Assembly: GCA_938028705.1 (NCBI GenBank)
Contig: CALIZI010000121.1
Location: 1-64,000, forward strand
Direction: 5' to 3'
Origin: an uncultured Saprospiraceae bacterium
Lineage (GTDB): Bacteria > Bacteroidota > Bacteroidia > Chitinophagales > Saprospiraceae
DNA length: 64,000 bases
Of the stretch, positions 1 to 64,000 are shown one piece after another. The position numbers were made by a program, and so were the translations under genes. Under the pieces are notes generated by a model. That model ran no database searches. It saw only the letters and a program-made list of their open reading frames with translations, and had not been told where the DNA came from. The first letter of the stretch is position 1. Each line of letters begins with the position of its first letter.

Positions 1-164
1 GTGCAGCCCAAATTGTCGCGTGTGAAATAATGCTAAGTATTGTCAGTGCATCTCACGCAGAGTTCGCAGAGAACGCAGAGGACTGATAATCAACACTCTG
101 CGTTCTCTGCGAACTCTGTGTGAATCACTTAATAAAAATAAAAATGCGACAATTTGGGCTGCAC
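1..164. repeat. MITE-like element with 19-bp terminal inverted repeats
   Basis: Bases 1-19 (GTGCAGCCCAAATTGTCGC) are the exact reverse complement of bases 146-164. Inside lies a 69-bp palindrome (54-122) built of CGCAGAG-type units, the same cargo found at 16322, 27055 and 50709 inside elements with other ends. No coding capacity is visible. The left flank lies outside the window, so a target duplication cannot be judged. Confidence 0.75.
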
Positions 165-233
165 CCTCAATTTAAAATTTATATTATAAAAACGACTTTT
201 CGTTTGCCCTGTTAATTTTAATTTATTCCGACC

Positions 234-1004
234 ATGCTCAATTTATTATGCTTTTCCCAACAATTTTATGATTTGACTTGGCATCAATGGGCATTGGCTG
301 TGTTGGCGGTCATTATTTTGGGTATTGCGAAGGCGGGTATCAAAGGCATCACCATTATTATCGTGACGATATTGGCGATTGCTTTTGGGGGCAAACCTTC
401 TACGGGCATCCTCTTACCGATGTTGATTATGGCGGATATTTTGGCGGTGTGGTACTATCGCCGACATGTAGAGTGGCGGTATCTTTTTCGCTTGTTGCCG
501 TGGATGATGCTGGGCGTGATACTCGGTACTTGGGCAGGCAAGGACATCCCCGAAGCGGTGTTCAAACAAGGTATGGCGGTCATTATTTTGGGGAGTGTGG
601 TGATGATGTATTGGTGGGATAGGCGCAAGTCGAAGGTGGTGCCGGACTACTGGTGGTTTGGCGGAATTATGGGCTTGATAGCGGGTTTTACGACGATGAT
701 AGGCAACCTCGCAGGTGCTTTTGCCAATATTTTCTTTCTCGCTATGCGAATGCCCAAGAATGATTTTATCGGCACAGCTGCATGGTTATTTTTTATTATT
801 AATATTTTTAAATTACCTTTTCATATCTTTGTGTGGCATACGATTACACCCGAAACCTTCGCCTTGAATTTGCGGCTCGCTCCGGGTATCTTTCTGGGCT
901 TTTTTGTGGGTATTCGTATCGTTAAAATGATTCAGGAACAGCAGTATCGGCAGTTGATTTTGTTGATGACGGCGGTAGGGGCGGTGTTGATATTTTTTCG
1001 ATAG
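234..1004 (+). CDS. Sulfite exporter TauE/SafE family permease
   Basis: A 256-aa, very hydrophobic inner-membrane protein. Its segments fit the TauE/SafE (DUF81) fold: two halves of about four helices each, with a family-like glycine-rich stretch near the N-terminus (GIAKAGIKG, about residues 30-38) and a matching stretch in the second half (GFTTMIGNLAG, about residues 151-161). Members transport sulfite, sulfoacetate or other organic anions; the substrate here cannot be read from sequence. Length is normal for the family. The gene stands alone, and part of its 3' coding sequence is copied just downstream (1018-1089). The family call is firm, the substrate unknown. Confidence 0.85.
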   Translation: MLNLLCFSQQFYDLTWHQWALAVLAVIILGIAKAGIKGITIIIVTILAIAFGGKPSTGILLPMLIMADILAVWYYRRHVEWRYLFRLLPWMMLGVILGTWAGKDIPEAVFKQGMAVIILGSVVMMYWWDRRKSKVVPDYWWFGGIMGLIAGFTTMIGNLAGAFANIFFLAMRMPKNDFIGTAAWLFFIINIFKLPFHIFVWHTITPETFALNLRLAPGIFLGFFVGIRIVKMIQEQQYRQLILLMTAVGAVLIFFR

Positions 1005-1017
1005 ATGCCGTTTTTTT

Positions 1018-1089
1018 AATATTTTTAAATTACCTTTTTGTATCTTTGTGTGATGTTGTTCCCAAAACTTTAGCCTTGAATTTACGGCT
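1018..1089 (+). repeat. Diverged copy of the 3' part of the permease gene
   Basis: Bases 1018-1089 align with bases 801-877 inside the permease coding region. They share AATATTTTTAAATTACCTTT, TATCTTTGTGTG and GCCTTGAATTT with a few substitutions and about 5 bp missing. The copy is not coding for the permease; it forms the leader of the next gene and carries its best promoter-like box. Confidence 0.8.
1041..1048 (+). promoter_or_regulatory. Possible -7 promoter box (TATCTTTG) for the CHAT gene
   Basis: TATCTTTG matches the Bacteroidota -7 consensus TAnnTTTG and lies 78 bp upstream of the ATG at 1127. No clear TTG at -33 is present. The box lies in the copied permease segment; the parental copy within the gene also reads TATCTTTG. 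Confidence 0.35.
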
Positions 1090-1126
1090 TTATCGCTTAT
1101 ATTTTCACGTACAAATCTTATCAACC

Positions 1127-2026
1127 ATGGACAAAGATCAAATCACCCAAATAGTAAATGGGTTTATTGCAAACAATGAATTAAAGGAAGCATTACAAGC
1201 TCTATCCGATTATGTGAAGGGTAGAAACAGCTATTTAGAAAATGATTTATTATTACAAACATCTTCATTTAATGGTAATGAAAAAGATAGAGAAAAGGGG
1301 GTGATTACAGGAGAAGATTATAAAATGGGAAAGGCAAGAACGAGGAATAATTTAACTCAAATCATGGGGAGATTGCCGGAAGAAGGTAATGAGGTTGTTA
1401 TTCAAACATCGGAGTTAAATATTACAACTTCATCACATCCTAAATCTGAGAATGGCATACGAAAAATATTATTCCTTGCAGCTACTCCTGAAGACCAAGT
1501 TCAACTGAATTTAGGTAAGGAATTTCGAAAAATTAAAACCCAATTATCGGCAGCCAAGCATCGCAATAAATTTAAGGTGGAAAATGAAATGGCAGTTAGA
1601 ATATCTGATATTACACAAGCGATGCAAGACCACAAACCTCAAATTGTGCATTTTTCGGGGCATGGGTCGGGTAAGCAAGGTTTAGTCGTTGAAGATGATG
1701 CAGGCAATACCGTTTTTTTTCCAACAAAAGGAATAAACAGACTTTTTCGATTGTTTAAAAAAGATGTAAAATGTGTCGTGCTTAATGCTTGTTTTGCTTC
1801 GGAACAGGCAGAAGTCATCAGTCAGCATGGCATTTATGTAGTAGGTATGAATGATGCTATTGGAGATAAAGCTGCCACAGATTTTGCTACCGGTTTTTAT
1901 CAGAGTTTAGGCGCAGGTAATGATTATGAATTTGCATTTGATATAGCATTGGTCACTATTTCTTCTCATATAGATGATGCTGATACTCCCGAACTCTGGT
2001 ATGATGGCAAAAAAGTTGATATATAA
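1127..2026 (+). CDS. Effector-associated-domain plus CHAT caspase-like protease
   Basis: A 299-aa cytoplasmic protein with no signal peptide. Residues 1-90 form a small helical domain with the look of the effector-associated domain EAD11 (an ALxxLSDYV-type helix, LLLQTSSFNGNEKDREKG, then a GEDYKMGKARTRNNL-type helix). After a short linker, residues 112-299 are a CHAT (caspase HetF Associated with TPRs) protease: the catalytic His is H179 in HFSGHG and the catalytic Cys is C222 in VLNACFA. EADs are known as adaptors that pair effectors with NTPase or sensor proteins in predicted bacterial conflict and cell-death systems. No partner gene with a matching EAD is seen nearby. ATG 1127 was chosen because the EAD starts there; the frame opens at 1046 but that part is copied permease sequence. 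CHAT assignment strong, EAD class moderate. Confidence 0.85.
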   Translation: MDKDQITQIVNGFIANNELKEALQALSDYVKGRNSYLENDLLLQTSSFNGNEKDREKGVITGEDYKMGKARTRNNLTQIMGRLPEEGNEVVIQTSELNITTSSHPKSENGIRKILFLAATPEDQVQLNLGKEFRKIKTQLSAAKHRNKFKVENEMAVRISDITQAMQDHKPQIVHFSGHGSGKQGLVVEDDAGNTVFFPTKGINRLFRLFKKDVKCVVLNACFASEQAEVISQHGIYVVGMNDAIGDKAATDFATGFYQSLGAGNDYEFAFDIALVTISSHIDDADTPELWYDGKKVDI

Positions 2027-2030
2027 AAAA

Positions 2031-2060
2031 GACTCACAACACCAAAAGGTGTTGCAAGTC
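2031..2060 (-). terminator. Terminator of the cohesin-like gene at 2086
   Basis: The hairpin pairs GACT and AACACC with GGTGTT and AGTC around an AAAA loop. Read on the minus strand it is followed by a run of T (plus strand AAAAAA at 2025-2030), so it terminates the leftward gene and overlaps the end region of the rightward CHAT gene. Confidence 0.6.
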
Positions 2061-2085
2061 ATTCATTCAAGTGCTTTAACCACGA

Positions 2086-2847
2086 TCATTTGCCGGACAG
2101 CAAAAACTTTTGAACTAAAAAATTATCTTCATACTGTAGCTGTACCAAGTACATTCCTGCGGGATGTGCAGAGCCGTTCCATCTGATTTCGTGATACCCG
2201 TTTGCCATAAGTTGATCCGCCAAAACAGTTATGGGTTGACCAAGTAGATCATAAATTTTCATCTTGGTCATTGCATATCCGGGCAGGTGAAATCGAAATG
2301 ATACTTGACCCGCTTCGGGCAGGTTTACGGGAGGCAGCAATTTCAGAGGATTGTCTGCGTCCAAATCTTCAATACCGACCATAACATCGCTGTCATTGAT
2401 GTCAAGGACAGGCGTTAAATCAACAAATGTAAGGGCTGCTGCCATAGCGGAAAAGTCGAGGTCAATCATAGCGGCACCCGGACCTACTTCAAATTCAATT
2501 TCCAATATCTGAATCATGCCACCTACGCCGGCAGCATTGGCTCCGTTGAAAAATAATTGTCCGCTTGATGTAGCTCCCATATCGTTGATAGTACCTGTAA
2601 AACCACCTTTTATACCGGAATTGGATTGATATTTTAAAAACGTCGGATTCCAACTCAAAGAACCTGTAAAACTGCCCAATAATTCGGCACTTGCCGACAT
2701 ATCTATGTCAATAGCTACGGTGATTATATCGCCCGAATTAGCAGTCAAGGATACCGGACTCAAAGAAGCCACTACATTTTGTGCAATAGCATTGGGCATG
2801 CAAAATCCGAACATTAGTATTGTATATATAGAAATTATTTTATTCAT
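2086..2847 (-). CDS. Secreted cohesin-like protein with T9SS sorting domain
   Basis: A 253-aa exported protein: signal peptide (about residues 1-22, ending NAIAQ), a cohesin-like beta-sandwich (about 24-160; SPVSLTANSGD start, GSFTGSLSWNP core, TPVLDINDSDV end), then a C-terminal T9SS type A sorting domain (KMKIYDLLGQPI through AGMYLVQLQ). The first domain is very close to that of the protein at 6517-7563. Between the two, on the same strand, lies a subtilisin ending in dockerin repeats, so a cohesin-dockerin partnership on the cell surface is a plausible inference. Cohesin assignment rests on fold-like sequence pattern, not on a search. Confidence 0.75.
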   Translation of the reverse strand: MNKIISIYTILMFGFCMPNAIAQNVVASLSPVSLTANSGDIITVAIDIDMSASAELLGSFTGSLSWNPTFLKYQSNSGIKGGFTGTINDMGATSSGQLFFNGANAAGVGGMIQILEIEFEVGPGAAMIDLDFSAMAAALTFVDLTPVLDINDSDVMVGIEDLDADNPLKLLPPVNLPEAGQVSFRFHLPGYAMTKMKIYDLLGQPITVLADQLMANGYHEIRWNGSAHPAGMYLVQLQYEDNFLVQKFLLSGK

Positions 2848-2935
2848 GATTATTATTTTAGAAGTGATTGATGAGAATTATTTTTCAATAAAATTAAAAT
2901 AAAAATATTTATAAAAAACATTATGTATTCTTTGC

Positions 2936-3110
2936 CTTGACAATGTTAAATTAAAAAAATAAAAGTATGCTTATTCTTAAAATCGGAAATCTGCCCCGAA
3001 TTTGGGCTAAAACTCGTCAGACATTTTCAAAATCTCAGACGAGTTTTAGCCCAAATTCAAGAGCAAAATACCAACTATAGTAAATAAAAATCGAACATGA
3101 CATTATCAAG
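2936..3110. repeat. MITE-like element, TTGACAATG family (copy A, shortened loop)
   Basis: Ends CTTGACAATGTT and AACATGACATTATCAAG form the terminal inverted repeats. Inside are the two arms GAATTTGGGCTAAAACTCGTC (2998-3018) and its reverse complement (3038-3058). The copy lies in opposite orientation to the ones at 6190, 21570 and 49706, and its loop is cut to about 14 bp. The remainder of the 2848-3346 spacer holds only AT-rich DNA and one hairpin. Confidence 0.75.
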
Positions 3111-3203
3111 TTACTATGTATAAAATTTTCTTGTGTAATATTTTTATTATTATTTAAAATGAATTATATAGTTATTTCATTTTGAAATCAAAAGACAAAT
3201 TTT

Positions 3204-3236
3204 ACTCGCCTTGCATTTCCAAAATGTAAGGCGAGT
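3204..3236. other. Strong isolated hairpin
   Basis: ACTCGCCTTGCATTT (3204-3218) pairs with AAATGTAAGGCGAGT (3222-3236) with one G.T-type mismatch and a 3-base loop. It lies about 110 bp downstream of the dockerin-subtilase stop, without a T-run, so it is more likely a repeat or mRNA-end structure than a classical terminator. Confidence 0.45.
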
Positions 3237-3346
3237 AGGCTATCCGAAAACTTATACAGTATCATTAGATTTTCAAAATGTCTGACCAATTTATAGCGCA
3301 GTCGTATCTCGTTAATTATAATGATATAAAAATATTTAAAATATTA

Positions 3347-5701
3347 TTATTCACCTGAACAAACCAACTGCAAAACAGGGAAAGGTATCTCAAAACCTGC
3401 ATCGAAGGACAGTATAATCAGTGCATCGGTAGAGTTGATTTTTCCATCCTGATTGACATCGCCACAGCGAACGGGATATTCAAGCGGCAATTGGATGCCT
3501 CCGACTTCGCGGCTCAAAATAATCAGCGCATCGGTAGAATTTGCCTGTTCGTCACCGTTCAAATCACCAAGATTGCCGCGCAATGCCTGTACCGCCATAG
3601 CAGACGCTCCACCTATGGGTATAGTACCGAAAAAAGTGACTGCATTGACGTTCATATTAATTTGGGCAGTAGTGCCGGGAGGTGTACCGGGCGGTGGAAA
3701 AAATGTAGCTTCTACCGTAACACCGCAGTCTTCGGGTGCCAGCGTGAAATTGCTTGGTTTGACGGAGTATTCCCAACCGGGAGGCACATCAACAGGGTCA
3801 ATTTCCACTACAATATTGGCAGTGGTGTTGAGCGGATTTTCTACGTGCATGCGTGCCACTGCCGGAGATGCCGTTTGGACGATACTGATATTTCGGGCGG
3901 CTTTGTTATTGGCATAATCATTATCCAAACCATAGCCGATTTCTACTTTCAGACAGGCATGTTCTATATCATTGGGCGAACCCATAGGTACCCAGGGCTG
4001 TATGACATTGAGTGTTGTATTTGCCGGAATATCAACGATTTGTGTGCCTACATCATAAAAAACGCGGTCGGTATTATTGGAATAAATATACACACCAAAT
4101 TGAACCAATACACCAAATGCCGCAGGTCCGTCATTGTCTATGGTCGCAATGATGCTATTGGGTGTACCCTCTACAACGGGCATAGTACCCGTAGTCAAAT
4201 CGGGTGAAAGATAATGTGGCGAAGGCGGATATGAGGGGAAGTTGACATCCGAAACAGCCGTTGCATCCAAAGCGGCAAAGGCATCGAGCAGACCGTAACC
4301 CCAATCAGCATTCCAAGTAGAAGATACCGCAGGCATATCGGCAGTAGGATCTACATCTTCGGCAGTGCGTACAATGAGGTCTTTGACACTGGCTGAATTG
4401 ATGCCCGGATATTGTTGTTTTATCAATGCCGCTACGCCCGCTACATGAGGAGATGCCATAGAAGTACCGCAATAACCTAAGCTGGTATATCCATTGGTGG
4501 TATTGTGTTGGGCAGAATTAATGCCGACACAAGTGGACGGTGGTGTAAAGGAAGTGGCACCGGGAGCGGCAACTTCCGGTTTTAATTCATCAAAATTATC
4601 AAAACCTGAATCATCGAGTCGCGGACCATTATTAGAAAATTCTGCCATCACATCATCGCCCCGTGCCACCGTTCCGAGTGTTTCGGATGCACCTACGGTA
4701 ATGACATTTGATGCTGCACCCGGACTTGTGAATCCGGTTGAATAATCATTGCCTGCCGCCGCCACCATCACGACACCCAGTGAACTGGCATGATTGGCAA
4801 GTTGACTGACCACATCCAACCCATTGCTATATATACTGCCGGAGCCATTGCACTGTCGAAAACTCATATTAACTACATCAACAATCGCTTCATTGTCAAT
4901 AATCCACTCCATACCTCGCGCTACTCTATCCCATACTCCGGGGGTACTACATGTAGTCGTTGCATCAATAAATTTTATATCTATCAATCCTGCACCGGGA
5001 GCTACACCTCTGAATGTTCCGGCTACACCGCCTGTTCCGAGAGCTGTGCCTGCTACGTGCGTTCCATGCCCTATCTCGTCATCAGGATTGGTATTTGTAT
5101 CAGTGATGGCATCGTATCCGGCTACATATTTACCTGTAAAACTTTCGTGTATGTCATCGTCAACGCCACTGTCAAAAATAGCAATATTAATACCCGTACC
5201 ATCAACTGAAGGAAAAGCATCTTCTACGGTATTGGGCGAATAATCGGTGCTTGAGGTCGCACGAATCGCCTGCATACTGATATTGTTGGTCATCGTAAAA
5301 CCGGCTGCGAGTTCTACCAGTGCGATATTTGCCTGTTCAAAATCTAAAAAAGTTAAATCGTAAGGTCTTACCCCTTCTATGTAAACGTAGGAAAGGTGTT
5401 TGCCTATTCTGATGTTAGTGAAACCCAATTGACCGAAAATTTCTGTCAGTTGACCTTCATCAACACATTCGCGCAAAGCCACCACAATGTCCATTTCATC
5501 AAATATAGGAGCTTCATCTATCAAATCATCAATGCGGTTTTGATTGAGGTCTCTGTTCCAGGGCAGAGGCTGGTCTGACTGCCAGACTAATGGGGTAAAC
5601 TGCGCTTGTACCAGATTTGATATTAAGATGAATGATAATACCATAGCAATACGCAAATATCTGCTATGTATCATGTTGGTGTAAATAAATTGTTGTTTCA
5701 T
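3347..5701 (-). CDS. Secreted subtilisin-like (S8) protease with C-terminal dockerin
   Basis: A 784-aa exported protein. Signal peptide about residues 1-34 (ends NLVQAQ), then an inhibitor-like propeptide, then a peptidase S8 domain (about 165-480). The catalytic residues are all visible: D177 in IFDSGVDD, H212 in GHGTHVAG, S414 in GTSMASPHVAG; the oxyanion Asn is N318 in AAAGN. A beta-rich region follows (500-700) and the end holds two calcium-binding dockerin-type repeats (GDLNGDEQANSTDALIILS and GDVNQDGKINSTDALIILS). There is no typical T9SS tail, so attachment through the dockerin to a cohesin protein such as its two neighbours is an attractive inference. The start could also be Met10 (5674). 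Confidence 0.88.
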   Translation of the reverse strand: MKQQFIYTNMIHSRYLRIAMVLSFILISNLVQAQFTPLVWQSDQPLPWNRDLNQNRIDDLIDEAPIFDEMDIVVALRECVDEGQLTEIFGQLGFTNIRIGKHLSYVYIEGVRPYDLTFLDFEQANIALVELAAGFTMTNNISMQAIRATSSTDYSPNTVEDAFPSVDGTGINIAIFDSGVDDDIHESFTGKYVAGYDAITDTNTNPDDEIGHGTHVAGTALGTGGVAGTFRGVAPGAGLIDIKFIDATTTCSTPGVWDRVARGMEWIIDNEAIVDVVNMSFRQCNGSGSIYSNGLDVVSQLANHASSLGVVMVAAAGNDYSTGFTSPGAASNVITVGASETLGTVARGDDVMAEFSNNGPRLDDSGFDNFDELKPEVAAPGATSFTPPSTCVGINSAQHNTTNGYTSLGYCGTSMASPHVAGVAALIKQQYPGINSASVKDLIVRTAEDVDPTADMPAVSSTWNADWGYGLLDAFAALDATAVSDVNFPSYPPSPHYLSPDLTTGTMPVVEGTPNSIIATIDNDGPAAFGVLVQFGVYIYSNNTDRVFYDVGTQIVDIPANTTLNVIQPWVPMGSPNDIEHACLKVEIGYGLDNDYANNKAARNISIVQTASPAVARMHVENPLNTTANIVVEIDPVDVPPGWEYSVKPSNFTLAPEDCGVTVEATFFPPPGTPPGTTAQINMNVNAVTFFGTIPIGGASAMAVQALRGNLGDLNGDEQANSTDALIILSREVGGIQLPLEYPVRCGDVNQDGKINSTDALIILSFDAGFEIPFPVLQLVCSGE

Positions 5702-5737
5702 GAGTAAATAATTTTAATAATAATTAGATTTTTGATA

Positions 5738-6094
5738 GGGCGCAGTTCCAAACTGTTCCGATTTATTTTCTTTTAAATATTTGATTATCAAAGGTTTATG
5801 TTTGTTTTCTAAAAATAGAATTAGACTTTTGAGATAAAAGGTGCAGTAGCACCGGCCCTATTTGTAACCGACGACTAACACTCCACCTCCTTAGCCGCAT
5901 AGCGGCGGCACTATTAAAATCGACGTATTAAGGGTGATTCCGATAGCTATCGGAACTATGCGCCTTTTTCGGTTTGGGGGAAGGTTTATTGTTACAAATA
6001 GTGCCGTTCCGATAGCTATCGGAATGCGACTATAAACAACTGATAATCAAATTTTTATAATTTCATTTTGAGCGGACAATTTAGAACTGCGCCC
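5738..6094. mobile_element. 357-bp non-autonomous transposable element with 9-bp target duplication
   Basis: Ends at 5738-5760 (starting GGGCGCAGTTC) and 6073-6094 (ending GAACTGCGCCC) form about 22-bp imperfect inverted repeats. Both are flanked directly by the identical 9-mer TTTTTGATA (5729-5737 and 6095-6103), a perfect target-site duplication. The interior is non-coding and has nested inverted repeats, including the palindrome CCGATAGCTATCGG twice and CTATTTGTAAC paired with GTTACAAATAG. It lies just upstream of the dockerin-subtilase gene. Confidence 0.85.
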
Positions 6095-6189
6095 TTTTTG
6101 ATAGAAGTTGAATAGTTAATTTATTGATTATTAATTAAAAATAAATTTTATTTAAAATTATTTAAATTAATAATAATGAGTTATTTAAC

Positions 6190-6356
6190 ATTGACAATGT
6201 CATGTTCGATTTTTATTTAATGTATTTTGCATTTTGCTCTTGAATTTGGGCTAAAACTCGTCTGACATTTAAACATTGCTGGAAAATATGACATCATCGG
6301 TGAATTTTGAAAATGTCTGACGAGTTTTAGCCCAAATTCGGAAAAAATATCCCTGC
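6190..6356. repeat. MITE-like element, TTGACAATG family (copy B, inverted loop, right end lost)
   Basis: Starts with TTGACAATGTCATGTTCG. Arms lie at 6242-6266 and 6315-6339. The 48-bp loop (6267-6314) is the reverse complement of the loop in the copy at 21570, while the flanking parts keep the same orientation. Similarity fades after AAAAAATATCCC, so the right terminus is missing or degraded. The 6357-6516 stretch holds nothing else recognisable. Confidence 0.75.
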
Positions 6357-6516
6357 CTAAAGCGAATACTCGTCAGACGAATCCTTTTATTTAAAGTGAT
6401 AATTTTATGAGACAAATCACCGTATTTCATAGCAACCTTCGTCTGCCGAGTAAACCCCGCAAGACACAAACTTAGACTGGTAGCCAATTTGTATTTTAAT
6501 TCATGCCCAATTATTT

Positions 6517-7563
6517 CTATTGCTTGATTACTTTCTTCGTTATCGTCTCTGTGGGAGTAATGAGGTGGAGAAGATAAGTGCCGGCTGGAAAATTGCGGGT
6601 ATTTATCTGCCATCTGTTTTGCGTAGAATTTGTTTGTTGTGAAAATATTTTTTTACCATGAATATCAAATAATTCAATGGATAAAATGTGGTATTCACTA
6701 TCCGCATATTCTACATAAAATGAAGCTTCTGCCGGATTGGGATAGACCAAAATTTCGTCTGTTGTTATGCTATCTTCAAATTTGACGACTTCAATCGGGC
6801 TATAATCCATAGTGCCGTCAAAGTCCACCTGTTGTAGGCGATAATAATTATTGCCGGAAAAGGGTGTAGTATCTGTAAAAGAATAACTGCGCTCGGTCCG
6901 GCTTTCGCCTGCGGCGGAGATTTTGCCTATACTTTCCCATTTTATAGCATCTGTACTGCGTTGAATGTCAAAATAATCGCTATTGATTTCCGTAGCGGTA
7001 CGCCATTTTAGCCGGCTGCTATACTTGTCTTTTTCGGCTGTAAAATCAATTAATTCGACGGGTAGGAGCGGGCAAATCATACCGTCCTTGACATCAAGAA
7101 CGGGCGTTAGATCAACAAAGGTAAAAGCGGCTGCCATAGCGGAGAAGTCGAGGTCGAGCATAGTTGGTCCTGCCCCCATTTCAAATTGAATGTCCAATAT
7201 TTCAATCACGCTGCCTACGCCGCCGGTATTGGCTCCATTGAAGAAGAATTGTCCGCTTGGTACAGCTCCCATATCGTTGATAGCACCTGTAAAACCACCT
7301 TTTATACCGGAATTGGATTGGTAGATTAAAAATGCAGGATTCCAACTCAGAGAACCTGTAAAACTGCCCAGTAATTCGGGGCTTGCCGACATGTCTATCT
7401 CAATAGTTATGTTGATGATGTCACCTTGATTGGCAGTGAGGGATTCGGGGTTCAAATAAGCAACGACATCCTGTGAAATTGCATTGGATATTGCCAGACA
7501 CATCAATGCGAGCATTATGGTCAACTTTGATTTGAACTTGTATTGTAATGTTTTCATTTTCAT
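6517..7563 (-). CDS. Secreted cohesin-like protein with T9SS type A sorting domain
   Basis: About 348 aa from the Met at 7563 (Met at 7557 is equally likely; the open frame reaches 7644, but the signal peptide begins at MKTLQYKFKSKLTIMLAL). Signal peptide ends NAISQ. Next is a cohesin-like domain nearly identical to that of 2086-2847 (GSFTGSLSWNPAFL, NDMGAVPSGQFFFNGAN). Then comes a beta-sandwich common before T9SS tails (LIDFTAEKDKYSSRLKWRT, YYRLQQVDFDGT) and finally a type A sorting domain (VYPNPAEASFYVEY through AGTYLLHL). It probably acts as a surface anchor; the dockerin subtilase next door is the natural candidate partner. A recent duplication gave the two cohesin genes. Confidence 0.8.
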   Translation of the reverse strand: MKMKTLQYKFKSKLTIMLALMCLAISNAISQDVVAYLNPESLTANQGDIINITIEIDMSASPELLGSFTGSLSWNPAFLIYQSNSGIKGGFTGAINDMGAVPSGQFFFNGANTGGVGSVIEILDIQFEMGAGPTMLDLDFSAMAAAFTFVDLTPVLDVKDGMICPLLPVELIDFTAEKDKYSSRLKWRTATEINSDYFDIQRSTDAIKWESIGKISAAGESRTERSYSFTDTTPFSGNNYYRLQQVDFDGTMDYSPIEVVKFEDSITTDEILVYPNPAEASFYVEYADSEYHILSIELFDIHGKKIFSQQTNSTQNRWQINTRNFPAGTYLLHLITPTETITKKVIKQ

Positions 7564-7684
7564 TTTTTTTGTGTTAATAAATAATTCATTTTTGTCGCGC
7601 AACAAATTTCTATTGATATATCTTTTGAGTATGGAGAAAGTCACCCTGTCGGAAGGTGTTTTTCTAGACTATGGACATAAAAAA

Positions 7685-7714
7685 AGCCCACCACATCCGA
7701 AGATGTAGCGGGCT
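7685..7714 (-). terminator. Rho-independent terminator of the gene at 7752
   Basis: AGCCCACCACATC pairs with GATGTAGCGGGCT around a short loop. Read on the minus strand the stem is followed by seven T (plus strand AAAAAAA at 7679-7685). It ends the leftward transcript from 7752-8234. Confidence 0.8.
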
Positions 7715-7751
7715 TTGCTGAATTTTTTAGGGATTATAATGTGGACTATTT

Positions 7752-8234
7752 TTATTGACAAACCGAACATTGCTTGCGAACACCCGGAGTGGGGTCGCCA
7801 CCAAATGTAATATTATTGCATCTTGCACTACCGGAAACTGTTTTTTCAACAAAACTTTCGCTTGTGCCGTAGCGGACTACCTGTGTACCTGAGAAGTTGA
7901 GTCTTTGGTGTTCGGCGGCAACAACCTTCCAGCAAGAGGAGCGTGCTTCCTCACAGACTGAGCATAGTTTGTGCAGTCCGGGAGCCGGGTCGCCAAATAC
8001 AGTATTGACGCATCTTGTACCGGCAGGAACTGTCATTTCAACAAATCTTCCATTGGCACCATAACGTATCATTTGTGTACCCGACATGTTGAGTCTTTGC
8101 CCTTCGGTAGCAATGACCGTCCAGTTATCACAAGATGCTGACTGTGCCGATGTCTCATTATTGAATAACATACATAGAGACATTAAAAGAAATGCAAACA
8201 AGCTGTGGAGTTTAAATACTTTTAATTTTTTCAT
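7752..8234 (-). CDS. Small secreted protein with two Cys-containing tandem repeats
   Basis: A 160-aa protein with a signal peptide (about residues 1-30, ends ETSAQ) and two repeats of about 60 aa. Each repeat follows C-W-V-A-E-QRL-SGTQ-RYG-FVE-V-RC-FGDP-PG-CSVC, with three to four conserved cysteines, suggesting disulfide-stabilised beta units. Similar repeats occur in secreted lectin-like or carbohydrate-binding modules, but I cannot name the family with certainty. It has its own promoter (8319-8349) and terminator (7685-7714), so it is a monocistronic, probably well-expressed exoprotein. Confidence 0.8.
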   Translation of the reverse strand: MKKLKVFKLHSLFAFLLMSLCMLFNNETSAQSASCDNWTVIATEGQRLNMSGTQMIRYGANGRFVEMTVPAGTRCVNTVFGDPAPGLHKLCSVCEEARSSCWKVVAAEHQRLNFSGTQVVRYGTSESFVEKTVSGSARCNNITFGGDPTPGVRKQCSVCQ

Positions 8235-8318
8235 GATTAATTTTTTGATGTGTAAAAAATGATGATTATAAAATGATGATTATAAAATGATTGCTTGTCC
8301 AATCATTAATTGATATTG

Positions 8319-8349
8319 CAAATTTATAGGATTAATACATTAAAACAAA
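8319..8349 (-). promoter_or_regulatory. Bacteroidota-type promoter of the 160-aa secreted protein
   Basis: On the minus strand TTTG (complement of CAAA at 8346-8349) is followed after 19 bp by TAAATTTG (8319-8326), matching TTTG-N19-TAnnTTTG. The start of transcription would fall near 8312, giving a leader of about 78 nt that contains a short direct repeat (AAAATGATGATTAT twice). Confidence 0.5.
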
Positions 8350-8573
8350 TTAGCATTTATTGAAAAAATCAGCAAAAAATGACATAAAAAAGACATTGCA
8401 TTGTTTTGGTATTCATTGTTTTATTGATTATAAATTACCTGTAAATAAGATTTTTACATAATTAAATTTTGATTAATTTATGATAAAAAAAATCCTTAAA
8501 AATCAATTGGTTTTTTGTGTGTTTTTTATTAAAAAAGTTTTTTTGATGATTTGAGGAGGCTTCATTTATCTTC

Positions 8574-8715
8574 ACCCAAGTTGAATATCTAGCCCCCAAA
8601 TTTTAAATCAAGTAATGGAATGTAACGCCGTCAGCCTGACGGCACACTGCCCCACTACCGTCAGGCTGACGGTGTTACATGTCACCCGATTTGGGGGCTA
8701 TATATCAACTTGGGT
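8574..8715. repeat. MITE-like element with ACCCAAGTTGA termini
   Basis: The left end (ACCCAAGTTGAATATCTAGC, then CCCCAAAT) pairs with the right end (ATTTGGGGGCTATATATCAA, then CTTGGGT), about 27 bp with few mismatches. Inside is a second inverted repeat, GTAACGCCGTCAGCCTGACGG against CCGTCAGGCTGACGGTGTTAC. No target duplication is obvious. The rest of the 8235-8832 spacer is AT-rich leader plus the next terminator. Confidence 0.7.
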
Positions 8716-8735
8716 TCAAATCAGAGATAAAAAAA

Positions 8736-8764
8736 ACGGAGCAGTACAAATAGTACCACTCCGT
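8736..8764 (-). terminator. Rho-independent terminator of the large surface protein gene
   Basis: ACGGAGCAGTAC (8736-8747) pairs with GTACCACTCCGT (8753-8764); read leftward the stem is followed by a run of T (eight A on the plus strand at 8729-8736). It lies about 70 bp past the stop at 8833. Confidence 0.8.
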
Positions 8765-8832
8765 CATTTCTAAAATCACGAGTTGTAAACCTTTGGCTTA
8801 TTATCGTGAATTTGGCTTTGATGTACAAGGCA

Positions 8833-11800
8833 TCAATCTACCTTTACACCATTGCGATATTTCACAATAAAAGCCTTACTGACACCAAGATTTTTAGCGT
8901 TTTCCTGAGCTGTCATCGCTTCTGACATGCTGTAATAATCTCCCAATAAGAAAACGGTCATCCCATCAGTGCGGGTCGTTTTTTGCATGGTACCGTGTTC
9001 GTGAAGTGCGGAGTGGAATACGGCATTATTGGAATTTCGGAAAGCACCGAGTTGTATTTTATAAACAATGGGATTGGAAGTTACTTTATAGCTTGAAGGC
9101 AAAGCGCGCGTTGTAGGAACAGAGCGGACTGTGGTGCTAATAAACGCATCAGGATAACCATTACGGCGGACGACAGCACGCGCACGCTCGGCATCAAGAC
9201 GGTTGTAGAATGTACCGATTTTATAAACAGTCATATCGCCTTTCATATTGGAATATATACTGCCGAGGTTTTCAAAACTGCGGAACTGCTCCGGGCGCGG
9301 TGTGTAGAATGCACCGATTTGTACGTCATATACTTCGCGGGTTTCGTTGGCGTAGCTGATGGAGGTCTTGGTCTCGTATGTTCCAATCACATCACGACTT
9401 GGAGTGCGGCGACTTCTTGAAGTTGGGCTGGGGAAGGTGCTGCTTCCGGTATTGATATTAACAGTTCTGACAGGAACAGTCGGCGACTTTGCCATCGGTT
9501 CTATGTATGTATGTGTCGGGGCAATTCGTTTGAGTTTAATGCCGAGTTGTGCCGTCATCGGGAAGCGATGTATGTTTTCTTCGTAACCGTTTTTGCTGAT
9601 GCGAATATTACAATTATTATCAAACCAATCTAATATTACCAAACCATTAAGATCAGTGGTATAGATTTTTCCATTGCAGTCACTGAGGTCAATTCGTACA
9701 TCATCAAGGGGGAGTTGAGTAGTTTCGTCGCGTACCATAAGTACCATTTGCTGAGGGCTACTGCTTCCCGCTGTATCGTCTGGATAATATGAACGGTTAA
9801 GTCTTGTCATTTCAATCGTAAGTTGCGTCATCATAGGGAAGTGACGCACGTTTGTTTCATAACCGTTTTTGCTGATACGAATGGCACAATTATCATCAAA
9901 GGGGTCTAAAATTACCAAGCCGTGTATATCTGTTGTATAAATTTTTCCATTGCAGGTACTTAGGTCAATTCGTACATTATTGAGGGGAAGTTGAGTCGTT
10001 TCGTCGCGTACCATGAGTACCATTTGCTCGGGGCTACTGCTTCCGGCTGTATCGTCTGGATAATACGAAGGGTTAAGTCGGGTCATTTCGATGCTGAGTT
10101 GTGTCATCATCGGGAAACGGTGTATAGTTTCTCCGTAGCCATTTTTGCTAATTCGGATAGCACAATCGCCGTCAAAGCGGTCTAAAATTGCCAAGCCGTT
10201 GACATCAGTAGTATAGGTTTTTCCATAACAGGCACTAAGACTGATGCGGACACCACGAAGCGGTAGTTGGGTAGCTTCGTCGCGTACCATGACGACCATT
10301 TGGTCAGGTGTGCTTACTGTTTGGCGTTTTTGTGTAGTGAAAGGTGCAGGGCTTGACGGTGGCGCAGCTGCGTATTCTATGGCTTGATAAATATCATCGT
10401 AACCCACACCGCCTGCACGATTGGAGGTGAAATAAGCGACTTCTTCACGAGTGTCGTAAATAAAATCATAATCGTCGTGAGATGAATTGATACCTTTGCC
10501 CATATTGATGCCTTGTGTCCATATTCTGTTGACATTAATGCTTTTATATATATCAAAACCACCATATCCGCCATACGAATCAGAAGCAAAGTAAAGGGTA
10601 TTGCCTGTATGGAAAGGACTGATTTCGTCGCCGTTTGTATTAACTTGTGGTCCGAGATTGATGGGGGCTGACCACTCATCGCCTTTTCTTTTACATACAT
10701 AAATATCAAATCCGCCATAGCCGCCGGGCATGTTGGAAGCGAAATAAAGCATGGTTCCCTGAGAGGTCAGGTGCGGGTAGCCATTGGAGTATTTGCGACT
10801 GTTATATGTAAAGGGTTTTTTATGTTTCCAGTCATTATATGAAAAAGCATCGGCAAAATAAATATTCATCTTGGCATTGCTGCTCAAGTATGGAACGGCA
10901 CCGTCGGTGAGGTTTTTATTGCGAACATAAGCAACTCTTCCGCCATCTGCTGTGAATGAAGGGTCACTCTCATTCAATACAGCCCGATAAGTTCTTATAA
11001 GCGGCTTAGGATTAGCTAATTTTGCACCGGAACGCATGGCAGTATAGACTTGGTTGGAGACACCATTGTTATTGCCATTGCCTGTGCGGAAGGTCGAAAA
11101 CATTAATCGGTTTTTGTAAAATGCAGGGGCAAAGTCGGAAGCTATACTGTTGAGATTTCTTACAAGACTGACACTAAATGGTGAATTTTCGGTGCTATTG
11201 GAAGAGGGATAATTATAAGTGTCGGTATAATGATTGACCGGTGCGGGATTGCTTTTTTCAAAGAAACTTGAATTGGTATCACTGTACCAGGCATATACGT
11301 AATCGTTGTCATTAGGAATACCTATACCGACAAAATTATTGCCTGATTTTTCGCGGGGTAGGGGATAGGCGTAAGGTTCACGATGAGCATCAAGTTCATA
11401 AGGTGTACCTACACTCACAGTGCCGCCTTTGTACCATGTATAAACATGATCGTTGTTGGAAATACCTATACTGACAATACTATTGACGGATTTTCCCGAG
11501 GGCAATGAGTATGAATAGGGAATGCTGTAAGCATCGAGTTCCGATGGTGTGCCTACACTCACAGTGCCGTCATCGTACCAAGCATAAGCATGACCATCAC
11601 TGTTAATACCTATACTTACAATATCATTTGCAGATTTTTTTGAAGCTAATGAGTATTTGTGAAGCGAATGGTAGTCATTGGGGTCAATTGTATTGCCTAC
11701 GCTCAGTGTGCCGTCATTATACCATATATAGCATAGGTTGTCATTGGCATGAATGCTTAGACCTACAATTTGTCGGGCTTTAGTGACCGAACTGAAACTT

Positions 11801-11874
11801 TGAAACAAAAAAGCAATAAGGAATGTGAAAAGGGCTACGGGGATGATGTTAAGGTAATTCTTTTTAGTGTTCAT
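8833..11874 (-). CDS. Large exported repeat protein: PD40 propeller, three carboxypeptidase-regulatory-like repeats, two SPOR-like ends
   Basis: 1013 aa from the Met at 11874, where a proper signal/anchor segment begins (MNTKKNYLNIIPVALF); the frame extends to 11958 but that part looks non-coding. Order: signal segment; about four 50-aa repeats with the pattern WY-GGTVSVGTP-ELDAY (about 35-240); a PD40/WD40-like propeller (250-520, with YFASN-GG-GGFDIY motifs); three 95-aa repeats with MVVMVRDEATQLPLRGVRI cores resembling carboxypeptidase regulatory-like (CarboxypepD_reg) domains, which are nearly identical to each other; two C-terminal SPOR-like units (VQIGAF, YKIQLGAF). Similar PD40/regulatory-domain mixes occur in OmpA-type envelope proteins of Bacteroidota, but no OmpA domain is present. 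Likely periplasmic or outer-membrane associated. Function unknown. Confidence 0.8.
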   Translation of the reverse strand: MNTKKNYLNIIPVALFTFLIAFLFQSFSSVTKARQIVGLSIHANDNLCYIWYNDGTLSVGNTIDPNDYHSLHKYSLASKKSANDIVSIGINSDGHAYAWYDDGTVSVGTPSELDAYSIPYSYSLPSGKSVNSIVSIGISNNDHVYTWYKGGTVSVGTPYELDAHREPYAYPLPREKSGNNFVGIGIPNDNDYVYAWYSDTNSSFFEKSNPAPVNHYTDTYNYPSSNSTENSPFSVSLVRNLNSIASDFAPAFYKNRLMFSTFRTGNGNNNGVSNQVYTAMRSGAKLANPKPLIRTYRAVLNESDPSFTADGGRVAYVRNKNLTDGAVPYLSSNAKMNIYFADAFSYNDWKHKKPFTYNSRKYSNGYPHLTSQGTMLYFASNMPGGYGGFDIYVCKRKGDEWSAPINLGPQVNTNGDEISPFHTGNTLYFASDSYGGYGGFDIYKSINVNRIWTQGINMGKGINSSHDDYDFIYDTREEVAYFTSNRAGGVGYDDIYQAIEYAAAPPSSPAPFTTQKRQTVSTPDQMVVMVRDEATQLPLRGVRISLSACYGKTYTTDVNGLAILDRFDGDCAIRISKNGYGETIHRFPMMTQLSIEMTRLNPSYYPDDTAGSSSPEQMVLMVRDETTQLPLNNVRIDLSTCNGKIYTTDIHGLVILDPFDDNCAIRISKNGYETNVRHFPMMTQLTIEMTRLNRSYYPDDTAGSSSPQQMVLMVRDETTQLPLDDVRIDLSDCNGKIYTTDLNGLVILDWFDNNCNIRISKNGYEENIHRFPMTAQLGIKLKRIAPTHTYIEPMAKSPTVPVRTVNINTGSSTFPSPTSRSRRTPSRDVIGTYETKTSISYANETREVYDVQIGAFYTPRPEQFRSFENLGSIYSNMKGDMTVYKIGTFYNRLDAERARAVVRRNGYPDAFISTTVRSVPTTRALPSSYKVTSNPIVYKIQLGAFRNSNNAVFHSALHEHGTMQKTTRTDGMTVFLLGDYYSMSEAMTAQENAKNLGVSKAFIVKYRNGVKVD

Positions 11875-12008
11875 GATTTTAGATTTTAGAATGTTCAAAA
11901 AAATGTAAATAGGTACAATGACTGAATGAGTGAATAATTGAATGAGTGAATAAATCACTGTTTATCAATTTTTAATTCATAAAGTATTGTCAGATTATTT
12001 TTGTCTGA

Positions 12009-12136
12009 AGTTAATCAGTTAAATAGGCTAATTTATTGATTGTCAATATTTATTAATATTAAATAAAATTTATTATTAATTTAAAATTAGTAGATTAACC
12101 TGATTACCTGTTTAACCATTCAACTTATGTCCAAAG
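12009..12136. repeat. Direct repeat copy 1 in AT-rich spacer
   Basis: Resembles 12546-12701, ending in the same GATTACCTG and CAACTTATGTCCAAAG blocks. It is non-coding. The surrounding 11875-12870 spacer otherwise holds no recognisable gene. Confidence 0.6.
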
Positions 12137-12545
12137 TCGAATCATATTAAAACAAATTAATTTTTAGAACACGGGCGGAAATCGTACAGCAAATGTGGAA
12201 GTATGTGTGTTTGGTTATTTTTGTATTAAGGCTAATAATCAGGGTCTTATACAAATACAGTTTTAGATATGCTTTCAGTCTTTTTTGAGGTTTGGGCAAA
12301 ATTTCAAATAGAATAAGAAATTTCAAAATAGAGTTTTACTCCGAATACATTTGTAAAATTAAGCATATTAAAATTCCCATGCTTGATAAAAAAATAATAT
12401 AAGTTAAGAAAATAACAGCATAGTAAACATTGTATTTATTTGATAATCAGATTTTTATAATGAAAAAAAGTTAAATAAATAATGCATTTTTTGTAGTAAT
12501 AAAATTTTTTATTTGTTGTGTAATAATGGCTTAGATTTTGGACAA

Positions 12546-12701
12546 TGATTAATCAGATAATTAGATTAATTTATTGATTATCAGTGTTTTAATAATATTA
12601 ATTAATCATTAATTTTAAAAATGTTAAATAAAGTTTATTTTTAATTAAAAGTCATTAAATTAACCTGATTACCTGTTCAACCGTTCAACTTATGTCCAAA
12701 G
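12546..12701. repeat. Direct repeat copy 2 in AT-rich spacer
   Basis: Second copy of the element at 12009-12136 with the same order of blocks (TTAATCAG, TTTATTGATT, then ACCTGATTACCTGTTCAAC and CAACTTATGTCCAAAG). The two are about 540 bp apart and about 75-80% alike by eye. A hairpin follows at 12786-12821 (AAAGTTCATCA with TGATGAACTTT). Confidence 0.6.
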
Positions 12702-12875
12702 CCCGGTAATGGGTTTACACTTATATATCTCTCAAAAAATGAAAAAGTTACCCTTCGAATGTGTTTTTTTTAATTTTAGAAATGAAAAGTTCATCACATT
12801 TATAATAACATGATGAACTTTGTTTGACTTTTGGTGTGTGGTGCCGATCATCTTTCTGCGAGCTTGTCTAAAAAA

Positions 12876-12899
12876 GCCTGCTCAAACCATTGAGCAGGC
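12876..12899 (-). terminator. Rho-independent terminator of the 45-aa gene
   Basis: GCCTGCTCA (12876-12884) pairs perfectly with TGAGCAGGC (12891-12899) with a 6-base loop. On the minus strand it is followed by a T-run (plus strand AAAAAA at 12870-12875). It lies 33 bp beyond the stop of the small gene. Confidence 0.85.
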
Positions 12900-12931
12900 T
12901 TCTGCTGATAGGGATATTTATAAAAATATGC

Positions 12932-13069
12932 TTATTCGGAGCTAGTATCCTGTCCATTATTAGGATATACAGTGACTACTGCGGCAATATTATTATCAGT
13001 GCCATCTGTGGGATTAGAATTTGTAGTGTTTGAAGTGTTGGTGTTTTGATTATCTTCTAAATAATTCAT
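12932..13069 (-). CDS. Small Asn/Thr-rich protein, 45 aa
   Basis: Starts MNYLEDNQNTNTSNTTNSNP, continues with DGTDNNIAAVVTV and ends YPNNGQDTSSE. No signal peptide, no Cys and no membrane segment; the middle IAAVVTVY is the only hydrophobic piece. I recognise no family. What makes it credible is its context: a TTG-N17-TATCTTTG promoter on the same strand (13207-13234) and a strong terminator (12876-12899) frame it exactly. It could be a short secreted or processed peptide (the hydrophobic Val-rich stretch recalls the core of the peptides at 60346-61206), but it lacks their leader and GG motif. Confidence 0.55.
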   Translation of the reverse strand: MNYLEDNQNTNTSNTTNSNPTDGTDNNIAAVVTVYPNNGQDTSSE

Positions 13070-13206
13070 GATAGTGTAAATTTTATAACGTGAATGATAG
13101 AATATTTAATACTTCAAAATTTTGTATTGTTGGCGTAATTGATAATTTTAATAAGTAAAAACTTTGTATTCAGTAATTTATTGAAGTATTGTTTTTTATT
13201 ACGCTA

Positions 13207-13234
13207 CAAAGATAGCTGATATTTATGCAGACAA
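13207..13234 (-). promoter_or_regulatory. Promoter of the 45-aa gene
   Basis: The minus strand reads TTG (13234-13232), 17 bp, then TATCTTTG (13214-13207), fitting the Bacteroidota consensus TTG-N17-23-TAnnTTTG. The leader would be about 130 nt. The remaining spacer to 13450 holds only AT-rich sequence. Confidence 0.5.
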
Positions 13235-13450
13235 TCAATTAGTATTTTTTTTAGAAATCTATAAAAAATGATGTTTTTTTAGACGATTTAATTTAATTAT
13301 TTATTTGTATCTTGCTTATAATTAATTTTTTATGTAAATTACAAATCTAATATCTCTCTTTTAAAAATCAGCAATTACCTACCTTTTTAAGCCCTTAAAT
13401 TGTCCGAAAAAATAAATATTATAACACGATGAATACACACATAAGCACAA

Positions 13451-14875
13451 ATGAAGGATACCAAACTCATTAAAGTCATAGAAAAATTCTCGAAAACTGA
13501 TTTGAAGAGGATGAAAGAATTTGTCCATTCTCCCTTTTTTCGGGCAAGCAAAACAGAACGGGATTTATTCGATTTTATCTACAAGTATGCGCCTGATTTT
13601 GACCACAAAAAATTCACACCCGAACAAGCGGCTAAGTACATTTTTACGGATAAAAAATACGATGCCTCTGCGCTGATTAAAATACAATCAAGGCTTTTTA
13701 AACTGGTGGAACTCTTTATATATTATTATTTTAGAGATGAAAATCTGCCTGATGTAGAAGTAGCGTTGATGAAATTTTATGACAGAGAAAATCTGACTTC
13801 GCAAGTTGAAACCACATATAAAAAAATTCAGAAAAAACAAGAAGCCTACCCGCACCGGGATTTTATGCACTATTTCAATCAATTAACCATAGAAAAGCAA
13901 TACAAAGATTTTTTGGTGGGCAAATTTGAAGATGGTAAAGGCAATACGCATTATCAAAAGGTGATGGAAATCTTAGACATTTTTTACCTGACAGAGAAAC
14001 TCATACAAATTTGTCAATTATATAATCGTCAGATGTTGACGAATGTGAATTATGAGGTAAAATTAATGGATGAAATACTGGCATTTTTGCCCGATAGCGA
14101 TTATAAAGATGTGCCAATAATAAAAATATGGTACACTGCGCTATCCTTACTACATTCTGCCGATAAATATGAACATTACCGCCAACTCAAAACACTACTG
14201 ATAGAACATAACAGCTTACTGAATCAACGTGATAAGCGTGCGCTATATACCTATTTGGAAAATAATACAAGCATGGTCTTTGAGAGTGATGCTTATTATA
14301 AGGCTTTATTTGATTTGTATTCCAGACAACTGGAAGATGCGACCATTTATATTGACGGCTACCTGCTACCAACCATTTTTAAAAACATCGTAACGGTAGG
14401 TTTGCGACTGGAACATCTGGAGTGGACGGAGCAGTTTTTGGAAAACAACAAAGACAAAATTGTTCCCGAATACGAGGACAGAGACGACGTATATAGTTAT
14501 TCGCTGGCACAATTATACTTCAAACAACAAAAAATAGATGATGTACTTGATGTCCTCAATCGCACGGTTTTCAATGATATTTATATCAAAATGGACATCC
14601 GCCGAATGTATCTCAAAGTCTATTACGAAATGAAATATGACGATATGTTGGAAGATATGGTCAATAGTTTTCGTGTATTTCTGACCAGTCACCAAGATAC
14701 TATTCCTGCCATACATATACAGGCACACCGCGATTTCATCAATGTCATTTACAATATTTACCGCACAATGAAAAAGGATAAAAAGCGCATCGAAGCCATG
14801 GAAAATCAAATCGCTGAAATAAATATTTTGCCCGAAAAAAGTTGGTTGTTGGAAAAACTGGATACTTTACGATAA
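13451..14875 (+). CDS. Conserved helical protein of unknown function (paralogue of 32169-33605)
   Basis: A 474-aa soluble protein, nearly all helix by composition, with the look of a TPR-like or alpha-solenoid protein. It has a family hallmark near the N-terminus (LKRMKEFVHSPFFRASKTE) and ends with SWLLEKLDTLR. The same architecture and motifs occur in the 478-aa protein at 32169-33605 (SPYFNKNEDCLHLFRLL near the start; KNIVTVG in the middle; DWLLEKIAQLKG at the end). No signal peptide, no nucleotide-binding motif, no catalytic signature. Members of this type appear as multicopy hypothetical proteins in Saprospiria-like genomes. Function not known; a scaffold or regulator is possible. Confidence 0.8.
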   Translation: MKDTKLIKVIEKFSKTDLKRMKEFVHSPFFRASKTERDLFDFIYKYAPDFDHKKFTPEQAAKYIFTDKKYDASALIKIQSRLFKLVELFIYYYFRDENLPDVEVALMKFYDRENLTSQVETTYKKIQKKQEAYPHRDFMHYFNQLTIEKQYKDFLVGKFEDGKGNTHYQKVMEILDIFYLTEKLIQICQLYNRQMLTNVNYEVKLMDEILAFLPDSDYKDVPIIKIWYTALSLLHSADKYEHYRQLKTLLIEHNSLLNQRDKRALYTYLENNTSMVFESDAYYKALFDLYSRQLEDATIYIDGYLLPTIFKNIVTVGLRLEHLEWTEQFLENNKDKIVPEYEDRDDVYSYSLAQLYFKQQKIDDVLDVLNRTVFNDIYIKMDIRRMYLKVYYEMKYDDMLEDMVNSFRVFLTSHQDTIPAIHIQAHRDFINVIYNIYRTMKKDKKRIEAMENQIAEINILPEKSWLLEKLDTLR

Positions 14876-14888
14876 TTGGAATATCAGT

Positions 14889-14979
14889 TCATGGTTCATG
14901 GTTTATGGTTCATAGTTCATAGTTCATGGTTGATGGTTCATGGTTGATGGTTCATGGTTCATAGTTCATGGTTCATAGT
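14889..14979. repeat. Tandem array of thirteen 7-bp units (TCATGGT)
   Basis: Thirteen heptamers in a row, most reading TCATGGT with variants TCATAGT, TGATGGT and TTATGGT. It lies 14 bp after the stop of the 474-aa gene and about 70 bp before galT, followed by a second, looser repetition of GGAATTTGATTTTG-like units. Such heptamer arrays are prone to slippage. It may have no role beyond that. Confidence 0.85.
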
Positions 14980-15051
14980 TGAAATTTGTTTTTTGGAATT
15001 TGGAATTTGATTTTGGGAATTTGATTTTGAGAATTTGTTTACATTTACACC

Positions 15052-16080
15052 ATGCAAACACAATTCACTTTTGATGACCACACACATCGCCGACTCAATA
15101 TTCTGACGGGAGATTGGGTACTCGTCTCGCCACATCGAATGAAGCGACCGTGGCAGGGGAAGGTCGAACAGGTCGCGCCCGATACACGCCCGCAATATGA
15201 CTCTAAATGTTACCTCTGCCCGACCAACACCCGCGCAGGTGGTGCAGCCACCAATCCCGACTATTCCGATACCTTTGTTTTTGATAATGACTTTATGGCA
15301 ATCACGCCCGATATTCCCGAAGGTGATTTGAATAAAGAAAATTTGCTGGTCGCAAAAAGTGAACGCGGACTATGCCGAGTGATATGCTATTCGCCGCGTC
15401 ACGACCTCACTATGGGCAATATGACTATTGATAATCTATTGAAAGTCATTGATTTGTGGACACAACAATATACCGAACTCGGCAGCCGTGATTTTATCAA
15501 TTACGTTCAGATTTTTGAAAATAAAGGCGCGATAATGGGATGTAGCAACCCGCACCCACATGGTCAAATATGGGCGCAAGAGACTCCTCCTACCGAAGTA
15601 GTAAAGGAAACACAAAGGCAAAAAGCGCACTATGAAAAGCATGGACGTACACTACTGAATGATTACTTGGAACTTGAAATCAAGGAAGATAAACGCATCG
15701 TCTGCGCCAATGAACACTTCGTCACGCTTGTTCCTTTTTGGGCGGTTTGGCCCTACGAAACGATGATTGTGAGTAGGGAAGCCATAGGTGATTTGACGCA
15801 ATTGGACGAGGCACAACGCACAAGTTTAGCTCAAATTTTACAACAAACTACCAAGATGTACGATAAAGTTTTTGACACTTCATTTCCCTATTCTATGGGC
15901 ATCCACCAAAGTCCGACGGATGGCAAAGCACATCCCGAATGGCATTTTCATATTCATTTTTATCCACCCTTGCTGCGCTCTGCAACGGTCAAAAAATTCA
16001 TGGTCGGCTACGAAATGATGGGCGAACCGCAACGCGACCTTACCGCAGAGTTTATTGCTGATAAGTTGAGGGGGGTGTAA
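15052..16080 (+). CDS. galT: Galactose-1-phosphate uridylyltransferase
   Basis: A 342-aa cytoplasmic enzyme of the Leloir pathway that exchanges UMP between UDP-glucose and galactose-1-phosphate. The HIT-superfamily active site is visible as NPHPHGQIW with H168 as nucleophile next to H170, equivalent to H166 and its neighbour in E. coli GalT. Zinc ligands C53 and C56 (CYLC) are present, and the C-terminal half has the second HIT-like fold with HPEWHFHIHFYPPLL. Length matches the family (about 348). Start ATG 15052 gives the normal N-terminus. No other Leloir gene is adjacent. Confidence 0.95.
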   Translation: MQTQFTFDDHTHRRLNILTGDWVLVSPHRMKRPWQGKVEQVAPDTRPQYDSKCYLCPTNTRAGGAATNPDYSDTFVFDNDFMAITPDIPEGDLNKENLLVAKSERGLCRVICYSPRHDLTMGNMTIDNLLKVIDLWTQQYTELGSRDFINYVQIFENKGAIMGCSNPHPHGQIWAQETPPTEVVKETQRQKAHYEKHGRTLLNDYLELEIKEDKRIVCANEHFVTLVPFWAVWPYETMIVSREAIGDLTQLDEAQRTSLAQILQQTTKMYDKVFDTSFPYSMGIHQSPTDGKAHPEWHFHIHFYPPLLRSATVKKFMVGYEMMGEPQRDLTAEFIADKLRGV

Positions 16081-16281
16081 TGTTGAAATGTTGTAGTGTT
16101 GTATGTCGGGAACGAGCTTCGATTATCCACATATTTATCCCGAAAGCTTTCGGGAGTGGGTAATGAACCGTAAAAAGTATGTGAAAACGATAAGGTACTG
16201 ACCTCGTATCGTAGAAACGCAACGCAGGCTGGAAGCACTGCGCTAGGGGTGTCAAGCTAAAGCGTTTTTTAACAAAAAAAA

Positions 16282-16454
16282 GGCATGTTTAAATTTGCTG
16301 TAAAAGTAGTTAACACTTTTTCACGCAGAGAGCGCAGAGTTCGCAGAGGTTTAATTATCAAATCTCTGCGACCTCTGCGTTCTCTGCGTGATTTACTCAA
16401 TTTGGAGCATTTGTTACATTGCAAAAAAGTGTCAACCGCATTTCTAAACATGCC
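16282..16454. mobile_element. MITE-like element with GGCATGTTTA ends (copy E1)
   Basis: Begins GGCATGTTTAAATTTGCTG and ends CTAAACATGCC. Inside is the 69-bp CGCAGAG palindrome (16322-16390). Its flanks are both eight A (16274-16281 and 16455-16462), compatible with the 8-bp target duplication seen in copy E2 at 27014. The rest of the 16081-16723 spacer is AT-rich leader of the MORN gene. Confidence 0.8.
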
Positions 16455-16723
16455 AAAAAAAATACCTCATTAGTTCGATAAATTCTAATTGAACACTCCA
16501 ATGCTATTTTTTCTTGTTTAATCGTCAAATATTTAATAGATTTACACATTAGAAATTAAGTGAAATCCGCATTTATTACCAAGATTATACTGAAATGTTA
16601 TTTTTTTAATTAATTTAAATTATTTGAAAATTTATTTTTGATTAAAAATGAGTTTGTTATAAAAAACAATTTTTTTATTATAATAAAAAAACGTCTATTT
16701 CGGTATCGTTAAAATCATATTTA

Positions 16724-17821
16724 ATGTATCCTATAAAGTATCTGATAGCATTTACCGCACTATTTTTGAGTTGGACAGTTTGTAACAACCTATCGGCAGA
16801 AACCATGATTAATACACAACAAGAGGGTTGTATTAAAGGTGACTGTGAGGACGGTACGGGCATGTACGTATATCCGAATGGCGATATATATAAAGGTGAA
16901 TGGCTGAATAATAAACGTCATGGAATCGGTACGATTGTCTATGAGGGTAATCCGGCAAGAAGGGGCGATATGTATGACGGCGAATGGCAGGAAAATCGCA
17001 GGCATGGCAAAGGTACATACTCGTGGGCAAATGGCGATGCGTATGACGGTGATTGGAAAAATGATAAGATGTTTGGCAGTGGCAAACTCTATAAATCTGA
17101 CGGCGAATGGTATGAGGGTGACTGGGAAGCCAATGTCAAAAAAGGACAAGGTACATACAAGTATAACAAAACACCGGAATGGGAAGCACACCTCTATGTA
17201 GGTAAGTGGGATAATGATAAACCCTGTTGCAACGGTGAGTATAAATACTTGAACGGAGAGGTATTTTCAAAAGACAAAAAAGCGACTACATCGGGTGCGG
17301 GTTGCAAAATAGGGGATTGTAAGAATGGTTATGGCGAGTATCAGTATGCTCAAAGTCGGCGGTATGAAGGTACTTGGCGCAATGGTCGCTTTGACGGTGA
17401 TGGAACGTTTTATTACGAAACGGGCGAAAAATATATAGGTTCTTGGATAGCCAATAAACGAGATGGCGAGGGGCAGTTTTATAGTCAGGGTGGTCAGTTG
17501 ATTTACGATGGCAACTGGAAAGATGACACTCAAAACGGTTATGGTATTTATCATTATCAAAACGGTACGCGTTATGCTGGACAATGGGAAGATGGTGTGC
17601 GCTATGGCAAAGGCAGATTTACGATACCAAAGGTAGGTTACTACGAAGGCGAATTTAAAGATGACCGCTTCAATGGCGAAGGTATTTTTTATTATGCCGA
17701 CAGGTCGAGGTATGAAGGTGTCTGGAAAGATAATGTCAAACATGGTGCAGGTAAAGAATATGACCCGCAGGGCAATATCTATCGTGAAGGAACTTGGTCG
17801 GAAGGAAATTTTGTAGAATGA
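16724..17821 (+). CDS. Exported MORN-repeat protein
   Basis: 365 aa with an N-terminal signal-like segment (MYPIKYLIAFTALFLSWTVC, about residues 1-25) and then roughly eleven MORN repeats of the form Y-G-W-N-K-HG-G-Y (for example YKGEWLNNKRHGIG, YDGEWQENRRHGKG, YEGVWKDNVKHGAG). MORN repeats form extended beta-hairpin rods and usually serve as lipid- or protein-binding scaffolds. A Cys-containing insert (CCNGEYKYLNGE through GCKIGDCKNG) splits the array in two, and the array starts with the similar GCIKGDCEDG, so the protein looks like an internal duplication of a GCxxGDC-headed module. Probably periplasmic. Confidence 0.85.
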   Translation: MYPIKYLIAFTALFLSWTVCNNLSAETMINTQQEGCIKGDCEDGTGMYVYPNGDIYKGEWLNNKRHGIGTIVYEGNPARRGDMYDGEWQENRRHGKGTYSWANGDAYDGDWKNDKMFGSGKLYKSDGEWYEGDWEANVKKGQGTYKYNKTPEWEAHLYVGKWDNDKPCCNGEYKYLNGEVFSKDKKATTSGAGCKIGDCKNGYGEYQYAQSRRYEGTWRNGRFDGDGTFYYETGEKYIGSWIANKRDGEGQFYSQGGQLIYDGNWKDDTQNGYGIYHYQNGTRYAGQWEDGVRYGKGRFTIPKVGYYEGEFKDDRFNGEGIFYYADRSRYEGVWKDNVKHGAGKEYDPQGNIYREGTWSEGNFVE

Positions 17822-17825
17822 CAAA

Positions 17826-17912
17826 AGTAGCGAGTATTGAGTAGCGAGTATCGAGTGACGAAATTTTCAAATAATATTCCCTCGTAACTCACTACTCACT
17901 ACTCGTAACTCA
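17826..17912. repeat. AGTAGCGAGT-type imperfect repeats
   Basis: Left half has AGTAGCGAGTATTGAGTAGC and the right half the complementary ACTCACTACTCACTACTCGT, forming a loose long hairpin between the MORN gene and the thioesterase. Larger arrays of the same words occur at 23915-24117. Confidence 0.55.
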
Positions 17913-17914
17913 TA

Positions 17915-18619
17915 ATGATATGGCACAATAAATATATGATGCACACTTTTATGTGTGATGCAGAGCGCAAAGTTCGGCTGACGGCAATATGTCATTGCTT
18001 GCAAGAGACGGCAGGGCTTCATGCAGTGGAGTATCAATTGGGATATGAGGGCATGAAGGCAAATAATCAGGCTTGGGTGCTGAATCGTTTGCGGGTTGAG
18101 GTGAATCGTTATTTGGATTGGAAGGATACTTTGAAAGTGGAAACTTGGGTGCAGATGATGCGCGGTCCTTTTTCGCAGCGTTTCTTTTTATTGAAGGATG
18201 AGAAAGATGAAGTGATTGGTTCGGCGAATACTTTTTGGGTGGTGATTGACAGCGTGACTCATAAACCCAAACGACTGAAATCGACACAAGATGTGCCTAT
18301 TATTGATACGATTCCGCCTTGTGGTGTGGCTGAGAAAATTGCTTTACCTGACGACTTAGAACTCATTGATAATCATAAAGTTAGGCATAGTGACCTCGAC
18401 TTGCTTCAACATGTCAATAACACCAAATATATTGAATGGATATTGGATACACAACTGACCGACAGACCACCGCGCCCTCAGCGCATTGAACTCAATTTTA
18501 CAGGCGAAGCGCGATTGGGAGATACTATCAATATTCTAGTTTCTACATCCTCTCACCCACAATTTTATCAATTAAAAAATGCGGAGAACGATAAAGAAAT
18601 TTGTAAAGTTCAAATATAA
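17915..18619 (+). CDS. Acyl-ACP thioesterase (double hot-dog)
   Basis: A 234-aa cytoplasmic hydrolase of the FatA/FatB-like acyl-ACP thioesterase family, releasing fatty acids from acyl carrier protein. The first hot-dog domain (about 1-125) has the family pattern LQETAGLHAVEYQLGYEGM and WVLNRLRVEVNRYLDW; the second (140-234) has HSDLDLLQHVNNTKYIEW, with the conserved Asp, His and Asn of the active-site helix region. Length fits the bacterial members. Its stop codon (18617-18619) is the first three bases of a perfect 42-bp palindrome that can terminate both this gene and the convergent one. Confidence 0.88.
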   Translation: MIWHNKYMMHTFMCDAERKVRLTAICHCLQETAGLHAVEYQLGYEGMKANNQAWVLNRLRVEVNRYLDWKDTLKVETWVQMMRGPFSQRFFLLKDEKDEVIGSANTFWVVIDSVTHKPKRLKSTQDVPIIDTIPPCGVAEKIALPDDLELIDNHKVRHSDLDLLQHVNNTKYIEWILDTQLTDRPPRPQRIELNFTGEARLGDTINILVSTSSHPQFYQLKNAENDKEICKVQI

Positions 18620-18658
18620 AATTGTAGGGTCAGGGCATGCCCTGACCCTACAATTTTA
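18617..18658. terminator. Perfect 42-bp palindrome, bidirectional terminator
   Basis: The half-site TAAAATTGTAGGGTCAGGGC is followed by A, and the second half is its exact reverse complement, centred between 18637 and 18638 with no unpaired loop. GC-rich in the middle with T tracts at both ends. It lies between convergent genes and includes the thioesterase stop codon. Confidence 0.8.
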
Positions 18659-18675
18659 CGATTGTTTTATGATTT

Positions 18676-19653
18676 TTAAAATGTCGGATGCACAGGCTGA
18701 TTCTCCAATATACCTTCAATTTTCTCCATGATTTCATCCGTCAACAGTGGCAAGACATCCAAAGAAGTCAAAGTTTCTTCCAAGTGATGCGCCTTCGATG
18801 CACCTAAAATGACGGTGCTGACATTCGGATTTTTGGCGCACCATGCGACAGCCATTTTGGGCATCGTTGTACCGATTTCATTGGCGATTTTAGTGAGTTC
18901 GCGTACTTTTATAATGCGGTCTTCGGTCAATGATTTGTCTTTTAGCCATTCCATACCTTCATTGGTCAGGCGTGTGCCTTCGGGGAATTTATCATTATAC
19001 TTACCCGATAAAACACCCGACGCGAGCGGCGACCAAATCGTAGTTCCCAAACCTACCGTCTTGTAAATCTGTGAATACTCGACCTCGAATTTATCGCGGT
19101 GAAACATGTTGTACTGCGGCTGTTCCATCGTTGGTCCGATGAGTCCGTATTTTTCAGCTGCAACATGTGCTTCCATGATTTCTTGTGCGCTCCATTCGGA
19201 CGTTCCCCAATACAAGATTTTGCCTTGCTCTATTAAGGTATTCATTGCGCGGACAGTTTCCTCAATTGGCGTATTTTTATCGGGTCGATGACAAAAATAT
19301 AAGTCCAGATAATCGACCTGCAAACGCTTCAATGCCGCATGACAAGCCTCCGTAATGTGCTTGCGACTCAAGCCACTTTGGTTGGGCAATTTACCGCCCC
19401 AAAATACCTTGCTCGACACCACAAAAGTATCGCGCGACCAACCTGTTTTTTTTAAAATATTGCCCATGACAATTTCCGATTTGCCATGTGCATAGACTTC
19501 GGCATTGTCAAAGAAATTGACTCCGGCATCATACGCCATTATCATGAGTTTTTCGGCTACATCGTCGCCGATTTGTGCGCCAAAGGTCAGCCATGACCCA
19601 AAGGACAAAGTGCTGACTTGTAATCCTGATTTTCCTAATCTTCTGTATTCCAT
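18676..19653 (-). CDS. Aldo/keto reductase, voltage-gated K+ channel beta-subunit-like
   Basis: A 325-aa NADPH-dependent oxidoreductase with a TIM-barrel fold, of the AKR6/Kv-beta-like and YghZ-like group. The catalytic tetrad is visible: D49 and Y54 in FFDNAEVYAHG, K82 in SSKVFWGG, and a His in YFCHRPD. The GLSRKHI stretch and the C-terminal NVSTVILGA cofactor loop are typical. Physiological substrate unknown; relatives reduce methylglyoxal and other aldehydes. Single gene, convergent with the thioesterase. Confidence 0.93.
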   Translation of the reverse strand: MEYRRLGKSGLQVSTLSFGSWLTFGAQIGDDVAEKLMIMAYDAGVNFFDNAEVYAHGKSEIVMGNILKKTGWSRDTFVVSSKVFWGGKLPNQSGLSRKHITEACHAALKRLQVDYLDLYFCHRPDKNTPIEETVRAMNTLIEQGKILYWGTSEWSAQEIMEAHVAAEKYGLIGPTMEQPQYNMFHRDKFEVEYSQIYKTVGLGTTIWSPLASGVLSGKYNDKFPEGTRLTNEGMEWLKDKSLTEDRIIKVRELTKIANEIGTTMPKMAVAWCAKNPNVSTVILGASKAHHLEETLTSLDVLPLLTDEIMEKIEGILENQPVHPTF

Positions 19654-19711
19654 GTTATTTGTGTTGTGGTGTTGAAGTGTTGTTGTGTTGAAGTTTCGGG
19701 GGTGTTGTGGT

Positions 19712-20203
19712 TTATAATTTTGCTAATTCTTTTTCTATGAGGTAGAGGGGAACGCGGCAGAGGGGGCGGAATTTGTTGTTGTAGCGTTGTTTCCATTCGG
19801 TTTTTAGTTTTTGGAGTTCGGATTTTTTGATTTTAGGTTTATCCCAAAGACTTCTTTTGATTTGTCTGATTTTCTTTCTGGTTTCTTCGTAAAGTTGGGC
19901 GCGTCTTTCTTGTAAAATTTCTTCATTTAGATTCAAAATCACTTTTAAATCGCGCTTTATTTTTTCGTTATTTGAGGTTATCTCGCCATTTGGCAAATAT
20001 TCTAATTCTTTTATTCTATTGAGATTCAAAGGATTTACGAACAAATCATTCGTTTTGTCAAACCCGGCTTTTGATTTATCGCAAATTAAATTAGCCTTTG
20101 ATTCACCAACTTCTTTTCTGTTAAGGTCGTCAAATGTCGCTCCTTTCTGTTTTTTAAGTTCGGTCAGACAAGTCGATTCTTTGTTTTTTTGTATATGTTT
20201 CAT
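19712..20203 (-). CDS. PtuB-like protein lacking its HNH nuclease core
   Basis: A 163-aa basic protein translated after the ATPase with a 4-bp ATGA overlap. Its N-terminus (MKHIQKNKESTCLTELKKQK, then GATFDDLN) is the kind that opens PtuB/TIGR02646-type HNH nucleases, and residues about 40-115 resemble the segment that follows the HNH core in that family (LICDKSKAG, FVNPLN, YLPNGEITS, INxDL-like IKRDLKVILNLN, EILQERR). The stretch that normally lies between, carrying CxYC and the EH..P of the HNH site, is absent, leaving the two parts joined in frame at about residues 30-40. So either an internal deletion made it nuclease-dead, or it is a naturally shortened variant. Family recognition is from memory and needs a profile check. 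Confidence 0.65.
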   Translation of the reverse strand: MKHIQKNKESTCLTELKKQKGATFDDLNRKEVGESKANLICDKSKAGFDKTNDLFVNPLNLNRIKELEYLPNGEITSNNEKIKRDLKVILNLNEEILQERRAQLYEETRKKIRQIKRSLWDKPKIKKSELQKLKTEWKQRYNNKFRPLCRVPLYLIEKELAKL

Positions 20204-21426
20204 GCTTCGGGAACGTATTCGTCAAATTCAAATTCAAAAGATGTTCTGGCTTTTTGTACGTCTAAGCGATTACCGTATAATTCTTCTAATTTTTTTAATA
20301 ATACTAATGCTTCTTCACGTTTTTCGTCCTTTAATGCGTGATAAAATTCACTGAATTTTTCTTCGCTATGTTTGGGAGCTTTTCTTATTCCAAATATTTT
20401 ATTTAAAATATAATTACTATCCGCCCCATAAATAGAAGGTGTAAACGGCACACGTTTAAAATCCTCAATGATATGCACACTTTCCTTTTTGACATTTGAT
20501 AAGACCTGCGGCGAGTGTGTGGTGACGAGAAATTGTACATTCGGGAATACATGCGTGAGGGCGGGGATGATGTCGCGTTGCCAGGCGGGGTGGAGGTGGA
20601 GGTCGATTTCGTCTATTAGGACTATGGCGGATTCATTTAGGATTTCTTCCGGTTTATTTCCTTTATAATTGACAGTTAGTTTTCGTGCTATATCACCGAC
20701 AACCAATATCGCCATTTTTTCACCATCAGAAAGACTATTAAATTTAAATGGTTTTTCATTTTTTTTAATAAATAAATGAGGACGATAATTGTTTGAGTTT
20801 AATTCTTTATGAATCTCCACATATAAATTCGCATATTTATTCCCCTCTAATTTAGAAAAAAAACATTTGAGTGCCTTTCGCATCGGCATTAATCTTGGGT
20901 TTTGATAATCAAGGTTACTTCTTACTTTTTCTCTATTTTCATTATTTTCTTCATTCACATACCACTCAATTAAGTGATTAAAATTAGATACAAAAAAAGG
21001 TTCTTCACTTACTGCGTTCGGTATGGTATCAAGTCCTTTTAAAGAGCGATTTGTTTCATAATATATAAATTTATTCTTTTGTGGAAGTATATTATCTTTT
21101 ACACTTACTTCAGTAAGAAGCTTCTCATAATTATTAATATCAGGGTCTCCATTTTCTTTCTTCTTAGAGGAAATACACAGTTCTATCTGCTCGTTATCTT
21201 CCGTCTCTTTAAATAACATAGATAAGGACAAAAAAATAGAACCTACTGATAAGTCACTTACATTTGCCCATTTTTCACTATTAAACAACATCCCCACCGC
21301 ATCCAAGACACTAGTCTTCCCCGACCCATTCACGCCCACAAATACATTCACATTCGGATGCAGTTCAAACTCTGTTTTGTCTTTAAATCCGCGAAAACCC
21401 TCTAATGTTAATTTTTGTATTTTCAT
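20200..21426 (-). CDS. PtuA-like AAA ATPase (Septu/retron-type defence)
   Basis: A 408-aa RecF/SMC-like ATPase. Walker A is GVNGSGKTS (residues 31-39), the ABC signature is LSDGEK (232-237), Walker B is IVLIDEIDLHLHP (268-280) and the switch His is H304 in TTHSPQV. The N-terminal LTLEGFRGFKDKTEF opening is typical of AAA_15/AAA_21/AAA_23 ATPases such as PtuA of Septu. In known two-gene Septu and retron-PtuAB systems the ATPase is followed directly by an HNH protein; here the following gene overlaps by 4 bp and looks like that partner with a missing HNH. Start ATG 21426; a perfect hairpin sits 14 bp upstream. Confidence 0.8.
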   Translation of the reverse strand: MKIQKLTLEGFRGFKDKTEFELHPNVNVFVGVNGSGKTSVLDAVGMLFNSEKWANVSDLSVGSIFLSLSMLFKETEDNEQIELCISSKKKENGDPDINNYEKLLTEVSVKDNILPQKNKFIYYETNRSLKGLDTIPNAVSEEPFFVSNFNHLIEWYVNEENNENREKVRSNLDYQNPRLMPMRKALKCFFSKLEGNKYANLYVEIHKELNSNNYRPHLFIKKNEKPFKFNSLSDGEKMAILVVGDIARKLTVNYKGNKPEEILNESAIVLIDEIDLHLHPAWQRDIIPALTHVFPNVQFLVTTHSPQVLSNVKKESVHIIEDFKRVPFTPSIYGADSNYILNKIFGIRKAPKHSEEKFSEFYHALKDEKREEALVLLKKLEELYGNRLDVQKARTSFEFEFDEYVPEA

Positions 21427-21440
21427 AGGTGGGTAAAATT

Positions 21441-21477
21441 ACAAAAATAGACCTTGCAAAACAAGGTCTATTTTTGT
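21441..21477. promoter_or_regulatory. Perfect 15-bp-stem hairpin just upstream of the PtuA-like gene
   Basis: ACAAAAATAGACCTT (21441-21455) pairs with AAGGTCTATTTTTGT (21463-21477) around a 7-base loop. On the minus strand it has terminator form (GC stem then TTTTTG) yet sits immediately before the start codon at 21426. The same bases include TATTTTTG, a TAnnTTTG match, so it could be promoter, attenuator or an insulating terminator. Confidence 0.5.
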
Positions 21478-21569
21478 TATATAAACTTTTGATAATAATT
21501 ATCCGTTGAGCAATTCGTTTATTTTTTTAATAAAAAAATATTATAATATATAATTATTTTAATAATAAT

Positions 21570-21779
21570 TTGACAATGTCATGTTCGATTTTTATTTAAT
21601 GTAGTTGGTATTTTGCTCTTGAATTTGGGCTAAAACTCGTCAGACATTTTCAAAATTCACCGATGATATCATATTTTCCAACAATGTTTAAATGTCAGAC
21701 GAGTTTTAGCCCAAATTCGGAAAAAATATCCCATGTTAAACACAAACATACTTTTATTTTTAAAACATGACATTGTCAA
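21570..21779. repeat. MITE-like element, TTGACAATG family (copy C, complete)
   Basis: Exact 16-bp ends, TTGACAATGTCATGTT at the left and AACATGACATTGTCAA at the right. Internal arms at 21621-21645 and 21694-21718 enclose a 48-bp loop. This is the best preserved copy of the family and defines its length, 210 bp. It fills most of the spacer between the Septu-like operon and the OmpA-family gene. Confidence 0.85.
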
Positions 21780-21816
21780 GATAAAAAACATAATACCTGT
21801 TCAACTGATCAACAAA

Positions 21817-23904
21817 TTACTGCTTCACTCGCTTCCCCGCTTCAAATTGTACCACTTGTGCTTCGGGGAAACGCGGTAAAATATTGCGTTCCATGAAGGT
21901 GTCGGCTTGTACGCCATTGCGGAAATCGCCAATGAGGTAAAGGTATTCGCCGACCATAGTTTCCTGTACGGTCACGAAGGCAAATTCTTTAAATACTTCA
22001 TGGTCTGTGGATAGCGGACTTGGCGCACCAATCAATTGTATTTTGTAGCCTGTATAATCCGCAGGTATTTTGATACCGCCTTTTACGGGAGGAGTGGAGG
22101 CATTGCTTTTGGGTTGTATAATGGCAGGCAATGTCGGTTTTTCCGGCTCAGGCGTATCAACTTCCATTTTTTCCGGCATGACATCTGCATCGCCCATTGG
22201 GTCGGTAATCGGACTTGGTGGATTTGGTGTATCAACCGTTGGAGTGGTCTTGTTGCGTGGCGTAGGCAGAGTGACTTTCTCCTGTACTGTTTCTATGGTT
22301 TCTTCCATTATTTCTTCGACTTCTTCTGCCATTTCTTCGACTTCCAAACTGCGTTTGTTCGGATAGCTGACATTAGGTGCTTCGACTTCCTCTATTGCAT
22401 CTTCTACCATTTCCTCAACTTCTTCTACGACTTCCTCTACCCGCTCGCTGCGTGGCGTAGGTAAGGTCACTCGCTCTACGGCTTCGGTTTTACCTGCCAT
22501 CGCTTTGTTGGCTTCGGCGGCTGCCCCTTTACCGAGTGTTGGTTGTTGAATGGTTTTGTCACCGCCCGTCGGTGGTACGGCATCCGCAGGAATCTGAACG
22601 ACCTCGCTTTGTCCGCTCATGATTTTTTTCCATTCTTCTTCACTCGTATTTGTTTTAGTATCGCTTTTTACTTGGGCTTTGTTGACATCCTTAGCAACTT
22701 CCTGTGGCGGAAAACCACCTTCGGGTACTTGTATCACCGAATTTTCTATTTCTTCTAAAATTTCATCCATGCTTTGCTCCATCATTGAACTGGCAAGCGA
22801 ACCTTGATTTTCTTCGTCGATTTTTTGGATTTGCAAGACTTTAAATTCAGTCCGGCGGTTTTGTGCATGTTGGTCTTCTGTACATTTTTTATTGGCGGGT
22901 TTGGCTTTATCACAATCACATTCTTTTAACTTCAATTCCATTTCACCATAACCTTTATAGGTCAGGCGCGAAGCTGCGATACCACCCTTAGTAATCAAGT
23001 AATCCACAGCCGCCCTTGCTCTTTTTTCAGAAAGGATTTGATTGGGTGCCTGCAAATCGCGGCAATCGGTATGCGAGCCAAGTTCGACGGTAATATGCGG
23101 ATTATCATTTAACAGACCCGCTAATTTGTCCAACTCCAAAGCGGCAGTGGATGTAATATTCGACTTGCCGTATTCATATAAAATATTATTGACTTCAATG
23201 GCTTCGCCAATGACAATACGGCGCAGGTCGATATTGGCAACGAGTGTGCCGGCAGAGTTTTCTGCTGTCAAATTATCGGAAATTCCGGGCTGTATGCTGC
23301 TCAAGCCTTCAAAGCACAAGATACAATCATTGACATCTACATTAGCCTGAATGCGCTTGGTATAAAAACCTTCTTTGCGAATGAGAATGATGTACTGATT
23401 GCCCTTTTCAAAAGTATGCGAGAAGTTGTGTCCTTTGTGCTGACGCAAGACGAGTTCGGGTTTCTTTTTGGTATTATTATAAATTTCGATAGTCGCACCT
23501 TTGACGGCATCGGAAGGCGCGACAACCTTACCGCCTTTTCCTTCGGCAAGCGTGGCTTCAAAGATATATCCGGGAGACCTTTCCATCGGAATTTTGACGT
23601 ATATTTTATCTCCGGCAGCTTTACCTTTGGTGGAGCCTTTGACTTCTTTTTCTTTAAAACCGCCTTTACTGGCTACAAAACGGTAGTCTTTTCCGGCAGG
23701 CAATTCCATACTAAATTTACCTTCCAAATTAGATATAGCGTCTCCTTGTGGTGTAGCACCGGTGTAGGCAGTGACGACGACTTCATTGAGGTAGCCTTGA
23801 TTGTTGCCTGCAAAAGCATAACCTTCAACAGTAATCGTTTGTGCGTGTAGGCTCGCTACAACGAGCATGAAAATGAATAAAAAACTAATTTTGATACTTT
23901 TCAT
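21817..23904 (-). CDS. OmpA-family outer-membrane/peptidoglycan-linked protein
   Basis: A 695-aa exported protein with signal peptide (residues 1-21, ends SLHAQ). Order: a carboxypeptidase-regulatory-like beta domain (about 23-110; EGYAFAGNNQGYLNEVVVTAY), a second beta domain, an OmpA C-like peptidoglycan-binding domain (about 240-350; ILYEYGKSNIT, VELGSHTDCR, LSEKRARAAVDYLITKG and QNRRTEF), then a long low-complexity region rich in Glu/Val/Thr-Pro (VEEVVEEVEEMVEDAIEEVE), and a short SPOR-like end (YKIQLIGAPSPL to FEAGKRVKQ). The acidic stretch is imperfectly duplicated and is linked by TLPTPR motifs. The OmpA domain should anchor it to peptidoglycan while the tail spans or recruits. Confidence 0.88.
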   Translation of the reverse strand: MKSIKISFLFIFMLVVASLHAQTITVEGYAFAGNNQGYLNEVVVTAYTGATPQGDAISNLEGKFSMELPAGKDYRFVASKGGFKEKEVKGSTKGKAAGDKIYVKIPMERSPGYIFEATLAEGKGGKVVAPSDAVKGATIEIYNNTKKKPELVLRQHKGHNFSHTFEKGNQYIILIRKEGFYTKRIQANVDVNDCILCFEGLSSIQPGISDNLTAENSAGTLVANIDLRRIVIGEAIEVNNILYEYGKSNITSTAALELDKLAGLLNDNPHITVELGSHTDCRDLQAPNQILSEKRARAAVDYLITKGGIAASRLTYKGYGEMELKLKECDCDKAKPANKKCTEDQHAQNRRTEFKVLQIQKIDEENQGSLASSMMEQSMDEILEEIENSVIQVPEGGFPPQEVAKDVNKAQVKSDTKTNTSEEEWKKIMSGQSEVVQIPADAVPPTGGDKTIQQPTLGKGAAAEANKAMAGKTEAVERVTLPTPRSERVEEVVEEVEEMVEDAIEEVEAPNVSYPNKRSLEVEEMAEEVEEIMEETIETVQEKVTLPTPRNKTTPTVDTPNPPSPITDPMGDADVMPEKMEVDTPEPEKPTLPAIIQPKSNASTPPVKGGIKIPADYTGYKIQLIGAPSPLSTDHEVFKEFAFVTVQETMVGEYLYLIGDFRNGVQADTFMERNILPRFPEAQVVQFEAGKRVKQ

Positions 23905-23914
23905 ATTTAAAATT

Positions 23915-24117
23915 TAGTTGCGAGTAGTGAGTAGCGAGTTAGCGAGTGTAGAGTAGTGAGTAACGAGTGTAGAGTACTGAGTGTAGAGTACTGAGTATTA
24001 AGTTGCAAGTTATTGATATATTTTGCACAGCAAAATTTTTCAACTCGCTACTTTATACTCGCTACTCGTTACTCGCTACTCGCTACTTTCCACTCGCTAC
24101 TCGCTACTCGCCACTTT
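23915..24117. repeat. Cluster of GAGTAGCGAGT and complementary words
   Basis: The first part carries GAGTAGTGAGTAGCGAGTTA and variants; the second part carries complementary ACTCGCTACTCGTTACTCGC-like runs. Together they can form a long imperfect hairpin upstream of the OmpA-family gene and over the 3' end of the peptide-binding gene. Its words recur at 17826-17912. Confidence 0.65.
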
Positions 24118-25735
24118 TAGAAATATTTTTAACTGATAATAAATTGATTGCATTATTGGTAATACCGTTGACATTGGCGCGAAAAAATCGTGCCGTTTCA
24201 TCGTAAAACAGAAAAATGACGGGAGCTTCTTCCACCACGATATTGTCCATTTTTTGGTACAAATCGTAGCGTTTGGCATCGTCATTTTCATTCAGCGCAG
24301 CCTCGTATAACCTATCAAATTCAACGTTTTTGAAGCGGGTATAGTTGGGTGGCGCAGGATTTTTACTGTAAAAAAGGGTCAAAAAATTCTCTGCATCGGG
24401 GTAATCGGCTATCCATGAGGCGCGAAAAAAGTCGGCTTCACCTTTCGACATCAGTTCGCGGAGGGTAGCCGATTGCATGAGTTCTATCTTGGTTTTGATG
24501 CCCAAATCTTCCCACTGACGGGCAATGAACTGGCAAATATCGAGGTAGTCGCTATTGGTACGAAGTTCGATTTCGGGGAGGTTTTTTCCGTTGGGAAAGC
24601 CCGCTTCGGCGAGGAGTCGGGCGGCTTTGGCGGGGTCGTAGGTATAGCCTTTGACCTTTGCCGGATTGAAGGAAGGTAAGCCTGCCGGAACGAAACCCGA
24701 CGTAGCGGGTTTGCCTACACCGTTGCGGAGGGTTTGTATCATTTTGGCACGGTCAAAACCGTAATTGAGTGCCTGACGAACCTGCCTTTTACTCAATGGA
24801 CTGTTCTTTCTTTTGCCCGTAAAATCCATATTGAAACCAAGATATTCGGAGTTGAGATATGGCGATTTTTGAAATTTGAGTTTGCCCTGATGCTTAGATT
24901 GTAGTCCACCTGTTTCGGTCAGTAATTCATCAGCATAAGAGGATTCAAGCCCGGAAATAAAGTCCAGTTTACCATTCATCAATTCGAGATAAGCGGTATT
25001 TCTATCTGACATAAAATTGACGCGAATGGCATCTGTTTTTGGTAGTCCTTTTTCAAAATAATTCTCATTTTTTGCCAATAATAAGGCTTGATTTTCCAAC
25101 CATTTTGTCAGCTTAAATGCGCCTGTACCCACAGGCCTAGCACGAAATGCTTTACCGTATTTTTCAAGGGCTTCTTTAGGAACGATGCTACAATATTGCA
25201 TCGACAATATGCCCAACATCGGACGAAAAGGGCGTTTGAGTTTGACTTGAAAGGTATTGTCATTGATGGCTTTGAAGGGTGTGCTGTCGGCTATGCGGTC
25301 TTTGAATATCCACGCACCGGGGGAGTTGACGGTTTTATCTATAATACGATTAAAACTATACACTACATCACTTGCCGTCACCTTGCGTCCTTTGCCACCA
25401 CTGAAACATTCATTATCGTGAAAAAACACATCATCGCGCAGATTAAAAGTATAGGTCAAGCCATCGTCGGAAATATCCCAACTTTTAGCTATGGAAGGCT
25501 GGACATTAAGCTTTTCGTCGAGTTGTACCAAGCCATTATACAGGTGATCCACTGCCCATATATTGGTCTGACTACGAGCAAAGGCAGGGTCGAGTGACGT
25601 GACCGCATTGGGTTGATTATAAATGAAAATTTGCTTGTCACCGGAGTTGCCCCTGTCATTCCCGGAATTGCTAGTATCACCACCACAGGCTGCCAATATA
25701 ATTAACAGACAGAATATTAAATATCTTAATTTCAT
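24104..25735 (-). CDS. ABC transporter substrate-binding lipoprotein, peptide/nickel family (SBP_bac_5)
   Basis: A 543-aa lipoprotein: lipobox LAACG with lipidated C17 after a short signal (MKLRYLIFCLLIILAA). The mature part has the DppA/OppA pattern: LVQLDEKLNVQPSIAKSWDIS, then LTYTFNLRDDVFFHDNECF, KTRPVGTGAFKLTKW-like region (ARPVGTGAFKLTKWLEN) and RQALNYGFDRAKMIQ. It should bind oligopeptides or similar ligands at the membrane and pass them to an ABC permease. No permease or ATPase gene is adjacent, so it is an orphan binding protein here. Promoter box TATATTTG lies 23 bp upstream. Confidence 0.92.
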   Translation of the reverse strand: MKLRYLIFCLLIILAACGGDTSNSGNDRGNSGDKQIFIYNQPNAVTSLDPAFARSQTNIWAVDHLYNGLVQLDEKLNVQPSIAKSWDISDDGLTYTFNLRDDVFFHDNECFSGGKGRKVTASDVVYSFNRIIDKTVNSPGAWIFKDRIADSTPFKAINDNTFQVKLKRPFRPMLGILSMQYCSIVPKEALEKYGKAFRARPVGTGAFKLTKWLENQALLLAKNENYFEKGLPKTDAIRVNFMSDRNTAYLELMNGKLDFISGLESSYADELLTETGGLQSKHQGKLKFQKSPYLNSEYLGFNMDFTGKRKNSPLSKRQVRQALNYGFDRAKMIQTLRNGVGKPATSGFVPAGLPSFNPAKVKGYTYDPAKAARLLAEAGFPNGKNLPEIELRTNSDYLDICQFIARQWEDLGIKTKIELMQSATLRELMSKGEADFFRASWIADYPDAENFLTLFYSKNPAPPNYTRFKNVEFDRLYEAALNENDDAKRYDLYQKMDNIVVEEAPVIFLFYDETARFFRANVNGITNNAINLLSVKNISKSGE

Positions 25736-25758
25736 GTATATTTTTGATTAAAACATTG

Positions 25759-25766
25759 CAAATATA
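25759..25766 (-). promoter_or_regulatory. -7 box (TATATTTG) of the substrate-binding protein gene
   Basis: CAAATATA on the plus strand reads TATATTTG leftward, matching TAnnTTTG, 24 bp from the ATG at 25735. No good -33 TTG is seen. Confidence 0.4.
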
Positions 25767-25820
25767 CGAAGAAAAGTTTAAGTTTTTAATTATGTTTTTA
25801 AATATGTGTTTAATAAAAGA

Positions 25821-25952
25821 GGTTCTACTAAAATAAGGGCATTTTTAAATTATTTTATAATAAAAAATATTTATAAATAGTTAATTTTTAATAATAAATA
25901 AATTATAAAATAATTTTAATTAATTAAAAAATGTCTATATTTCAGTGCGACC
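25821..25952. repeat. MITE-like element with GGTTCCACTGAAATAAGG-type ends (copy 1)
   Basis: Starts GGTTCTACTAAAATAAGGGC and ends ATGTCTATATTTCAGTGCGACC. Its interior (TTAATTTTTAATAATAAATA) is shared almost base for base with the copy at 34847-34969. AT-rich and non-coding. Confidence 0.65.
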
Positions 25953-25963
25953 AATTAATTTAA

Positions 25964-26218
25964 TTGAGTGTGCCACACATAAGTTAATTTATAATATAAA
26001 AATACTTCTTTTTTTTAATAAATATAGATTGAGCGTACTGTAATGACTGCTTTAGCTGTCAAGTGTAGTTTTAACTCAACATTCAATTACTTGAAAATCA
26101 TTGTTTTGTGATAAATTACTGCCCACTTGACAGCTAAAGCAGTCATTACGGAGGTTCATGCTAATCTTGACTTTTTCTAATTTCATATTATAAGTCCATG
26201 AATGTGTGTCACACTCAA
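25964..26218. repeat. MITE-like element with nested perfect 26-bp hairpin arms
   Basis: Outer ends TTGAGTGTGCCACACAT (25964-25980) and ATGTGTGTCACACTCAA (26202-26218). Inside, 26040-26065 (starting GTAATGACTGCTTTAGCTGT) is the exact reverse complement of 26124-26149. No clear target duplication. It sits directly before the DUF1080 gene and contains a spurious upstream in-frame ATG at 26198. Confidence 0.7.
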
Positions 26219-26251
26219 ATAATATTTAAATATTTTTTAATAAAAATATAT

Positions 26252-26983
26252 ATGAAAAATACATTAGTTATATTAATAATTTGCTTTACTACCTCAATAA
26301 TTTTCGGACAAATCACCGACCCTGTGGCTACCGAAGTGTGGGAGCCTGTGCCGCGTGTAGTGACTTCGCCAAGTGATAAATTTGTACCAAGCGATGCGGT
26401 GGTTTTGTTTGATGGAAAAGATTTAAGTGCTTGGAAATCAGCTAAATCAGACGAAAAAGCCAAATGGAAAATCAAGGACGATGCCATGACGGTAAAGCCC
26501 GGAACGGGTGATATTGAAACCAAACAGAGTTTTGGCAGTATCCAATTACACATCGAATGGCGCAGTCCGAAGAAGGTAAAAAGCGAAGGGCAGGGGAGAG
26601 GTAATAGTGGTGTTTTTTTCCAGAAAAGATACGAGGTACAGGTATTGGATAATTACGAAAACAAAACCTATCCCAACGGTCAGGCAGGCTCGATTTATAA
26701 GCAGTACATGCCTTTAGTCAACGCCTGTCGTGCGCCCGGTGAGTGGCAATCTTATGATATTATTTTCATGGCTCCAGAATTTAATGCCGATGGCATACGG
26801 GTACGTTCGGGCTACCTGACGGTCTTTCACAATGGCGTACTGATTCAAAATCATGCAGAGGTGCAAGGTACTACGGAGTACATTGGCTTACCGAAAAATA
26901 TAGCACATGGAGACGCACCCATTATGCTACAAGACCATGGCAACTTGGTGAGTTACAGGAATATATGGGTGAGGGAATTGTAA
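26252..26983 (+). CDS. DUF1080 protein (3-keto-disaccharide hydrolase-like), secreted
   Basis: 243 aa from ATG 26252, where a signal peptide begins ([20 protein letters not shown]); the frame extends to 26198 but lies in a repeat. The body is a DUF1080 beta-jelly-roll: [12 protein letters not shown] at the start, IHIEWR-like [42 protein letters not shown] and LQDHGN...YRNIWVREL at the end. Pfam names this family 3-keto-disaccharide hydrolase. Downstream on the other strand are GMC oxidoreductases with a gluconate-dehydrogenase subunit 3-like protein, the kind that make 3-keto-glycosides, so the genes fit one sugar-oxidation route. Confidence 0.88.
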
Positions 26984-27013
26984 TGCTGAAATGTTTTAAT
27001 AATGTGAATATTA

Positions 27014-27163
27014 GGCATGTTTAGAGATACAGTGAACACTTCAAATTGAGTAATCACGCAGAGAACGCAGAGTTCGCAGAGGGTTAATTATTAAATCTCT
27101 GCGAACTCTGCGTTCTCTGCGTGAAAAAGTGTCAACTACTTTTATGGTAAATCTAAACATGCC
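27014..27163. mobile_element. MITE-like element with GGCATGTTTAG ends and 8-bp target duplication (copy E2)
   Basis: GGCATGTTTAG at the left, CTAAACATGCC at the right. The identical flanks GAATATTA (27006-27013 and 27164-27171) are a perfect 8-bp target-site duplication. The interior holds the 69-bp CGCAGAG palindrome (27055-27123). The copy is close to E1 at 16282. Confidence 0.88.
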
Positions 27164-27209
27164 GAATATTATCGCATTAACTCATTTCAGCATTATCACA
27201 TTTTTCATT

Positions 27210-27854
27210 CTACAAAGCCCAATTATTACCCACTTCTTCCACAGGAATACAGCCGATGTATTTACCCGGAACGGGGTCGTAATTCAGATGTTTGGTAGCA
27301 ATTTCCTCACTACCGAAGTAGGCACTTGTAGCGAGATATTTTACATTGTTTAAAAATTTATAAATATAAAAATTCTCTTTGTCTTTGGCAGCTACATCAC
27401 TTTCATCTGCGTAGAGTAATCCTCCGATTTCCTCTTTCCTGCTTTCATTTTTAGTGCCAATCCAGTCATCAAGCACCTCTGTCAATTGCTCACGATTCAC
27501 ATCTAAGCCCGAACCCAAATTAAATTTTTTCTTCACTGCATCTTGGAAAAAACCAAGTCCTTTATTGAAGACTTTTTGGTCATTTTTTTCATATAGTTTA
27601 TCCAAAACTACATTGACATACCTGATAATCCCAACATCTTTTGCGCCCGGCGTATCGGTAGCCGGAAGCATGATGTCCATGAGTTCTTCTACAAAACCTG
27701 CATTTTTTTGATTTAAAAAACCAGCACCCGCACTACTTGTTGATGTAGTCGAACTCTCTGATTTACAGCTACTTATCAGGCTTAGTAATGTACCGGACGA
27801 TACCGTAATCCCAACTCCGATAGATATATTTTTTAATGCACTTCTTCTGTTCAT
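27210..27854 (-). CDS. Gluconate 2-dehydrogenase subunit 3-like protein
   Basis: 214 aa from the Met at 27854; the open frame runs to 27953 but a Tat-like signal starts at MNRRSALKNISIGVGITVSS, followed by a lipobox-like LISSCKS. The mature part matches the Gluconate_2-dh3 family: VEELMDIMLPATDTPGAKDVG, then helices around LGSGLDVNREQLTEVLDDWI, and a C-terminal YDPVPGKYIGCIPVEE. Such subunits help export and assemble a membrane-associated GMC-type dehydrogenase. The GMC gene at 27964 lies 109 bp upstream on the same strand, so they form a unit. Confidence 0.88.
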   Translation of the reverse strand: MNRRSALKNISIGVGITVSSGTLLSLISSCKSESSTTSTSSAGAGFLNQKNAGFVEELMDIMLPATDTPGAKDVGIIRYVNVVLDKLYEKNDQKVFNKGLGFFQDAVKKKFNLGSGLDVNREQLTEVLDDWIGTKNESRKEEIGGLLYADESDVAAKDKENFYIYKFLNNVKYLATSAYFGSEEIATKHLNYDPVPGKYIGCIPVEEVGNNWAL

Positions 27855-27963
27855 AATATAATGAGTGAATTTTGAATGACTGAATGTTTTTAATGCGATA
27901 ATGATGTAATGCGATAATGTTTTTTTCATTGTCGCATTATTGCATTGACGCATTTTAGCATTA

Positions 27964-29688
27964 TTACAAATTTCCTTTTTTCAATTGTTCTACGGCATAA
28001 TTGGCGGCACGTGCCGTCAGTGCCATATATGTGAGGCTCGGATTTTGACAAGCTGCGCTCGTCATGCAAGCCCCATCTGTATTAAATAAATTTGGTATTT
28101 GATGTACTTGATTCCACTTATTGAGGACGCTGGTTTTGGGGTCGTGTCCCATGCGTGCCGTACCCATTTCGTGGATACCCAAGCCTACACCGTAACTGCC
28201 GTCATAAGGCTGCACATTTTTGAGTCCTGCCTTTTCCAAAATTTCAACGGCAGATTCCATGATGTCTTTCCGCATTTCGGTTTCGTTTTCTTTGAGTTCG
28301 GTGCTAAATTTGAGGATAGGAAGCCCCCATTGGTCTTTTTTATCCGTTAGTTCCATTTTATTGTCGTGATAAGGAAGAATCTCGCCGAAACCTGCAATAC
28401 CGAATTGCCACATACCGGGGCCAAACATCTCATCTTTGTATTCAGCACCAAAGCCCAATTCGGCTATACCGCGCATCCAATTTTTGCGACTCGACCAACC
28501 TTGATAACCATAACCGCGCAAGAAATCCATCTTGGTTTCCGGTCTGCCGGGTAGATTGCGAAAACGTGGAATATAAATCCCATTCGGACGTCTGCCTTTA
28601 TAGTATTTATCCTCCATGCCTTCGTATTCGCCATTCGCGCCTACACCAAGTTGGTGGTCCATCATATTATGTCCCAATTCGCCGGACTCTGCACCGATTC
28701 CTTCGGGAAAGCGGTTGCTTTTGCTCATCATCAATATCTTCGTAGAATGTACCGTCGAAGCGTTGAGGAAAATTACTTTTGCTTTAAAAAAATAATCCTT
28801 TTTTGTTTTCGCATCAATCACACGGATGCCACTTGCCCGTTTTTTATCCTCATCATAAACTACTTCATAAACAATCGAATCGGGGCGCAAGGTCAGGTTA
28901 CCTGTCGCGTCGGCAGCCGGCAAGGTAGAGGATTGACTGCTAAAATACGCCCCATACGGACAGCCACGCATACAACGGTCTCTGGACTGACAGGTGCCTC
29001 GACCATTCAATCCCTTCGGGTCGGTGATATGCGCTGCCCTGCCGATGGTCATGATTCTATCGTCGAAATTTTTGGCGATATTTTTCCGCATTTCTTCTTC
29101 CAAACAAGTGAAATCCATTGGCGGTTGGAATATCCCGTCGGGCAATTGCGGCAAGCTCTCTTTTCTGCCACTCACACCTATATACGCTTCCACGTAGTCA
29201 TACCATTTCGCAATATCTTTGTACCGAATGGGCCAATCGATACCGATGCCTTCCTTTGCATTTGCCTCAAAATCCATCGGACTCCAACGGTAGCTCTGCC
29301 TTCCCCACATCAGGGAGCGTCCGCCCACTTGATAGCCGCGAATCCAATCAAAGCGTTTGCCTTCGGCTTCTTCGTAAGGGTGTTCGCTGTCTTTTACAAA
29401 AAAATGTATATGCCCTTCATTGACGATATAACCTCCGAAGCGACTTTGTACAGAATAATCTCGCTCAATGACTTCCGGTGTCAATTTTTTATCTTCCGGT
29501 TTGAAATCCCACGAGTCCATATTGGCGGTGTGATAATCGGTTACATGCCTGACATTTCTACCTCTTTCGAGTACTAGCGTTTTGAGTCCTTTTTCACAGA
29601 GTTCTTTAGCTGCCCAACTGCCACTAATGCCACTGCCAACGACAATCGCATCATAAGTATCTGTGCTATTTTCTGTGAATAAATTCAT
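27964..29688 (-). CDS. GMC family FAD oxidoreductase (copy 1)
   Basis: A 574-aa flavoprotein of the glucose-methanol-choline family, closest in style to bacterial glucoside 3-dehydrogenase/gluconate 2-dehydrogenase large subunits. FAD-binding start AIVVGSGISGSWAAKELCEKG; a Cys-rich segment CQSRDRCMRGCPYG typical of that subgroup; C-terminal HEMGTARMGHDP and the NTDGACMTSAACQNPSLTY substrate/FAD region. No signal peptide of its own, in line with export by the Tat-dependent subunit 3 partner encoded next to it. A nearly identical second copy lies at 30311-32029. Substrate not determinable; 3-oxidation of glycosides is likely by context. Confidence 0.93.
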   Translation of the reverse strand: MNLFTENSTDTYDAIVVGSGISGSWAAKELCEKGLKTLVLERGRNVRHVTDYHTANMDSWDFKPEDKKLTPEVIERDYSVQSRFGGYIVNEGHIHFFVKDSEHPYEEAEGKRFDWIRGYQVGGRSLMWGRQSYRWSPMDFEANAKEGIGIDWPIRYKDIAKWYDYVEAYIGVSGRKESLPQLPDGIFQPPMDFTCLEEEMRKNIAKNFDDRIMTIGRAAHITDPKGLNGRGTCQSRDRCMRGCPYGAYFSSQSSTLPAADATGNLTLRPDSIVYEVVYDEDKKRASGIRVIDAKTKKDYFFKAKVIFLNASTVHSTKILMMSKSNRFPEGIGAESGELGHNMMDHQLGVGANGEYEGMEDKYYKGRRPNGIYIPRFRNLPGRPETKMDFLRGYGYQGWSSRKNWMRGIAELGFGAEYKDEMFGPGMWQFGIAGFGEILPYHDNKMELTDKKDQWGLPILKFSTELKENETEMRKDIMESAVEILEKAGLKNVQPYDGSYGVGLGIHEMGTARMGHDPKTSVLNKWNQVHQIPNLFNTDGACMTSAACQNPSLTYMALTARAANYAVEQLKKGNL

Positions 29689-29839
29689 GATTAAAATGTG
29701 ATAATGTTACAATGCGTTAATGCGATAATGTTAATGAGTGAATGAGTGAATATTTTTAATGTGTAAATATTAATTTTTGTATTTTAATTTTAAATAATAT
29801 AAAACATTGATAAATATTTTTTTAAACTAAATTAATTTA

Positions 29840-30164
29840 TATATATTTAGAAAAGGTGGTTGACATTTTATTATTATAATAATCCGTGTAATTTTTCATT
29901 AGTCTTGATTATCAATTATTTATAAATAAAATTTAATTGTATTTTTTTTAATAAAAAAAATGATTATGAAATTTTGTAAAAATTTCATAATTTTAATATA
30001 TTGAAAAAATAAAAATTGTATGGGCTATTATTATTAGCAAAAATGATGTGCCTTGTTTACTAAACTCTTTGAAGTTTAGTAAACGGAGTGCTTAAACATT
30101 GTTTTTATTTTAAAATGAAGTCAAAAAAAGTATAAACTACTTTTCTGCGAAACCTAAATATGTC
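29840..30164. repeat. Degenerate MITE-like element with TTTAGAAAAGGTGGTTGACA end
   Basis: The left side TATTTAGAAAAGGTGGTTGA and the right side, read on the other strand, GACATATTTAGGTTTCGCAG and AAAAGTAGTTTATAC resemble the GGCATGTTTAG family ends. Instead of the CGCAGAG palindrome it carries a hairpin GTTTACTAAACT / AGTTTAGTAAAC (30055-30084). A related element is at 52713-52920. It occupies the spacer between the two GMC genes. Confidence 0.5.
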
Positions 30165-30310
30165 TTATTTTGTGATAAAATTTTTTTAAATTTATAATCA
30201 ACACATTAATAATATTAAATAAATTTAAATATTTTATTAAATAAGTGAATATTATTAACACATTTCAGCATTATCGCATTTCAGCATTATTTATTCACTC
30301 ATTGAATGTA

Positions 30311-32029
30311 TTATAAATTCCCTTTCTTGAGTTGCTCTACGGCATAATCGGCGGCGCGTGCGGTTAGTGCCATGTATGTGAGACTTGGGTTTTGACAAGC
30401 TGCGCTCGTCATGCAAGCCCCATCTGTATTAAATAAATTTGGTATTTGATGTACCTGATTCCATTTGTTGAGAACGCTCGTTTTGGGGTCGCGCCCCATG
30501 CGTGCCGTACCCATTTCGTGGATGCCCAAGCCTACACCGTAGGGAGCTTCGTAAGGCGATACATTTTTGAGTCCTGCCTTTTCGAGAATTTCAACGGCAG
30601 ATTCACTCATGTCCTTACGCATCTTTTCTTCGTTTTCCTTGATTTCAGTAGTGAAATTGACTATCGGTATGCCCCATTCATCTTTCTTATTGGTCAGTTC
30701 CATTTTATTTTCATGGTAAGGCAACATTTCACCGAAAGCTGTCATACCAAATCGCCAGGGACCCGGCTCAAACATTTCATCTTTATACGCCCCGCCAAAG
30801 CCCAGTTCAGCCACGCCACGCATCCAGTTTTGACGACTTGCACCACCTTGATAACCGTAGCCGCGCAAAAAATCCTTCTTAGTTTCCGGTCTGCCGGGCA
30901 GGTTGCGGAAGCGCGGGATGTAAATGCCGTTGGGTCGTCTGCCTTTATAATATTTATCTTCAAAACCCTCAAAATCGCCACTCGCGCCCACTCGAAAATG
31001 GTGGTCCATCATATTATGTCCCAACTCACCGGATTCGGCACCGATACCTTCAGGGAAGCGGTTACTTTTGCTCATCATCAATATCTGCGTGGAGGCAACA
31101 GCCGAGGCATTGAGGAAGATAACTTTTGCTTTGAAAAAATAATCTTTTTTGGTCTCTGTATCAATCACACGGACACCGCTTGCACGTTTTTTATCTTCAT
31201 CATAGACCACTTCATATACAATCGAATTGGGGCGCAAAGTCATATTACCGGTCTCATTTGCAGCGGGTAAGGTAGAAGCTTGACTGCTAAAGTATGCTCC
31301 ATACGGACAACCGCGCATACAGCGATTTCTGAACTGACACGTGCCTCTGCCGTTCAGTCCTTTTGGGTCAGTGATATGCGCTGTTCTTCCGATAGTCATA
31401 ATTCTATCGTCGAAGTTTTTAGCAATATTTTTACGCAATTCTTCCTCTACGCAATTAAAATCCATTGGTGGCTGAAATACGCCATCGGGTAATTGTGGCA
31501 AACCTTCTTTCCTGCCACTCACGCCTATATAAGCTTCTACGTAATCATACCATTTTGCAAGGTCTTCATACCGAATAGGCCAGTCCACCGCGATACCATC
31601 TTTCGCATTTGCTTCAAAATCCATCTGACTCCAACGGTAGCTCTGCCTGCCCCAGACCAGCGAGCGTCCGCCTACCTGATAACCACGAATCCAGTCGAAG
31701 CGTGTACCTTCGGTTTCTTCGTAAGGGTGTTCGCTGTCTTTTACGAAAAAATGGACATGTTCTTCCTTTGTAGTATAGCCCGTCCGGTTTTGTTTGGGGT
31801 AGTCTTTTTCCAGTTCTTCTTTCGACAATCTGCCACCGTATTTAAACTCCCAAGCGTCCATATTGGCAGTTTTGTAATCCGTCACATGTTGTACATTTCT
31901 GCCGCGTTCAAGCACCAATGTTTTAAGTCCTTTTTCACAGAGTTCCTTAGCAGCCCAACCGCCGCTGATACCACTTCCGACCACAATAGCATCGTAGGTA
32001 TCAGGGCTGTTTTCAGTAAATAAATTCAT
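30311..32029 (-). CDS. GMC family FAD oxidoreductase (copy 2)
   Basis: 572 aa, the same architecture as 27964-29688 and clearly a recent duplicate: the proteins share nearly all of their first 55 residues, the CQFRNRCMRGCPYG segment, and identical ends (YAVEQLKKGNL). Differences cluster around residues 60-90 (GGRLSKEELEKDYPKQNRT here) and 380-430. The FAD motif AIVVGSGISGGWAAKELCEKG is intact, as is HEMGTARMGRDP. No separate subunit 3 gene follows this copy, so it may share the one at 27210. Promoter box TATCTTTG lies 63 bp upstream. Confidence 0.93.
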   Translation of the reverse strand: MNLFTENSPDTYDAIVVGSGISGGWAAKELCEKGLKTLVLERGRNVQHVTDYKTANMDAWEFKYGGRLSKEELEKDYPKQNRTGYTTKEEHVHFFVKDSEHPYEETEGTRFDWIRGYQVGGRSLVWGRQSYRWSQMDFEANAKDGIAVDWPIRYEDLAKWYDYVEAYIGVSGRKEGLPQLPDGVFQPPMDFNCVEEELRKNIAKNFDDRIMTIGRTAHITDPKGLNGRGTCQFRNRCMRGCPYGAYFSSQASTLPAANETGNMTLRPNSIVYEVVYDEDKKRASGVRVIDTETKKDYFFKAKVIFLNASAVASTQILMMSKSNRFPEGIGAESGELGHNMMDHHFRVGASGDFEGFEDKYYKGRRPNGIYIPRFRNLPGRPETKKDFLRGYGYQGGASRQNWMRGVAELGFGGAYKDEMFEPGPWRFGMTAFGEMLPYHENKMELTNKKDEWGIPIVNFTTEIKENEEKMRKDMSESAVEILEKAGLKNVSPYEAPYGVGLGIHEMGTARMGRDPKTSVLNKWNQVHQIPNLFNTDGACMTSAACQNPSLTYMALTARAADYAVEQLKKGNL

Positions 32030-32091
32030 TATGGATTGGATTTAATTTGAAAGGTTGTGAATGAATATTTTGCTCACATAACAAAGATAGA

Positions 32092-32099
32092 TAATTATT
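32092..32099 (-). promoter_or_regulatory. -7 box (TATCTTTG) of GMC copy 2
   Basis: CAAAGATA on the plus strand reads TATCTTTG leftward, matching TAnnTTTG. It lies about 62 bp before the ATG at 32029. Copy 1 of the GMC gene has no such box in its leader, so the two copies may be expressed differently. Confidence 0.45.
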
Positions 32100-32168
32100 G
32101 CTAACTAAAATAGCTTTACTACAATATTTTATATTGGAAGATGTTTTAATGGCTTTTTGACCGGACAT

Positions 32169-33605
32169 TTACTTATTCGCTTTCAAATCTCCTTTCAATT
32201 GTGCGATTTTTTCCAACAGCCAGTCTTTGGAATTGAGTTGAGTATAGTTGTTGATTTTATTTTCGAGGGTTTTGATTTTTTCGGGTGTTTTTCGCTCTTT
32301 GATACTGTACAGGCGGTTCATGGCTTTGATGAAATTGAGGTAACCCTGTCTGCGTTGTGGCGAGATGTGGCGTTGGGTGCGGATGTATTCGCGGAAGGAG
32401 TGGCTGAGACTGTCATAAGCGATGGGTTCGTCGAGTTCGTAGTAGGCGCGTAGGATGAATGTTTTTCGATTGACTTCATAAATGAAATCTAATCTATCCA
32501 TACGATTGAGATAGTCAAGTACCTGCTGATACTTCTCTTGGTCGAAGTACAAAGCCGCTTTATTGAAATAATACATACTATCTCTGATATCTGGTTTCAA
32601 ATACTCAATATGCGTTTCCAAAAATTTCTCCGTTGAGTCAAACGCCTTGATTCGTCCACCTACCGTCACGATATTTTTCAATAATTGTGCAGGCATATAC
32701 CGTCCTACAAACAAAGCACCATAATCTGCTGCTTTTTGATAAATCTTAAATAAAGTATCATAATACTTCAAATGACCATCTATAATCCGACGTATGCAGT
32801 AATTCATACAAGTATCAAAAAACACCTTCAATTCTTCCAAAGAAAGGACTAAATGATATTTATCAATAAGTTCGAGTAGCCTTTCAAAATGTTGGGTATT
32901 TTCGTAAGCTGTAATGGTCAATAAGTTAGTATAATATAAATCTACAAAAAAATGATTGAGTAAACCTAATTTTTCTGCCAAATATACCACCCGATTAAGT
33001 GCGTCTTCATCATAATCCATAGAAAATATACGTTTTAGATTAGCTGCTTCCCGACTAAGCGTAAATCGCTGAATGACATAATACTTATCCAGAATATTTA
33101 TTGCTTCGCTGGGATGTCCCTCTTTTTTTGAGGGCTTAGTTTTATTGTTATGTTCCAACCAATCATAAGTCAACAAAAACAAATCATGATAATCGCTTAC
33201 TCCTCGTCGCTGTACTTTTTGATAGCTTTCTATTGTATTATTATATACTGTTTCAAAATATTTGAATTGCTCACGCCTCATCAAATTTCGTAGCAGCAAA
33301 TGCTTCTTAAAATAAGGACGCTCACTTAATTGTTCCTGTATAAAAAACTCATCCAATAAGCGTGTCAATTGACTAATCAGTGTATTCAAAGAATTGATCT
33401 TACTTTTGTTTTGATATAAAGACAGTAGTAAATCTTCCTTATCCGGCGGCAATTCATCATCCAACAAATACGGTTTCAACAACCGAAACAAGTGTAAGCA
33501 ATCCTCATTTTTATTAAAATAAGGCGAAGCCAAAAAATCATCACATCGTTCCAATTCTTCCACTTCAAGGCTGCATAAAAGCGTATAAAGGCGACTTTTT
33601 TTCAT
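32169..33605 (-). CDS. Conserved helical protein of unknown function (paralogue of 13451-14875)
   Basis: 478 aa, all-helical, with the same landmarks as the protein at 13451: an SPYFNKNEDCLHLFRLL motif near the start, KNIVTVGGR in the middle third, and the terminal DWLLEKIAQLKG. The two share low overall identity but the same length and order of blocks, so they are old paralogues rather than a recent copy. No catalytic motif, no signal peptide. The function cannot be told; a solenoid protein-protein interaction role is only a guess. Confidence 0.8.
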   Translation of the reverse strand: MKKSRLYTLLCSLEVEELERCDDFLASPYFNKNEDCLHLFRLLKPYLLDDELPPDKEDLLLSLYQNKSKINSLNTLISQLTRLLDEFFIQEQLSERPYFKKHLLLRNLMRREQFKYFETVYNNTIESYQKVQRRGVSDYHDLFLLTYDWLEHNNKTKPSKKEGHPSEAINILDKYYVIQRFTLSREAANLKRIFSMDYDEDALNRVVYLAEKLGLLNHFFVDLYYTNLLTITAYENTQHFERLLELIDKYHLVLSLEELKVFFDTCMNYCIRRIIDGHLKYYDTLFKIYQKAADYGALFVGRYMPAQLLKNIVTVGGRIKAFDSTEKFLETHIEYLKPDIRDSMYYFNKAALYFDQEKYQQVLDYLNRMDRLDFIYEVNRKTFILRAYYELDEPIAYDSLSHSFREYIRTQRHISPQRRQGYLNFIKAMNRLYSIKERKTPEKIKTLENKINNYTQLNSKDWLLEKIAQLKGDLKANK

Positions 33606-33798
33606 TTAATATGGATTTAAAATGAATTTAAAGGTACAAAAAAGGTCTTATTTTATTTAAAAAATTAAGTGTAAAAATAAATTTTTAATACGTAAAATGG
33701 TATTTATTAATAATTATTAAAATTACTTTTTATTAATTTATTTTTATTAATTTATAAAAAACTATAAAAAATTGCTTTTTTTATTCAAAATATGCCCC

Positions 33799-33806
33799 TA
33801 CTTTTG
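33799..33806 (+). promoter_or_regulatory. Possible -7 box (TACTTTTG) of the lipoprotein gene
   Basis: TACTTTTG fits TAnnTTTG, with TTG at 33772-33774, 24 bp upstream, slightly wider than usual. The leader to the ATG at 33948 would be about 135 nt and includes the hairpin-prone CCTGCGAAACCTTCACAGG. The remaining 33606-33798 spacer is AT-rich without features. Confidence 0.35.
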
Positions 33807-33947
33807 AATTGTCATCAGCACTGATACACCTCAAATCAACATAAAACCAAATCAACAAAAAGTCCTGCGAAACCTTCACAGGTGAATCAGGCAAAACAAT
33901 AATTATTTTACTAACATTTTTTATTAAATATTTTTAAAACATTGATT

Positions 33948-34574
33948 ATGAAAAAATTAAAAATTAAATTAGGGCTTTTGAGCCTATTGGCTGTACTCGC
34001 CGTTTCGGTCTTTTTGACTTCTTGTGAACAGGAGACAATACCTTCAATCCCAGAAGAAACAGTTACAGATAATCTTCTCGGAGAAGGTCAAGATACTAAT
34101 CATGAAATTCACGAAGATTATTTGGTGACTAGTAACGAATACTATTTGCCTTTATCTGTTGACAGAGGAACTGAAGCGGAAATCAAAGAATATCTGAAAA
34201 ACATAACACCCGAATTACAAGCACAACTGGTAGAACATACAAGAGTTATAGATTACCTCGACAGTGTTAATAAATTAGATGAGGTTATACCCAATATTTC
34301 TCCATCTGACTTACTGCTAACCAGCAATGTAGCAACGTATTTAACGGATGAAGAGGTGCAGCAATTATCTCATTATGACAGTAGTAGTAATATCGAATCA
34401 AGGGAGTGTTCAGCTTGGAGAAGTAATGGCTGCTCTCATGCTCTTCAAGGCGATTTTTTCCCACTTTGTTATGTAAAATGGGTTTGTCAGGATAAAAGAG
34501 ATTGTGAATGGCACGACTTCTTTAGTGCAAGATACCGTACTACCTATAGTGGACCTACACATAAATGTCACTAA
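33948..34574 (+). CDS. Hypothetical lipoprotein with Cys-rich C-terminus
   Basis: 208 aa from ATG 33948 (MKKLKIKLGLLSLLAV; an upstream TTG at 33942 is less likely). Lipobox FLTSC gives lipidated C26, followed by an acidic linker. The middle is helical (DRGTEAEIKEYLKNITPELQ). The last 60 residues hold six cysteines (RECSAWRSNGCSHALQGDFF, then PLCYVKWVC, RDCEW, HKCH), suggesting a small disulfide-bonded domain exposed to the periplasm or surface. No family recognised. Confidence 0.7.
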   Translation: MKKLKIKLGLLSLLAVLAVSVFLTSCEQETIPSIPEETVTDNLLGEGQDTNHEIHEDYLVTSNEYYLPLSVDRGTEAEIKEYLKNITPELQAQLVEHTRVIDYLDSVNKLDEVIPNISPSDLLLTSNVATYLTDEEVQQLSHYDSSSNIESRECSAWRSNGCSHALQGDFFPLCYVKWVCQDKRDCEWHDFFSARYRTTYSGPTHKCH

Positions 34575-34593
34575 AATTTATGCGAATAACGAG

Positions 34594-34759
34594 TTATACT
34601 CTTTTAGGCTAAGAATTTAACATTTTGACGGTGGCTTTTGCGCTTATTTTTCACTTTAAAATCATTCATTTATACCGATAAAATCACGCTTTCAAAGTAA
34701 AAACTAAGCACAAAATCCCTCACGTCAAAAAGCTAAATTCTTAACCTAAAAGAGTATAA
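34594..34759. repeat. MITE-like element with about 40-bp terminal inverted repeats
   Basis: The left end TTATACTCTTTTAGGCTAAG continues AATTTAACATTTTGACG; the right end is the reverse complement with a few changes (CGTCAAAAAGCTAAATTC, then TTAACCTAAAAGAGTATAA). The interior holds a second smaller inverted repeat around CACTTTAAAATC. No duplication of flanks was found. Confidence 0.7.
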
Positions 34760-34780
34760 GCAAAATATTTATTTTCAACA

Positions 34781-34816
34781 TAGTTGGCAGACATTTTCAA
34801 AATTGTCTGCCAACTA
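34781..34816. other. Hairpin with perfect 12-bp stem
   Basis: TAGTTGGCAGAC (34781-34792) pairs with GTCTGCCAACTA (34805-34816). No T-run. One of several isolated stem-loops in the spacer before the large subtilase gene. Confidence 0.5.
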
Positions 34817-34846
34817 TATAGCCTGATTATCAAAGCATTAAAACAA

Positions 34847-34969
34847 GGTTCCACTGAAATAAGGATACTTTTTAACTACTTTTTGACTGCCTTGCAATAA
34901 AAAAATATTTGTAATTGATTAATTTTTAATAATAAATAAATTATGAAATATCTTTATTGCAGTGGAACC
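34847..34969. repeat. MITE-like element with GGTTCCACTGAAATAAGG ends (copy 2)
   Basis: Left GGTTCCACTGAAATAAGGAT, right ATATCTTTATTGCAGTGGAACC, about 20-bp inverted repeats. Shares its interior (ATTTTTAATAATAAATAAATT) with the copy at 25821-25952. Non-coding. Confidence 0.7.
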
Positions 34970-35062
34970 AAACAATATTCACACATTTAAAAAAATACAA
35001 CACAATGTAAACATCCGAACCATCCACACACCAATATCAATTATTCATCTAAAAAAAGCATC

Positions 35063-38000
35063 ATGAAAAATTACGTCCCAGTATCAAAAATCATGTTATT
35101 ATGCTTGTTCATTACTGTACAAGCTACCGCTCAACCCGCTAATCAAAACACCGATGAGATTATTATAAAATTCAAATCGGATGTAACTCATCAGGTCAAA
35201 TCACAACTACGCAATCAAGTACAAGCCACCAAAAAATCAAAGATATTATCAAGTGACATCAGCACTTGGCAACTCCCCAAAAACACCCTGTTCCTCAAAG
35301 GACAACATATTCAAAACACCCAAGATTATATCGACTACCTCAATCAACAACCGGAGGTCGTCTATGCCGAACCCAACTACGCCGTCCAAGTACTCAGCAC
35401 ACCCAATGACCCACAAATTGACCAACTCTGGGGGATTCAAAACAATGGACAAACAGGCGGTTTGCAAGGCGCAGATATGCGCGTATTCGAGGCTTGGGAT
35501 ATTCGGCACGATGCCACCGCTACGCCTATTGCGATACTTGATACAGGCATTGATTGGCAACACGAAGACCTAATAAAAAATGTATGGCAAAACCTCGGCG
35601 AAGATGCCGACGGCGATGGTCAAGTACTCGAATGGAATGGCACTGAATGGACTTTTGACCCCGATGACGAAAACGGAATTGACGATGATGGAAATGGCTA
35701 TGATGACGACTTCATCGGCTGGGATTTTGTAAATAATGACAACAACCCTTATGATGATAATGGACACGGTACACACGTAGCGGGCATCGCAGGTGCGCGA
35801 GGCAATAACGGTATTGGCACAACAGGTATCGCATGGGAAGCTCAATTGCTCGCACTTAAAGTCTTTGACGCAAATGGTTCAGGCTCAATGGATAATGTCA
35901 TTGCTGCATTGGACTACACCATTCAACAAGGTATCAAAATAACCAACAACAGTTGGGGAACAATCTCCGAATCACAAGCACTCTACGATGCGATTAACAA
36001 CACCCAAAATACCGGACAAATCTTCGTAGCAGCAGCAGGTAATAACGCCACTGATAATGACCTCGCTTTCGGTAATATTTATCCGGCAAGTTATGACCTC
36101 GACAACATCATCGCAGTAGCATCCACCAATCAGTTTGACCAAAAGGCTAACTTCTCCAATTATGGAGCAGTGACGATTGATATTGGGACGCCGGGCAAGG
36201 GAATTTATAGTACCTTGCCCGGCAATAGTTACGGTTATTTGTATGGCACATCTATGTCTGCGCCTTACCTTGCCGGAGCTGCCGCCTTGTTGTGGTCGGA
36301 AGCCAATACGCTTGCACCACTTCAAGTCAAAAACACCCTCCTCAACACCGCTCAACCACTACCCGATTTAGAAGGAAAATGCGTTTCAGGCGGACGACTT
36401 GACCTATTTAATGCACTACATACGCTCACCACGCCTAATGCCGATTTTGAAGTAACAAATACAGGTTTGACCATTGATTTGGCTGCCGAAAATATAAGTT
36501 CCGGTACGACTTATCAATGGAATTTTGGCGATGGCGCAAGCGCGACCTCATCCGTACCTACGCACACCTACACGAGCGAAGGCAATTACCCCGTCTGCCT
36601 GACTGTAACCAAGTACGGACAAAGCAATACTTTTTGCAAAAATATTACCGTCATTCAAAATGGCAACACCAACGATTGTGAAACCGAATGGACACTACAA
36701 ACGCACGGTGACCGCATGAATGCACTTGCCCCCGACGGCGAATATATTTGGGCAGGAACAACAGGTGGTTTGCTAAAATTTAATACCCTCACCGATGATT
36801 TTATTTTTTACAGTACGGTCAATTCCGACCTGCCACATAATGACGTACTTTCGGTAGCAACCGACCTCAACGGCTATCTTTGGGTCGGCACGGGCGAGGG
36901 CGGTGCAGCCAAATTTGACGGTACGAATTGGACGATTTATAACACACAAAATTCAGGTATTCCCAACAATAGAATCACTGATATTGCTATCGCGCCAAAC
37001 GGTGAAATTTGGATAGCTACCGAAGGTGGCGGTGCTGCCCGATTCGATGGAAATTCGACTTGGCAGGTCTATGATGCTTCCAATCATTTACCGAGTGGTT
37101 CAGGTTATGGATTCAATGTAATTAATGATATTGAAATAACCACCGATGGTACAATATGGATAGGTATGCGTGGTGAGGGACTTGTCAAATTTGATGGTAC
37201 AAATTGGATAAATTATAGAAAATCGAATGGTTTAAATCACAATAATGTTCGCACAATTGCGAGCGATTCCAATACCGGAAATTTATGGCTTGGCACACAA
37301 AAAGGCATGGTGCAATTCACACCTTCTAATGAGCAATTTACATTATTAAATGCTTTACAAAATATCAATATGCTCTCTTCTTACGTCAGTCCGCAAGGCG
37401 AGCCTTGGTTTGGAAATGCTATTGGTTTACACCAATTACACACAGATGGTACTATCACTATACACAACGGACAAAGCACCGATTACGAGTTGAGAAGTAG
37501 TGTAATCAGAGCCATTACCCAAGACGAAAACGGCAATATGTGGATAGGTACAGGCAGAAGCCTTACGAAATATGACGGCACTACATGGACAGGTTATCGC
37601 CAATTTAATGATGAGATTTCCGGTAACGATGTACTTGGTATCAAACAAGCCTCTTCCGGTGAAATATTCGTAGGAACATACAGCGATGTCATGCGTATCC
37701 TTGATGATACAATTTATCGTTATTCCGTCGGCAATTCAGCTTTGACGACCACAGAAGTACGCGATATTCTTGCTGATGATAATGGCACAATTTGGCTCGC
37801 AACACGTAAAGGCATTGCCGAAATTACTCAATTTGAAAACCCCAATAACTGGACAATTTATGATACACTTGGCACATCCGGTGTAGTCATCGGAGCGCAA
37901 GATTTTCACAGCCTTGCCCAAGACCACAACGGCACACTTTGGGCAGGTATCACCAATGGTGGTTTATATAAATATGATGGTGCAACTTGGACATACATCA

Positions 38001-40777
38001 GCCCCAATAACTCACCTTTGCCGACTTATGCTGTCAGAGATATTACTTTTGACCCTGTACATCAAAACATTTGGATAGCCACCGCAGGAAAAGGACTCGT
38101 ACAAGTGGATGCTAATGATAATTGGACGATTTATAATAAAGAAAATAATCAATTAAGACACAACACCGTCAATACCGTAACCACTGATAATCAAGGCAAT
38201 GTATGGTACGGAACAGATTGGGGAATGGGTGTATTCGACGGTATAGATTTCATCAATCATCATCCCAACAATTCAGATATTATTGACAATAAAGTCCTTT
38301 CATTACACACCGATTCCAATACTGGAAATGTATGGGTAGGTACAAAAGAAGGCTTATGTAAATTTGACGGAGTAGATAAATGGACGGCTTATGACAATGG
38401 TAGCATCAACATCAGCGACCCCGTACAAGCCATAGAAATCACCGATGACGGCAGAAAATGGATAGGCACTTACGGTGGTTTGAGCATACTTGCGGCTGAT
38501 TTGGCTTCCTTTTCTTTTGATAATTATAGTCCCTGTACAGATTCGATAATTACATTTTATAATACTTCAGAAAATACAAATACAGGCGATTGGTATGTCA
38601 ATGATGTCTATATTTCTTCTGCGCCGAATATCACCTATAATTTCCCGTCAAAAGGCATTTACGAAGTCAAACTAATCGCGAATGACGGCGGTATTTGTAC
38701 GTCCGAATTTAAAAAAGATATTATTATTGGTGATAATGCGAATTTACTCGAATTAGAAGACGCAGTAACGGTATGTGATGATTATTTTATAATAAAAACA
38801 GAACTCGAACACCTCGCTTCTTACCGTTGGTATTTTGATAATATGATGGTTGGAAATCAATCCGAATACACCGCTATGCAGTCCGGTCAATACATTTTAA
38901 ACGTAGAAGACCCTTGCGGAAATACCAAGTCTGATACACTCCAACTTACCCTCGAAGACAACTGCGTGTGGTCCGGCGATACAAATGATGATGGTATCGT
39001 CAATCTATTTGATGTACTTCGCATTGGCAGAGCATATAATACTGTGGGAATTGCTCGTCCTAATCCTTCTATTGAATGGGAAGCACAAACATCAGAAGAT
39101 TGGAACGCTACATTTTTTGATGATATAAATTACAAACACACCGACACCAATGGTGACGGCATCATTGACATCAACGACATAGATGCGATTCTTGCAAACT
39201 ATAAAAAAACACATGGTTTAAATCCGTCTTACCCTGCATCAGACATAGGTGGTGCAGTACAACTCGTACTAAATATCAACCAACCCACCATTTTAAATGG
39301 CGTTGCCAATACTACAATTGGTATCAACTTGGAACACACAAACGGAGAAAATATCAATGCCTATGGCTTGGCATTTACGCTCAACCATAGCGGTACAGCA
39401 AGCACTGATTTCAGCAATTCTTCTTTTGGGAATAGCAGCGATATACTTACATTTGAAAAAAGCCAAGCCGGACAAACTGACATCGTAATTATACGAAAGG
39501 ATAAAAATAATATTATTGGAAATGGTACTACAGCTATCGTTTCTACATTGGAAGACCTTCCACACGGAGAACCCGAAGTCAACAACCTCTCCATCCTCAG
39601 CATCAACAATGTACGCCTGATAGACAAAGACGGCAACATCATCCCCATCGGTAGCCAGACTACAACCTATAGTGCCGATGTGCAAAGCATGGACATCATC
39701 ACCAATGCACAACCTCTGAATTGTGAAGGTTTGGGTGAAGTACAAACAAGTATCACAGGTGGTACGCCTCCATACACCTACACATGGAGCAATGGTACAA
39801 ATACCCAAAATATTGCCAACCTTGAAACGGGATTATACCACCTCACTGTCACCGATGCCAATGGTATGACTGCCGAAACCACCACTTTCATCGACGACAA
39901 ATCCATACGCCTCAATACTGAAACTAGGCCCGAAACCAACGGACTTGCCAATGGCACAGCTGCTATCACCGTAGGCGGTGGCACAGGCAATTACAGCTAT
40001 CTTTGGAGTACAGGACAAACAGGTGAAAATATAGTGGGTTTAGAATCAGGCACTTATACCGTTACAGTAACAGATGAATCGGGCTGTATGCAGGAAGCTA
40101 TTGCGATAGTTCCCGGTAATATCCAACTCAATATGCGCGTATTTTTAGAAGGAAATTATATTCCCGATGACGGTATGATGCACGATGATTTAAGAAAACT
40201 CAATTTACTGCCTCTTACGTCGCCCTATCATTCCAATGAAAAAACATTGACGGGTATATTCTCCACAGAGAGCAATGATGCAATAGTGGACTGGCTAAAA
40301 ATCAAACTCCTTGACCCTATAACTTTTACGATTTTAGATAGTCGTTCTGCCTTATTGCAAAGAGACGGTGACATTGTAGAACTTGATGGTAAAACATCTA
40401 TCAGTATGAGCATTGCTGAAAACAGAGACGCACTATTACTCATTCGTCATCGCAATCACTTGGGCATTATATCGCCAAATCATGTTGAACCAAATACAAC
40501 ATTTAATGCCGATTTTACGCAGCAAAATACAACAAATTTTGGGGCAGGACAAAAACAACTCCCCACAGGCGAATGGCTAATGTACGCAGGAAATGCGGTT
40601 GACAATACTGGAATTGATGAAGAAGTCAATGGCGAAGATAAAGGTACGTGGTTCTCATTAAACGGTAATTTCAAAGTTTACACTCGCGAAGATTTCAACC
40701 TTAATGGTGATGTCAATGGTGCAGACAAAATATTTTGGCAACGCAATAACGGTACTTTCAACAACTTACCCGAATAA
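35063..40777 (+). CDS. Giant secreted subtilase with propeller, PKD, dockerin, cohesin-like and SprB-like domains
   Basis: A 1904-aa exported protein. Signal peptide 1-23 (ends TATAQ); propeptide (DEIIIKFKSD); S8 protease about 130-430 with D160 in AILDTGID, H235 in GHGTHVAG, N327 in AAAGN and S397 in GTSMSAPY. Next a PKD domain (455-535; YQWNFGDGA), a long two-component-regulator-type propeller (545-1140) with about thirteen WVGT/WIGT-type blades, another PKD-like domain (1150-1220), a dockerin (about 1305-1385; GDTNDDGIVNLFDVL, DTNGDGIIDINDIDAIL), a cohesin-like domain (about 1395-1535; AYGLAFTLNHSGTAS), two SprB-like repeats (GGTPPYTYTWSNG; GGGTGNYSYLWSTG) and a final EF-like GDVNGADK segment. 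It has no standard T9SS tail. A dockerin and a cohesin-like domain in one chain could allow self-assembly, an inference. Confidence 0.9.
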   Translation: MKNYVPVSKIMLLCLFITVQATAQPANQNTDEIIIKFKSDVTHQVKSQLRNQVQATKKSKILSSDISTWQLPKNTLFLKGQHIQNTQDYIDYLNQQPEVVYAEPNYAVQVLSTPNDPQIDQLWGIQNNGQTGGLQGADMRVFEAWDIRHDATATPIAILDTGIDWQHEDLIKNVWQNLGEDADGDGQVLEWNGTEWTFDPDDENGIDDDGNGYDDDFIGWDFVNNDNNPYDDNGHGTHVAGIAGARGNNGIGTTGIAWEAQLLALKVFDANGSGSMDNVIAALDYTIQQGIKITNNSWGTISESQALYDAINNTQNTGQIFVAAAGNNATDNDLAFGNIYPASYDLDNIIAVASTNQFDQKANFSNYGAVTIDIGTPGKGIYSTLPGNSYGYLYGTSMSAPYLAGAAALLWSEANTLAPLQVKNTLLNTAQPLPDLEGKCVSGGRLDLFNALHTLTTPNADFEVTNTGLTIDLAAENISSGTTYQWNFGDGASATSSVPTHTYTSEGNYPVCLTVTKYGQSNTFCKNITVIQNGNTNDCETEWTLQTHGDRMNALAPDGEYIWAGTTGGLLKFNTLTDDFIFYSTVNSDLPHNDVLSVATDLNGYLWVGTGEGGAAKFDGTNWTIYNTQNSGIPNNRITDIAIAPNGEIWIATEGGGAARFDGNSTWQVYDASNHLPSGSGYGFNVINDIEITTDGTIWIGMRGEGLVKFDGTNWINYRKSNGLNHNNVRTIASDSNTGNLWLGTQKGMVQFTPSNEQFTLLNALQNINMLSSYVSPQGEPWFGNAIGLHQLHTDGTITIHNGQSTDYELRSSVIRAITQDENGNMWIGTGRSLTKYDGTTWTGYRQFNDEISGNDVLGIKQASSGEIFVGTYSDVMRILDDTIYRYSVGNSALTTTEVRDILADDNGTIWLATRKGIAEITQFENPNNWTIYDTLGTSGVVIGAQDFHSLAQDHNGTLWAGITNGGLYKYDGATWTYISPNNSPLPTYAVRDITFDPVHQNIWIATAGKGLVQVDANDNWTIYNKENNQLRHNTVNTVTTDNQGNVWYGTDWGMGVFDGIDFINHHPNNSDIIDNKVLSLHTDSNTGNVWVGTKEGLCKFDGVDKWTAYDNGSINISDPVQAIEITDDGRKWIGTYGGLSILAADLASFSFDNYSPCTDSIITFYNTSENTNTGDWYVNDVYISSAPNITYNFPSKGIYEVKLIANDGGICTSEFKKDIIIGDNANLLELEDAVTVCDDYFIIKTELEHLASYRWYFDNMMVGNQSEYTAMQSGQYILNVEDPCGNTKSDTLQLTLEDNCVWSGDTNDDGIVNLFDVLRIGRAYNTVGIARPNPSIEWEAQTSEDWNATFFDDINYKHTDTNGDGIIDINDIDAILANYKKTHGLNPSYPASDIGGAVQLVLNINQPTILNGVANTTIGINLEHTNGENINAYGLAFTLNHSGTASTDFSNSSFGNSSDILTFEKSQAGQTDIVIIRKDKNNIIGNGTTAIVSTLEDLPHGEPEVNNLSILSINNVRLIDKDGNIIPIGSQTTTYSADVQSMDIITNAQPLNCEGLGEVQTSITGGTPPYTYTWSNGTNTQNIANLETGLYHLTVTDANGMTAETTTFIDDKSIRLNTETRPETNGLANGTAAITVGGGTGNYSYLWSTGQTGENIVGLESGTYTVTVTDESGCMQEAIAIVPGNIQLNMRVFLEGNYIPDDGMMHDDLRKLNLLPLTSPYHSNEKTLTGIFSTESNDAIVDWLKIKLLDPITFTILDSRSALLQRDGDIVELDGKTSISMSIAENRDALLLIRHRNHLGIISPNHVEPNTTFNADFTQQNTTNFGAGQKQLPTGEWLMYAGNAVDNTGIDEEVNGEDKGTWFSLNGNFKVYTREDFNLNGDVNGADKIFWQRNNGTFNNLPE

Positions 40778-40780
40778 ACC

Positions 40781-40841
40781 GTACAGGCGATTTCAATCGC
40801 CATGTCAAATTATTACACATGGCGATTGAAATCGCCTGTAC
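40781..40841. terminator. Perfect 25-bp-stem hairpin, likely transcript end of the subtilase gene
   Basis: 40781-40805 (GTACAGGCGATTTCAATCGC, then CATGT) is the exact reverse complement of 40817-40841, loop 11. The same stem occurs at 54571-54649, so it is a repeat family used at gene ends. No strong T-run follows. Confidence 0.55.
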
Positions 40842-41088
40842 GATTCCTATCCACACATTTTTCTTAAAAAACAACAACAATCTGAACGTTCAATTTTGGG
40901 CGAAAGCCTTCACCATGCCCCATTCAAACTTAAAATGCGACAAAGACAATTATTAAACAATTATTAAACTTTGGTGAATTGGTTGATTGGTGAATTAGTT
41001 AATCAGGTATTCATAAGTTGCACGCAGCGAAATACCTAATTAACCAATCACCTAATCAACTGATTAACCAATTACAAAACAATGTATT

Positions 41089-44000
41089 ATGAACTTTAAA
41101 TCATTTTTATTCACATTCATCGCTTGCTTACTTATCACGCAAGCTTACACACAAAATACCCTTGATTACGATTGGAAAAATGTCAAAATTGGCGGCGGCG
41201 GCTACATCACAGGGATGAAGGTACATCCGCAAGACCCCAACATTATATACCTGCGTACCGATGTGGGCGGTGCTTACCGTTGGAATCCTGCAACGCAAGA
41301 AGTCGAACAAATTATCAATTTTCGTAATGGCAATTACTATGGCGTAGCGGGCATTGCTTTGCACCCGACCAATAAAAACATCGTCTATCTTGCTGTTGAT
41401 AGAGGTAATACAGCGAGTAATTCTGCCATTTTAAAATCCACCAACAGGGGAGATACTTGGCAAGTAATTCCTACTGATAATTTCAAATTCGGCGCAAATG
41501 GCGGGCGCAATAACAGCGACACCGACGACCGAGACCGCGAAGGTTCGCCTATTGCCGTCAATCCGAATGATGCCAACGAACTTTGGGTCGGCTCCCGCGA
41601 AAAAGGACTTTGGCGACTCAATGGCACTTCATGGACACGCATTGCCGCAGGTACGATACCTGATAATAATTTGGAAAACAGCATCCGCAACGTCCTCTTT
41701 CATCCCACTGATGCCAACTACATTTACGTGGGCTACTACAACTACGGTATCTATCGCAGCAGCAACGGCGGCGCGAGTTTCAGCCCAATCAACGGCGGCA
41801 ATAACAAGCTCAGAGATGTCAGCGATTTGAGTTTTTCCAAAAACGGTACAAAACTCTACGCCGCTTGTCGCAATAATGGCGTTTTTAAACTAAATAATCC
41901 TCTGACAAGTACAAATTGGACCAATACAAACATTGGAGATGCCAATGTCAATTGGGGCTACCTCACCGTCACCGCAAGCCCACACAATGACAACATTGTA
42001 GTAGCTTGTCCGGCGGGTACGGGTGGAAATAATTTTGCACGTTTACATGTTTCTTATGATAGTGGAAATACCTGGACAAAGAAAAATAACGCCACTTCCG
42101 TCACTATTTTTAATTGGAATCAAAACAACGGAAAAGGACTACATACCGGACAACTCGCCTTTGACTCCGCCAACCCGAATAAACTCTATTTTACCTCTTG
42201 GTCGGGCTTATGGTACACCTCAAATTGGCAAGCAAATCAGGTGGCATGGAGCAATGACATGTCTTACGGACACGAAGAAATCGTCAATACAGGCTTGACC
42301 GCTTTTCCGCCAAATAACAACGGAACAGTACTTGGTGCCAACTCCGCCGACCACGCAGGTTGGATTATCACCGACCCCGACAATTATCCTTCGGAAGACA
42401 TCAAAGACCTCACTACGCCAAGCGGTAGCTACATCAAAGGGGCAGGTACAGCCATCTGCGAACAATTCCCGGCAAACATCGTCGTATCATCCACTCGAAA
42501 CTGGAAGGATTCGGACGGCTATATTTTGTATTCGACTGATGCGGGGCAGAGTTTCAGCAGAGCAAACGGCTACCAAACCGCTTGGGGAAAAGCCAATGTA
42601 GCCATAGCTCAACGCAATCCCAACAACATCGTAGTTGTATGCAGTGCAGGCGTAAAATACTCCACAGATAGAGGCGCGACCTTTAATAATGCAAACGACA
42701 TATCAGGTGTATCTGCCACAAATAGTGTGTTTTTTTCCCACCGTCCGTTGGTCGCAGACGCAGTGGCGAATAATACATTTTACATCTATAACCGTAACAA
42801 TGCGAAAGTATATCGAAGTACAAATAACGGTCAAAACTGGTCAGAACGCGGTACTATTCCCGACAACTTTAAATTGACCAATGAAAGCAACTCCACACGA
42901 CTCGCAGCCGCTCCCGGCAGAGAAGGACACTTATGGATAAATCACAAAGACAAGGGGCTGTACCGTAGTACCAATGGTGGTGGTACATGGAACAAAATCA
43001 ACAATGTCAGCAAAGCCATTGCCATGTCCATTGGAAAAGAAAAAACACCCGGCGGCTATCCGACCATTTATATACTCGGCAGACTTTCCGGTCAAAGTCA
43101 ATCTTGGATATATCGTTCTACCGACCAAGGCGCGACTTGGGAACAAATCAGCGACGACAGCACCCTTTTCCTTGAAGCGCGTATTCGTCACATGGCGGCA
43201 GATAGAAGCGAATTTGGTAAAGTCTATATCAGTGCTTCGGGTATGGGCGTATGGTCGGGCAGTGCAGATGCGATGCCTCCACCACCTGCGGAATTTATCA
43301 ATATCACCGCCCCCACGCAAGGTGAATCCATCCCCAAAGGCAGCATCTACGACATCAGATGGAACGACAACCTACCCGGCGATGTACGAGTCGTTTTATT
43401 TAAAGATGGCAATTATGACCGCACCCTTGCATCGTCTGTTCCGAGCAATGGTAGTTACGCATGGACGGTTGCCAACGACATTCCCGCAGGAAACAATTAT
43501 AGGATTAGAATACGCAGCAATGATAATGGAAACATTGATGATTATAGCGAAAATTTCAGTATCGAAAACGCTTGTCCGGCAGCAAACACGCCTTGCGATG
43601 ATGGCAACCCTGATACTGTAAATGATAGAGAAGATGGTAACTGCAATTGCGCCGGAGATGCAGCAGAGATACTTATCCGTACACAGGCTGACGGCAACGA
43701 TGTAGAAAAAGGCACTAGCCACAATATTTTATGGACTACGAACCTACCGGGTGATATGCGAATAGTCTTGTTCAAAGACGGCAATTATGACCGCATCATT
43801 GAATCGGCTGCTTCAAATAATTATTTGTGGACAGTAGCTAATGATATTCCCGCAGGCGATAATTATTCAATCAGAGTACGCAGCAATACGAATCCTGATA
43901 TTGATGATTTCAGCCAAGATTTCAGCATCGTCGAACCTGCAACTTTAGGCTGTGACCTCATTCCTAATGGTACTTTTGAAAACGGCGATTTATCAGGCTG

Positions 44001-44670
44001 GGAGTTCAAGCAAAATGGCGGCGCATCCGGTACATACAGCAGCCCCTGGAATAGAGCGCAGTTGAGTATCGACAATGCAGGCACTGCCGTATGGCATTTG
44101 AGCCTTCGCCACGATGACATCACCCTCAAAGGTGGTAAAACCTACGAACTCAAGTACGAAGCCAAAGCATGGGGAGATAGGAATATGTCCGTTTTTGTAC
44201 AGCACAAAAATAACAACTACGCTACGTTATATAGCCAAGTTGTGCCACTCGAAAACGCATGGAATCTGCGCCCCACAGCCACCTTTACGATGCCTTCGAA
44301 TGGCGAAGTTGTTATTTCATTCAGATTGGGTACAAATAATAAAACAGTCATATTGGACAATATCACACTCAATGAAGTTGGCTGTTCGGCTGCGAAGAAA
44401 GACGAATCATATTCACCTGATATTCAGTTATTTCCAAATCCCACAACCCACACCATCCATCTCAATACCGAATTATCCGACCATACTTCTGCGGATGTAT
44501 TCGTATATGATGCCTTTGGCAAAATGGTGAAAAACCTGACAGCAATCGAACTGACAGCAGGGCTTCAAACACTTGATATTGATATATCTGACCTGAGTGC
44601 AGGGATGTATTTTTTCACCCTTCAATCAGATAATTGGCAAGCGGTAGAACGATTTGTAATTGTAAGATAA
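41089..44670 (+). CDS. Secreted GH74-like xyloglucanase with two Kre9/KNH-like modules, carbohydrate-binding-like domain and T9SS tail
   Basis: A 1193-aa exported enzyme. Signal peptide 1-22 (ends QAYTQ). Residues 27-745 are a double seven-bladed GH74 propeller: the hallmark IGGGGYITGMKVHPQDPN followed by YLRTDVGGAYRW, with D58 at the position of the known catalytic Asp, and repeated STNRGDTW/YRSSNGG/YSTDAGQSF Asp-box turns. Then two repeats of about 90 aa (ITAPTQGESIPKGSIYDIRW; IRTQADGNDVEKGTSHNILW) of the Kre9/KNH type, a jelly-roll domain (about 960-1090; NGTFENGDLSGWEF) and a T9SS type A tail (LFPNPTTHTIHLNTE to VERFVIVR). GH74 enzymes cut xyloglucan; specificity (endo or reducing-end) cannot be told. 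Likely surface-attached plant-polysaccharide degrader. Confidence 0.9.
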   Translation: MNFKSFLFTFIACLLITQAYTQNTLDYDWKNVKIGGGGYITGMKVHPQDPNIIYLRTDVGGAYRWNPATQEVEQIINFRNGNYYGVAGIALHPTNKNIVYLAVDRGNTASNSAILKSTNRGDTWQVIPTDNFKFGANGGRNNSDTDDRDREGSPIAVNPNDANELWVGSREKGLWRLNGTSWTRIAAGTIPDNNLENSIRNVLFHPTDANYIYVGYYNYGIYRSSNGGASFSPINGGNNKLRDVSDLSFSKNGTKLYAACRNNGVFKLNNPLTSTNWTNTNIGDANVNWGYLTVTASPHNDNIVVACPAGTGGNNFARLHVSYDSGNTWTKKNNATSVTIFNWNQNNGKGLHTGQLAFDSANPNKLYFTSWSGLWYTSNWQANQVAWSNDMSYGHEEIVNTGLTAFPPNNNGTVLGANSADHAGWIITDPDNYPSEDIKDLTTPSGSYIKGAGTAICEQFPANIVVSSTRNWKDSDGYILYSTDAGQSFSRANGYQTAWGKANVAIAQRNPNNIVVVCSAGVKYSTDRGATFNNANDISGVSATNSVFFSHRPLVADAVANNTFYIYNRNNAKVYRSTNNGQNWSERGTIPDNFKLTNESNSTRLAAAPGREGHLWINHKDKGLYRSTNGGGTWNKINNVSKAIAMSIGKEKTPGGYPTIYILGRLSGQSQSWIYRSTDQGATWEQISDDSTLFLEARIRHMAADRSEFGKVYISASGMGVWSGSADAMPPPPAEFINITAPTQGESIPKGSIYDIRWNDNLPGDVRVVLFKDGNYDRTLASSVPSNGSYAWTVANDIPAGNNYRIRIRSNDNGNIDDYSENFSIENACPAANTPCDDGNPDTVNDREDGNCNCAGDAAEILIRTQADGNDVEKGTSHNILWTTNLPGDMRIVLFKDGNYDRIIESAASNNYLWTVANDIPAGDNYSIRVRSNTNPDIDDFSQDFSIVEPATLGCDLIPNGTFENGDLSGWEFKQNGGASGTYSSPWNRAQLSIDNAGTAVWHLSLRHDDITLKGGKTYELKYEAKAWGDRNMSVFVQHKNNNYATLYSQVVPLENAWNLRPTATFTMPSNGEVVISFRLGTNNKTVILDNITLNEVGCSAAKKDESYSPDIQLFPNPTTHTIHLNTELSDHTSADVFVYDAFGKMVKNLTAIELTAGLQTLDIDISDLSAGMYFFTLQSDNWQAVERFVIVR

Positions 44671-44741
44671 AAAATACTCGTGAAGCAATTTTAATGCTCT
44701 AAAAGGTTTTGAAAAAGGAAATTTACTTAACCTTGAGCAAG

Positions 44742-44770
44742 TCGGCAGCTACTTTTGAAGTGGCTGCCGA
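44742..44770 (+). terminator. Rho-independent terminator of the GH74-like gene
   Basis: TCGGCAGC (44742-44749) pairs with GCTGCCGA (44763-44770), extended by a few more pairs, followed by TTTTATTTTG. It lies 72 bp past the stop. Confidence 0.75.
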
Positions 44771-45330
44771 TTTTATTTTGAGATTCGTTTATTTTATATG
44801 TGAATTTGATTTTTGAAAAAAAATCACTAATCTATATCGGACGCAAAAAAATATTAATCATGTAATAAATTTTGCAGAATAATTTAAATTTGTAAATTTA
44901 CATAGTTAAGCAAGATAATAGAATAAAGGAGTCATAAACCAAATGTTAAATCCTTCATAATCAATCATTTAAATTTATTTTAAATGTTAGTTGTGTTATT
45001 TACCTACCTCATATAATGATTTAGTATTTATGTGTCTCTTCAATTTACGCAAAAGTATTTGCTGTTTTCTTGTTCTCTAATTTTTTTCCCCGTTTAAAAA
45101 TATGATAATGATAGGATAAAATTAGGTGATGTTTGGAATAAGTATTTGATTATTAATTATTTGAAATTATAATTTACAACCACTCCACTTTATCTTTATT
45201 TAGATAACATTGAAACATGAGTATTTTTCAATTTATTAAAACTGTTTTTATATTTTAAAAAAATAGAAAATGCGTCTGTTTCAGAAAAACCTTAGTGAAT
45301 ATCCAATATTTAAATACAATAAATTTTATT
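44771..45330. other. AT-rich spacer without recognisable features
   Basis: Nothing coding or repeated stands out. A weak TATCTTTA near 45191 is the nearest thing to a promoter box for the next gene. Confidence 0.4.
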
Positions 45331-45621
45331 ATGAAAAAGATGTCTGCTCTTTTTGTACTGATCTTAGCCTTCTGCGTAGCAGGGCTGGCACAGTCATCAC
45401 CCAAACCTGCCAAGAAAGCTACCTTATTGACCAATGGTACTCAAATAAAAGACGGTAAAACCGGCAAAGTCATTAGAGTGACGAAAGGTACAGTACCCAC
45501 GCCTGTTCCGAATGCGAAGATGACCATTACAAGAACCGGTGTAAGTACACCAAACAATTCTAATAAGTCGTCAGGAAATACACCTGCAAAGCAATCGCCT
45601 AAAGGATTAAATAAACAATAA
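45331..45621 (+). CDS. Small secreted basic protein, 96 aa
   Basis: Start at ATG 45331 (MKKMSALFVLILAFCVAGLAQ), which is a clean signal peptide; the frame also opens at 45295. The mature part of about 75 aa is rich in Lys, Thr, Pro, Ser and Asn (KPAKKATLLTNGTQIKDGKT, then GKVIRVTKG), with no Cys and a disordered tail (NNSNKSSGNTPAKQSPKG). No family recognised. A direct repeat begins 11 bp after its stop. Confidence 0.65.
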   Translation: MKKMSALFVLILAFCVAGLAQSSPKPAKKATLLTNGTQIKDGKTGKVIRVTKGTVPTPVPNAKMTITRTGVSTPNNSNKSSGNTPAKQSPKGLNKQ

Positions 45622-45632
45622 AATACTTATAT

Positions 45633-45769
45633 TGTATTAGGTTTAAAATTATACTTTTTATTTTACAAAATGTTATATTGCTATATTGTTGATAAACAGG
45701 CATTTATGATTTGATTTTGGCTATATACAACAATAAAACAATGTAACAATCTAACCATAAAGCAGTATA
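45633..45769. repeat. Direct repeat, left copy, flanking the Cys-rich repeat gene
   Basis: Runs from TGTATTAGGTTTAAAATTAT to CTAACCATAAAGCAGTATA and matches 48406-48550 at about 90% by eye. The copies flank the 834-aa gene, one on each side, in the same orientation. Confidence 0.8.
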
Positions 45770-45820
45770 ACACTCCAACTAACATGAAACTCATTACTGA
45801 ATAAAGTTAATAAAATTAAA

Positions 45821-48325
45821 ATGAAAAACAATAAATTTATATTTTTCTGTATTACAGTTTGTTGTATGATGACATTCTCCTTCAATGGTATATTTGCACA
45901 AGGCACACTTGGCGAATATCCCGGAGCAGGAGTAGGGTTTGATGCCGGTTGTGCTTATCCCGATGCGGGGAGTAACGAGCTAGGATTTACAGATATGGGT
46001 ATTCCGGGCAATGCCTGTGGTTCAGTCTTTGATGTCACCTTCGGTCCATGGGTAGAAACAGCCACAGGATTTGATATTAGCGGCTTTGAATTGAATAACT
46101 TTGATGTTGATACAGAGGCTACCTATGGTATCCGTTTGTTCTATGGTCCGCAAGACAATTGTTGCACGATTTGTCTGGATGCAATGCTTGATTTGTCGCA
46201 AAATCAGCCTTGTGGTACTTTCGGTCCACAAGCAGATTTGAGCGTTTTCGGTTATCCGGTGCCTACCAATTACGGAGCGGATATATTTGGGGATGATGTC
46301 ATTCCTTATGACAATATGTGTCCGAATACAGAGTATTTTGTTACTTACCAATTCATTTCAGCTACAGATGTTGATTTAAACGATCCGGATGGCAACCTTT
46401 GTGCTATGGATGATGCTTTGATTAACAATTTCGGTACGATGAGTGCCGTTCAAACACTTGTGGCTCCCGGTGCAAGAAGCCCGATTGTTATTAATGCTGT
46501 TGTTGTGTCTTTAGCAGGTGCTGCCGACTGTGGTGCAGATGTCGTTTTAGATTATAATATAGATATTGCTTCGGGATGTGCGACAAATATAGGAACTTGC
46601 TCTAAAGGTTTGGAGTATGAATTCAGAGCAACTTTGAGCTGTGCAGACGGTACTATGCTGAATATCAATAGCGGTACTTTATTGAATAATCCTGATGAAT
46701 GTTATGCCGGAACAAGCACCGTTCCCGGAGGAGGAACAGGACAAATAACACTCGGTACTGTTGCAGAAGTATGCGCCATAGCTACATGCGATCCCAATGC
46801 CAGTATAGAACTTTATGCAAGACATACATTTTGTGAGGCTGATGATATAAATGGTGACGGTAGTGGTGTAGATGAAGCAGTTGCGTCAATTGACCTTGTC
46901 GATATACTTGCCGCTTATGGCGATGCCGGAGCGATGTGTTGTCCAAGTGACGTACCGGGCTGTACCGACCCATGTGCGCCTAACTACGATGCAACTGCCA
47001 CAATAGATGACGGTAGCTGCGACCCTTATGATGATACCTGTAATGCAGACTGTACGGCAGGACCTTTCGGCGGTACTTGGGATCCAGACACTTGTGCTTG
47101 TATCAATGAGACTGCTCCGATAAGCGGTTGTACAGATGATACTGCGATAAATTATGACCCAAATGCCAACTGTGATGACGGTTCATGTATGCCGGCTGTA
47201 CCGGGCTGTACAGATCCATGTGACCCCGCTTTCGATCCGGCTTCTACCGACGATACGCTCTGTCAAGGATACGATGATACTTGTAATGCAGATTGTACGG
47301 CAGGACCTTTCGGCGGTACTTGGGATCCGGCAACTTGTGCTTGTATCAATGAGACCGTTCCGGTAAGCGGTTGTACAGATGATACTGCTACCAATTATGA
47401 CCCAAATGCCAACTGCGACGATGGTACATGTACGAATGCTGTACCGGGCTGTACTGACCCATGTGCGCCTAACTACAATCCTGATGCTACCACAGATGAC
47501 GGTACTTGTGATCCTTACGATGATACCTGTAATGCAGATTGTACGGCAGGACCTTTCGGCGGTACTTGGGATCCCGCAACTTGTGCCTGTATCAATGAGA
47601 CCGCTCCGATAAATGGTTGTACCGACGCTACTGCTACCAATTATGACCCAAATGCCAACTGCGATGACGGAACATGTATGAATGCTGTACTGGGCTGTAC
47701 TGACCCATGTGCGTCCAACTACAATCCTGATGCTACCACAGATGACGGTACTTGCGATCCTTACGATGATACTTGTAATGTAGATTGTACGGCAGGACCT
47801 TTCGGCGGTACTTGGGATCCGGCAACTTGTGCTTGTATCAATGAGACTGCTCCGGTAAGCGGTTGTACCGACCCGATGGCAACAAACTATGACCCGGCTG
47901 CCAACTGTGACGATGGTTCATGTATGACTGCTCCTGTATGTTCTATCTCTGCATCTGCCACATCTACGTGTGACAATAATGGCACACCGGACGATGTAAC
48001 AGATGATGTTACGACTTATACTGTAACGGTATCAGGTACTGATACAGGTGCAGGATTTACAGCTTCCGTAGCTCCTGATGCAGGTACTTTGACCTACGGT
48101 ACACCACTTACTTATACCGTAACGGGCAATGCAGGTCTCAGTGTAGTCTTTACAGATGATACAGATACTACTTGTACCGCTACCCTCAATCAAAATAGCG
48201 GCTGTATTGATATAGGCGAAGTACCTACCGTAGGTGAGTGGGGCTTGATTATACTTGGCTTGATGATGTCTATTACAGCCATAGTTGGTATCCGCCAACG
48301 TAGAGAAGAAGAAGCTACAGCTTAA
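45821..48325 (+). CDS. Secreted Cys-rich repeat protein with IPTL-CTERM-like sorting tail
   Basis: An 834-aa exported protein. Signal peptide 1-26 (ends GIFAQ). An N-terminal domain (27-375) with paired cysteines ends in IDLVDILAAYGD. Then four tandem repeats of about 82 aa (about 379-706): VPGCTDPCAPNYDPxA, DDGSCDPYDDTCNADCTAG and PFGGTWDPATCACINET, each with around 12 Cys. These contain the GCTD-A-NYDP-A-DDGSC unit common in marine Bacteroidota exoproteins. A beta domain follows and the C-terminus is VPTVGEWGLIILGLMMS, then ITAIVGIRQRREEE: motif, membrane helix, basic cluster, as in IPTL-CTERM signals of exosortase-type systems. No exosortase gene is in the window. Confidence 0.82.
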   Translation: MKNNKFIFFCITVCCMMTFSFNGIFAQGTLGEYPGAGVGFDAGCAYPDAGSNELGFTDMGIPGNACGSVFDVTFGPWVETATGFDISGFELNNFDVDTEATYGIRLFYGPQDNCCTICLDAMLDLSQNQPCGTFGPQADLSVFGYPVPTNYGADIFGDDVIPYDNMCPNTEYFVTYQFISATDVDLNDPDGNLCAMDDALINNFGTMSAVQTLVAPGARSPIVINAVVVSLAGAADCGADVVLDYNIDIASGCATNIGTCSKGLEYEFRATLSCADGTMLNINSGTLLNNPDECYAGTSTVPGGGTGQITLGTVAEVCAIATCDPNASIELYARHTFCEADDINGDGSGVDEAVASIDLVDILAAYGDAGAMCCPSDVPGCTDPCAPNYDATATIDDGSCDPYDDTCNADCTAGPFGGTWDPDTCACINETAPISGCTDDTAINYDPNANCDDGSCMPAVPGCTDPCDPAFDPASTDDTLCQGYDDTCNADCTAGPFGGTWDPATCACINETVPVSGCTDDTATNYDPNANCDDGTCTNAVPGCTDPCAPNYNPDATTDDGTCDPYDDTCNADCTAGPFGGTWDPATCACINETAPINGCTDATATNYDPNANCDDGTCMNAVLGCTDPCASNYNPDATTDDGTCDPYDDTCNVDCTAGPFGGTWDPATCACINETAPVSGCTDPMATNYDPAANCDDGSCMTAPVCSISASATSTCDNNGTPDDVTDDVTTYTVTVSGTDTGAGFTASVAPDAGTLTYGTPLTYTVTGNAGLSVVFTDDTDTTCTATLNQNSGCIDIGEVPTVGEWGLIILGLMMSITAIVGIRQRREEEATA
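46957..47937 (+). repeat. Four 245-bp coding tandem repeats
   Basis: The coding region repeats about every 245 bp with shared blocks such as CGGCAGGACCTTTCGGCGGT and TGTGCTTGTATCAATGAGAC. The second unit differs most (DPAFDPASTDDTLCQGY). High DNA identity points to recent expansion or gene conversion. Confidence 0.85.
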
Positions 48326-48361
48326 AATGAAGAATTAATATTATACTTATTCTGAAATATA

Positions 48362-48395
48362 AAACGCCGTTTTGTCTTGAGACAAAACGGCGTTT
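48362..48395 (+). terminator. Strong Rho-independent terminator of the Cys-rich repeat gene
   Basis: AAACGCCGTTTTGTC pairs perfectly with GACAAAACGGCGTTT around TTGA, followed by CTTTTTAT. It lies 36 bp past the stop. Confidence 0.9.
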
Positions 48396-48405
48396 CTTTT
48401 TATAC

Positions 48406-48550
48406 TGTATTAGGTTTAAAATTATACTTTTTATTTCAAAAAATGTTTCATTGTTATATTGCTATATTGTTGATAAACAGCTATTTGTGATTTAATTATG
48501 GCTATATACAACAATAAAACAATGTAACAATCTAACCATAAAGCAGTATA
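48406..48550. repeat. Direct repeat, right copy, flanking the Cys-rich repeat gene
   Basis: Same sequence as 45633-45769 (TGTATTAGGTTTAAAATTAT start; AACCATAAAGCAGTATA end). The pair could recombine to delete the 834-aa gene. Confidence 0.8.
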
Positions 48551-48568
48551 TTTTGTTCCTAATACTAA

Positions 48569-48964
48569 TCAACTCATAGTTCCACGAATCTTATTTGCCA
48601 CATCTTCAAATTCTTCTTTGGAAAGTTTCAGTTTAGGGTTAGCGAAGCTAAAATCCCGCATAGATTGAATGGGAATAAGGTGAATGTGGGCATGAGGTAC
48701 TTCCAAACCGACCACAGCGACCGTAACACGCTCACAAGGAATAGCTGTATCTATGGCTCGTGCCACCTTTTTGGCAAATACGTGCAGTCCTGCAAGTAAC
48801 TCATCTTCAAGGTCAAAAATATTATCAGTTTCCTGTTTTGGAACAACTAAGGTATGTCCCTTACTCACCGGATTGATGTCCAGAAAAGCAAAATATCGGT
48901 CAGATTCTGCAATTTTGTAGCAAGGGATTTCCCCCTTGATAATGCGTGTGAATATACTCGGCAT
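48569..48964 (-). CDS. HIT family protein (Hint-like nucleotide hydrolase)
   Basis: 131 aa with the histidine-triad motif HAHIHLIP near residue 90 (motif His-x-His-x-His). The N-terminal part SIFTRIIKGEIPCYKI and FLDINPVSKGHTLVVPK is the classical HIT start. These small enzymes hydrolyse AMP-lysine-type or dinucleotide substrates. The stop-to-start gap from greA upstream on the same strand is only 7 bp, so both are one transcript. Confidence 0.95.
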   Translation of the reverse strand: MPSIFTRIIKGEIPCYKIAESDRYFAFLDINPVSKGHTLVVPKQETDNIFDLEDELLAGLHVFAKKVARAIDTAIPCERVTVAVVGLEVPHAHIHLIPIQSMRDFSFANPKLKLSKEEFEDVANKIRGTMS

Positions 48965-48971
48965 AAGCTGT

Positions 48972-49448
48972 TTAAATTTTGATGGAAATATCTAATATTT
49001 TAAAAGCCATTTCACCTCTTGGTGTCTTGACATCAGCCGTATCACCTACTTTTTTACCCAATAAGCTACTACCGATAGGAGAGGTGACAGAAATTTTCTT
49101 TTGAGCAATATCTGCCTCCGCTTCCGATACTAATGTGTAAGTAAATTCTTTCTTCGTTTTTGTATTTTTCATTTTTACGGTAGAAAGCACTCGTACCTGT
49201 GAGGTATCTAAATCTTCGGCATTCAGCACTCTCGCATTTATTAATATTTTGCTCATATCATTGATTTTCAATTCCAATAATCCCTGAGCATCTTTTGCTG
49301 CATCGTATTCTGCATTTTCAGATAAATCACCTTTTTCTCTGGCTTCCGCTATCGCTTTGGAGGCTTCCGCTCTGCCTTCCGATTTCAGTACCTCCAATTC
49401 GGCAACCAATTCATCGTATTTCGCCTTTGTTAAATAGTTTATTTTCAT
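48972..49448 (-). CDS. greA: Transcription elongation factor GreA
   Basis: 158 aa, normal length. N-terminal coiled-coil hairpin (about 1-75) carries the tip acidic motif AREKGDLSENAEYDAAKDAQ, which inserts in the RNA polymerase secondary channel and stimulates cleavage of backtracked RNA. The C-terminal FKBP-like domain has SPIGSSLLGKKVGD. First gene of a two-gene unit with the HIT protein. Confidence 0.97.
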   Translation of the reverse strand: MKINYLTKAKYDELVAELEVLKSEGRAEASKAIAEAREKGDLSENAEYDAAKDAQGLLELKINDMSKILINARVLNAEDLDTSQVRVLSTVKMKNTKTKKEFTYTLVSEAEADIAQKKISVTSPIGSSLLGKKVGDTADVKTPRGEMAFKILDISIKI

Positions 49449-49705
49449 AACACTTTACTTGATATGCTTTTGAACGATTTAGTGGTTCGTAAGTCGTTGA
49501 TTCGTGATTAGTTCGACAACTTAATGTACTATTTAATATATAATTTTGAAATAAATAAAATTTATAACTGAATAATATTCATCGTATTTTGATTTTAAAA
49601 TAATTATAAAATTAAAAATTATTTATTAAAAATAAATAAATTTCAATAAAAATTTATTAATCAGTATTTTATTAATTATTTTTTAACAAAAAAATCTAAT
49701 TATCT

Positions 49706-49918
49706 TGACAATATCATGTTCGATTTTTATTTAATATAGTCAGTGTTGTCCTTGAATTTGGGCTAAAACTCGTCTGACATTTTCAAAATTCACCAATGAA
49801 CTCATATTTTTTCGGTAAAGTTTAAATGTCTGACGAGTTTTAGCCCAAATTCGGAAAAAATATCCCATTTCAAGTATAAACGCATTTTTATTTTTAAAAC
49901 ATGACATTATATGTCAAG
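49706..49918. repeat. MITE-like element, TTGACAATG family (copy D)
   Basis: CTTGACAATATCATGTTCG at the left; AAAACATGACATTATATGTC, then AAG, at the right (small insertion in the right terminus). Arms and loop are in the same orientation as the copy at 21570. Left flank TTAT and right flank TTAT could be a 4-bp duplication, not supported by other copies. The rest of 49449-50064 is AT-rich. Confidence 0.75.
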
Positions 49919-50064
49919 TTATAAATTATATTAAAATTCAAAAATTGAGTTAATTGATAATTAAATTTAAATATAAGCATTTTTAAATTATTTAAAATTA
50001 TTTTATAGTGTTTTTATTTTAAAATGAATAATTTACAAATGGTAAGGCACTGGATGAAGCCCGA

Positions 50065-50262
50065 ATGAGACATTACAAAGAAAAAAACGGTAAAACACGG
50101 TTCAGAAAGCTACACCAACACATGAAATTGCTCCTGCCTTATTCAAGAGAACACCATGCACTCACTGAAGAATATGACCAAAGAGCCAAAAAGCTGAAAT
50201 GTAAAGTGGAGGATTTGGAATTTCCACCGGAAGCGTGGAGTGAGGTGGAATTTAAGTGGTGA
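50065..50262 (+). CDS. Small hypothetical protein or gene fragment, 65 aa
   Basis: A basic 65-aa reading frame (MRHYKEKNGKTRFRKLHQHM ... LEFPPEAWSEVEFKW) with protein-like composition. The frame has no stop for eleven codons upstream (TNGKALDEAR precedes the Met), so it may be the tail of a longer gene whose front was lost. No family recognised. It lies 55 bp before the disrupted AlkB-like gene. Confidence 0.4.
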   Translation: MRHYKEKNGKTRFRKLHQHMKLLLPYSREHHALTEEYDQRAKKLKCKVEDLEFPPEAWSEVEFKW

Positions 50263-50317
50263 ATCATGGAACTATTCCACACGTCGATTTGTATTTAAAC
50301 CAACAAAATAAAATACC

Positions 50318-50642
50318 ATGATTGACGGAGTGACCTACATAGAAAATTTCTACCCAAACACTACTCAACTATTCAATGATTTATTGGAAAATGTAACGTG
50401 GGATGCAAGCATGAAAGCGAGAAAAACAGCGAGTTTTGGTGTGGCTTATAATTATTCTCAAATCAGCTATCCCTATCAAAAAATGCCTTCGGACATACAA
50501 TCAATATGCACCGCTATTCAAAACAAAATCGGATTTGAACCCAATAATTGTCTTATTAATTTCTACGAAAACGGACAGTCAAAAATGGGCTATCATTCAG
50601 ACCAAACAGATATTTTGGAAAGTAATACAGGTGTGGTAATTG
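50318..50642 (+). pseudogene. AlkB-like 2OG-Fe(II) dioxygenase, 3' half lost
   Basis: Codes for about 108 aa that match the first part of AlkB-family repair dioxygenases: TYIENFYPNTTQLFNDLLEN, VAYNYSQISYPYQKMPSD, NNCLINFYENGQSKMGYHSD. The HxD iron motif (H in YHSDQTD) is present, but the second His and the RxxxxxR 2-oxoglutarate motif are not. At base 50643 a 236-bp inverted-repeat element begins and the frame then runs through its CGCAGAG palindrome, adding an unrelated Arg-rich tail up to 50812. No continuation of the enzyme was found past the element, so the 3' part is deleted as well. Confidence 0.75.
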
Positions 50643-50878
50643 CTGATTCTAAGGAATTAGAGGGTATTTTCAAAAATAGTTCTTTCATAATTCTTGTAAA
50701 TTCTATTTCACGCAGAGTTCGCAGAGAACGCAGAGGTCTGATAATCAATACTCTGCGTTCTCTGCGCTCTCCGCGTGCAATTATTTTTGAAAAGTCTTCA
50801 AATAGTTTTTAAGTCAACATTCAATATGTTGGTTATCAATACTTTAAATTTCATGCCCCCCTAATTCTTTAGAATCAG
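50643..50878. mobile_element. MITE-like element with CTGATTCTAAGGAATTAG ends inside the AlkB-like gene
   Basis: Left end CTGATTCTAAGGAATTAGAG; right end is its reverse complement with two changes (CCCCCTAATTCTTTAGAATC, then AG). It carries the 69-bp CGCAGAG palindrome (50709-50777). The flanks do not match, fitting loss of DNA on the right side. Confidence 0.75.
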
Positions 50879-51208
50879 AAAAATTCGGCAATTGACTATT
50901 TTTATTTTTTTATAAAAATTGTGACATGGTAAAATTGAGTTTCTTGCGTTTTTATGCCAAAAAAGATTTAAATATCAAAAATTGAGTACTAAACATAAAC
51001 ACCAAATAAAGTCTCATTAAATCGTATAAATTTTATGAAAATATTTTACTCACTTTAAAATCACAATTATGAGTAATTCATTAAATTTAGAACAAAAAAA
51101 AATATACAATAAAAAATATTTCAACATATAAATTAGGAAATCGGAAAACAACGTGCGAACAAGCACGAGATTTATGGGTTATCACCCATTCGGCAGCTAA
51201 GGACACCG
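50879..51208. other. AT-rich spacer, no gene seen
   Basis: No protein-like frame. Two small hairpins near the right end (ACGTGCGAACAAGCACG and GGGTTATCACCC, about 51150-51190) may end the PreA transcript. Confidence 0.4.
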
Positions 51209-52534
51209 CTACACTTTGAGTGCATCAGTCGGTTTCGGCACATAATGTCCTTTACCACCCGCACGGTCATCATTAAAAGTCGTAGGAATCGTTCCTGCCT
51301 GTGTCTTTTCATCCCAAGTGACATGCTGCGTACCATCGTCTCTTTTTTCCATCGTGATACATTCTTCCACCGGACAAACGAGCGAACAAAGGTTACAACC
51401 CACACAATTTTCATCAATAATTTCGGGTATGCGACTACCATTTTTCGGAAGGGCAATGGCTTGATGTGCGCCATCGTCACAGGCAATATAGCACAGGTCG
51501 CAGCCGATACATTTGTCGGCATTTATCTTCGCTACGACTTTGTGTTTGAGGTTGAGGTGCTTCCATTCGGTGACATTCGGAAGAGCTTTGCCCACAAAAT
51601 CGTATATCGTTTCGTAGCCTTTATCGTTCATAAATTGCACCAAGCCCTGCTCCATTTCGCGGACAATTCCGAAGCCGTAGTGCATCACCGCCGTACACAC
51701 CTGCACCGACGATGCGCCCAATAAAATAAATTCGACCACATCGCGCCAAGTCTCAATACCGCCGATACCCGAAATCGGAGTCGTCCGAATATCGGGATGT
51801 TTGGCGAGTTCTTTGGTCATTTCCAAAGCAATCGGTTTCACTGCCGGACCACAGTAGCCGCCATTCGTTCCCTTGCCGTCCACCACAGGGTAGGGCGCGT
51901 AAGTGTCAAGGTCTATTCCGACGATACTCTTAATGGTATTAATCAGCGAAATCGCGTCTGTACCGCCTCGTACCGCTGCCAATCCGGGGTCAATGATATG
52001 CGAAATATTCGGGGTCAGTTTCGTAATGACGGGTATCGTTGCCGCCTCTTTTGCCCAGCCTACAATCGTCTCCAAAACATCGGGTTCTTGCCCCACAGCC
52101 GACCCCATTCCACGCTCACACATGCCATGCGGACAACCAAAATTTAACTCAATACCATCCGCTCCGGCATTCTCTACATCTTTAATGATTTGCTCCCATT
52201 CTGCCTTCGACTCTACCATTAAAGACGCAATGATAGCATGGTCGGGAAAGTATTTTTTGACCTCCTCTATTTCCTTCAAATTATCTATCAAAGGACGGTC
52301 GGTAATGAGTTCAATATTATTAAAACCCGCCATGCGTGTGTTCCGATAATTGGTGGAACCATAACGACTTGATACATTAATGACAGGCACACCCAAGGTC
52401 TTCCAAACCGCTCCGCCCCAACCGGCTTCAAAGGCTTTCATCACCTGATAACCCGAATTGGTGGGTGGCGCAGAGGCTAACCAAAATGGATTGGGGGATT
52501 TGATTCCTGCAAAATTGATATTTAAATTTGGCAT
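51209..52534 (-). CDS. preA: NAD-dependent dihydropyrimidine dehydrogenase subunit PreA
   Basis: 441 aa. The FMN-binding dihydroorotate-dehydrogenase-like barrel comes first (residues 1-320; FAGIKSPNPFWLASAPPTNS, GIELNFGCPHGM, ISGIGGIETWRDVVEF), followed by a ferredoxin domain with two 4Fe-4S motifs (CIGCDLCYIAC and CVGCNLCSLVCP). With PreT it reduces uracil and thymine to dihydro forms, or runs in reverse. Last gene of the leftward pyrimidine set (dihydropyrimidinase, beta-ureidopropionase, PreT, PreA). Confidence 0.96.
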   Translation of the reverse strand: MPNLNINFAGIKSPNPFWLASAPPTNSGYQVMKAFEAGWGGAVWKTLGVPVINVSSRYGSTNYRNTRMAGFNNIELITDRPLIDNLKEIEEVKKYFPDHAIIASLMVESKAEWEQIIKDVENAGADGIELNFGCPHGMCERGMGSAVGQEPDVLETIVGWAKEAATIPVITKLTPNISHIIDPGLAAVRGGTDAISLINTIKSIVGIDLDTYAPYPVVDGKGTNGGYCGPAVKPIALEMTKELAKHPDIRTTPISGIGGIETWRDVVEFILLGASSVQVCTAVMHYGFGIVREMEQGLVQFMNDKGYETIYDFVGKALPNVTEWKHLNLKHKVVAKINADKCIGCDLCYIACDDGAHQAIALPKNGSRIPEIIDENCVGCNLCSLVCPVEECITMEKRDDGTQHVTWDEKTQAGTIPTTFNDDRAGGKGHYVPKPTDALKV

Positions 52535-52712
52535 ATTTTTTAGTTGATTGGTGAATGAAGTATGGACGTGAAATAGAACGCGGATTTTCGCAGATTTAGC
52601 GGATTGCGCGGATTTTTTTTGTGATTATAAAATTTATTTTTTAATAAAAAACACATTATAAAATAGTTTTAATTTATTGAAATTATGCGTATATTTATCA
52701 TCGAAAAATTAG

Positions 52713-52920
52713 GCATGTTTAGAAAAGTGGTTGATATTTTAAATGAACAAAAAATAATATACTCCGTTTGCTAAACTTTTCGAGTTTGGTAAACGTAAGC
52801 ATATCTCCAGAATTTGTAATTACCTAAAAATCAGTGTCTTACTTCTCCGATAGCTATCGGAGACCAAACTTTTTGAAGTTTAGCAAACGGATTTTTTAAA
52901 TATTGTTTTCATTTCAAATC
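52713..52920. repeat. Composite repeat with GGCATGTTTAG left end and GTTTGCTAAAC hairpins
   Basis: Begins GGCATGTTTAGAAAAGTGGT, like the elements at 16282 and 27014, but then carries two copies of the CCGTTTGCTAAAC / GTTTAGCAAACGG word and the palindrome CCGATAGCTATCGG. The right end CTAAACATGCC is missing. It fills the spacer between preA and the 73-aa gene. Confidence 0.5.
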
Positions 52921-52927
52921 ATAAAAT

Positions 52928-53149
52928 ATGGGATATATATTAGAACCCGAAGGTGTAGATTTAACAGTTGTTCACAAGCATCTGTCAGAAGAAGAAGCTG
53001 ACAAAATATCGGCTTTTATTGAGCAATACAAAACAGAAAAATCCACCGCTCCGGTCAAATTGGAAGTGACTACCAATACCGATGAATTAGCATTTCTTGT
53101 GGAATTACTAAAGCGTGTCGGAGTGAGTTGGAAGTTGGTGGAATCGTAA
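52928..53149 (+). CDS. Small conserved-looking hypothetical protein, 73 aa
   Basis: A 73-aa acidic protein (MGYILEPEGVDLTVVHKHLS start). It consists of a short beta piece, two helices and a final strand (AFLVELLKRVGVSWKLVES), and looks complete. It is convergent with preT: its stop ends two bases before the preT stop codon begins, so there is no room for a terminator. I recognise no family. Being embedded between preA and preT in the opposite direction suggests either an inserted unrelated gene or an antisense arrangement. Confidence 0.55.
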   Translation: MGYILEPEGVDLTVVHKHLSEEEADKISAFIEQYKTEKSTAPVKLEVTTNTDELAFLVELLKRVGVSWKLVES

Positions 53150-53151
53150 TT

Positions 53152-54480
53152 TTACTTGCCATTCAACCAAGCATCAATCCCCTGTGCCGCCATTTTTCCT
53201 TCATAAGCCGCATTGACGACTTCCGCACCCCCATTTACCGCATCACCACCTGCAAAATATTTCGGATTGGTCGTTTGATAATTCTCCAAATTGACTTTAA
53301 GGCGTTTTCTATCGTCAAGTTCGAGACCTTTAATCAGATTGAAAAAAGTAGCTTGTTTACCTTGTCCGGTGGCTTTGATGACGAGGTCGCAATTGACCAC
53401 AAATTCACTGTCGGGAATGTTCTGCAATTTACCGTCGCGGACTTCCGTTTTGGCAAATTTGACTCCCGTAGCTCTACCATTTCCGACGATTTCCACAGGC
53501 GTAGCATTGAACAAAGATTGCACACCCGTAGCTATCGCAAATTTATATTCAAAACCATAAGCTCCCATACTTTCGCGGTCTCTGCGATAAGCAAGCGTGA
53601 CACTTTTTGCACCCATTTTCGCGGATTCTGAGGCGGCATCCATAGCGGTATTTCCACCCCCGATGACGACCACTCGCGGCGGCACATCCACCTCGTGATG
53701 CTTCATTCGCAAGTCCTCAATAAACTCCACTGCACCGATGACTCCTTCCTTATTTTCACCTGCCAAACCAAGCCTAGCCGTTGCGCCAATACCTACGCCC
53801 AAAAAGACAGCATCGTACTTCGCTTCGATGTCAGCAACTTGCTCGGCAGTGGTGATAGGGTGATTATAATGGACTTTATAATTCAGTTGTTTTTCAAGGT
53901 AATCCATTTCGTCGAGTACCTCCTGATTGGTGATTTTATACGGCGCAATGCCGTAAACGGTCAAGCCGGAAGGTTTATCTTTTGCTTCAAAAATATCGAC
54001 CTCATAGCCCAAAACCCGCAACTCACATGCACAAGCAATTCCCGCCGGACCTGCACCCACGATAGCGACTTTTTTACCATTATCTGCACCCGCTTTGAAG
54101 AGCGTGACATCGGCTTTCATGGCATGACTTGTCGCATAATTTTGCAGTCGTCCGATTTGAATGACGGGAACATCTTGCCCATCATACACACATGCGCCTT
54201 CGCAGAGTTCGCCCGTTGGACAAACCACACCACAAGCATTGCCGAGCCAGTTAGCATCAAAGATTGTCTTGGCAGCACCCACCGTATTTCCGGTGTGTAT
54301 TTGCTTGATAAACAAGGGAATATCAATATGCGTAGGGCAAGCATTCATACAAGGCGCATCGTAACAAAACAAACAGCGCGAACTTTCGTAATACGCCTGC
54401 GTAGGATTCATCAAAGGCTTTTTTTGTGCAAAATTCACCTCAAATTCTTGCTCAGTAGTTGGTTTTTTATATTCAGCCAT
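53152..54480 (-). CDS. preT: NAD-dependent dihydropyrimidine dehydrogenase subunit PreT
   Basis: 442 aa, a flavoprotein of the GltD/PreT type. N-terminal Fe-S region with CLFCYDAPCMNACPTHIDIP and CGVVCPTGELCEGACV; FAD site VAIVGAGPAGIACACEL; second dinucleotide-binding site VVVIGGGNTAMDAASE; C-terminal GDAVNGGAEVVNAAYEGK. It passes electrons from NAD(P)H to PreA. Spacing to preA is 617 bp and holds a small gene on the other strand, so the two may be transcribed separately. Confidence 0.95.
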   Translation of the reverse strand: MAEYKKPTTEQEFEVNFAQKKPLMNPTQAYYESSRCLFCYDAPCMNACPTHIDIPLFIKQIHTGNTVGAAKTIFDANWLGNACGVVCPTGELCEGACVYDGQDVPVIQIGRLQNYATSHAMKADVTLFKAGADNGKKVAIVGAGPAGIACACELRVLGYEVDIFEAKDKPSGLTVYGIAPYKITNQEVLDEMDYLEKQLNYKVHYNHPITTAEQVADIEAKYDAVFLGVGIGATARLGLAGENKEGVIGAVEFIEDLRMKHHEVDVPPRVVVIGGGNTAMDAASESAKMGAKSVTLAYRRDRESMGAYGFEYKFAIATGVQSLFNATPVEIVGNGRATGVKFAKTEVRDGKLQNIPDSEFVVNCDLVIKATGQGKQATFFNLIKGLELDDRKRLKVNLENYQTTNPKYFAGGDAVNGGAEVVNAAYEGKMAAQGIDAWLNGK

Positions 54481-54570
54481 TGTGGTATTAAGTATTTGGT
54501 ATCAAGTATCAGGACGAGTTGGAAATGTAAAATGTAAAATACAAAATTTAAAATGTAAAAGTGACCGACC

Positions 54571-54649
54571 GTACAGGCGATTTTAATCGCCATGTAAAAT
54601 ACATTATAAATAAAAGCTATCCAAACATGGCGATTGAAATCGCCTGTAT
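54571..54649. repeat. Hairpin of the GTACAGGCGATT family
   Basis: GTACAGGCGATTTTAATCGC+CATGT (54571-54595) pairs with ACATGGCGATTGAAATCGCC+TGTAT (54625-54649). It has the same stem as at 40781-40841. It lies between the beta-ureidopropionase and preT genes, where it may act as processing site or transcript end; the remaining 54481-54845 spacer is AT-rich. Confidence 0.6.
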
Positions 54650-54845
54650 GAGTTCATGTTTTTTTAATAAATAAAATTTATAAATAATTTATTTTTAATA
54701 TAAAAAACATTACAAAATAATTTTAATTTATTAAAATTTACTTATTTAAATAAAAAAAATATTCACGTAATACCCTTTTACAACTTGTCCCGATGAATAT
54801 CGTGGATTTTAAATTTTGTGTTTTACATTTTACATTTAAATCCGT

Positions 54846-55712
54846 TTATAATTCAGTTAGTTTACCATAAGTTTCGGGTCGTCTGTCGCGGAAGAATTGC
54901 CATGTGGAACGCACTTCTTCTATGAGGTCTAAATCAAATTCAGCGACCAATAATTCATCGTCGTACTCGGAGGCTTCGGAAAAAATTTGTCCGCGTGGAT
55001 CCACAAAGTATGACGTACCATAGAAGCGTCCTAAATCCCAGGGCTTCTCCTCGCCTACGCGATTGATGCAGCCCATGAAATAACCATTGGCGGCAGCGTG
55101 TGCAGGTTGTTCTAATTTCCACAAATATTGCGATAATCCGGCAACCGTAGCGGAGGGATTATAGACGATTTCCGCACCATTCAAACCCAATGCCCGCGCA
55201 CCATCAGGGAAGTGTCTGTCGTAACAAATATAGACTCCGACTTTGGCGTATTTGGTCTGAAAAACAGGGTAGCCCAAATTGCCGGGTTTGAAAAAGAATT
55301 TCTCCCAAAAACCCGTCGTATGCGGAATGTGATTTTTACGATATTTGCCCAAATACGTACCGTCCGCATCTATGACCGCCGCCGTATTATACAGCACACC
55401 GGGTTGCTCTTTTTCGTAAATCGGCACGATAATCACCATGTCGTATTTCTTGGCGTATTCCTGCATACGCTCTACGATAGGTCCGGGAACAGACTCGGCA
55501 GAAGCATACCATTTCCGGTCTTGTCCGGGACAAAAATACGGTGTATTAAATATCTCCTGCAAGCACAAAATCTGTACGCCTTGCTTCCCCGCATCTTCGA
55601 TATACGGGATGTGTTTATCAATCATGGCATCCATGATTTCCTGTATCGTTCCTTCGCCTTCGGTCATCGGAAGGCTCATTTGTATTAATCCTGATTTTAC
55701 TATTCTCGGCAT
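54846..55712 (-). CDS. Beta-ureidopropionase (carbon-nitrogen hydrolase)
   Basis: 288 aa of the nitrilase superfamily. The Glu-Lys-Cys triad is visible: E53 in CLQEIFN, K126 in KYRKNHIPH and C163 in YICYDRHFPD. The sequence after the Cys (LNGAEIVYNPSAT) and GKYRKNHIP favour N-carbamoyl-beta-alanine or N-carbamoyl-amino-acid hydrolysis. Its place between dihydropyrimidinase and PreT/PreA on the same strand makes it the third step of reductive uracil/thymine breakdown, giving beta-alanine or beta-aminoisobutyrate with CO2 and ammonia. Confidence 0.93.
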   Translation of the reverse strand: MPRIVKSGLIQMSLPMTEGEGTIQEIMDAMIDKHIPYIEDAGKQGVQILCLQEIFNTPYFCPGQDRKWYASAESVPGPIVERMQEYAKKYDMVIIVPIYEKEQPGVLYNTAAVIDADGTYLGKYRKNHIPHTTGFWEKFFFKPGNLGYPVFQTKYAKVGVYICYDRHFPDGARALGLNGAEIVYNPSATVAGLSQYLWKLEQPAHAAANGYFMGCINRVGEEKPWDLGRFYGTSYFVDPRGQIFSEASEYDDELLVAEFDLDLIEEVRSTWQFFRDRRPETYGKLTEL

Positions 55713-55913
55713 TTAATGAATGAATGTTGAATTGTGAATGAATGAATGATTTTTTTAATATAAAATGTAAAATAATAAATTTAAAATGTAAAAGTGTCGA
55801 TAGGACTTGAATGATTTTTATTTTTTACAAATAGTTTTAAAAATGTATTTGTAATTGTTTTATTTAAAATAAAACACATTAAAAATTATTTTTAATTATA
55901 AAAAAGATACCCC

Positions 55914-55972
55914 GTACCGACGACTTTAGCCGTCGCAGGAATCAGCTACTTGACGGCTAAAGTCGTCAGTAC
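55914..55972. repeat. Hairpin with 21-bp stem (CGACTTTAGCCGTC)
   Basis: GTACCGACGACTTTAGCCGT+C (55914-55934) pairs with GACGGCTAAAGTCGTCAGTA+C (55952-55972) with one mismatch. Similar in design to the GTACAGGCGATT hairpins and to 26040-26149. The remaining 55713-56286 spacer is AT-rich with repeated ACATTTTACATT words. Confidence 0.6.
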
Positions 55973-56286
55973 AGTTTTCACGTTATACTCCTTTTACATT
56001 TTATATTTATTATTTTACACTGTCATTTCTGTTAAATTTTTTCGAGTTATTAAATGTTCCGAATGAGGTCATTTTCTTATTGAAATTCAAAATTTTCACA
56101 AGCTAATTCAAAATATAATTTGGTTTTTAAAATTGTTTTTAATAAAATATTAATTTTAAATTATTTATTATTAATTGAAAATCAATGAAATTTTGAACTC
56201 GAAAAAATTTAACAGAAATGTGAGTTTTACATTTTACATTTCCCACGTTATACTCCTTTTACATTTTATATTTATTATTTTACATT

Positions 56287-57663
56287 TTACATTACCAACG
56301 ACGTTTTCCCTCTCCGAATAAACTGTCCGTGTCCGGCTTTGAGGTGGCATTTTTCGTTTTGTATCGCTACTTTTCCGCGTAAAAGGACGGTCTCGGTTTT
56401 GCCGGTCAATTCCCAACCTTCATACGCTGAATAATCAACGTTCATGTGGTGGGTTTTGGCAGAGACCGTATGTTTTTTATTGGGGTCAAAGACCAAAATA
56501 TCTGCATCTGCACCAATGGCAATCGTGCCTTTGCGCGGATACATGCCGAAGATTTTAGCGGCATTGGTCGAGGTGACTTCGACGTATTTATTCAAAGAAA
56601 TTTTGCCTGTTTTTACGCCTTCCGAAAAGACCAATTCCATGCGGTGTTCGATGGCGGGATGTCCGTTGGGGATTTTGGAAAAGTCGTCTTTGCCCATTTG
56701 TTTTTGTTCCCACATAAAAGGGCAATGGTCTGTACCGACGACCTGTACCAAGCCCTGATTGATGCCCGACCACAGGGCGGTTTGGTCTTTCTTTTCGCGC
56801 AGGGGCGGACTCATGACCCACTTTGCGCCGTCGTCTTGCGAGTACAAGGAAGCATCCAAAACGAGGTACTGCGAACAGGTCTCGACAAAGACTTTTTGGT
56901 TGCGAAGCGTAGCCCGACGAACCGCATTGAGCGCACCCTCGCAGGTCATGTGTACGATGTAACCCGGACAGCCTGTATAGTGCAACATATCCGCAAAACG
57001 CCCGGAGGCTTCGGCTTCGGTGACTTCGGGCTGTGAGCGGTAGTGATACAGCGGCGATAATTTGCCTTCGGCGCGGTGCTTGGCAATGAGCGAATCTATC
57101 ATATCGCCATTGGTGGCGTGGACGGTGACAATGCCGCCATGTGCTTTGACGACCTTCATGAGTTGTACCATTTGCCCATCGTCAATCATCAATGCGCCCT
57201 TGTATGCCATAAAGGTTTTGAAAGATATAATCCCTTCTTTTTCAATCATTTGCACGACTTCCTTCGCTACCTCATCATTAAAATCCGTGACCGCTATATG
57301 GTAGGAATAATCGCCAATGGCTTTCTTGGATTTTTCCTGCCAAGTGCGAAGGGCATTGTATAAGGTATCGCCTTGCGTCTGCAAAATAAAGTCAATGACC
57401 ATCGTGGTGCCGCCATGCAAAGCTGCACGGGTTCCGGTCTCGTAATCGTCGCTGGAGTAGGTGCCCATGAAGGGCATATCCAAGTGTACATGCGGGTCAA
57501 TACCGCCCGGCATCACCAATTTGTCCGTCGCATCAATGACCTGATCTGCCGGATACGATAAGTCGCGCCCGATAGCCGAAATGGTCTCGCCTTCTATATA
57601 GACATCCGCCACATAGTCGGATTCCGCAGTGACCACCCTGCCGTTTTTGATTAATATTGACAT
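56287..57663 (-). CDS. Dihydropyrimidinase / hydantoinase
   Basis: 458 aa, normal length. Metal ligands H58 and H60 in GGIDPHVHLDMPF; the carbamylated lysine is K149 in SFKTFMAYKG; further ligands in TVHATNGD and AHMTCEG-like IVHMTCEGAL; the final Asp is in VVGTDHCPF. The enzyme opens the ring of dihydrouracil or dihydrothymine. First gene of the leftward pyrimidine set. The four enzymes needed for the full reductive pathway are all in this 6.5-kb segment. Confidence 0.95.
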   Translation of the reverse strand: MSILIKNGRVVTAESDYVADVYIEGETISAIGRDLSYPADQVIDATDKLVMPGGIDPHVHLDMPFMGTYSSDDYETGTRAALHGGTTMVIDFILQTQGDTLYNALRTWQEKSKKAIGDYSYHIAVTDFNDEVAKEVVQMIEKEGIISFKTFMAYKGALMIDDGQMVQLMKVVKAHGGIVTVHATNGDMIDSLIAKHRAEGKLSPLYHYRSQPEVTEAEASGRFADMLHYTGCPGYIVHMTCEGALNAVRRATLRNQKVFVETCSQYLVLDASLYSQDDGAKWVMSPPLREKKDQTALWSGINQGLVQVVGTDHCPFMWEQKQMGKDDFSKIPNGHPAIEHRMELVFSEGVKTGKISLNKYVEVTSTNAAKIFGMYPRKGTIAIGADADILVFDPNKKHTVSAKTHHMNVDYSAYEGWELTGKTETVLLRGKVAIQNEKCHLKAGHGQFIRRGKTSLVM

Positions 57664-57838
57664 CTGTATTTCCTAAATTTTTAATATTTTATTTTGTTTG
57701 GAAGGCTAAGTTACGAAATTATTGGATTTTTGGTAGAAAATGGGAGAAAATGAACGAGAGGAATAGTTGCATATTAATTTATTTTCTAAATGAAATATTT
57801 TCATTTATCTTTAACGCAAATTATAATTCTAAAAAATT

Positions 57839-59008
57839 ATGGATACAAGGCAGAAGATATATTTACGGACTTTGTTGATGATAGGTGCCGTATATCTAAT
57901 TTTTTCTATTTGGTTTTTCTTTTGGAAGCCAGCAAATAAAGATTTTATATTTCTATTTTTACCTTCTGCGATAATTCTGATTGTAATATCATCTATTTTT
58001 TTGTTTAATGATAAACCCAAAAGATGGTTTCTCCAAAAACCCGTTAGATTCTATTGGGTGGGTATAGGAATAGCTTTTTTGATTTTAATTCCACTTGGAT
58101 ATCTTTACGGAGGAAAAGAATACAAGGGGAATGTATTAGTTGAAGCTCATGGTTTACTTTTTGATTTACTGGTTTTTGGTATTCTTTGGTCATTATACGA
58201 TACCATGAAAAAACAAGATGAAAATGACAAGAAAGAGGAGAATGAACGTAGATTGAGAATAGAACGACACCAAGAACAAATTGACTATCTCCGACATTGG
58301 AAATCGGATGAAGCAAAGTTTATTATTCGAGGTCATATTCAAAGTTTGAATAAAGAAAAAATAACCAAGATTGATATGAGTCATATTGATATAAGTGGTC
58401 TCGAAAATAAAGGTTCTCAAAAGCTTAGGATTGAAAATTTGAAATTGGATGGATCGACACTACACCATTCTAATTTATCTCATCTAAACTTACTTAAACC
58501 TTCTTTTAATAATATGAAATATTGTAGTTATTCTCAATTTGTAGGTATTATAACGATGAAAGCGGAATTTAAGAATTCTCATTTGCAAGAAGTCGATTTT
58601 AGTTGTGCAATACTTAATGGTGCGGATTTTACTGGTTCTACAATCGTTGATGTTTCTTTTAAACGAGCAAATTTGAAAGGAGTCGTATTTAAAAATTTAA
58701 CTATTTCAATTGCCACTTTTAATGATGATATTAATATCGATCATAGTTTTGAAGATGCATGGGTCAATCCTAATTTCTTCGAGCAAATTAAAGAATGGAA
58801 TGTAGAAGGGGCAAATATTTTTCAAGATTATAAAATAGTTGATCACAATAATGGTAAATACTTTTTGAGTACGAATCCCAATTATATAGCTTATGCTACT
58901 TACTCAGATGATTTACGGTATGGTAGTCTCACTAAGCATTATACGGAAGTTGCTTTGTGGTTTTTTACTTCATTTTTTGAGAAAGATAATAACAAGGATA
59001 TTTCATAA
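57839..59008 (+). CDS. Membrane protein with C-terminal pentapeptide repeats
   Basis: 389 aa. Four hydrophobic helices in the first 125 residues (LLMIGAVYLIFSIWFFFW; FIFLFLPSAIILIVISSIFLF; YWVGIGIAFLILIPLGYL; LLFDLLVFGILWSLYD), then a charged coiled coil (KKQDENDKKEENERRLRIER) and, from about residue 180 to 300, A(D/N)LxX pentapeptide repeats (LHHSNLSHLNL, NGADFTGSTIVDVSFKRANLKG). Such beta-helix proteins with membrane anchors occur near defence and toxin genes, but the role is unknown. The gene leads the rightward set that continues with XisH and XisI. Confidence 0.75.
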   Translation: MDTRQKIYLRTLLMIGAVYLIFSIWFFFWKPANKDFIFLFLPSAIILIVISSIFLFNDKPKRWFLQKPVRFYWVGIGIAFLILIPLGYLYGGKEYKGNVLVEAHGLLFDLLVFGILWSLYDTMKKQDENDKKEENERRLRIERHQEQIDYLRHWKSDEAKFIIRGHIQSLNKEKITKIDMSHIDISGLENKGSQKLRIENLKLDGSTLHHSNLSHLNLLKPSFNNMKYCSYSQFVGIITMKAEFKNSHLQEVDFSCAILNGADFTGSTIVDVSFKRANLKGVVFKNLTISIATFNDDINIDHSFEDAWVNPNFFEQIKEWNVEGANIFQDYKIVDHNNGKYFLSTNPNYIAYATYSDDLRYGSLTKHYTEVALWFFTSFFEKDNNKDIS

Positions 59009-59099
59009 AACGTCAAACTTATGGACAACAACGTCAAAAATGTAATAACAAAGTGCTACTGTTTCATATCCTGCCGAGCTGCAACAGATACCGCATCGA

Positions 59100-59283
59100 G
59101 TGCGGTATGACGATAGCTTTTTGGGTATTTTGGTTGGGGGATTTTGCTTGACATTATCTGTATCTTGAATGTCGTGTGTTATTCTCAATATCCTTTTTCG
59201 CGCTCAGGCGCGACGGCAGCTAAAGACAGCCGGTACATGTAAGCATCAGGTGCGGTATGACGATAGCTTTTTGGGTATTTTGG
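59100..59283. repeat. Two exact 34-bp direct repeats in the spacer before xisH
   Basis: GTGCGGTATGACGATAGCTT+TTTGGGTATTTTGG occurs at 59100-59133 and 59250-59283. The first copy overlaps a hairpin ATACCGCA / TGCGGTAT (59088-59108). These may be remnants of an insertion or recombination between pentapeptide gene and xisH. Nothing coding is present. Confidence 0.6.
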
Positions 59284-59312
59284 GTCAATTACTTTTATTT
59301 CCACCCCTCCGA

Positions 59313-59344
59313 TTTGAGAATGAGCAATTAAGTCAGTATATTTG
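59313..59344 (+). promoter_or_regulatory. Promoter of xisHI
   Basis: TTTG (59313-59316), 20 bp, then TATATTTG (59337-59344), an excellent match to TTTG-N20-TAnnTTTG. Transcription would start near 59351, leaving a leader of about 15 nt before the ATG at 59366. Confidence 0.6.
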
Positions 59345-59365
59345 TTTAGTAAATTAACACACAGA

Positions 59366-59779
59366 ATGGCAAGAGACAAATACCATAGTTTAGTTCGGGA
59401 ACTTTTGGAGCAAGAAGGTTGGACCATAACACACGACCCATTGTATGTGAAAACAGCTTTGGGCAAAGTGGAAGTGGATTTAGGTGCAGAAAAACTGATT
59501 GGTGCAGAAAAAGAAGGCGAGAAGATTGCTGTCGAAATAAAGAGTTTTATAGGACGTTCCAAATTACAGGATTTGTATAAAGCATTGGGACAGTTCATAT
59601 TTTATTTACCCGCTTTAAAACGTCAAGAGCCTGATAGGGAATTATATTTAGCCATTCCTCAAGCGGCTTATAAATTTTTCTTTAGAGACTCCATTGCGGA
59701 AGAAATTATAACGACCAATCAGTTGAAATTTGTCGTATATGACATAGATGATTCTAAAATTACATTATGGACAAAATAA
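59366..59779 (+). CDS. xisH: XisH family protein (PD-(D/E)xK-type fold)
   Basis: 137 aa, the usual length of XisH. Pattern MARDKYHSLVRELLEQEGWT at the start, then the restriction-nuclease-like catalytic motifs: D38 in GKVEVDLGAE and E57-x-K59 in IAVEIKSF, then LYKALGQFIFYLPALK. XisH and XisI are required for excision of the fdxN element in heterocyst-forming cyanobacteria and are found as pairs mainly in filamentous cyanobacteria; in Bacteroidota they look horizontally acquired. The gene overlaps xisI by 13 bp. The recombinase XisF is not present, so a role in DNA excision here is doubtful. Start ATG 59366 was chosen over the TTG at 59342. Confidence 0.9.
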   Translation: MARDKYHSLVRELLEQEGWTITHDPLYVKTALGKVEVDLGAEKLIGAEKEGEKIAVEIKSFIGRSKLQDLYKALGQFIFYLPALKRQEPDRELYLAIPQAAYKFFFRDSIAEEIITTNQLKFVVYDIDDSKITLWTK

Positions 59780-60108
59780 ATACATACACAAAGATCATCA
59801 AAAATGTGATAACAGCAATACATGATCGTTACGCCAAACCCTCTAATGATGCAGAGCATCACTTGATTATAGATGAAAAGCGACATAGTTATTTGTTACT
59901 TTCCGATGGTTGGCTTGGTGCTAGTCGCTTTTATGGTATTTTGATTCATGCTGAAGTAAAAAAAGATGGTAAAGTGTGGCTGCATGATGATAATACAGAG
60001 TTGATTGTAGTAGATTGGTTATTGGAAAGAGGGATTCCTAAAAAAGATATTGTCTTGGGTTGGCACGCTCCAAGCATGAGAGAGGATACGGAATTTGCGG
60101 TGATGTAG
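59767..60108 (+). CDS. xisI: XisI family protein
   Basis: 113 aa, typical XisI size. Motifs: IHDRYAKPSNDAEHHLIIDE, HSYLLLSDGW, RFYGILIHAEVKKDGKVWLH, NTELIVVDWLLERGIPKKDI and LGWHAPSMRE at the end. It is translated from within the end of xisH. Known as the partner of XisH; biochemical role unproven. A paired regulator, toxin-antitoxin or nuclease-control role has not been shown. Confidence 0.92.
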   Translation: MDKINTYTKIIKNVITAIHDRYAKPSNDAEHHLIIDEKRHSYLLLSDGWLGASRFYGILIHAEVKKDGKVWLHDDNTELIVVDWLLERGIPKKDIVLGWHAPSMREDTEFAVM

Positions 60109-60176
60109 ATGTCGAATTATTCTTATCCTCCAACAAAGACTCCGTAAAGTACTCCATACGCTTACTATCTCAAGTA

Positions 60177-60212
60177 ACAAAAGCCTTTTGATTCATTCAA
60201 AGGGCTTTTGTC
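60177..60212 (+). terminator. Terminator after xisI, first copy
   Basis: ACAAAAGCC-TTT pairs with AAAGGGCTTTTGT around TGATTCATTC, ending in a T-rich stretch. Almost identical stem-loops recur at 60498-60527 and 61226-61260, as part of the duplicated peptide cassettes. Confidence 0.7.
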
Positions 60213-60252
60213 ATTTACAGGCGTTTGCAGCAAAAAAAAGCTGACTTTTTTT

Positions 60253-60291
60253 CTCACTGCACCATCTGTGCAGTGAGAGTCTGTATATTTG
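60253..60291 (+). promoter_or_regulatory. Operator palindrome plus -7 box upstream of peptide 1
   Basis: CTCACTGCACCATCTGTGCA+GTGAG (60253-60277) is an almost perfect dyad. Six bases later comes TATATTTG (60284-60291), the -7 box. The dyad covers the -33 region where a TTG is missing, a classical position for an activator or repressor site. Exactly the same layout is at 60570-60608 and 61302-61340. Confidence 0.6.
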
Positions 60292-60345
60292 AAAAGTCAA
60301 CAGCTCACTACAGAGCTATTTTTTAATATTCAAAACATTTTTATT

Positions 60346-60468
60346 ATGAAATTATCAGGTAAAAAATCTGCGCCCAAGAAAAGTCCATTTATGGCTATCA
60401 ATAAGCAAGGACTCAAAGAAGTGAAGGGTGGAATAGTAGTTGTTGAAGTTGTTGAAGGCGATACTTAA
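60346..60468 (+). CDS. Double-glycine-leader peptide 1 (RiPP or bacteriocin-like precursor)
   Basis: 40 aa. Leader MKLSGKKSAPKKSPFMAINK+QGLKEVKGG, ending in GG at residues 28-29, then a short core IVVVEVVEGDT. Basic, Ser/Lys-rich leaders that end in an LKxVKGG helix are characteristic of Bacteroidota GG-type natural product precursors exported by peptidase-containing ABC transporters. The core has no Cys and no Ser, one Thr, and acidic residues, so it does not look like a lanthipeptide. First of four tandem relatives (60346, 60663, 60863, 61090). Own promoter and operator. No maturation or export gene is in the window. Confidence 0.75.
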   Translation: MKLSGKKSAPKKSPFMAINKQGLKEVKGGIVVVEVVEGDT

Positions 60469-60497
60469 TTTTATCGAAGAAGCTACAACTAAAAACT

Positions 60498-60527
60498 AAA
60501 GCCTTTTGATTCATTCAAAGGGCTTTT
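60498..60527 (+). terminator. Terminator after peptide 1, second copy
   Basis: AAAGCCTTTTGATTCATTCA+AAGGGCTTTT, the same stem-loop as at 60177-60212. It separates peptide 1 from peptide 2. Confidence 0.7.
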
Positions 60528-60569
60528 GTCATTTACAGTCGTTTGCAGCAAAAAAAGCCGACTTTTTTT

Positions 60570-60608
60570 CTCACTGCACCATCTGTGCAGTGAGAGTCTG
60601 TATATTTG
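60570..60608 (+). promoter_or_regulatory. Operator palindrome plus -7 box upstream of peptide 2
   Basis: The dyad CTCACTGCACCATCTGTGCA+GTGAG lies at 60570-60594 and TATATTTG at 60601-60608, an exact repeat of the arrangement before peptide 1, including the 6-base gap AGTCTG. Confidence 0.6.
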
Positions 60609-60662
60609 AAAAGTAAACAGCTCATCACAGAGCCATTTTTTAACATTCAAAACATTTTTATT

Positions 60663-60794
60663 ATGAAATTAGCAAGTAAAAAATCGACAGACAAGAAGAT
60701 GAATTTTACCACTATCAATAAGACCGAACTTCTGCAAGTCAAAGGTGGTGGGAAAAATGTACATGATTCTGATAGTGAGGAAGGAATAGATTAA
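60663..60794 (+). CDS. Double-glycine-leader peptide 2
   Basis: 43 aa from ATG 60663 (an upstream in-frame ATG at 60606 lies on the promoter box and is ignored). Leader MKLASKKSTDKKMNFTTINK+TELLQVKGGG, core KNVHDSDSEEGID. It is the most divergent of the four: the core is hydrophilic and acidic with Asp/Ser/Glu instead of the Val/Ile-rich cores of the other three. It may represent a different product with the same leader, or a decaying copy. Followed by peptide 3 without a terminator. Confidence 0.7.
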   Translation: MKLASKKSTDKKMNFTTINKTELLQVKGGGKNVHDSDSEEGID

Positions 60795-60862
60795 AGCCCT
60801 ACATCTTCAAAAACTCAACCGCTCCTCACAGAGCTATTTTTAATATTCAAAACATTTTCATT

Positions 60863-60985
60863 ATGAAATTAGCAAGTAAAAAATCCGTGCCCAAGAAAAG
60901 TCCATTCACAGCGATTAATAGGCAAGAGCTTAAGCAAGTGAAAGGAGGGGTAATCGTAATAGTTGCTGACGACACTCCTGCTTAG
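60863..60985 (+). CDS. Double-glycine-leader peptide 3
   Basis: 40 aa. Leader MKLASKKSVPKKSPFTAINR+QELKQVKGG, core VIVIVADDTPA. It has no operator or promoter box of its own; the sequence before it (CCGCTCCTCACAGAGCTATT) is the leader end of the cassette only, so it is probably read through from peptide 2. Too short for usual gene calling. Confidence 0.75.
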   Translation: MKLASKKSVPKKSPFTAINRQELKQVKGGVIVIVADDTPA

Positions 60986-61089
60986 AGTAATTTTATCCTA
61001 TTGCATCATCTGTGCAGTGAGGCTCTGTATCTATAAAAACACAACCGCTCCTCACAGAGCTATTTTTTAATATTCAAAATATTTTTATT

Positions 61090-61206
61090 ATGAAATTAGC
61101 AAGTAAAAAATCTGCGCCAAAGAAAAGCCCATTCACAGCTATCAATAAGCAAGGACTCCAACAGGTAAAAGGTGGAGCATTGGTTATTGTTGAAGTGGCA
61201 TTTTAG
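61090..61206 (+). CDS. Double-glycine-leader peptide 4
   Basis: 38 aa. Leader MKLASKKSAPKKSPFTAINK+QGLQQVKGG, core ALVIVEVAF. A half operator (CATCTGTGCAGTGAG, near 61005-61019) and a degenerate -7 (TATCTATA) precede it, so its own promoter looks worn. Shares the Val/Ile-rich core type with peptides 1 and 3. Terminator at 61226-61260. Confidence 0.75.
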   Translation: MKLASKKSAPKKSPFTAINKQGLQQVKGGALVIVEVAF

Positions 61207-61225
61207 TTAAAATACCATACAAATA

Positions 61226-61260
61226 ACAAAAGCCTTTTGATTCAATCAAAGGGCTTTTGT
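61226..61260 (+). terminator. Terminator after peptide 4, third copy
   Basis: ACAAAAGCCTTTTGATTCAA+TCAAAGGGCTTTTGT, as at 60177 and 60498. Confidence 0.7.
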
Positions 61261-61301
61261 CATTTACAGTCGTTTGCAGCAAAAAAAATCTGACTTTTTT
61301 T

Positions 61302-61340
61302 CTCACTGCACCATCTGTGTAGTGAGAGTCTGTATATTTG
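61302..61340 (+). promoter_or_regulatory. Orphan fifth operator and -7 box without a peptide gene
   Basis: CTCACTGCACCATCTGTGTA+GTGAG (61302-61326) and TATATTTG (61333-61340) repeat the cassette start, but the similarity stops about 61355 at AAACCGCTCTCC, and a transposase-like remnant on the other strand begins. It marks a truncated fifth cassette. Confidence 0.55.
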
Positions 61341-61355
61341 AAAAGTAAACCGCTC

Positions 61356-61493
61356 TCCTTCTTCGGAAACTTTGGTTTCATCACCGTAGTAAAGGTCTTG
61401 CCCTGCTCTGGATTGAGTTTCCAATAGAGAAAGTGCCTCTTTACGAACCTCTAACAATGTTCTGAATTTAAGCAAAAACTTGTCAAGTAGTAT
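61356..61493 (-). pseudogene. Transposase fragment, IS630-like (DDE_3)
   Basis: Read leftward, this stretch gives LLDKFLLKFRTLLEVRKEAL, then SLLETQSRAGQDLYYGDETK and VSEEGE. The block DLYYGDET followed by a glycine-rich turn is the look of IS630-type transposases near their second catalytic Asp. Upstream (61494-61582) is AT-rich and in the other direction the frame ends in the orphan cassette. Only about 46 codons survive; no terminal repeats were found. Moderate to low confidence. Confidence 0.4.
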
Positions 61494-61582
61494 AAGCAAA
61501 AATCGCAAATGAAATACATTTTTACAACAGTATAAAAGTATATTTTTAAAAATACTCCGTAATTTGTGGCAAAATACAAAAT

Positions 61583-64000
61583 ATGGCAAAGCTTGGTAAT
61601 TATGTACTCGGAAAATGGACAGAAGGCGACGGCATCGGCAAACCTCTGTTCAATTCTGTCAATGGCGAAATCGTCGCTATGGCAACCACAGACGGCTTAG
61701 ATTTCGGCGCAATACTCGACTACGGGCGCAAAGTCGGCAACCCTGCACTCCGCAAAATGACCTTTCAACAACGCGGGATGATGCTCAAAAAACTCGCCCT
61801 TTACCTCACCAAACGCAAGGAACAATTTTATCCGGTCAGCTATCAAACGGGCGCGACTCGTGCCGATAGTTGGGTCGATATAGAAGGTGGTTTCGGAAAT
61901 CTGTTTGCCAATGCTTCTTTGCGGAAAAATTTTACCAATCGTCCCTTTCATGTGGATGGCGAAGGTATTGATTTGTCGCGTGGCGGTAGCTTTATGGGGC
62001 ATCATATCATGGTGCCTAAGCGTGGCGTGGCGATTCATATTAATGCCTATAATTTTCCGGTCTGGGGCATGTTGGAAAAATGCGCGGTCAATTGGATGGC
62101 AGGCGTACCTGCGGTGGTCAAACCCGCTACGGCGACTTCCTACCTCACCGAAGCTGTTGTCCGCGAAATTATCGCCTCCGGTATTTTGCCCGAAGGCGCA
62201 TTACAACTCATCAGTGGTTCGGCGCGAACGATACTCGATACCGTTGATTCACAGGATGTTGTGACCTTTACGGGTTCTGCAACTACGGGGCGTATGCTCA
62301 AAGCGCATCCGCGAATTATCAACGAATCCGTACCCTTTAATATGGAAGCGGACAGCCTCAATTGCTCTGTTTTGGGTGAAGATGCTGTGCCGGGAACGCC
62401 CGAATTTGATTTATTTATAAAAGAAGTTCGCAAAGAAATGACCGTCAAATGCGGGCAAAAATGTACTGCCATTCGCCGCATTATCGTACCTGAAAAATTG
62501 GTCGAAGACGTACAAATTTCACTCGGAAAATCCTTGTCGAAAGTCGCTATCGGCAACCCCACTTCCAAAGGCGTTCGTATGGGCGCACTTGCGAGCAAAG
62601 ACCAAGTGCAAGAGGTACGTGAGCGCATTGCGGAGTTGACGAAAACGGCGGAAATTGTGTACGGTAGTTTGGAGGCGATTGACTTAGTAGATGCCGATTT
62701 TGAGAAAGGCGCATTTTTGAGTCCTGTTTTATTATTAGAAAAAAATCCATACAAAAATACGGCGGTGCATGAGGTCGAAGCCTTTGGTCCGGTGAGTACG
62801 ATTATGCCCTACAAAAATCTTGATGAAGCTGTCGAATTATCGCAAATGGGCAAGGGCTCGCTTTGCTGTTCGATTGCGACTTTTGATGATAATATTGCGA
62901 CAAATTTTGTGGTGGAAGCCGCGACGCATCACGGGCGTATTTTGGTCATCAATCGGGAAAATGCCAAGCAAAGTACGGGGCATGGTTCGCCACTGCCTTA
63001 CTTGGTGCATGGCGGTCCGGGACGCGCCGGAGGCGGTGAAGAAATGGGCGGTATGCGCGGCGTAAAACATTATCTCCAACGTTGCGCGATACAAGGCACA
63101 CCGACCACAATCAGCTCAATAACAGGTGTTTATCAGCCCAATGCAAAGGTCGTGGAAGCTCCGCAGCATCCATTCAAATATCATTTTGAAGACATCCAAC
63201 CCGGCATGTCTGTCCTCACACACAAGCGCACGATGACGGATTCGGACATTCAAAATTTTGCAAATCTGACTTGGGACCACTTCTACGCACATACGGATAT
63301 TACCTCGCTCAAAGGCTCAATTTTTGAGAAACGGGCGGCGCATGGTTACTTCCTTTTGGCGGCAGGTGCGGGCTTGTTTGTGCATCCGGCGAAAAGTCCT
63401 GTGGGGGCGAATTATGGCTTGGATGAATGTCGTTTTATTCGTCCGATTTATCATAATGATACCATTCAAGTGCGCCTGACTTGCAAGGAAAAAGTGGACC
63501 GCGATGATAAGGGCAGAACCTTCCCCTCCGGCGTAGTGAAATGGTACGAAGAAATCCTCGACCAAGACGGCGAGTTGGTCGCAACAGCAACAATTTTGAC
63601 TTTGGTACAGAAAAAATGTACGTTTAAAATAGAAGAAGTGACCCGCGCAACATTGGAGGAGGGCATGGCGAAATTGACCGAAAATACTCCCGCAAAATGG
63701 GGCATAATGACGGCACAACATGTGGTCGAACACCTCGAATTTTTCCTACAAATGGCAGCCGGAAAGATGGATGTAGAGATACTTACACCGGAAGCGAAAA
63801 TTGAACGGATGCAAGAGTCGCTATACACCTACCGCCCGATGCCACGTGAGTTTAGTCACCCCTCACTCCGCAAGGGCAAGATGGAAGATTTGCGCTACGC
63901 AAATTTGGACGAAGCTAAGGAAGCCATGCTGAATGCTTATGATGCCTTTGTGTTGTTTTATAAGGAAAATCCTGACGCCACAGTAGCAAATCCGGTGTTC
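61583..64000 (+). CDS. paaZ: PaaZ-like bifunctional aldehyde dehydrogenase/MaoC hydratase with C-terminal DUF1569-like extension, partial
   Basis: Open from ATG 61583 to the window edge, 806 codons, no stop yet. Residues 1-525 are an aldehyde dehydrogenase with the catalytic C294 in GQKCTAIRR and VTFTGSATTGR; 530-680 a MaoC hot-dog hydratase (FEDIQPGMSVLTHKRTMTDS, NLTWDHFYAHTD). This is the layout of PaaZ, which opens oxepin-CoA and oxidises the resulting semialdehyde in phenylacetate breakdown. After residue 680 follows an extra domain (TPAKWGIMTAQHVVEHLEFF ... FSHPSLRKGKMEDLRYANLD) like DUF1569/DinB-fold proteins, longer than E. coli PaaZ (681 aa). No other paa gene is in view. Start chosen because MAKLGNYVLGKW fits the family. 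Confidence 0.9.
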   Translation, partial: MAKLGNYVLGKWTEGDGIGKPLFNSVNGEIVAMATTDGLDFGAILDYGRKVGNPALRKMTFQQRGMMLKKLALYLTKRKEQFYPVSYQTGATRADSWVDIEGGFGNLFANASLRKNFTNRPFHVDGEGIDLSRGGSFMGHHIMVPKRGVAIHINAYNFPVWGMLEKCAVNWMAGVPAVVKPATATSYLTEAVVREIIASGILPEGALQLISGSARTILDTVDSQDVVTFTGSATTGRMLKAHPRIINESVPFNMEADSLNCSVLGEDAVPGTPEFDLFIKEVRKEMTVKCGQKCTAIRRIIVPEKLVEDVQISLGKSLSKVAIGNPTSKGVRMGALASKDQVQEVRERIAELTKTAEIVYGSLEAIDLVDADFEKGAFLSPVLLLEKNPYKNTAVHEVEAFGPVSTIMPYKNLDEAVELSQMGKGSLCCSIATFDDNIATNFVVEAATHHGRILVINRENAKQSTGHGSPLPYLVHGGPGRAGGGEEMGGMRGVKHYLQRCAIQGTPTTISSITGVYQPNAKVVEAPQHPFKYHFEDIQPGMSVLTHKRTMTDSDIQNFANLTWDHFYAHTDITSLKGSIFEKRAAHGYFLLAAGAGLFVHPAKSPVGANYGLDECRFIRPIYHNDTIQVRLTCKEKVDRDDKGRTFPSGVVKWYEEILDQDGELVATATILTLVQKKCTFKIEEVTRATLEEGMAKLTENTPAKWGIMTAQHVVEHLEFFLQMAAGKMDVEILTPEAKIERMQESLYTYRPMPREFSHPSLRKGKMEDLRYANLDEAKEAMLNAYDAFVLFYKENPDATVANPVF

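Follow-up and report, generated by a model that had tools for sequence, protein, structure and literature searches.

Three neighbouring genes on the minus strand (P0001, P0002 and P0003; 2086-7563) probably encode a small cohesin-dockerin surface system, in which a protease would be docked on two cohesin partners anchored by the type IX secretion system (T9SS). They lie in the window, by which we mean the whole stretch of 64,000 nucleotides that was analysed.

In the mechanism that we propose, P0001 and P0003 would be exported by Sec and then cross the outer membrane with the help of the type IX system. Their T9SS C-terminal sorting domains (CTDs) would fix them on the surface, each showing one cohesin outward. 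P0002, which carries a signal peptide and no T9SS signal, would insert the calcium-loop dockerin at its C-terminus into one or the other cohesin, the two anchors of one cohesin type serving as two landing places, and would thereby be held on the cell surface or be carried out together with the cohesin protein. The trio would be the split form of a single chain present in relatives, in which a front part (protease or VWA) is followed by a cohesin, a dockerin, a second cohesin and a CTD. We infer that the P0002 dockerin binds the cohesins of P0001 and P0003 and that the protease reaches the surface, where docking could follow export or precede it. In a more tentative version, which we consider doubtful, the CTD-less protease would dock its cohesin-CTD partner in the periplasm and cross the T9SS with it, this being a general route in the family for dockerin proteins that have no CTD. 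If this were true, the cohesin-dockerin pair would be an export adaptor, beyond its role as an anchor, and would constitute a new T9SS route. The trio makes it testable whether a T9SS substrate can carry a docked partner across the outer membrane.

The gene trio and its genome

The gene of P0002 (784 aa, 3347..5701) is located between those of P0001 (253 aa, 2086..2847) and P0003 (348 aa, 6517..7563). All three, with the domains given below, are on the minus strand, and each has an intact reading frame and its own signal peptide. P0001 continues with one cohesin-type domain (2386..2781), which is 70-76% identical to the P0003 domain, and ends with a T9SS type A CTD (2101..2289) of the FlgD-like type that is also present in the fused relatives described below. 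P0003 has one cohesin-type domain (7069..7473), a pre-CTD region and a T9SS type A CTD (6520..6747). The NCBIfam model TIGR04183 (cut-off 23) recognises a T9SS type A sorting domain in both proteins, with 25.5 bits for P0001 and 53 bits for P0003.

P0002 is composed of a signal peptide, a pro-region, a subtilase, a beta-domain region and a terminal dockerin. The Peptidase_S8 catalytic domain (4352..5200; Pfam E 1e-43) is complete, with the subtilase motifs DSG, HGTH and GTSMASP intact and the Asp-His-Ser triad at D177/H212/S414, and the middle region of the protein gave no confident Pfam match. The type I dockerin (3413..3571, residues 711-763; Dockerin_1 E 2.7e-9) contains both repeats, GDLNGDEQANSTDALIILS and GDVNQDGKINSTDALIILS, and both calcium loops, scoring 37.5-41.9 bits against PF00404 (cut-off 22.9). 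The chain stops 21 residues past the dockerin, and no T9SS C-terminal sorting domain was found on P0002 in Pfam, NCBIfam and CTD searches. In summary, the trio has the layout described in the initial annotation, that is, a subtilisin ending in two dockerin-type repeats, as borne out by the Pfam domains, the intact triad and both loops, whose gene lies between those of two secreted proteins with a T9SS end, as borne out by the TIGR04183 scores.

The two dockerin loops are the same at positions 10-11 (Ser-Thr) and 17-18 (L-S). Ser-Thr at positions 10-11 is shared with the type I dockerins of C. thermocellum, and both pairs of positions make contact in type I dockerins; identical contact residues in both loops are compatible with the dual binding mode. 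A different dockerin-like type (GD.N.DG ... ANGDG) is found in the middle of the chain in two large subtilases, at 34991-40774 and at L032:4111-9795. Both contain PKD, propeller and SprB repeats and have a further dockerin-like end, and no T9SS CTD was found on either of them.

The intergenic gaps of the trio are 499 and 815 bp long, so the genes may not form one operon. No evident decayed coding sequence was seen when these gaps were inspected by eye, and a decayed gene fusion was dropped for this reason. Each gap contains a copy of a palindromic repeat (GGGCTAAAACTCGTC ... GACGAGTTTTAGCCC), at 2998..3058 (also placed at 3004-3052) between P0002 and P0001 and at 6242..6339 (also placed at 6248-6333) between P0003 and P0002. 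These two copies are in opposite orientation, with 80-nt stretches that are 91% alike, and further copies at 21627-21712 and 49760-49846 bring the number in the window to four, where none is expected by chance. The repeat is possibly a small mobile hairpin element, and we do not regard it as a component of the system.

Adjoining the trio, 1046-2026 encodes a CHAT-domain protein with the effector-associated domain EAD11, which seems to form part of a gene for signalling or defence, and 7752-8234 encodes a secreted 160-aa protein in which two Cys-containing repeats, each of about 64 residues, resemble each other. The 474-aa protein of 13451-14872 belongs to a large paralogous family; its own genome yielded 13 matches, and each genus genome 8-16. 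In congeners, the genes that separate the trio from 13451 are missing from the matching place, with the exception of a relative of the 7752 gene that is found near the marker gene in G003. Elsewhere in the window, two tandem reading frames of about 580 aa (27967-29706 and 30314-32041) with near-identical ends (MNLFTENS.DTYDAIVVGSG) look like FAD-type oxidoreductases.

The host genome (8.0 Mb in 483 contigs, 98% complete) contains a complete SprA gene (full-length, 2440 bits) and hence a T9SS. A search of the 8.0 Mb revealed no copy of the P0002 dockerin type or of the window cohesin type beyond the single dockerin and the two cohesins of the trio, all inside 5.5 kb. Since both domain types were found nowhere else in the genome, this clustering goes beyond chance. 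Neither type was found in the five other genus genomes searched, which implies that the trio is an accessory trait and that its function is not conserved across the genus.

A search for other dockerins in the genome, suggested in the initial annotation, returned four more Pfam dockerins of a different sequence type; the cohesins found elsewhere are the one in C100 and a weak match in C17. With four further dockerins and at least one more cohesin (C100) in the genome, P0001 and P0003 might serve as receptors for other dockerin proteins, or for the dockerins of neighbouring cells, and the dockerin of the subtilase might be used elsewhere. We regard this as quite improbable, since the P0002 dockerin alone matches the clade of fused proteins described below, and since the clustering within 5.5 kb would then be accidental.

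P0001 and P0003 had also been taken for recent duplicates, a view that we reject. Only the signal-peptide/cohesin half is common to the two proteins (70% protein identity over 152 residues; 84% at the DNA level, over no more than 300 nt), and its dS is about 0.62; the C-terminal halves are different. The low dN/dS of this half (0.21) suggests that both cohesin domains are under constraint.

The first domain of P0001 and P0003

The first domain of P0001 and P0003 comprises about 130 residues and has no match to PF00963, not even at E 10; the homologous domains in the fused relatives match PF00963 weakly. As PF00963 is blind to the domain, its homology to cohesins rests on profile comparison and fold searches. 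We compared a profile of eight domains of the window type, from relatives in the same family (A1), with an alignment of 20 PF00963 matches from family genomes (A2), which itself picks up PDB cohesins, up to E 2e-14 (4ums). The profile-profile comparison of A1 and A2 gave a probability of 91% and E 9e-7. The wider set was needed for this result, the five closest domains alone giving a weak hhalign match (probability 36%, P 4e-4). Among the weaker A1 matches in family genomes that were examined, 24/25 are in proteins also found by A2, and the remaining one, in G222, belongs to the cohesin type of the window itself. A phmmer search with P0003 and an hmmsearch with A1 found no cohesin among the PDB sequences; antibody chains appeared at E 0.01-1 and were taken as chance. 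In the contig scan with P0003, the matches were mostly to the T9SS half, which is a common one.

AlphaFold gave no usable model for P0003 alone (pLDDT 38), and the domain was modelled from a two-row alignment of both window cohesin domains, with moderate confidence (pLDDT 66, pTM 0.60). When this two-sequence model was compared with the PDB by Foldseek, the best 31 rows were all cohesins, and in VIA-align a cellulosomal cohesin of C. cellulolyticum that was solved with its dockerin reached Z 10.8 (118 residues at 2.5 A). The fold class is broad, and pilins and other beta-sandwiches came next, at Z 9 to 9.7. These scores, together with the missing Pfam cohesin match, speak for another reading, in which the domain would be a ligand-binding beta-sandwich of the CBM2/3-like superfamily and no receptor for dockerins, and the trio a secreted protease accompanied by two adhesins. 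However, cohesins top both fold searches as well as the profile searches, and the same domain type flanks the dockerin in four relatives, so that we consider such a sandwich very improbable indeed. In summary, cohesins lead by sequence and by structure, and the comparisons support a cohesin fold for the first domain of both proteins, in line with the initial description of this domain as cohesin-like.

Fused relatives and the dockerin proteins of the family

In four relatives (G055, G116, G276 and G006), one chain carries cohesin, dockerin, cohesin and T9SS signal, with the window cohesin type on both sides of the dockerin, behind a front part that is an M43 metalloprotease in three of them and a VWA protein in one. 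When the P0002 dockerin was compared with 298 family genomes, the best matches beyond its own genome were, in order, the fused proteins of G055, G116, G276 and G006 (E 9e-15 to 2e-5), followed by weaker matches from E 5e-4. The four closest relatives of the dockerin are exactly the four fused carriers of the window cohesin type. The trio hence looks like a split version of the one-chain unit, and the agreement between the two sets shows a common descent of the P0002 dockerin and the window cohesin as a pair. This by itself is no proof of binding, as the joint inheritance in fused relatives may just mean that the domains travel as one block. In G222, a metalloprotease-cohesin-CTD protein is found in which the dockerin is absent, and its gene adjoins a subtilase gene with a T9SS signal that is split over two frames (L120:5165-6609).

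We also looked at cohesins and dockerins across the family. PF00963 is found in 140/150 and PF00404 in 143/150 family genomes, and the genomes without cohesin or dockerin tend to miss both (three without either, Fisher p 0.007). Whole reading frames were then scanned for 80 of the best-scoring family dockerins, which are not a random sample. Cohesin and CTD are both present in 48 of these proteins, 17 have the CTD only, 13 have neither and 2 are truncated where their contig ends; in 0/80 did a cohesin occur unaccompanied by a CTD (Fisher p 5e-7). In the 48, the dockerin nearly always comes first, followed by the cohesin and then the CTD, and its distance to the C-terminus is about 277-310 residues; most of the 13 have their dockerin at most 65 residues from the end. 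The CTD profile used here was built partly from surveyed proteins and was cross-checked on seven with NCBIfam and Pfam. The CTD-less proteins include trypsin-like proteases, recognised by weak Pfam matches (L130, L143) or by reading the sequence (L212), as well as one protein that resembles thioredoxin (L147). L148 probably does have a CTD, scoring marginally below threshold. No adjoining cohesin genes were found for the other CTD-less dockerin proteins checked. Outside the family, A1 matches dockerin-cohesin-T9SS CTD proteins in two other families of the phylum (L122:4078-6192 and L123:8821-12801), which implies that the cassette is wider than one family.

The near-fixed spacing of dockerin and cohesin in the 48 chains would suit a fixed stalk. 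In that case, the two domains would be mere stalk modules, kept together as a block by descent, that stabilise or lengthen surface proteins, and the split genes of the window would be remnants of a fused gene whose products never meet, P0002 lacking a CTD as expected of a broken gene. This is unlikely for several reasons. The three reading frames are intact, each with a signal peptide, the cohesin pair evolves at the low dN/dS given above, and inspection of the gaps by eye showed no evident coding remnant. Moreover, CTD-less dockerin proteins recur in the family, a recurrence that a one-off break cannot account for, and, to our knowledge, the natural cohesin-dockerin pairs studied so far bind.

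The best reading of the family sequences is that dockerin proteins without a sorting signal would dock onto T9SS-anchored cohesin partners, as proposed for the trio. The surface protease held through cohesin-dockerin binding, as put forward in the initial annotation, thus gains support for its pairing, both from descent in the four fused relatives and from the family-wide split between cohesin-CTD and CTD-less proteins, and the holding itself stays a prediction. If correct, it would account for the way in which secreted proteins that lack a T9SS signal can be located on the cell surface. The survey counts further point to a large, barely described set of T9SS-tied natural cohesin-dockerin pairs, which could also be used as protein connectors.

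Comparison with known systems

The trio shares with the clostridial cellulosome the cohesin fold, a two-repeat calcium-loop dockerin on a secreted enzyme and a receptor on an anchored protein, and differs from it by T9SS anchoring instead of SLH domains and by a protease as cargo. There is no multi-cohesin scaffoldin in the trio, each anchor protein having one cohesin, and Pfam searches of the trio found no CBM and no glycosidase or other carbohydrate-degrading cargo. Hence, the comparison with a cellulosome made in the initial annotation holds as a principle only. If the proposed docking is true, the use of the cohesin-dockerin plug would reach beyond cellulose degradation and include a protease that Bacteroidota display by the T9SS.

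Cohesin and dockerin proteins beyond cellulosomes were reportedly described by Peer et al. (2009), in archaea and other bacteria, as cited in PMC9012536 and PMC8542988; according to PMC9012536, they are known in archaea. The trio resembles these proteins by its use outside cellulose degradation and by few modules per protein, and no T9SS-tied cluster of a protease and two anchors was found in the passages covered of those two papers. Our literature search found no paper on such systems in this bacterial family. For Ca. Paraporphyromonas, PMC5831590 reports T9SS-linked multimodular enzymes, which are secreted hydrolases. In such enzymes, the sorting signal presumably belongs to the hydrolase chain, whereas in the trio it is on a separate partner.

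According to the part of PMC8542988 available to us, a cellulosome-like complex for use on polypeptides was proposed, as a prediction only, for Ca. Stygibacter (Cloacimonadota). Like the trio, it combines signal-peptide enzymes with C-terminal dockerins, including a serine peptidase (S8/S53) and a peptidase of type C25, with a cohesin protein that is anchored at the cell surface through a C-terminal domain of the T9SS type. Unlike in the trio, its cohesins are in tandem in one scaffoldin of 3,755 residues with CBM2/CBM3, and it comes from a different phylum; the trio has a single divergent cohesin per anchor, located beside the protease gene, and one-chain equivalents in relatives. As far as that source goes, the principle was already proposed for Ca. 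Stygibacter and the trio is a variant of it. What is new is the divergent single-cohesin anchor type, its occurrence in both split and fused form, the grouping of a protease gene with two anchor genes, and the division between cohesin-CTD and CTD-less dockerin proteins throughout the family.

Follow-up and report, generated by a model that had tools for sequence, protein, structure and literature searches.

A Septu-type locus of an uncultured Saprospiraceae bacterium whose PtuB lacks the HNH nuclease centre

The window analysed here, a 64,000-nucleotide stretch of DNA from an uncultured Saprospiraceae bacterium, carries an ATPase gene that overlaps a short ptuB-like gene, and the locus raises the question of whether a PtuB devoid of its nuclease centre is a selected variant of the Septu effector or a product of gene loss. 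The initial annotation had recognised a PtuA/PtuB pair without an HNH and named early decay as one option, and both points stood; its favoured reading, a selected nuclease-dead subtype, was not supported. The relevant features are:

20200–21426, minus strand: ptuA-like ABC-type ATPase gene, 408 aa, motifs intact (open reading frame, PADLOC profile and motif reading)
19712–20203, minus strand: ptuB remnant, 163 aa, with an in-frame deletion of the HNH nuclease (profile and alignment)
20111–20203, minus strand: retained PtuB N-terminus, residues 1–31 (first domain of our own profile, i-E 3.7e-8)
20105–20113, minus strand: approximate deletion join, residues 31–33, give or take a few codons (alignment and profile)
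19712–20107, minus strand: retained PtuB C-terminal helical domain, residues 33–163 (own profile and predicted fold)
18676–19653, minus strand: aldo/keto reductase gene, the downstream neighbour, common to the corresponding loci of genomes G004 and G001

The two reading frames overlap on the minus strand in an ATGA that holds the ptuA stop and the ptuB start. The best PADLOC PtuA match to the 408-aa ATPase was PDLC00271, with residues 1–399 aligned to profile positions 1–413 (E 4e-88). The frame contains no stops, and the Walker A motif (GVNGSGKT, 21313–21336), signature (LSDGE, 20719–20733) and Walker B motif (IVLIDEI, 20605–20625), by which a Septu ATPase is recognised, are all present together with the H-loop (TTHSP), in agreement with the initial annotation. 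Its relatives of solved structure are the PtuA proteins of Septu and of retrons Ec78/Ec83. Genes for galT, a MORN-repeat protein, an acyl-ACP thioesterase, the aldo/keto reductase, OmpA, SBP_bac_5 and a 3-keto-disaccharide hydrolase lie in the neighbourhood.

Among same-genus loci, PtuA residues 49–145 (window 20992–21282) are hypervariable, with 18–25% identity in most pairs, whereas residues 1–48 and 231–345 are 72–96% identical; the hypervariable stretch is possibly a trigger-sensing insert. Some 140 bp upstream of ptuA, at window positions 21565–21785, lies an element of ∼210 bp. Its termini are perfect inverted repeats of 16 bp (TTGACAATGTCATGTT), and a further inverted repeat, of 44 bp, lies within it. 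The genome contains at least 40 copies with 92–97% identity, and the family is MITE-like and recently active.

In order to define what is missing from PtuB, the 163-aa protein was compared with PADLOC PDLC00322 and with a profile that we built from 16 intact PtuB proteins. PDLC00322 matched it in pieces only (residues 34–162 to profile positions 92–213, E 2.5e-22). Our own profile gave two matches, of residues 1–31 to model positions 1–31 and of residues 33–162 to positions 92–216 (i-E 3.1e-37), leaving model positions 32–91 absent; in the alignment, every close relative has the CxYC, the E-H and the N of its HNH at these positions. The short protein thus resembles an intact PtuB over ∼31 residues at its start and ∼130 at its end, ∼60–80 central residues being gone, and is 61–80 codons shorter than the intact proteins of G003 and G004. 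That a protein overlapping ptuA begins and ends like PtuB, with an open frame and no HNH centre, had been read correctly from the sequence, and the alignment confirmed the central gap, which had been expected near residues 30–42; the join was placed at about residues 31–33. Since the Pfam HNH model barely detects even the intact relatives, the absence of the domain was read from the alignment and not from a missing Pfam match. The CxxC, H and N of the HNH centre, which a Septu PtuB requires, are absent from the 163-aa frame. The idea that the HNH had moved elsewhere in the window was rejected, as tblastn with three intact HNH regions detected no relocated piece there (best E 0.17). Homology to full-length PtuB beside ptuA therefore covers both ends and not the centre and, judged by its sequence, the locus is Septu-derived and nuclease-less and is not a functional Septu.

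The retained C-terminal part was mostly predicted with confidence (residues 101–163, pLDDT about 73–93) as three long helices. For the intact PtuB of G003, residues 113–224 could be aligned structurally with residues 102–228 of PtuB in Septu and retron complexes (Z 3.1–7.2, rmsd 3.2–5.2 Å, modest values for a helical domain), and nine of the ten best rows of that comparison were PtuB. As modelled, the part kept in the window is the PtuB C-terminal domain. The HNH part of the intact relative had a low-confidence predicted fold and a shallow alignment. A Foldseek search of the PDB with the 163-aa protein returned nothing below E 4, and a PDB sequence search with it gave only a chance match. Going by their titles alone, PDB entries 9n69 and 9n6b (HNH 'down' and 'up') suggest that the nuclease is mobile and that the remainder of PtuB holds it.

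Is the short form inherited? The closest matches among 60 related genomes are open frames of 218–244 aa, and intact PtuB proteins of the same genus have the pattern CxYC...EIEH...NML. Three loci, G003:C159 (PtuB of 224 aa), G004:C139 (243 aa) and G001:C255 (at least 214 aa; a run of N lies behind the HNH, towards the 3' end), share the gene pair and the ATGA overlap with the window but encode a PtuB with a complete HNH. At G004:C139 and G001:C255, the pair adjoins the aldo/keto reductase gene that also neighbours it in the window, and the HNH reads CAYC...EIEH...LDYxNM. G003:C159 is the closest relative (C-part identity 68–71%) and lies at a different genomic site. A tree of the PtuB C-part groups the window with G003, G004 and G001. 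Because of these intact relatives and their grouping, we consider the short form to be derived, by in-frame loss of about 61–80 codons. The initial annotation had itself named a full HNH in relatives as the finding that would reduce the short form to a deletion mutant only, and this is what the same-genus loci show, two of which lie at the corresponding site.

A wider survey took in 395 genomes at phylum level and 396 at order level besides the 60 relatives. About 56 PtuA/PtuB loci were read in all; motifs were judged by eye and by script, so that counts are approximate. No other genome in this set was found to have a short PtuB of the window type, although recurrence in related genomes is what a subtype would have called for, and a search of viral contigs and plasmids gave no close relative of it. 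A new HNH-less subtype of Septu was rejected on this ground. The HNH frame is kept in about 50 of the 56 loci, and PtuB is broken in six, by six separate lesions (a frameshift, a nonsense mutation, a truncation, a near-complete loss and two in-frame deletions), none common to two loci. Besides the window deletion, these are a frameshift inside the HNH (G005), an in-frame TAG inside a LysM insert (G000:C289), near-complete loss with about 25 codons left (G027), truncation after the first HNH motif (G486) and an in-frame deletion that removes the HNH and leaves a 69-aa frame (G304:C59, L039). The last locus, from another family of the same phylum, resembles the window in its open PtuA frame and in-frame ptuB deletion but differs in that the deletion is larger and ends at a 13-bp direct repeat (TCTGTYACCAAAA, found at the matching deletion ends in intact relatives) and that Walker A is altered (AVLNGGGKT, a glycine being lost); it is a clear relic, and its deletion is an event unrelated to that in the window. 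The PtuB lesions represent scattered loss and not an inherited short form, and six unshared lesions do not suggest a stable nuclease-less type.

The genome itself (G000) has four PtuA-type loci (C121, C354, C419 and C289). PtuB is broken in two of the four; at C354 and C419 it is intact, and the loci look intact. In Saprospira and related genomes, a PtuB subfamily of ∼270–300 aa carries, as an insert, a LysM-like domain that directly follows the HNH and precedes an HCD motif (L058, 1492–2355, minus strand; L059, 1501–2316, plus; L060, 1501–2382, plus; L021, 4286–5185, plus; L022, 4325–5227, plus; and the broken G000:C289 copy L044, 2260–3137). PF01476 scores above its cut-off in L060. Intact in at least five genomes, the subfamily is maintained. 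A LysM domain is odd in a presumably cytoplasmic defence nuclease, and our literature search found no paper joining LysM, HNH and Septu.

We conclude that this is most likely a Septu locus that was recently inactivated by an in-frame deletion of the ptuB HNH, and no new kind of system. A recent deletion with a length divisible by three would explain the open frame, and it would be one event in the general turnover of Septu in this group. Counted against decay is the remainder of the pair, which bears no signs of it: PtuA is stop-free with intact motifs, the window tip branch in the PtuB C-part tree does not exceed that of intact G003 in length (0.19 versus 0.26), and dN/dS between the two C-parts is ∼0.12, with dS close to saturation. 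The same picture would be expected of a short protein kept by selection. The unaccelerated rate may reflect a recent deletion or a C-terminal helical domain still under constraint, two readings that one genome per species does not separate. The dN/dS values were set aside as uninformative on selection since the deletion, dS being 1–2 or saturated and PtuA residues 49–145 hypervariable.

Retention of the C-terminal domain, mostly predicted with confidence, its unaccelerated rate and the two further loci with intact PtuB would also fit a maintained nuclease-dead variant, in which the short PtuB docks on PtuA as a regulator or dominant-negative, or PtuA uses in trans the nuclease of another Septu locus. 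However, no relative surveyed was found to share the short form, the other PtuA proteins of the genome are only 33–39% identical to that of the window over the matched part, which makes subunit exchange doubtful, and PtuB has been lost in other genomes through lesions of several kinds, as would be expected of decay; we regard this variant as unlikely. It appears most improbable that selection has preserved the 163-aa protein, since the loss of its HNH, as a functional partner of PtuA that works without a nuclease (as regulator, decoy or dominant-negative). Alternatively, the contig could merge two alleles or skip a stretch, the organism's ptuB being full. In favour of this, the assembly is a draft in 483 contigs, metagenome bins are the source of the named same-genus relatives, and PtuB is a mosaic, its N-terminus being nearer to G004 and its C-part nearer to G003. 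Since the contig is 79 kb long, the join is exactly in frame and stop-free, and no separate ptuB of the window type turned up in the rest of the genome, for which the search listed C121 and C354 only, such an artefact is very unlikely.

Compared with known Septu systems (PDLC00271, PDLC00322; E. coli PtuAB, PDB 8eea), the window shares a full-length PtuA, the gene order and the PtuB N-terminus and C-terminal domain but lacks the nuclease domain. The PtuAB effector of type I-A retrons (Ec78/Eco7, Ec83; NF041760, NF041761) belongs to the same ATPase and nuclease families, and the C-terminal domain of the intact relative aligns with retron-complex PtuB (Z up to 7.2); unlike that effector, the window proteins fall below the NCBIfam cut-offs (200 of 500 and 33 of 150 bits) and the HNH is missing. 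No reverse transcriptase, which a type I-A retron would include, was found among the neighbours (15–27 kb). In a working system, PtuA would serve as ATPase sensor and scaffold, the PtuB C-terminal domain would dock the nuclease onto it, and the activated HNH would cut nucleic acid, tRNA-Tyr or phage DNA in the systems studied. In Septu EcB88, substitutions of PtuB H75 or N91 abolish immunity, as do PtuA Walker mutants (PMC13096335), and in retron-Eco7 neither PtuA alone nor PtuB alone is toxic (PMC11555353). In view of these published effects of PtuB H and N substitutions, the window copy is predicted to be inactive: with the docking part probably kept and the nuclease lost, it would form at most a nuclease-dead PtuA/PtuB particle and should confer neither immunity nor toxicity.

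An open frame beside an intact ATPase is thus insufficient to call an active Septu, and profile scanners still score the window PtuB despite the loss of its nuclease. Were the short form selected, nuclease-independent functions of PtuA would be indicated. The rough frequency of nuclease loss, about 6 of 56 Septu loci, is consistent with a fast turnover of defence genes.

What the first reader, a model, noticed from the sequence alone, without database searches (positions are those of the whole stretch)
60177..61340. Tandem array of four double-glycine-leader peptides with repeated operator-promoter cassettes
Four short genes (38-43 aa) share the leader MKLxxKKSxxKKSPFxAINK and the LKxVKGG end, but have different cores (IVVVEVVEGDT, KNVHDSDSEEGID, VIVIVADDTPA, ALVIVEVAF). 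Full cassettes also repeat a terminator, a dyad CTCACTGCAC..GTGCAGTGAG over the -33 region and a TATATTTG -7 box. Conserved leader, variable core and a shared control site suggest a family of secreted peptides (signal, bacteriocin or modified product). The Cys-free, Val/Ile plus acidic cores do not fit a standard lanthipeptide. The transporter and modification enzymes are not in the window.
Basis: partly seen in the sequence, partly recalled or inferred. Interest (0 to 1): 0.85.

Follow-up and report, generated by a model that had tools for sequence, protein, structure and literature searches.

The report
Trans-regulated array of Cys-free GG peptides
Four tiny genes in a row encode short peptides built for export; they carry the same control switch as a distant antibiotic-type (lanthipeptide) gene cluster that holds the genome's only matching exporter, but their cores lack the amino acids that cluster's enzymes need, so they look like unmodified secreted messages or effectors borrowing its regulation and export.

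Summary
In detail: four paralogous double-glycine (GG) leader genes (40, 43, 40, 38 aa) lie between repeats of terminator, 27-bp dyad and TATATTTG box. The missing partners lie on another contig (C309) of the same genome: the only C39 transporter, HlyD, a small winged-helix regulator, LanC, LanB, one genuine class I lanthipeptide precursor and two more Cys-free peptides. All six strong copies of the dyad in the 8-Mb genome sit at these peptide cassettes: three in the window, three on C309. So the array is a satellite of the lanthipeptide locus, sharing its control site and presumably its exporter. Its leaders keep the C39 recognition residues but have lost the LanB-type LxLxKx5L motif. The cores have no Cys, and three of the seven Cys-free cores have no Ser or Thr either, so they cannot be lanthipeptides. 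Relatives of the regulator lie beside C39 transporters and GG peptides across Bacteroidia, and several sit beside a CTGCA-N7-TGCAG dyad 10 nt before the -7 box, its likely operator. What the peptides do outside the cell is not shown; signal or effector is likelier than pore-forming bacteriocin or decay. No expression data.

The parts
60177..60212 (+). Terminator hairpin between xisI and the array
   Evidence: RNA fold -20.5 kcal/mol, z -7.8; repeat D3
60252..60278 (+). Operator dyad 1 (TCTCACTGCAC-N5-GTGCAGTGAGA), core CTGCA-N7-TGCAG
   Evidence: same site three times on C309
60284..60291 (+). TATATTTG, -7 promoter box of cassette 1, 10 nt after TGCAG
60346..60468 (+). GG peptide gene 1, core IVVVEVVEGDT
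60495..60530 (+). Terminator hairpin after gene 1
   Evidence: -16.3 kcal/mol, z -5.1
60569..60595 (+). Operator dyad 2
60601..60608 (+). TATATTTG, -7 box of cassette 2; probably drives genes 2-3-4 as one operon
   Evidence: no terminator found between genes 2, 3 and 4 (and reading)
60663..60794 (+). GG peptide gene 2, core GKNVHDSDSEEGID
60863..60985 (+). GG peptide gene 3, core VIVIVADDTPA (operator lost)
60998..61035 (+). Decayed cassette before gene 4: right half-operator 61012-61021 and altered -7 box
   Evidence: alignment
61090..61206 (+). GG peptide gene 4, core ALVIVEVAF
61226..61262 (+). Terminator hairpin after gene 4
   Evidence: -20.2 kcal/mol, z -7.4
61301..61340 (+). Orphan operator (one mismatch) and TATATTTG box without a peptide gene

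Best explanation
The window holds a satellite array of Cys-free GG-leader peptide genes belonging to a class I lanthipeptide locus on another contig (C309) of the same Bacteroidota genome. Shown by sequence: common leader ancestry, common operator-promoter, and a single C39 transporter. Inferred: the small winged-helix protein encoded between the transporter genes and the peptides on C309 binds the CTGCA-N7-TGCAG dyad, which lies where a -33 element would be, and switches C309 and window promoters together. The precursors reach the C309 C39 transporter through V-4, L-7 and I-12, are cut after GG and leave through HlyD. LanB/LanC ignore them, because the LxLxKx5L leader motif and the Cys needed for rings are gone. 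The products would be unmodified 9-14-residue acidic, mostly Val/Ile-rich peptides, most likely cell-cell signals or accessory effectors made when the lanthipeptide is made.
For: Cassette DNA recurs at only one other locus, C309, at 84-91% identity. The dyad has 6 sites in 8 Mb, 5 exact, all in GG-peptide cassettes; the reversed control pattern has none. One C39 protein in the genome. C309 carries C39-ABC, HlyD, LANC_like and Lant_dehydr N and C domains. Its Cys-containing precursor meets NF038153 (39.3 bits, cut-off 22), and one Cys-free C309 peptide just passes (22.5). Outside this genome the nearest leaders in the phylum search are LanA genes next to LanC. C39 recognition positions -4, -7 and -12 are hydrophobic in 8 of 8; LxLxKx5L (V allowed at its second L) occurs in C309 LanA and in 7 of 8 other LanAs but in 0 of 7 Cys-free peptides (motifs from PMC6363468 and PMC7268733). 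Regulator: 9 of 13 relatives examined lie within about 10 kb of a C39-ABC gene, most with GG peptides, as on an annotated Aureibacter plasmid. Dyads with exactly a 7-nt spacer: 6 versus 0-1 for any other spacer in 91 kb of regulator loci. The fixed 10-nt gap to TAnn(T/A)T recurs in G975, G894, G516 and G460. The regulator is predicted as a winged helix, pLDDT 94, like the DNA-binding domain of TM1602/NiaR, TM 0.72.
Against: No transcript, binding or peptide data. C309 and the window contig are not joined; that they share one genome rests on the assembly bin and on the DNA match. The operator motif was defined partly from the loci later counted. It is absent near many relatives of the regulator, including the Aureibacter plasmid, and in G460 most of its ten sites precede other genes. 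The peptides were found in no other genome searched, so function cannot be tested by conservation. No receptor was found; it was not searched for.
Confidence: 0.7

Rival explanations
1. The four genes are decaying lanthipeptide precursors: duplicated leaders whose cores were truncated and are no longer functional.
For: Gene 3 has lost its operator, gene 4 half of it, and one cassette has no gene. The array is absent from same-genus genomes searched, and the DNA upstream of paaZ is unrelated in a sister with 95% identical paaZ DNA.
Against: All eight paralogues have intact frames. Leaders are under purifying selection after near-saturating synonymous change. Six of seven Cys-free cores share a type (Val/Ile-rich stretch with acidic residues, 9-12 aa), which random truncation would not give.
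Confidence: 0.15
2. The peptides are small unmodified bacteriocins (class II-like).
For: GG leader with C39 export is the class II bacteriocin route. Weak matches below cut-off to Bacteriocin_IIc, ComC and the Chryseobacterium bacteriocin-like leader. Co-regulated with a lanthipeptide.
Against: Cores are only 9-14 aa with net charge -1 to -4, unlike typical cationic 25-60 aa bacteriocins (general knowledge). No immunity gene was identified next to the array.
Confidence: 0.15
3. The peptides are modified by an enzyme encoded elsewhere (for example a radical SAM protein or ATP-grasp ligase) and give a new modified product.
For: Conserved-leader, variable-core arrays are typical of modified peptide families. 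The C71 paralogue has a weak match below cut-off to TIGR04149 (14.4 bits, cut-off 25).
Against: No such enzyme was seen next to the window array or on C309. Three of seven cores lack Ser, Thr and Cys. The window leaders match no modified-peptide family above cut-off.
Confidence: 0.12
4. The dyad is not an operator but an RNA hairpin or a transposition signal copied with the genes.
For: It can fold and scores as terminator-like. The array lies near repeated DNA.
Against: It lies upstream of the promoter box at an invariant distance. The arm sequence, not only its pairing, is kept in distant genomes at a fixed 7-nt spacer beside homologous regulators.
Confidence: 0.08

Closest known systems
Bacteroidota class I lanthipeptide precursors (NF038153, LxLxKx5L leaders, C39 export; pinensins are from this phylum)
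   Same: Homologous leader, GG cleavage site, and the same operator as a LanB/LanC/C39 locus in the same genome
   Different: Leader motif lost, no Cys, cores of 9-14 aa, genes away from LanB/LanC
Pneumococcal rtg and com/blp GG-peptide systems (PMC7018657)
   Same: Several co-regulated GG peptides served by a C39 transporter; [quoted passage not shown]
   Different: Gram-positive, Rgg-type or two-component control; here a single-domain winged-helix regulator and lanthipeptide-derived leaders in a Gram-negative bacterium
Streptococcal short hydrophobic peptides (SHP)
   Same: Similar size and a Val/Ile-rich plus acidic make-up (analogy from general knowledge)
   Different: SHPs have no GG leader and use PptAB export and intracellular Rgg receptors

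Membership tests
Class I lanthipeptide precursor (LanA) | Match to the class I leader model NF038153 above cut-off | tested here: not met
   None of the four window peptides matches; C309 LanA 39.3 and C309 18936 22.5 bits versus cut-off 22
Class I lanthipeptide precursor (LanA) | LxLxKx5L leader motif of Bacteroidota LanAs (PMC7268733) | tested here: not met
   0 of 7 Cys-free peptides; met by C309 LanA and 7 of 8 other LanAs
Class I lanthipeptide precursor (LanA) | Cys plus Ser/Thr in the core to form lanthionine | tested here: not met
   No Cys in any; the gene 4, C71 and C309a cores have no S, T or C
C39 (PCAT) transporter substrate | GG site with hydrophobic residues at -4, -7 and -12 (PMC6363468) | tested here: met
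   V-4, L-7 and I/L-12 in 8 of 8
C39 (PCAT) transporter substrate | A C39 transporter in the genome that cleaves and exports them | tested here: inconclusive
   Exactly one C39-ABC gene, on C309; cleavage and export not testable here
TIGR04149 rSAM-modified RiPP | Model match above cut-off | tested here: not met
   No match for the window peptides; C71 14.4 bits versus cut-off 25
Class II unmodified bacteriocin | Match to Bacteriocin_IIc or ComC above cut-off | tested here: not met
   Best 14.6 versus 27.1 and 17 versus 20.4 bits
Class II unmodified bacteriocin | Antimicrobial activity with a cognate immunity protein | not testable with these tools
   Needs synthetic peptides; no immunity gene was identified next to the array

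The most novel reading that the evidence does not exclude
A peptide-signalling system in Gram-negative Bacteroidota evolved from lanthipeptide precursors: leaders kept for export, cores turned into short acidic-hydrophobic messages, and the whole regulon (lanthipeptide and satellites) switched through a new family of single-domain winged-helix regulators acting on CTGCA-N7-TGCAG promoters.
Probability: 0.3. Interest if true: 0.8.

Novelty: new variant of a known kind. Interest (0 to 1): 0.55.

Why it matters
It shows that a lanthipeptide locus can have unlinked satellite arrays of peptides that its own ring-forming enzymes cannot act on, which genome mining by clustering would miss. It also gives a testable regulator-operator pair for GG-peptide/C39 loci across Bacteroidia, for which the literature searches here found no description, and which could be used to find hidden precursors by their promoter. 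If the cores are signals, peptide communication in Bacteroidota becomes directly testable.

Tried and rejected
Pfam and NCBIfam scans of the window peptides gave only matches below cut-off. A genome-contig scan with LanB gave one distant locus without similar peptides. Dyad-like hits with up to 3 mismatches in relatives were mostly not followed and are probably chance, except G005. Sequence search of the regulator family against the PDB gave only noise, mainly antibodies. Plasmid relatives of the regulator lack the dyad. A transposase-like reading of the minus strand after the array had no Pfam support. Paper searches found no description of the operator or of Cys-free satellite precursors; the library lacks most subscription journals.

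Full report
Observation. The window carries four paralogous small genes on the + strand at 60346-60468, 60663-60794, 60863-60985 and 61090-61206. Their products share a 29-residue leader ending in VKGG and have different cores: IVVVEVVEGDT, GKNVHDSDSEEGID, VIVIVADDTPA and ALVIVEVAF. They are the only four of 346 ATG ORFs of 30-60 aa in the window that fit MK...[VIL]xGG. Between genes 3 and 4 the leader has 10 synonymous and 4 non-synonymous codon differences (dS 1.71, dN 0.06). The cores of these two genes have 2 synonymous and 6 non-synonymous differences. So these are real coding genes with a conserved leader and a variable core.

Array anatomy. Full cassettes (terminator, A/T tracts, dyad TCTCACTGCAC-N5-GTGCAGTGAGA, TATATTTG box) precede genes 1 and 2, and a third lies after gene 4 without a peptide gene. 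The terminator hairpins are strong (z -5 to -8). Gene 3 has no operator, gene 4 keeps the right half-operator, and no terminator separates genes 2, 3 and 4 (reading). The simplest reading is one transcript for gene 1 and one for genes 2-3-4. A 5'-UTR hairpin followed by a T run (60302-60317) is kept in several copies; its role is unknown.

The missing partners. The genome (8.0 Mb, 483 contigs, 98.5% complete) has one C39 protein, on contig C309. The cassette DNA recurs at only one other locus, the same contig (contig C71 shares only the terminator). C309 reads: C39-ABC 9240-11432, HlyD 11933-13249, a small HTH gene 13341-13676, GG peptide 13765, Cys-containing precursor 14098, LanC, LanB 15587-18811, GG peptide 18936. 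The C39-ABC aligns over its length with PCAT1 structures (4ry2). LanB aligns with NisB and with 9g04. LanC has the AWCYG and CHG metal-site motifs seen in its solved relatives (the metal-site role is general knowledge). A further Cys-free paralogue lies on contig C71 with a terminator but no operator. The peptide model finds exactly eight members in this genome.

One regulon. The dyad with up to 3 mismatches has six sites in 8 Mb, five exact, three in the window and three on C309, all in peptide cassettes; the reversed control pattern has none. The small HTH protein is predicted as a single winged-helix domain (pLDDT 94) resembling the DNA-binding domain of TM1602/NiaR (TM 0.72; E-values only about 0.04). 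Relatives occur in 38 of 395 Bacteroidia genomes. Of 13 neighbourhoods read, nine have a C39-ABC gene within about 10 kb and most have GG peptides beside the regulator. An annotated Aureibacter plasmid shows regulator, TolC, HlyD, C39-ABC and several GG peptides together.

Operator. In 30 regulator loci (91 kb) CTGCA-N7-TGCAG occurs six times, against 0-1 for any other spacer from 3 to 12. In G975 and G460 it lies at the 3' end of the regulator gene, upstream of a GG peptide, as on C309. A strict pattern with the fixed distance to the promoter box is found in 6 of 38 genomes with the regulator and 6 of 357 without (Fisher p = 3e-4; apparently the same genome draw). This count is partly circular, because the motif was first seen at the own, G975 and G460 loci. 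The G516, G894 and second G975 sites were found afterwards. G460 has ten sites, mostly before other genes, so the family is not limited to peptides. G005, a same-genus genome, has what looks like a relic operator and UTR without a peptide. A fixed distance favours an activator, but repression is not excluded.

What the peptides are. Leaders: V-4, L-7 and I/L-12, the residues bound by C39 domains (PMC6363468), are kept in all eight. The LxLxKx5L motif of Bacteroidota class I precursors (PMC7268733) is present in C309 LanA and in 7 of 8 other LanAs (V allowed at the second L) but in none of the seven Cys-free peptides. Model scores fall from LanA (39.3 bits) through C309 18936 (22.5), C309 13765 (15.9) and C71 (14.0) to no match for the window genes. 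Cores: no Cys; gene 4, C71 and C309 13765 have no Ser, Thr or Cys at all, so dehydration and cyclisation are impossible there (sequence logic). Six of seven have a Val/Ile-rich stretch and acidic residues, with net charge -1 to -4. I therefore infer unmodified short secreted peptides that descend from lanthipeptide precursors and share their control and exporter. Signal or accessory effector is the likelier role from size and charge; bacteriocin, decay and modification by an unknown enzyme remain possible.

Evolution. In the sister genome G002 paaZ is 95% identical in DNA, but similarity stops at its start and the upstream DNA is unrelated; the peptides were not found in the same-genus genomes searched, some of them incomplete. 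The array is therefore an accessory feature, probably recent, and its uneven cassettes point to growth and decay by duplication (inference).

Noticed in passing
window 59366-60108: A XisH-XisI pair (PF08814 3e-48, PF08869 1.5e-33) lies directly upstream of the array.
   Followed up: partly
window 59040-59300; contig C71 14069-14238: A dispersed repeat (up to 92% identity, 19 matches in the genome, several on C205) lies near both the array and the C71 orphan peptide; possibly involved in spreading the genes.
   Followed up: partly
window 61301-61340: The orphan operator-promoter points towards paaZ (61583) and might bring it under the same control; untested.
   Followed up: no
window 61355-61500, minus strand: Possible remnant of a transposase frame (DLYYGDETKVSEEG); no Pfam match, so unconfirmed.
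   Followed up: partly
L022 (C309) 3507-8718: The lanthipeptide contig also carries a lipoprotein with a thiol-activated cytolysin domain (PF01289 9e-30), a ParE toxin and an AbiEi/AbiEii pair.
   Followed up: no
L158 (Aureibacter plasmid pAT7) 3342-4124 and 9696-9845: A 15-kb plasmid with the regulator, TolC, HlyD, a C39 transporter and about five GG peptides annotated as hypothetical or not annotated.
   Followed up: partly
genome G460, ten sites: Ten copies of the operator-promoter pattern, mostly before genes unrelated to peptides; the regulator may control a wider regulon there.
   Followed up: partly
L079 (G181 C92) 122-1556: The closest LanB relative (55% identity) sits with three leader-related precursors that carry Cys.
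   Followed up: partly
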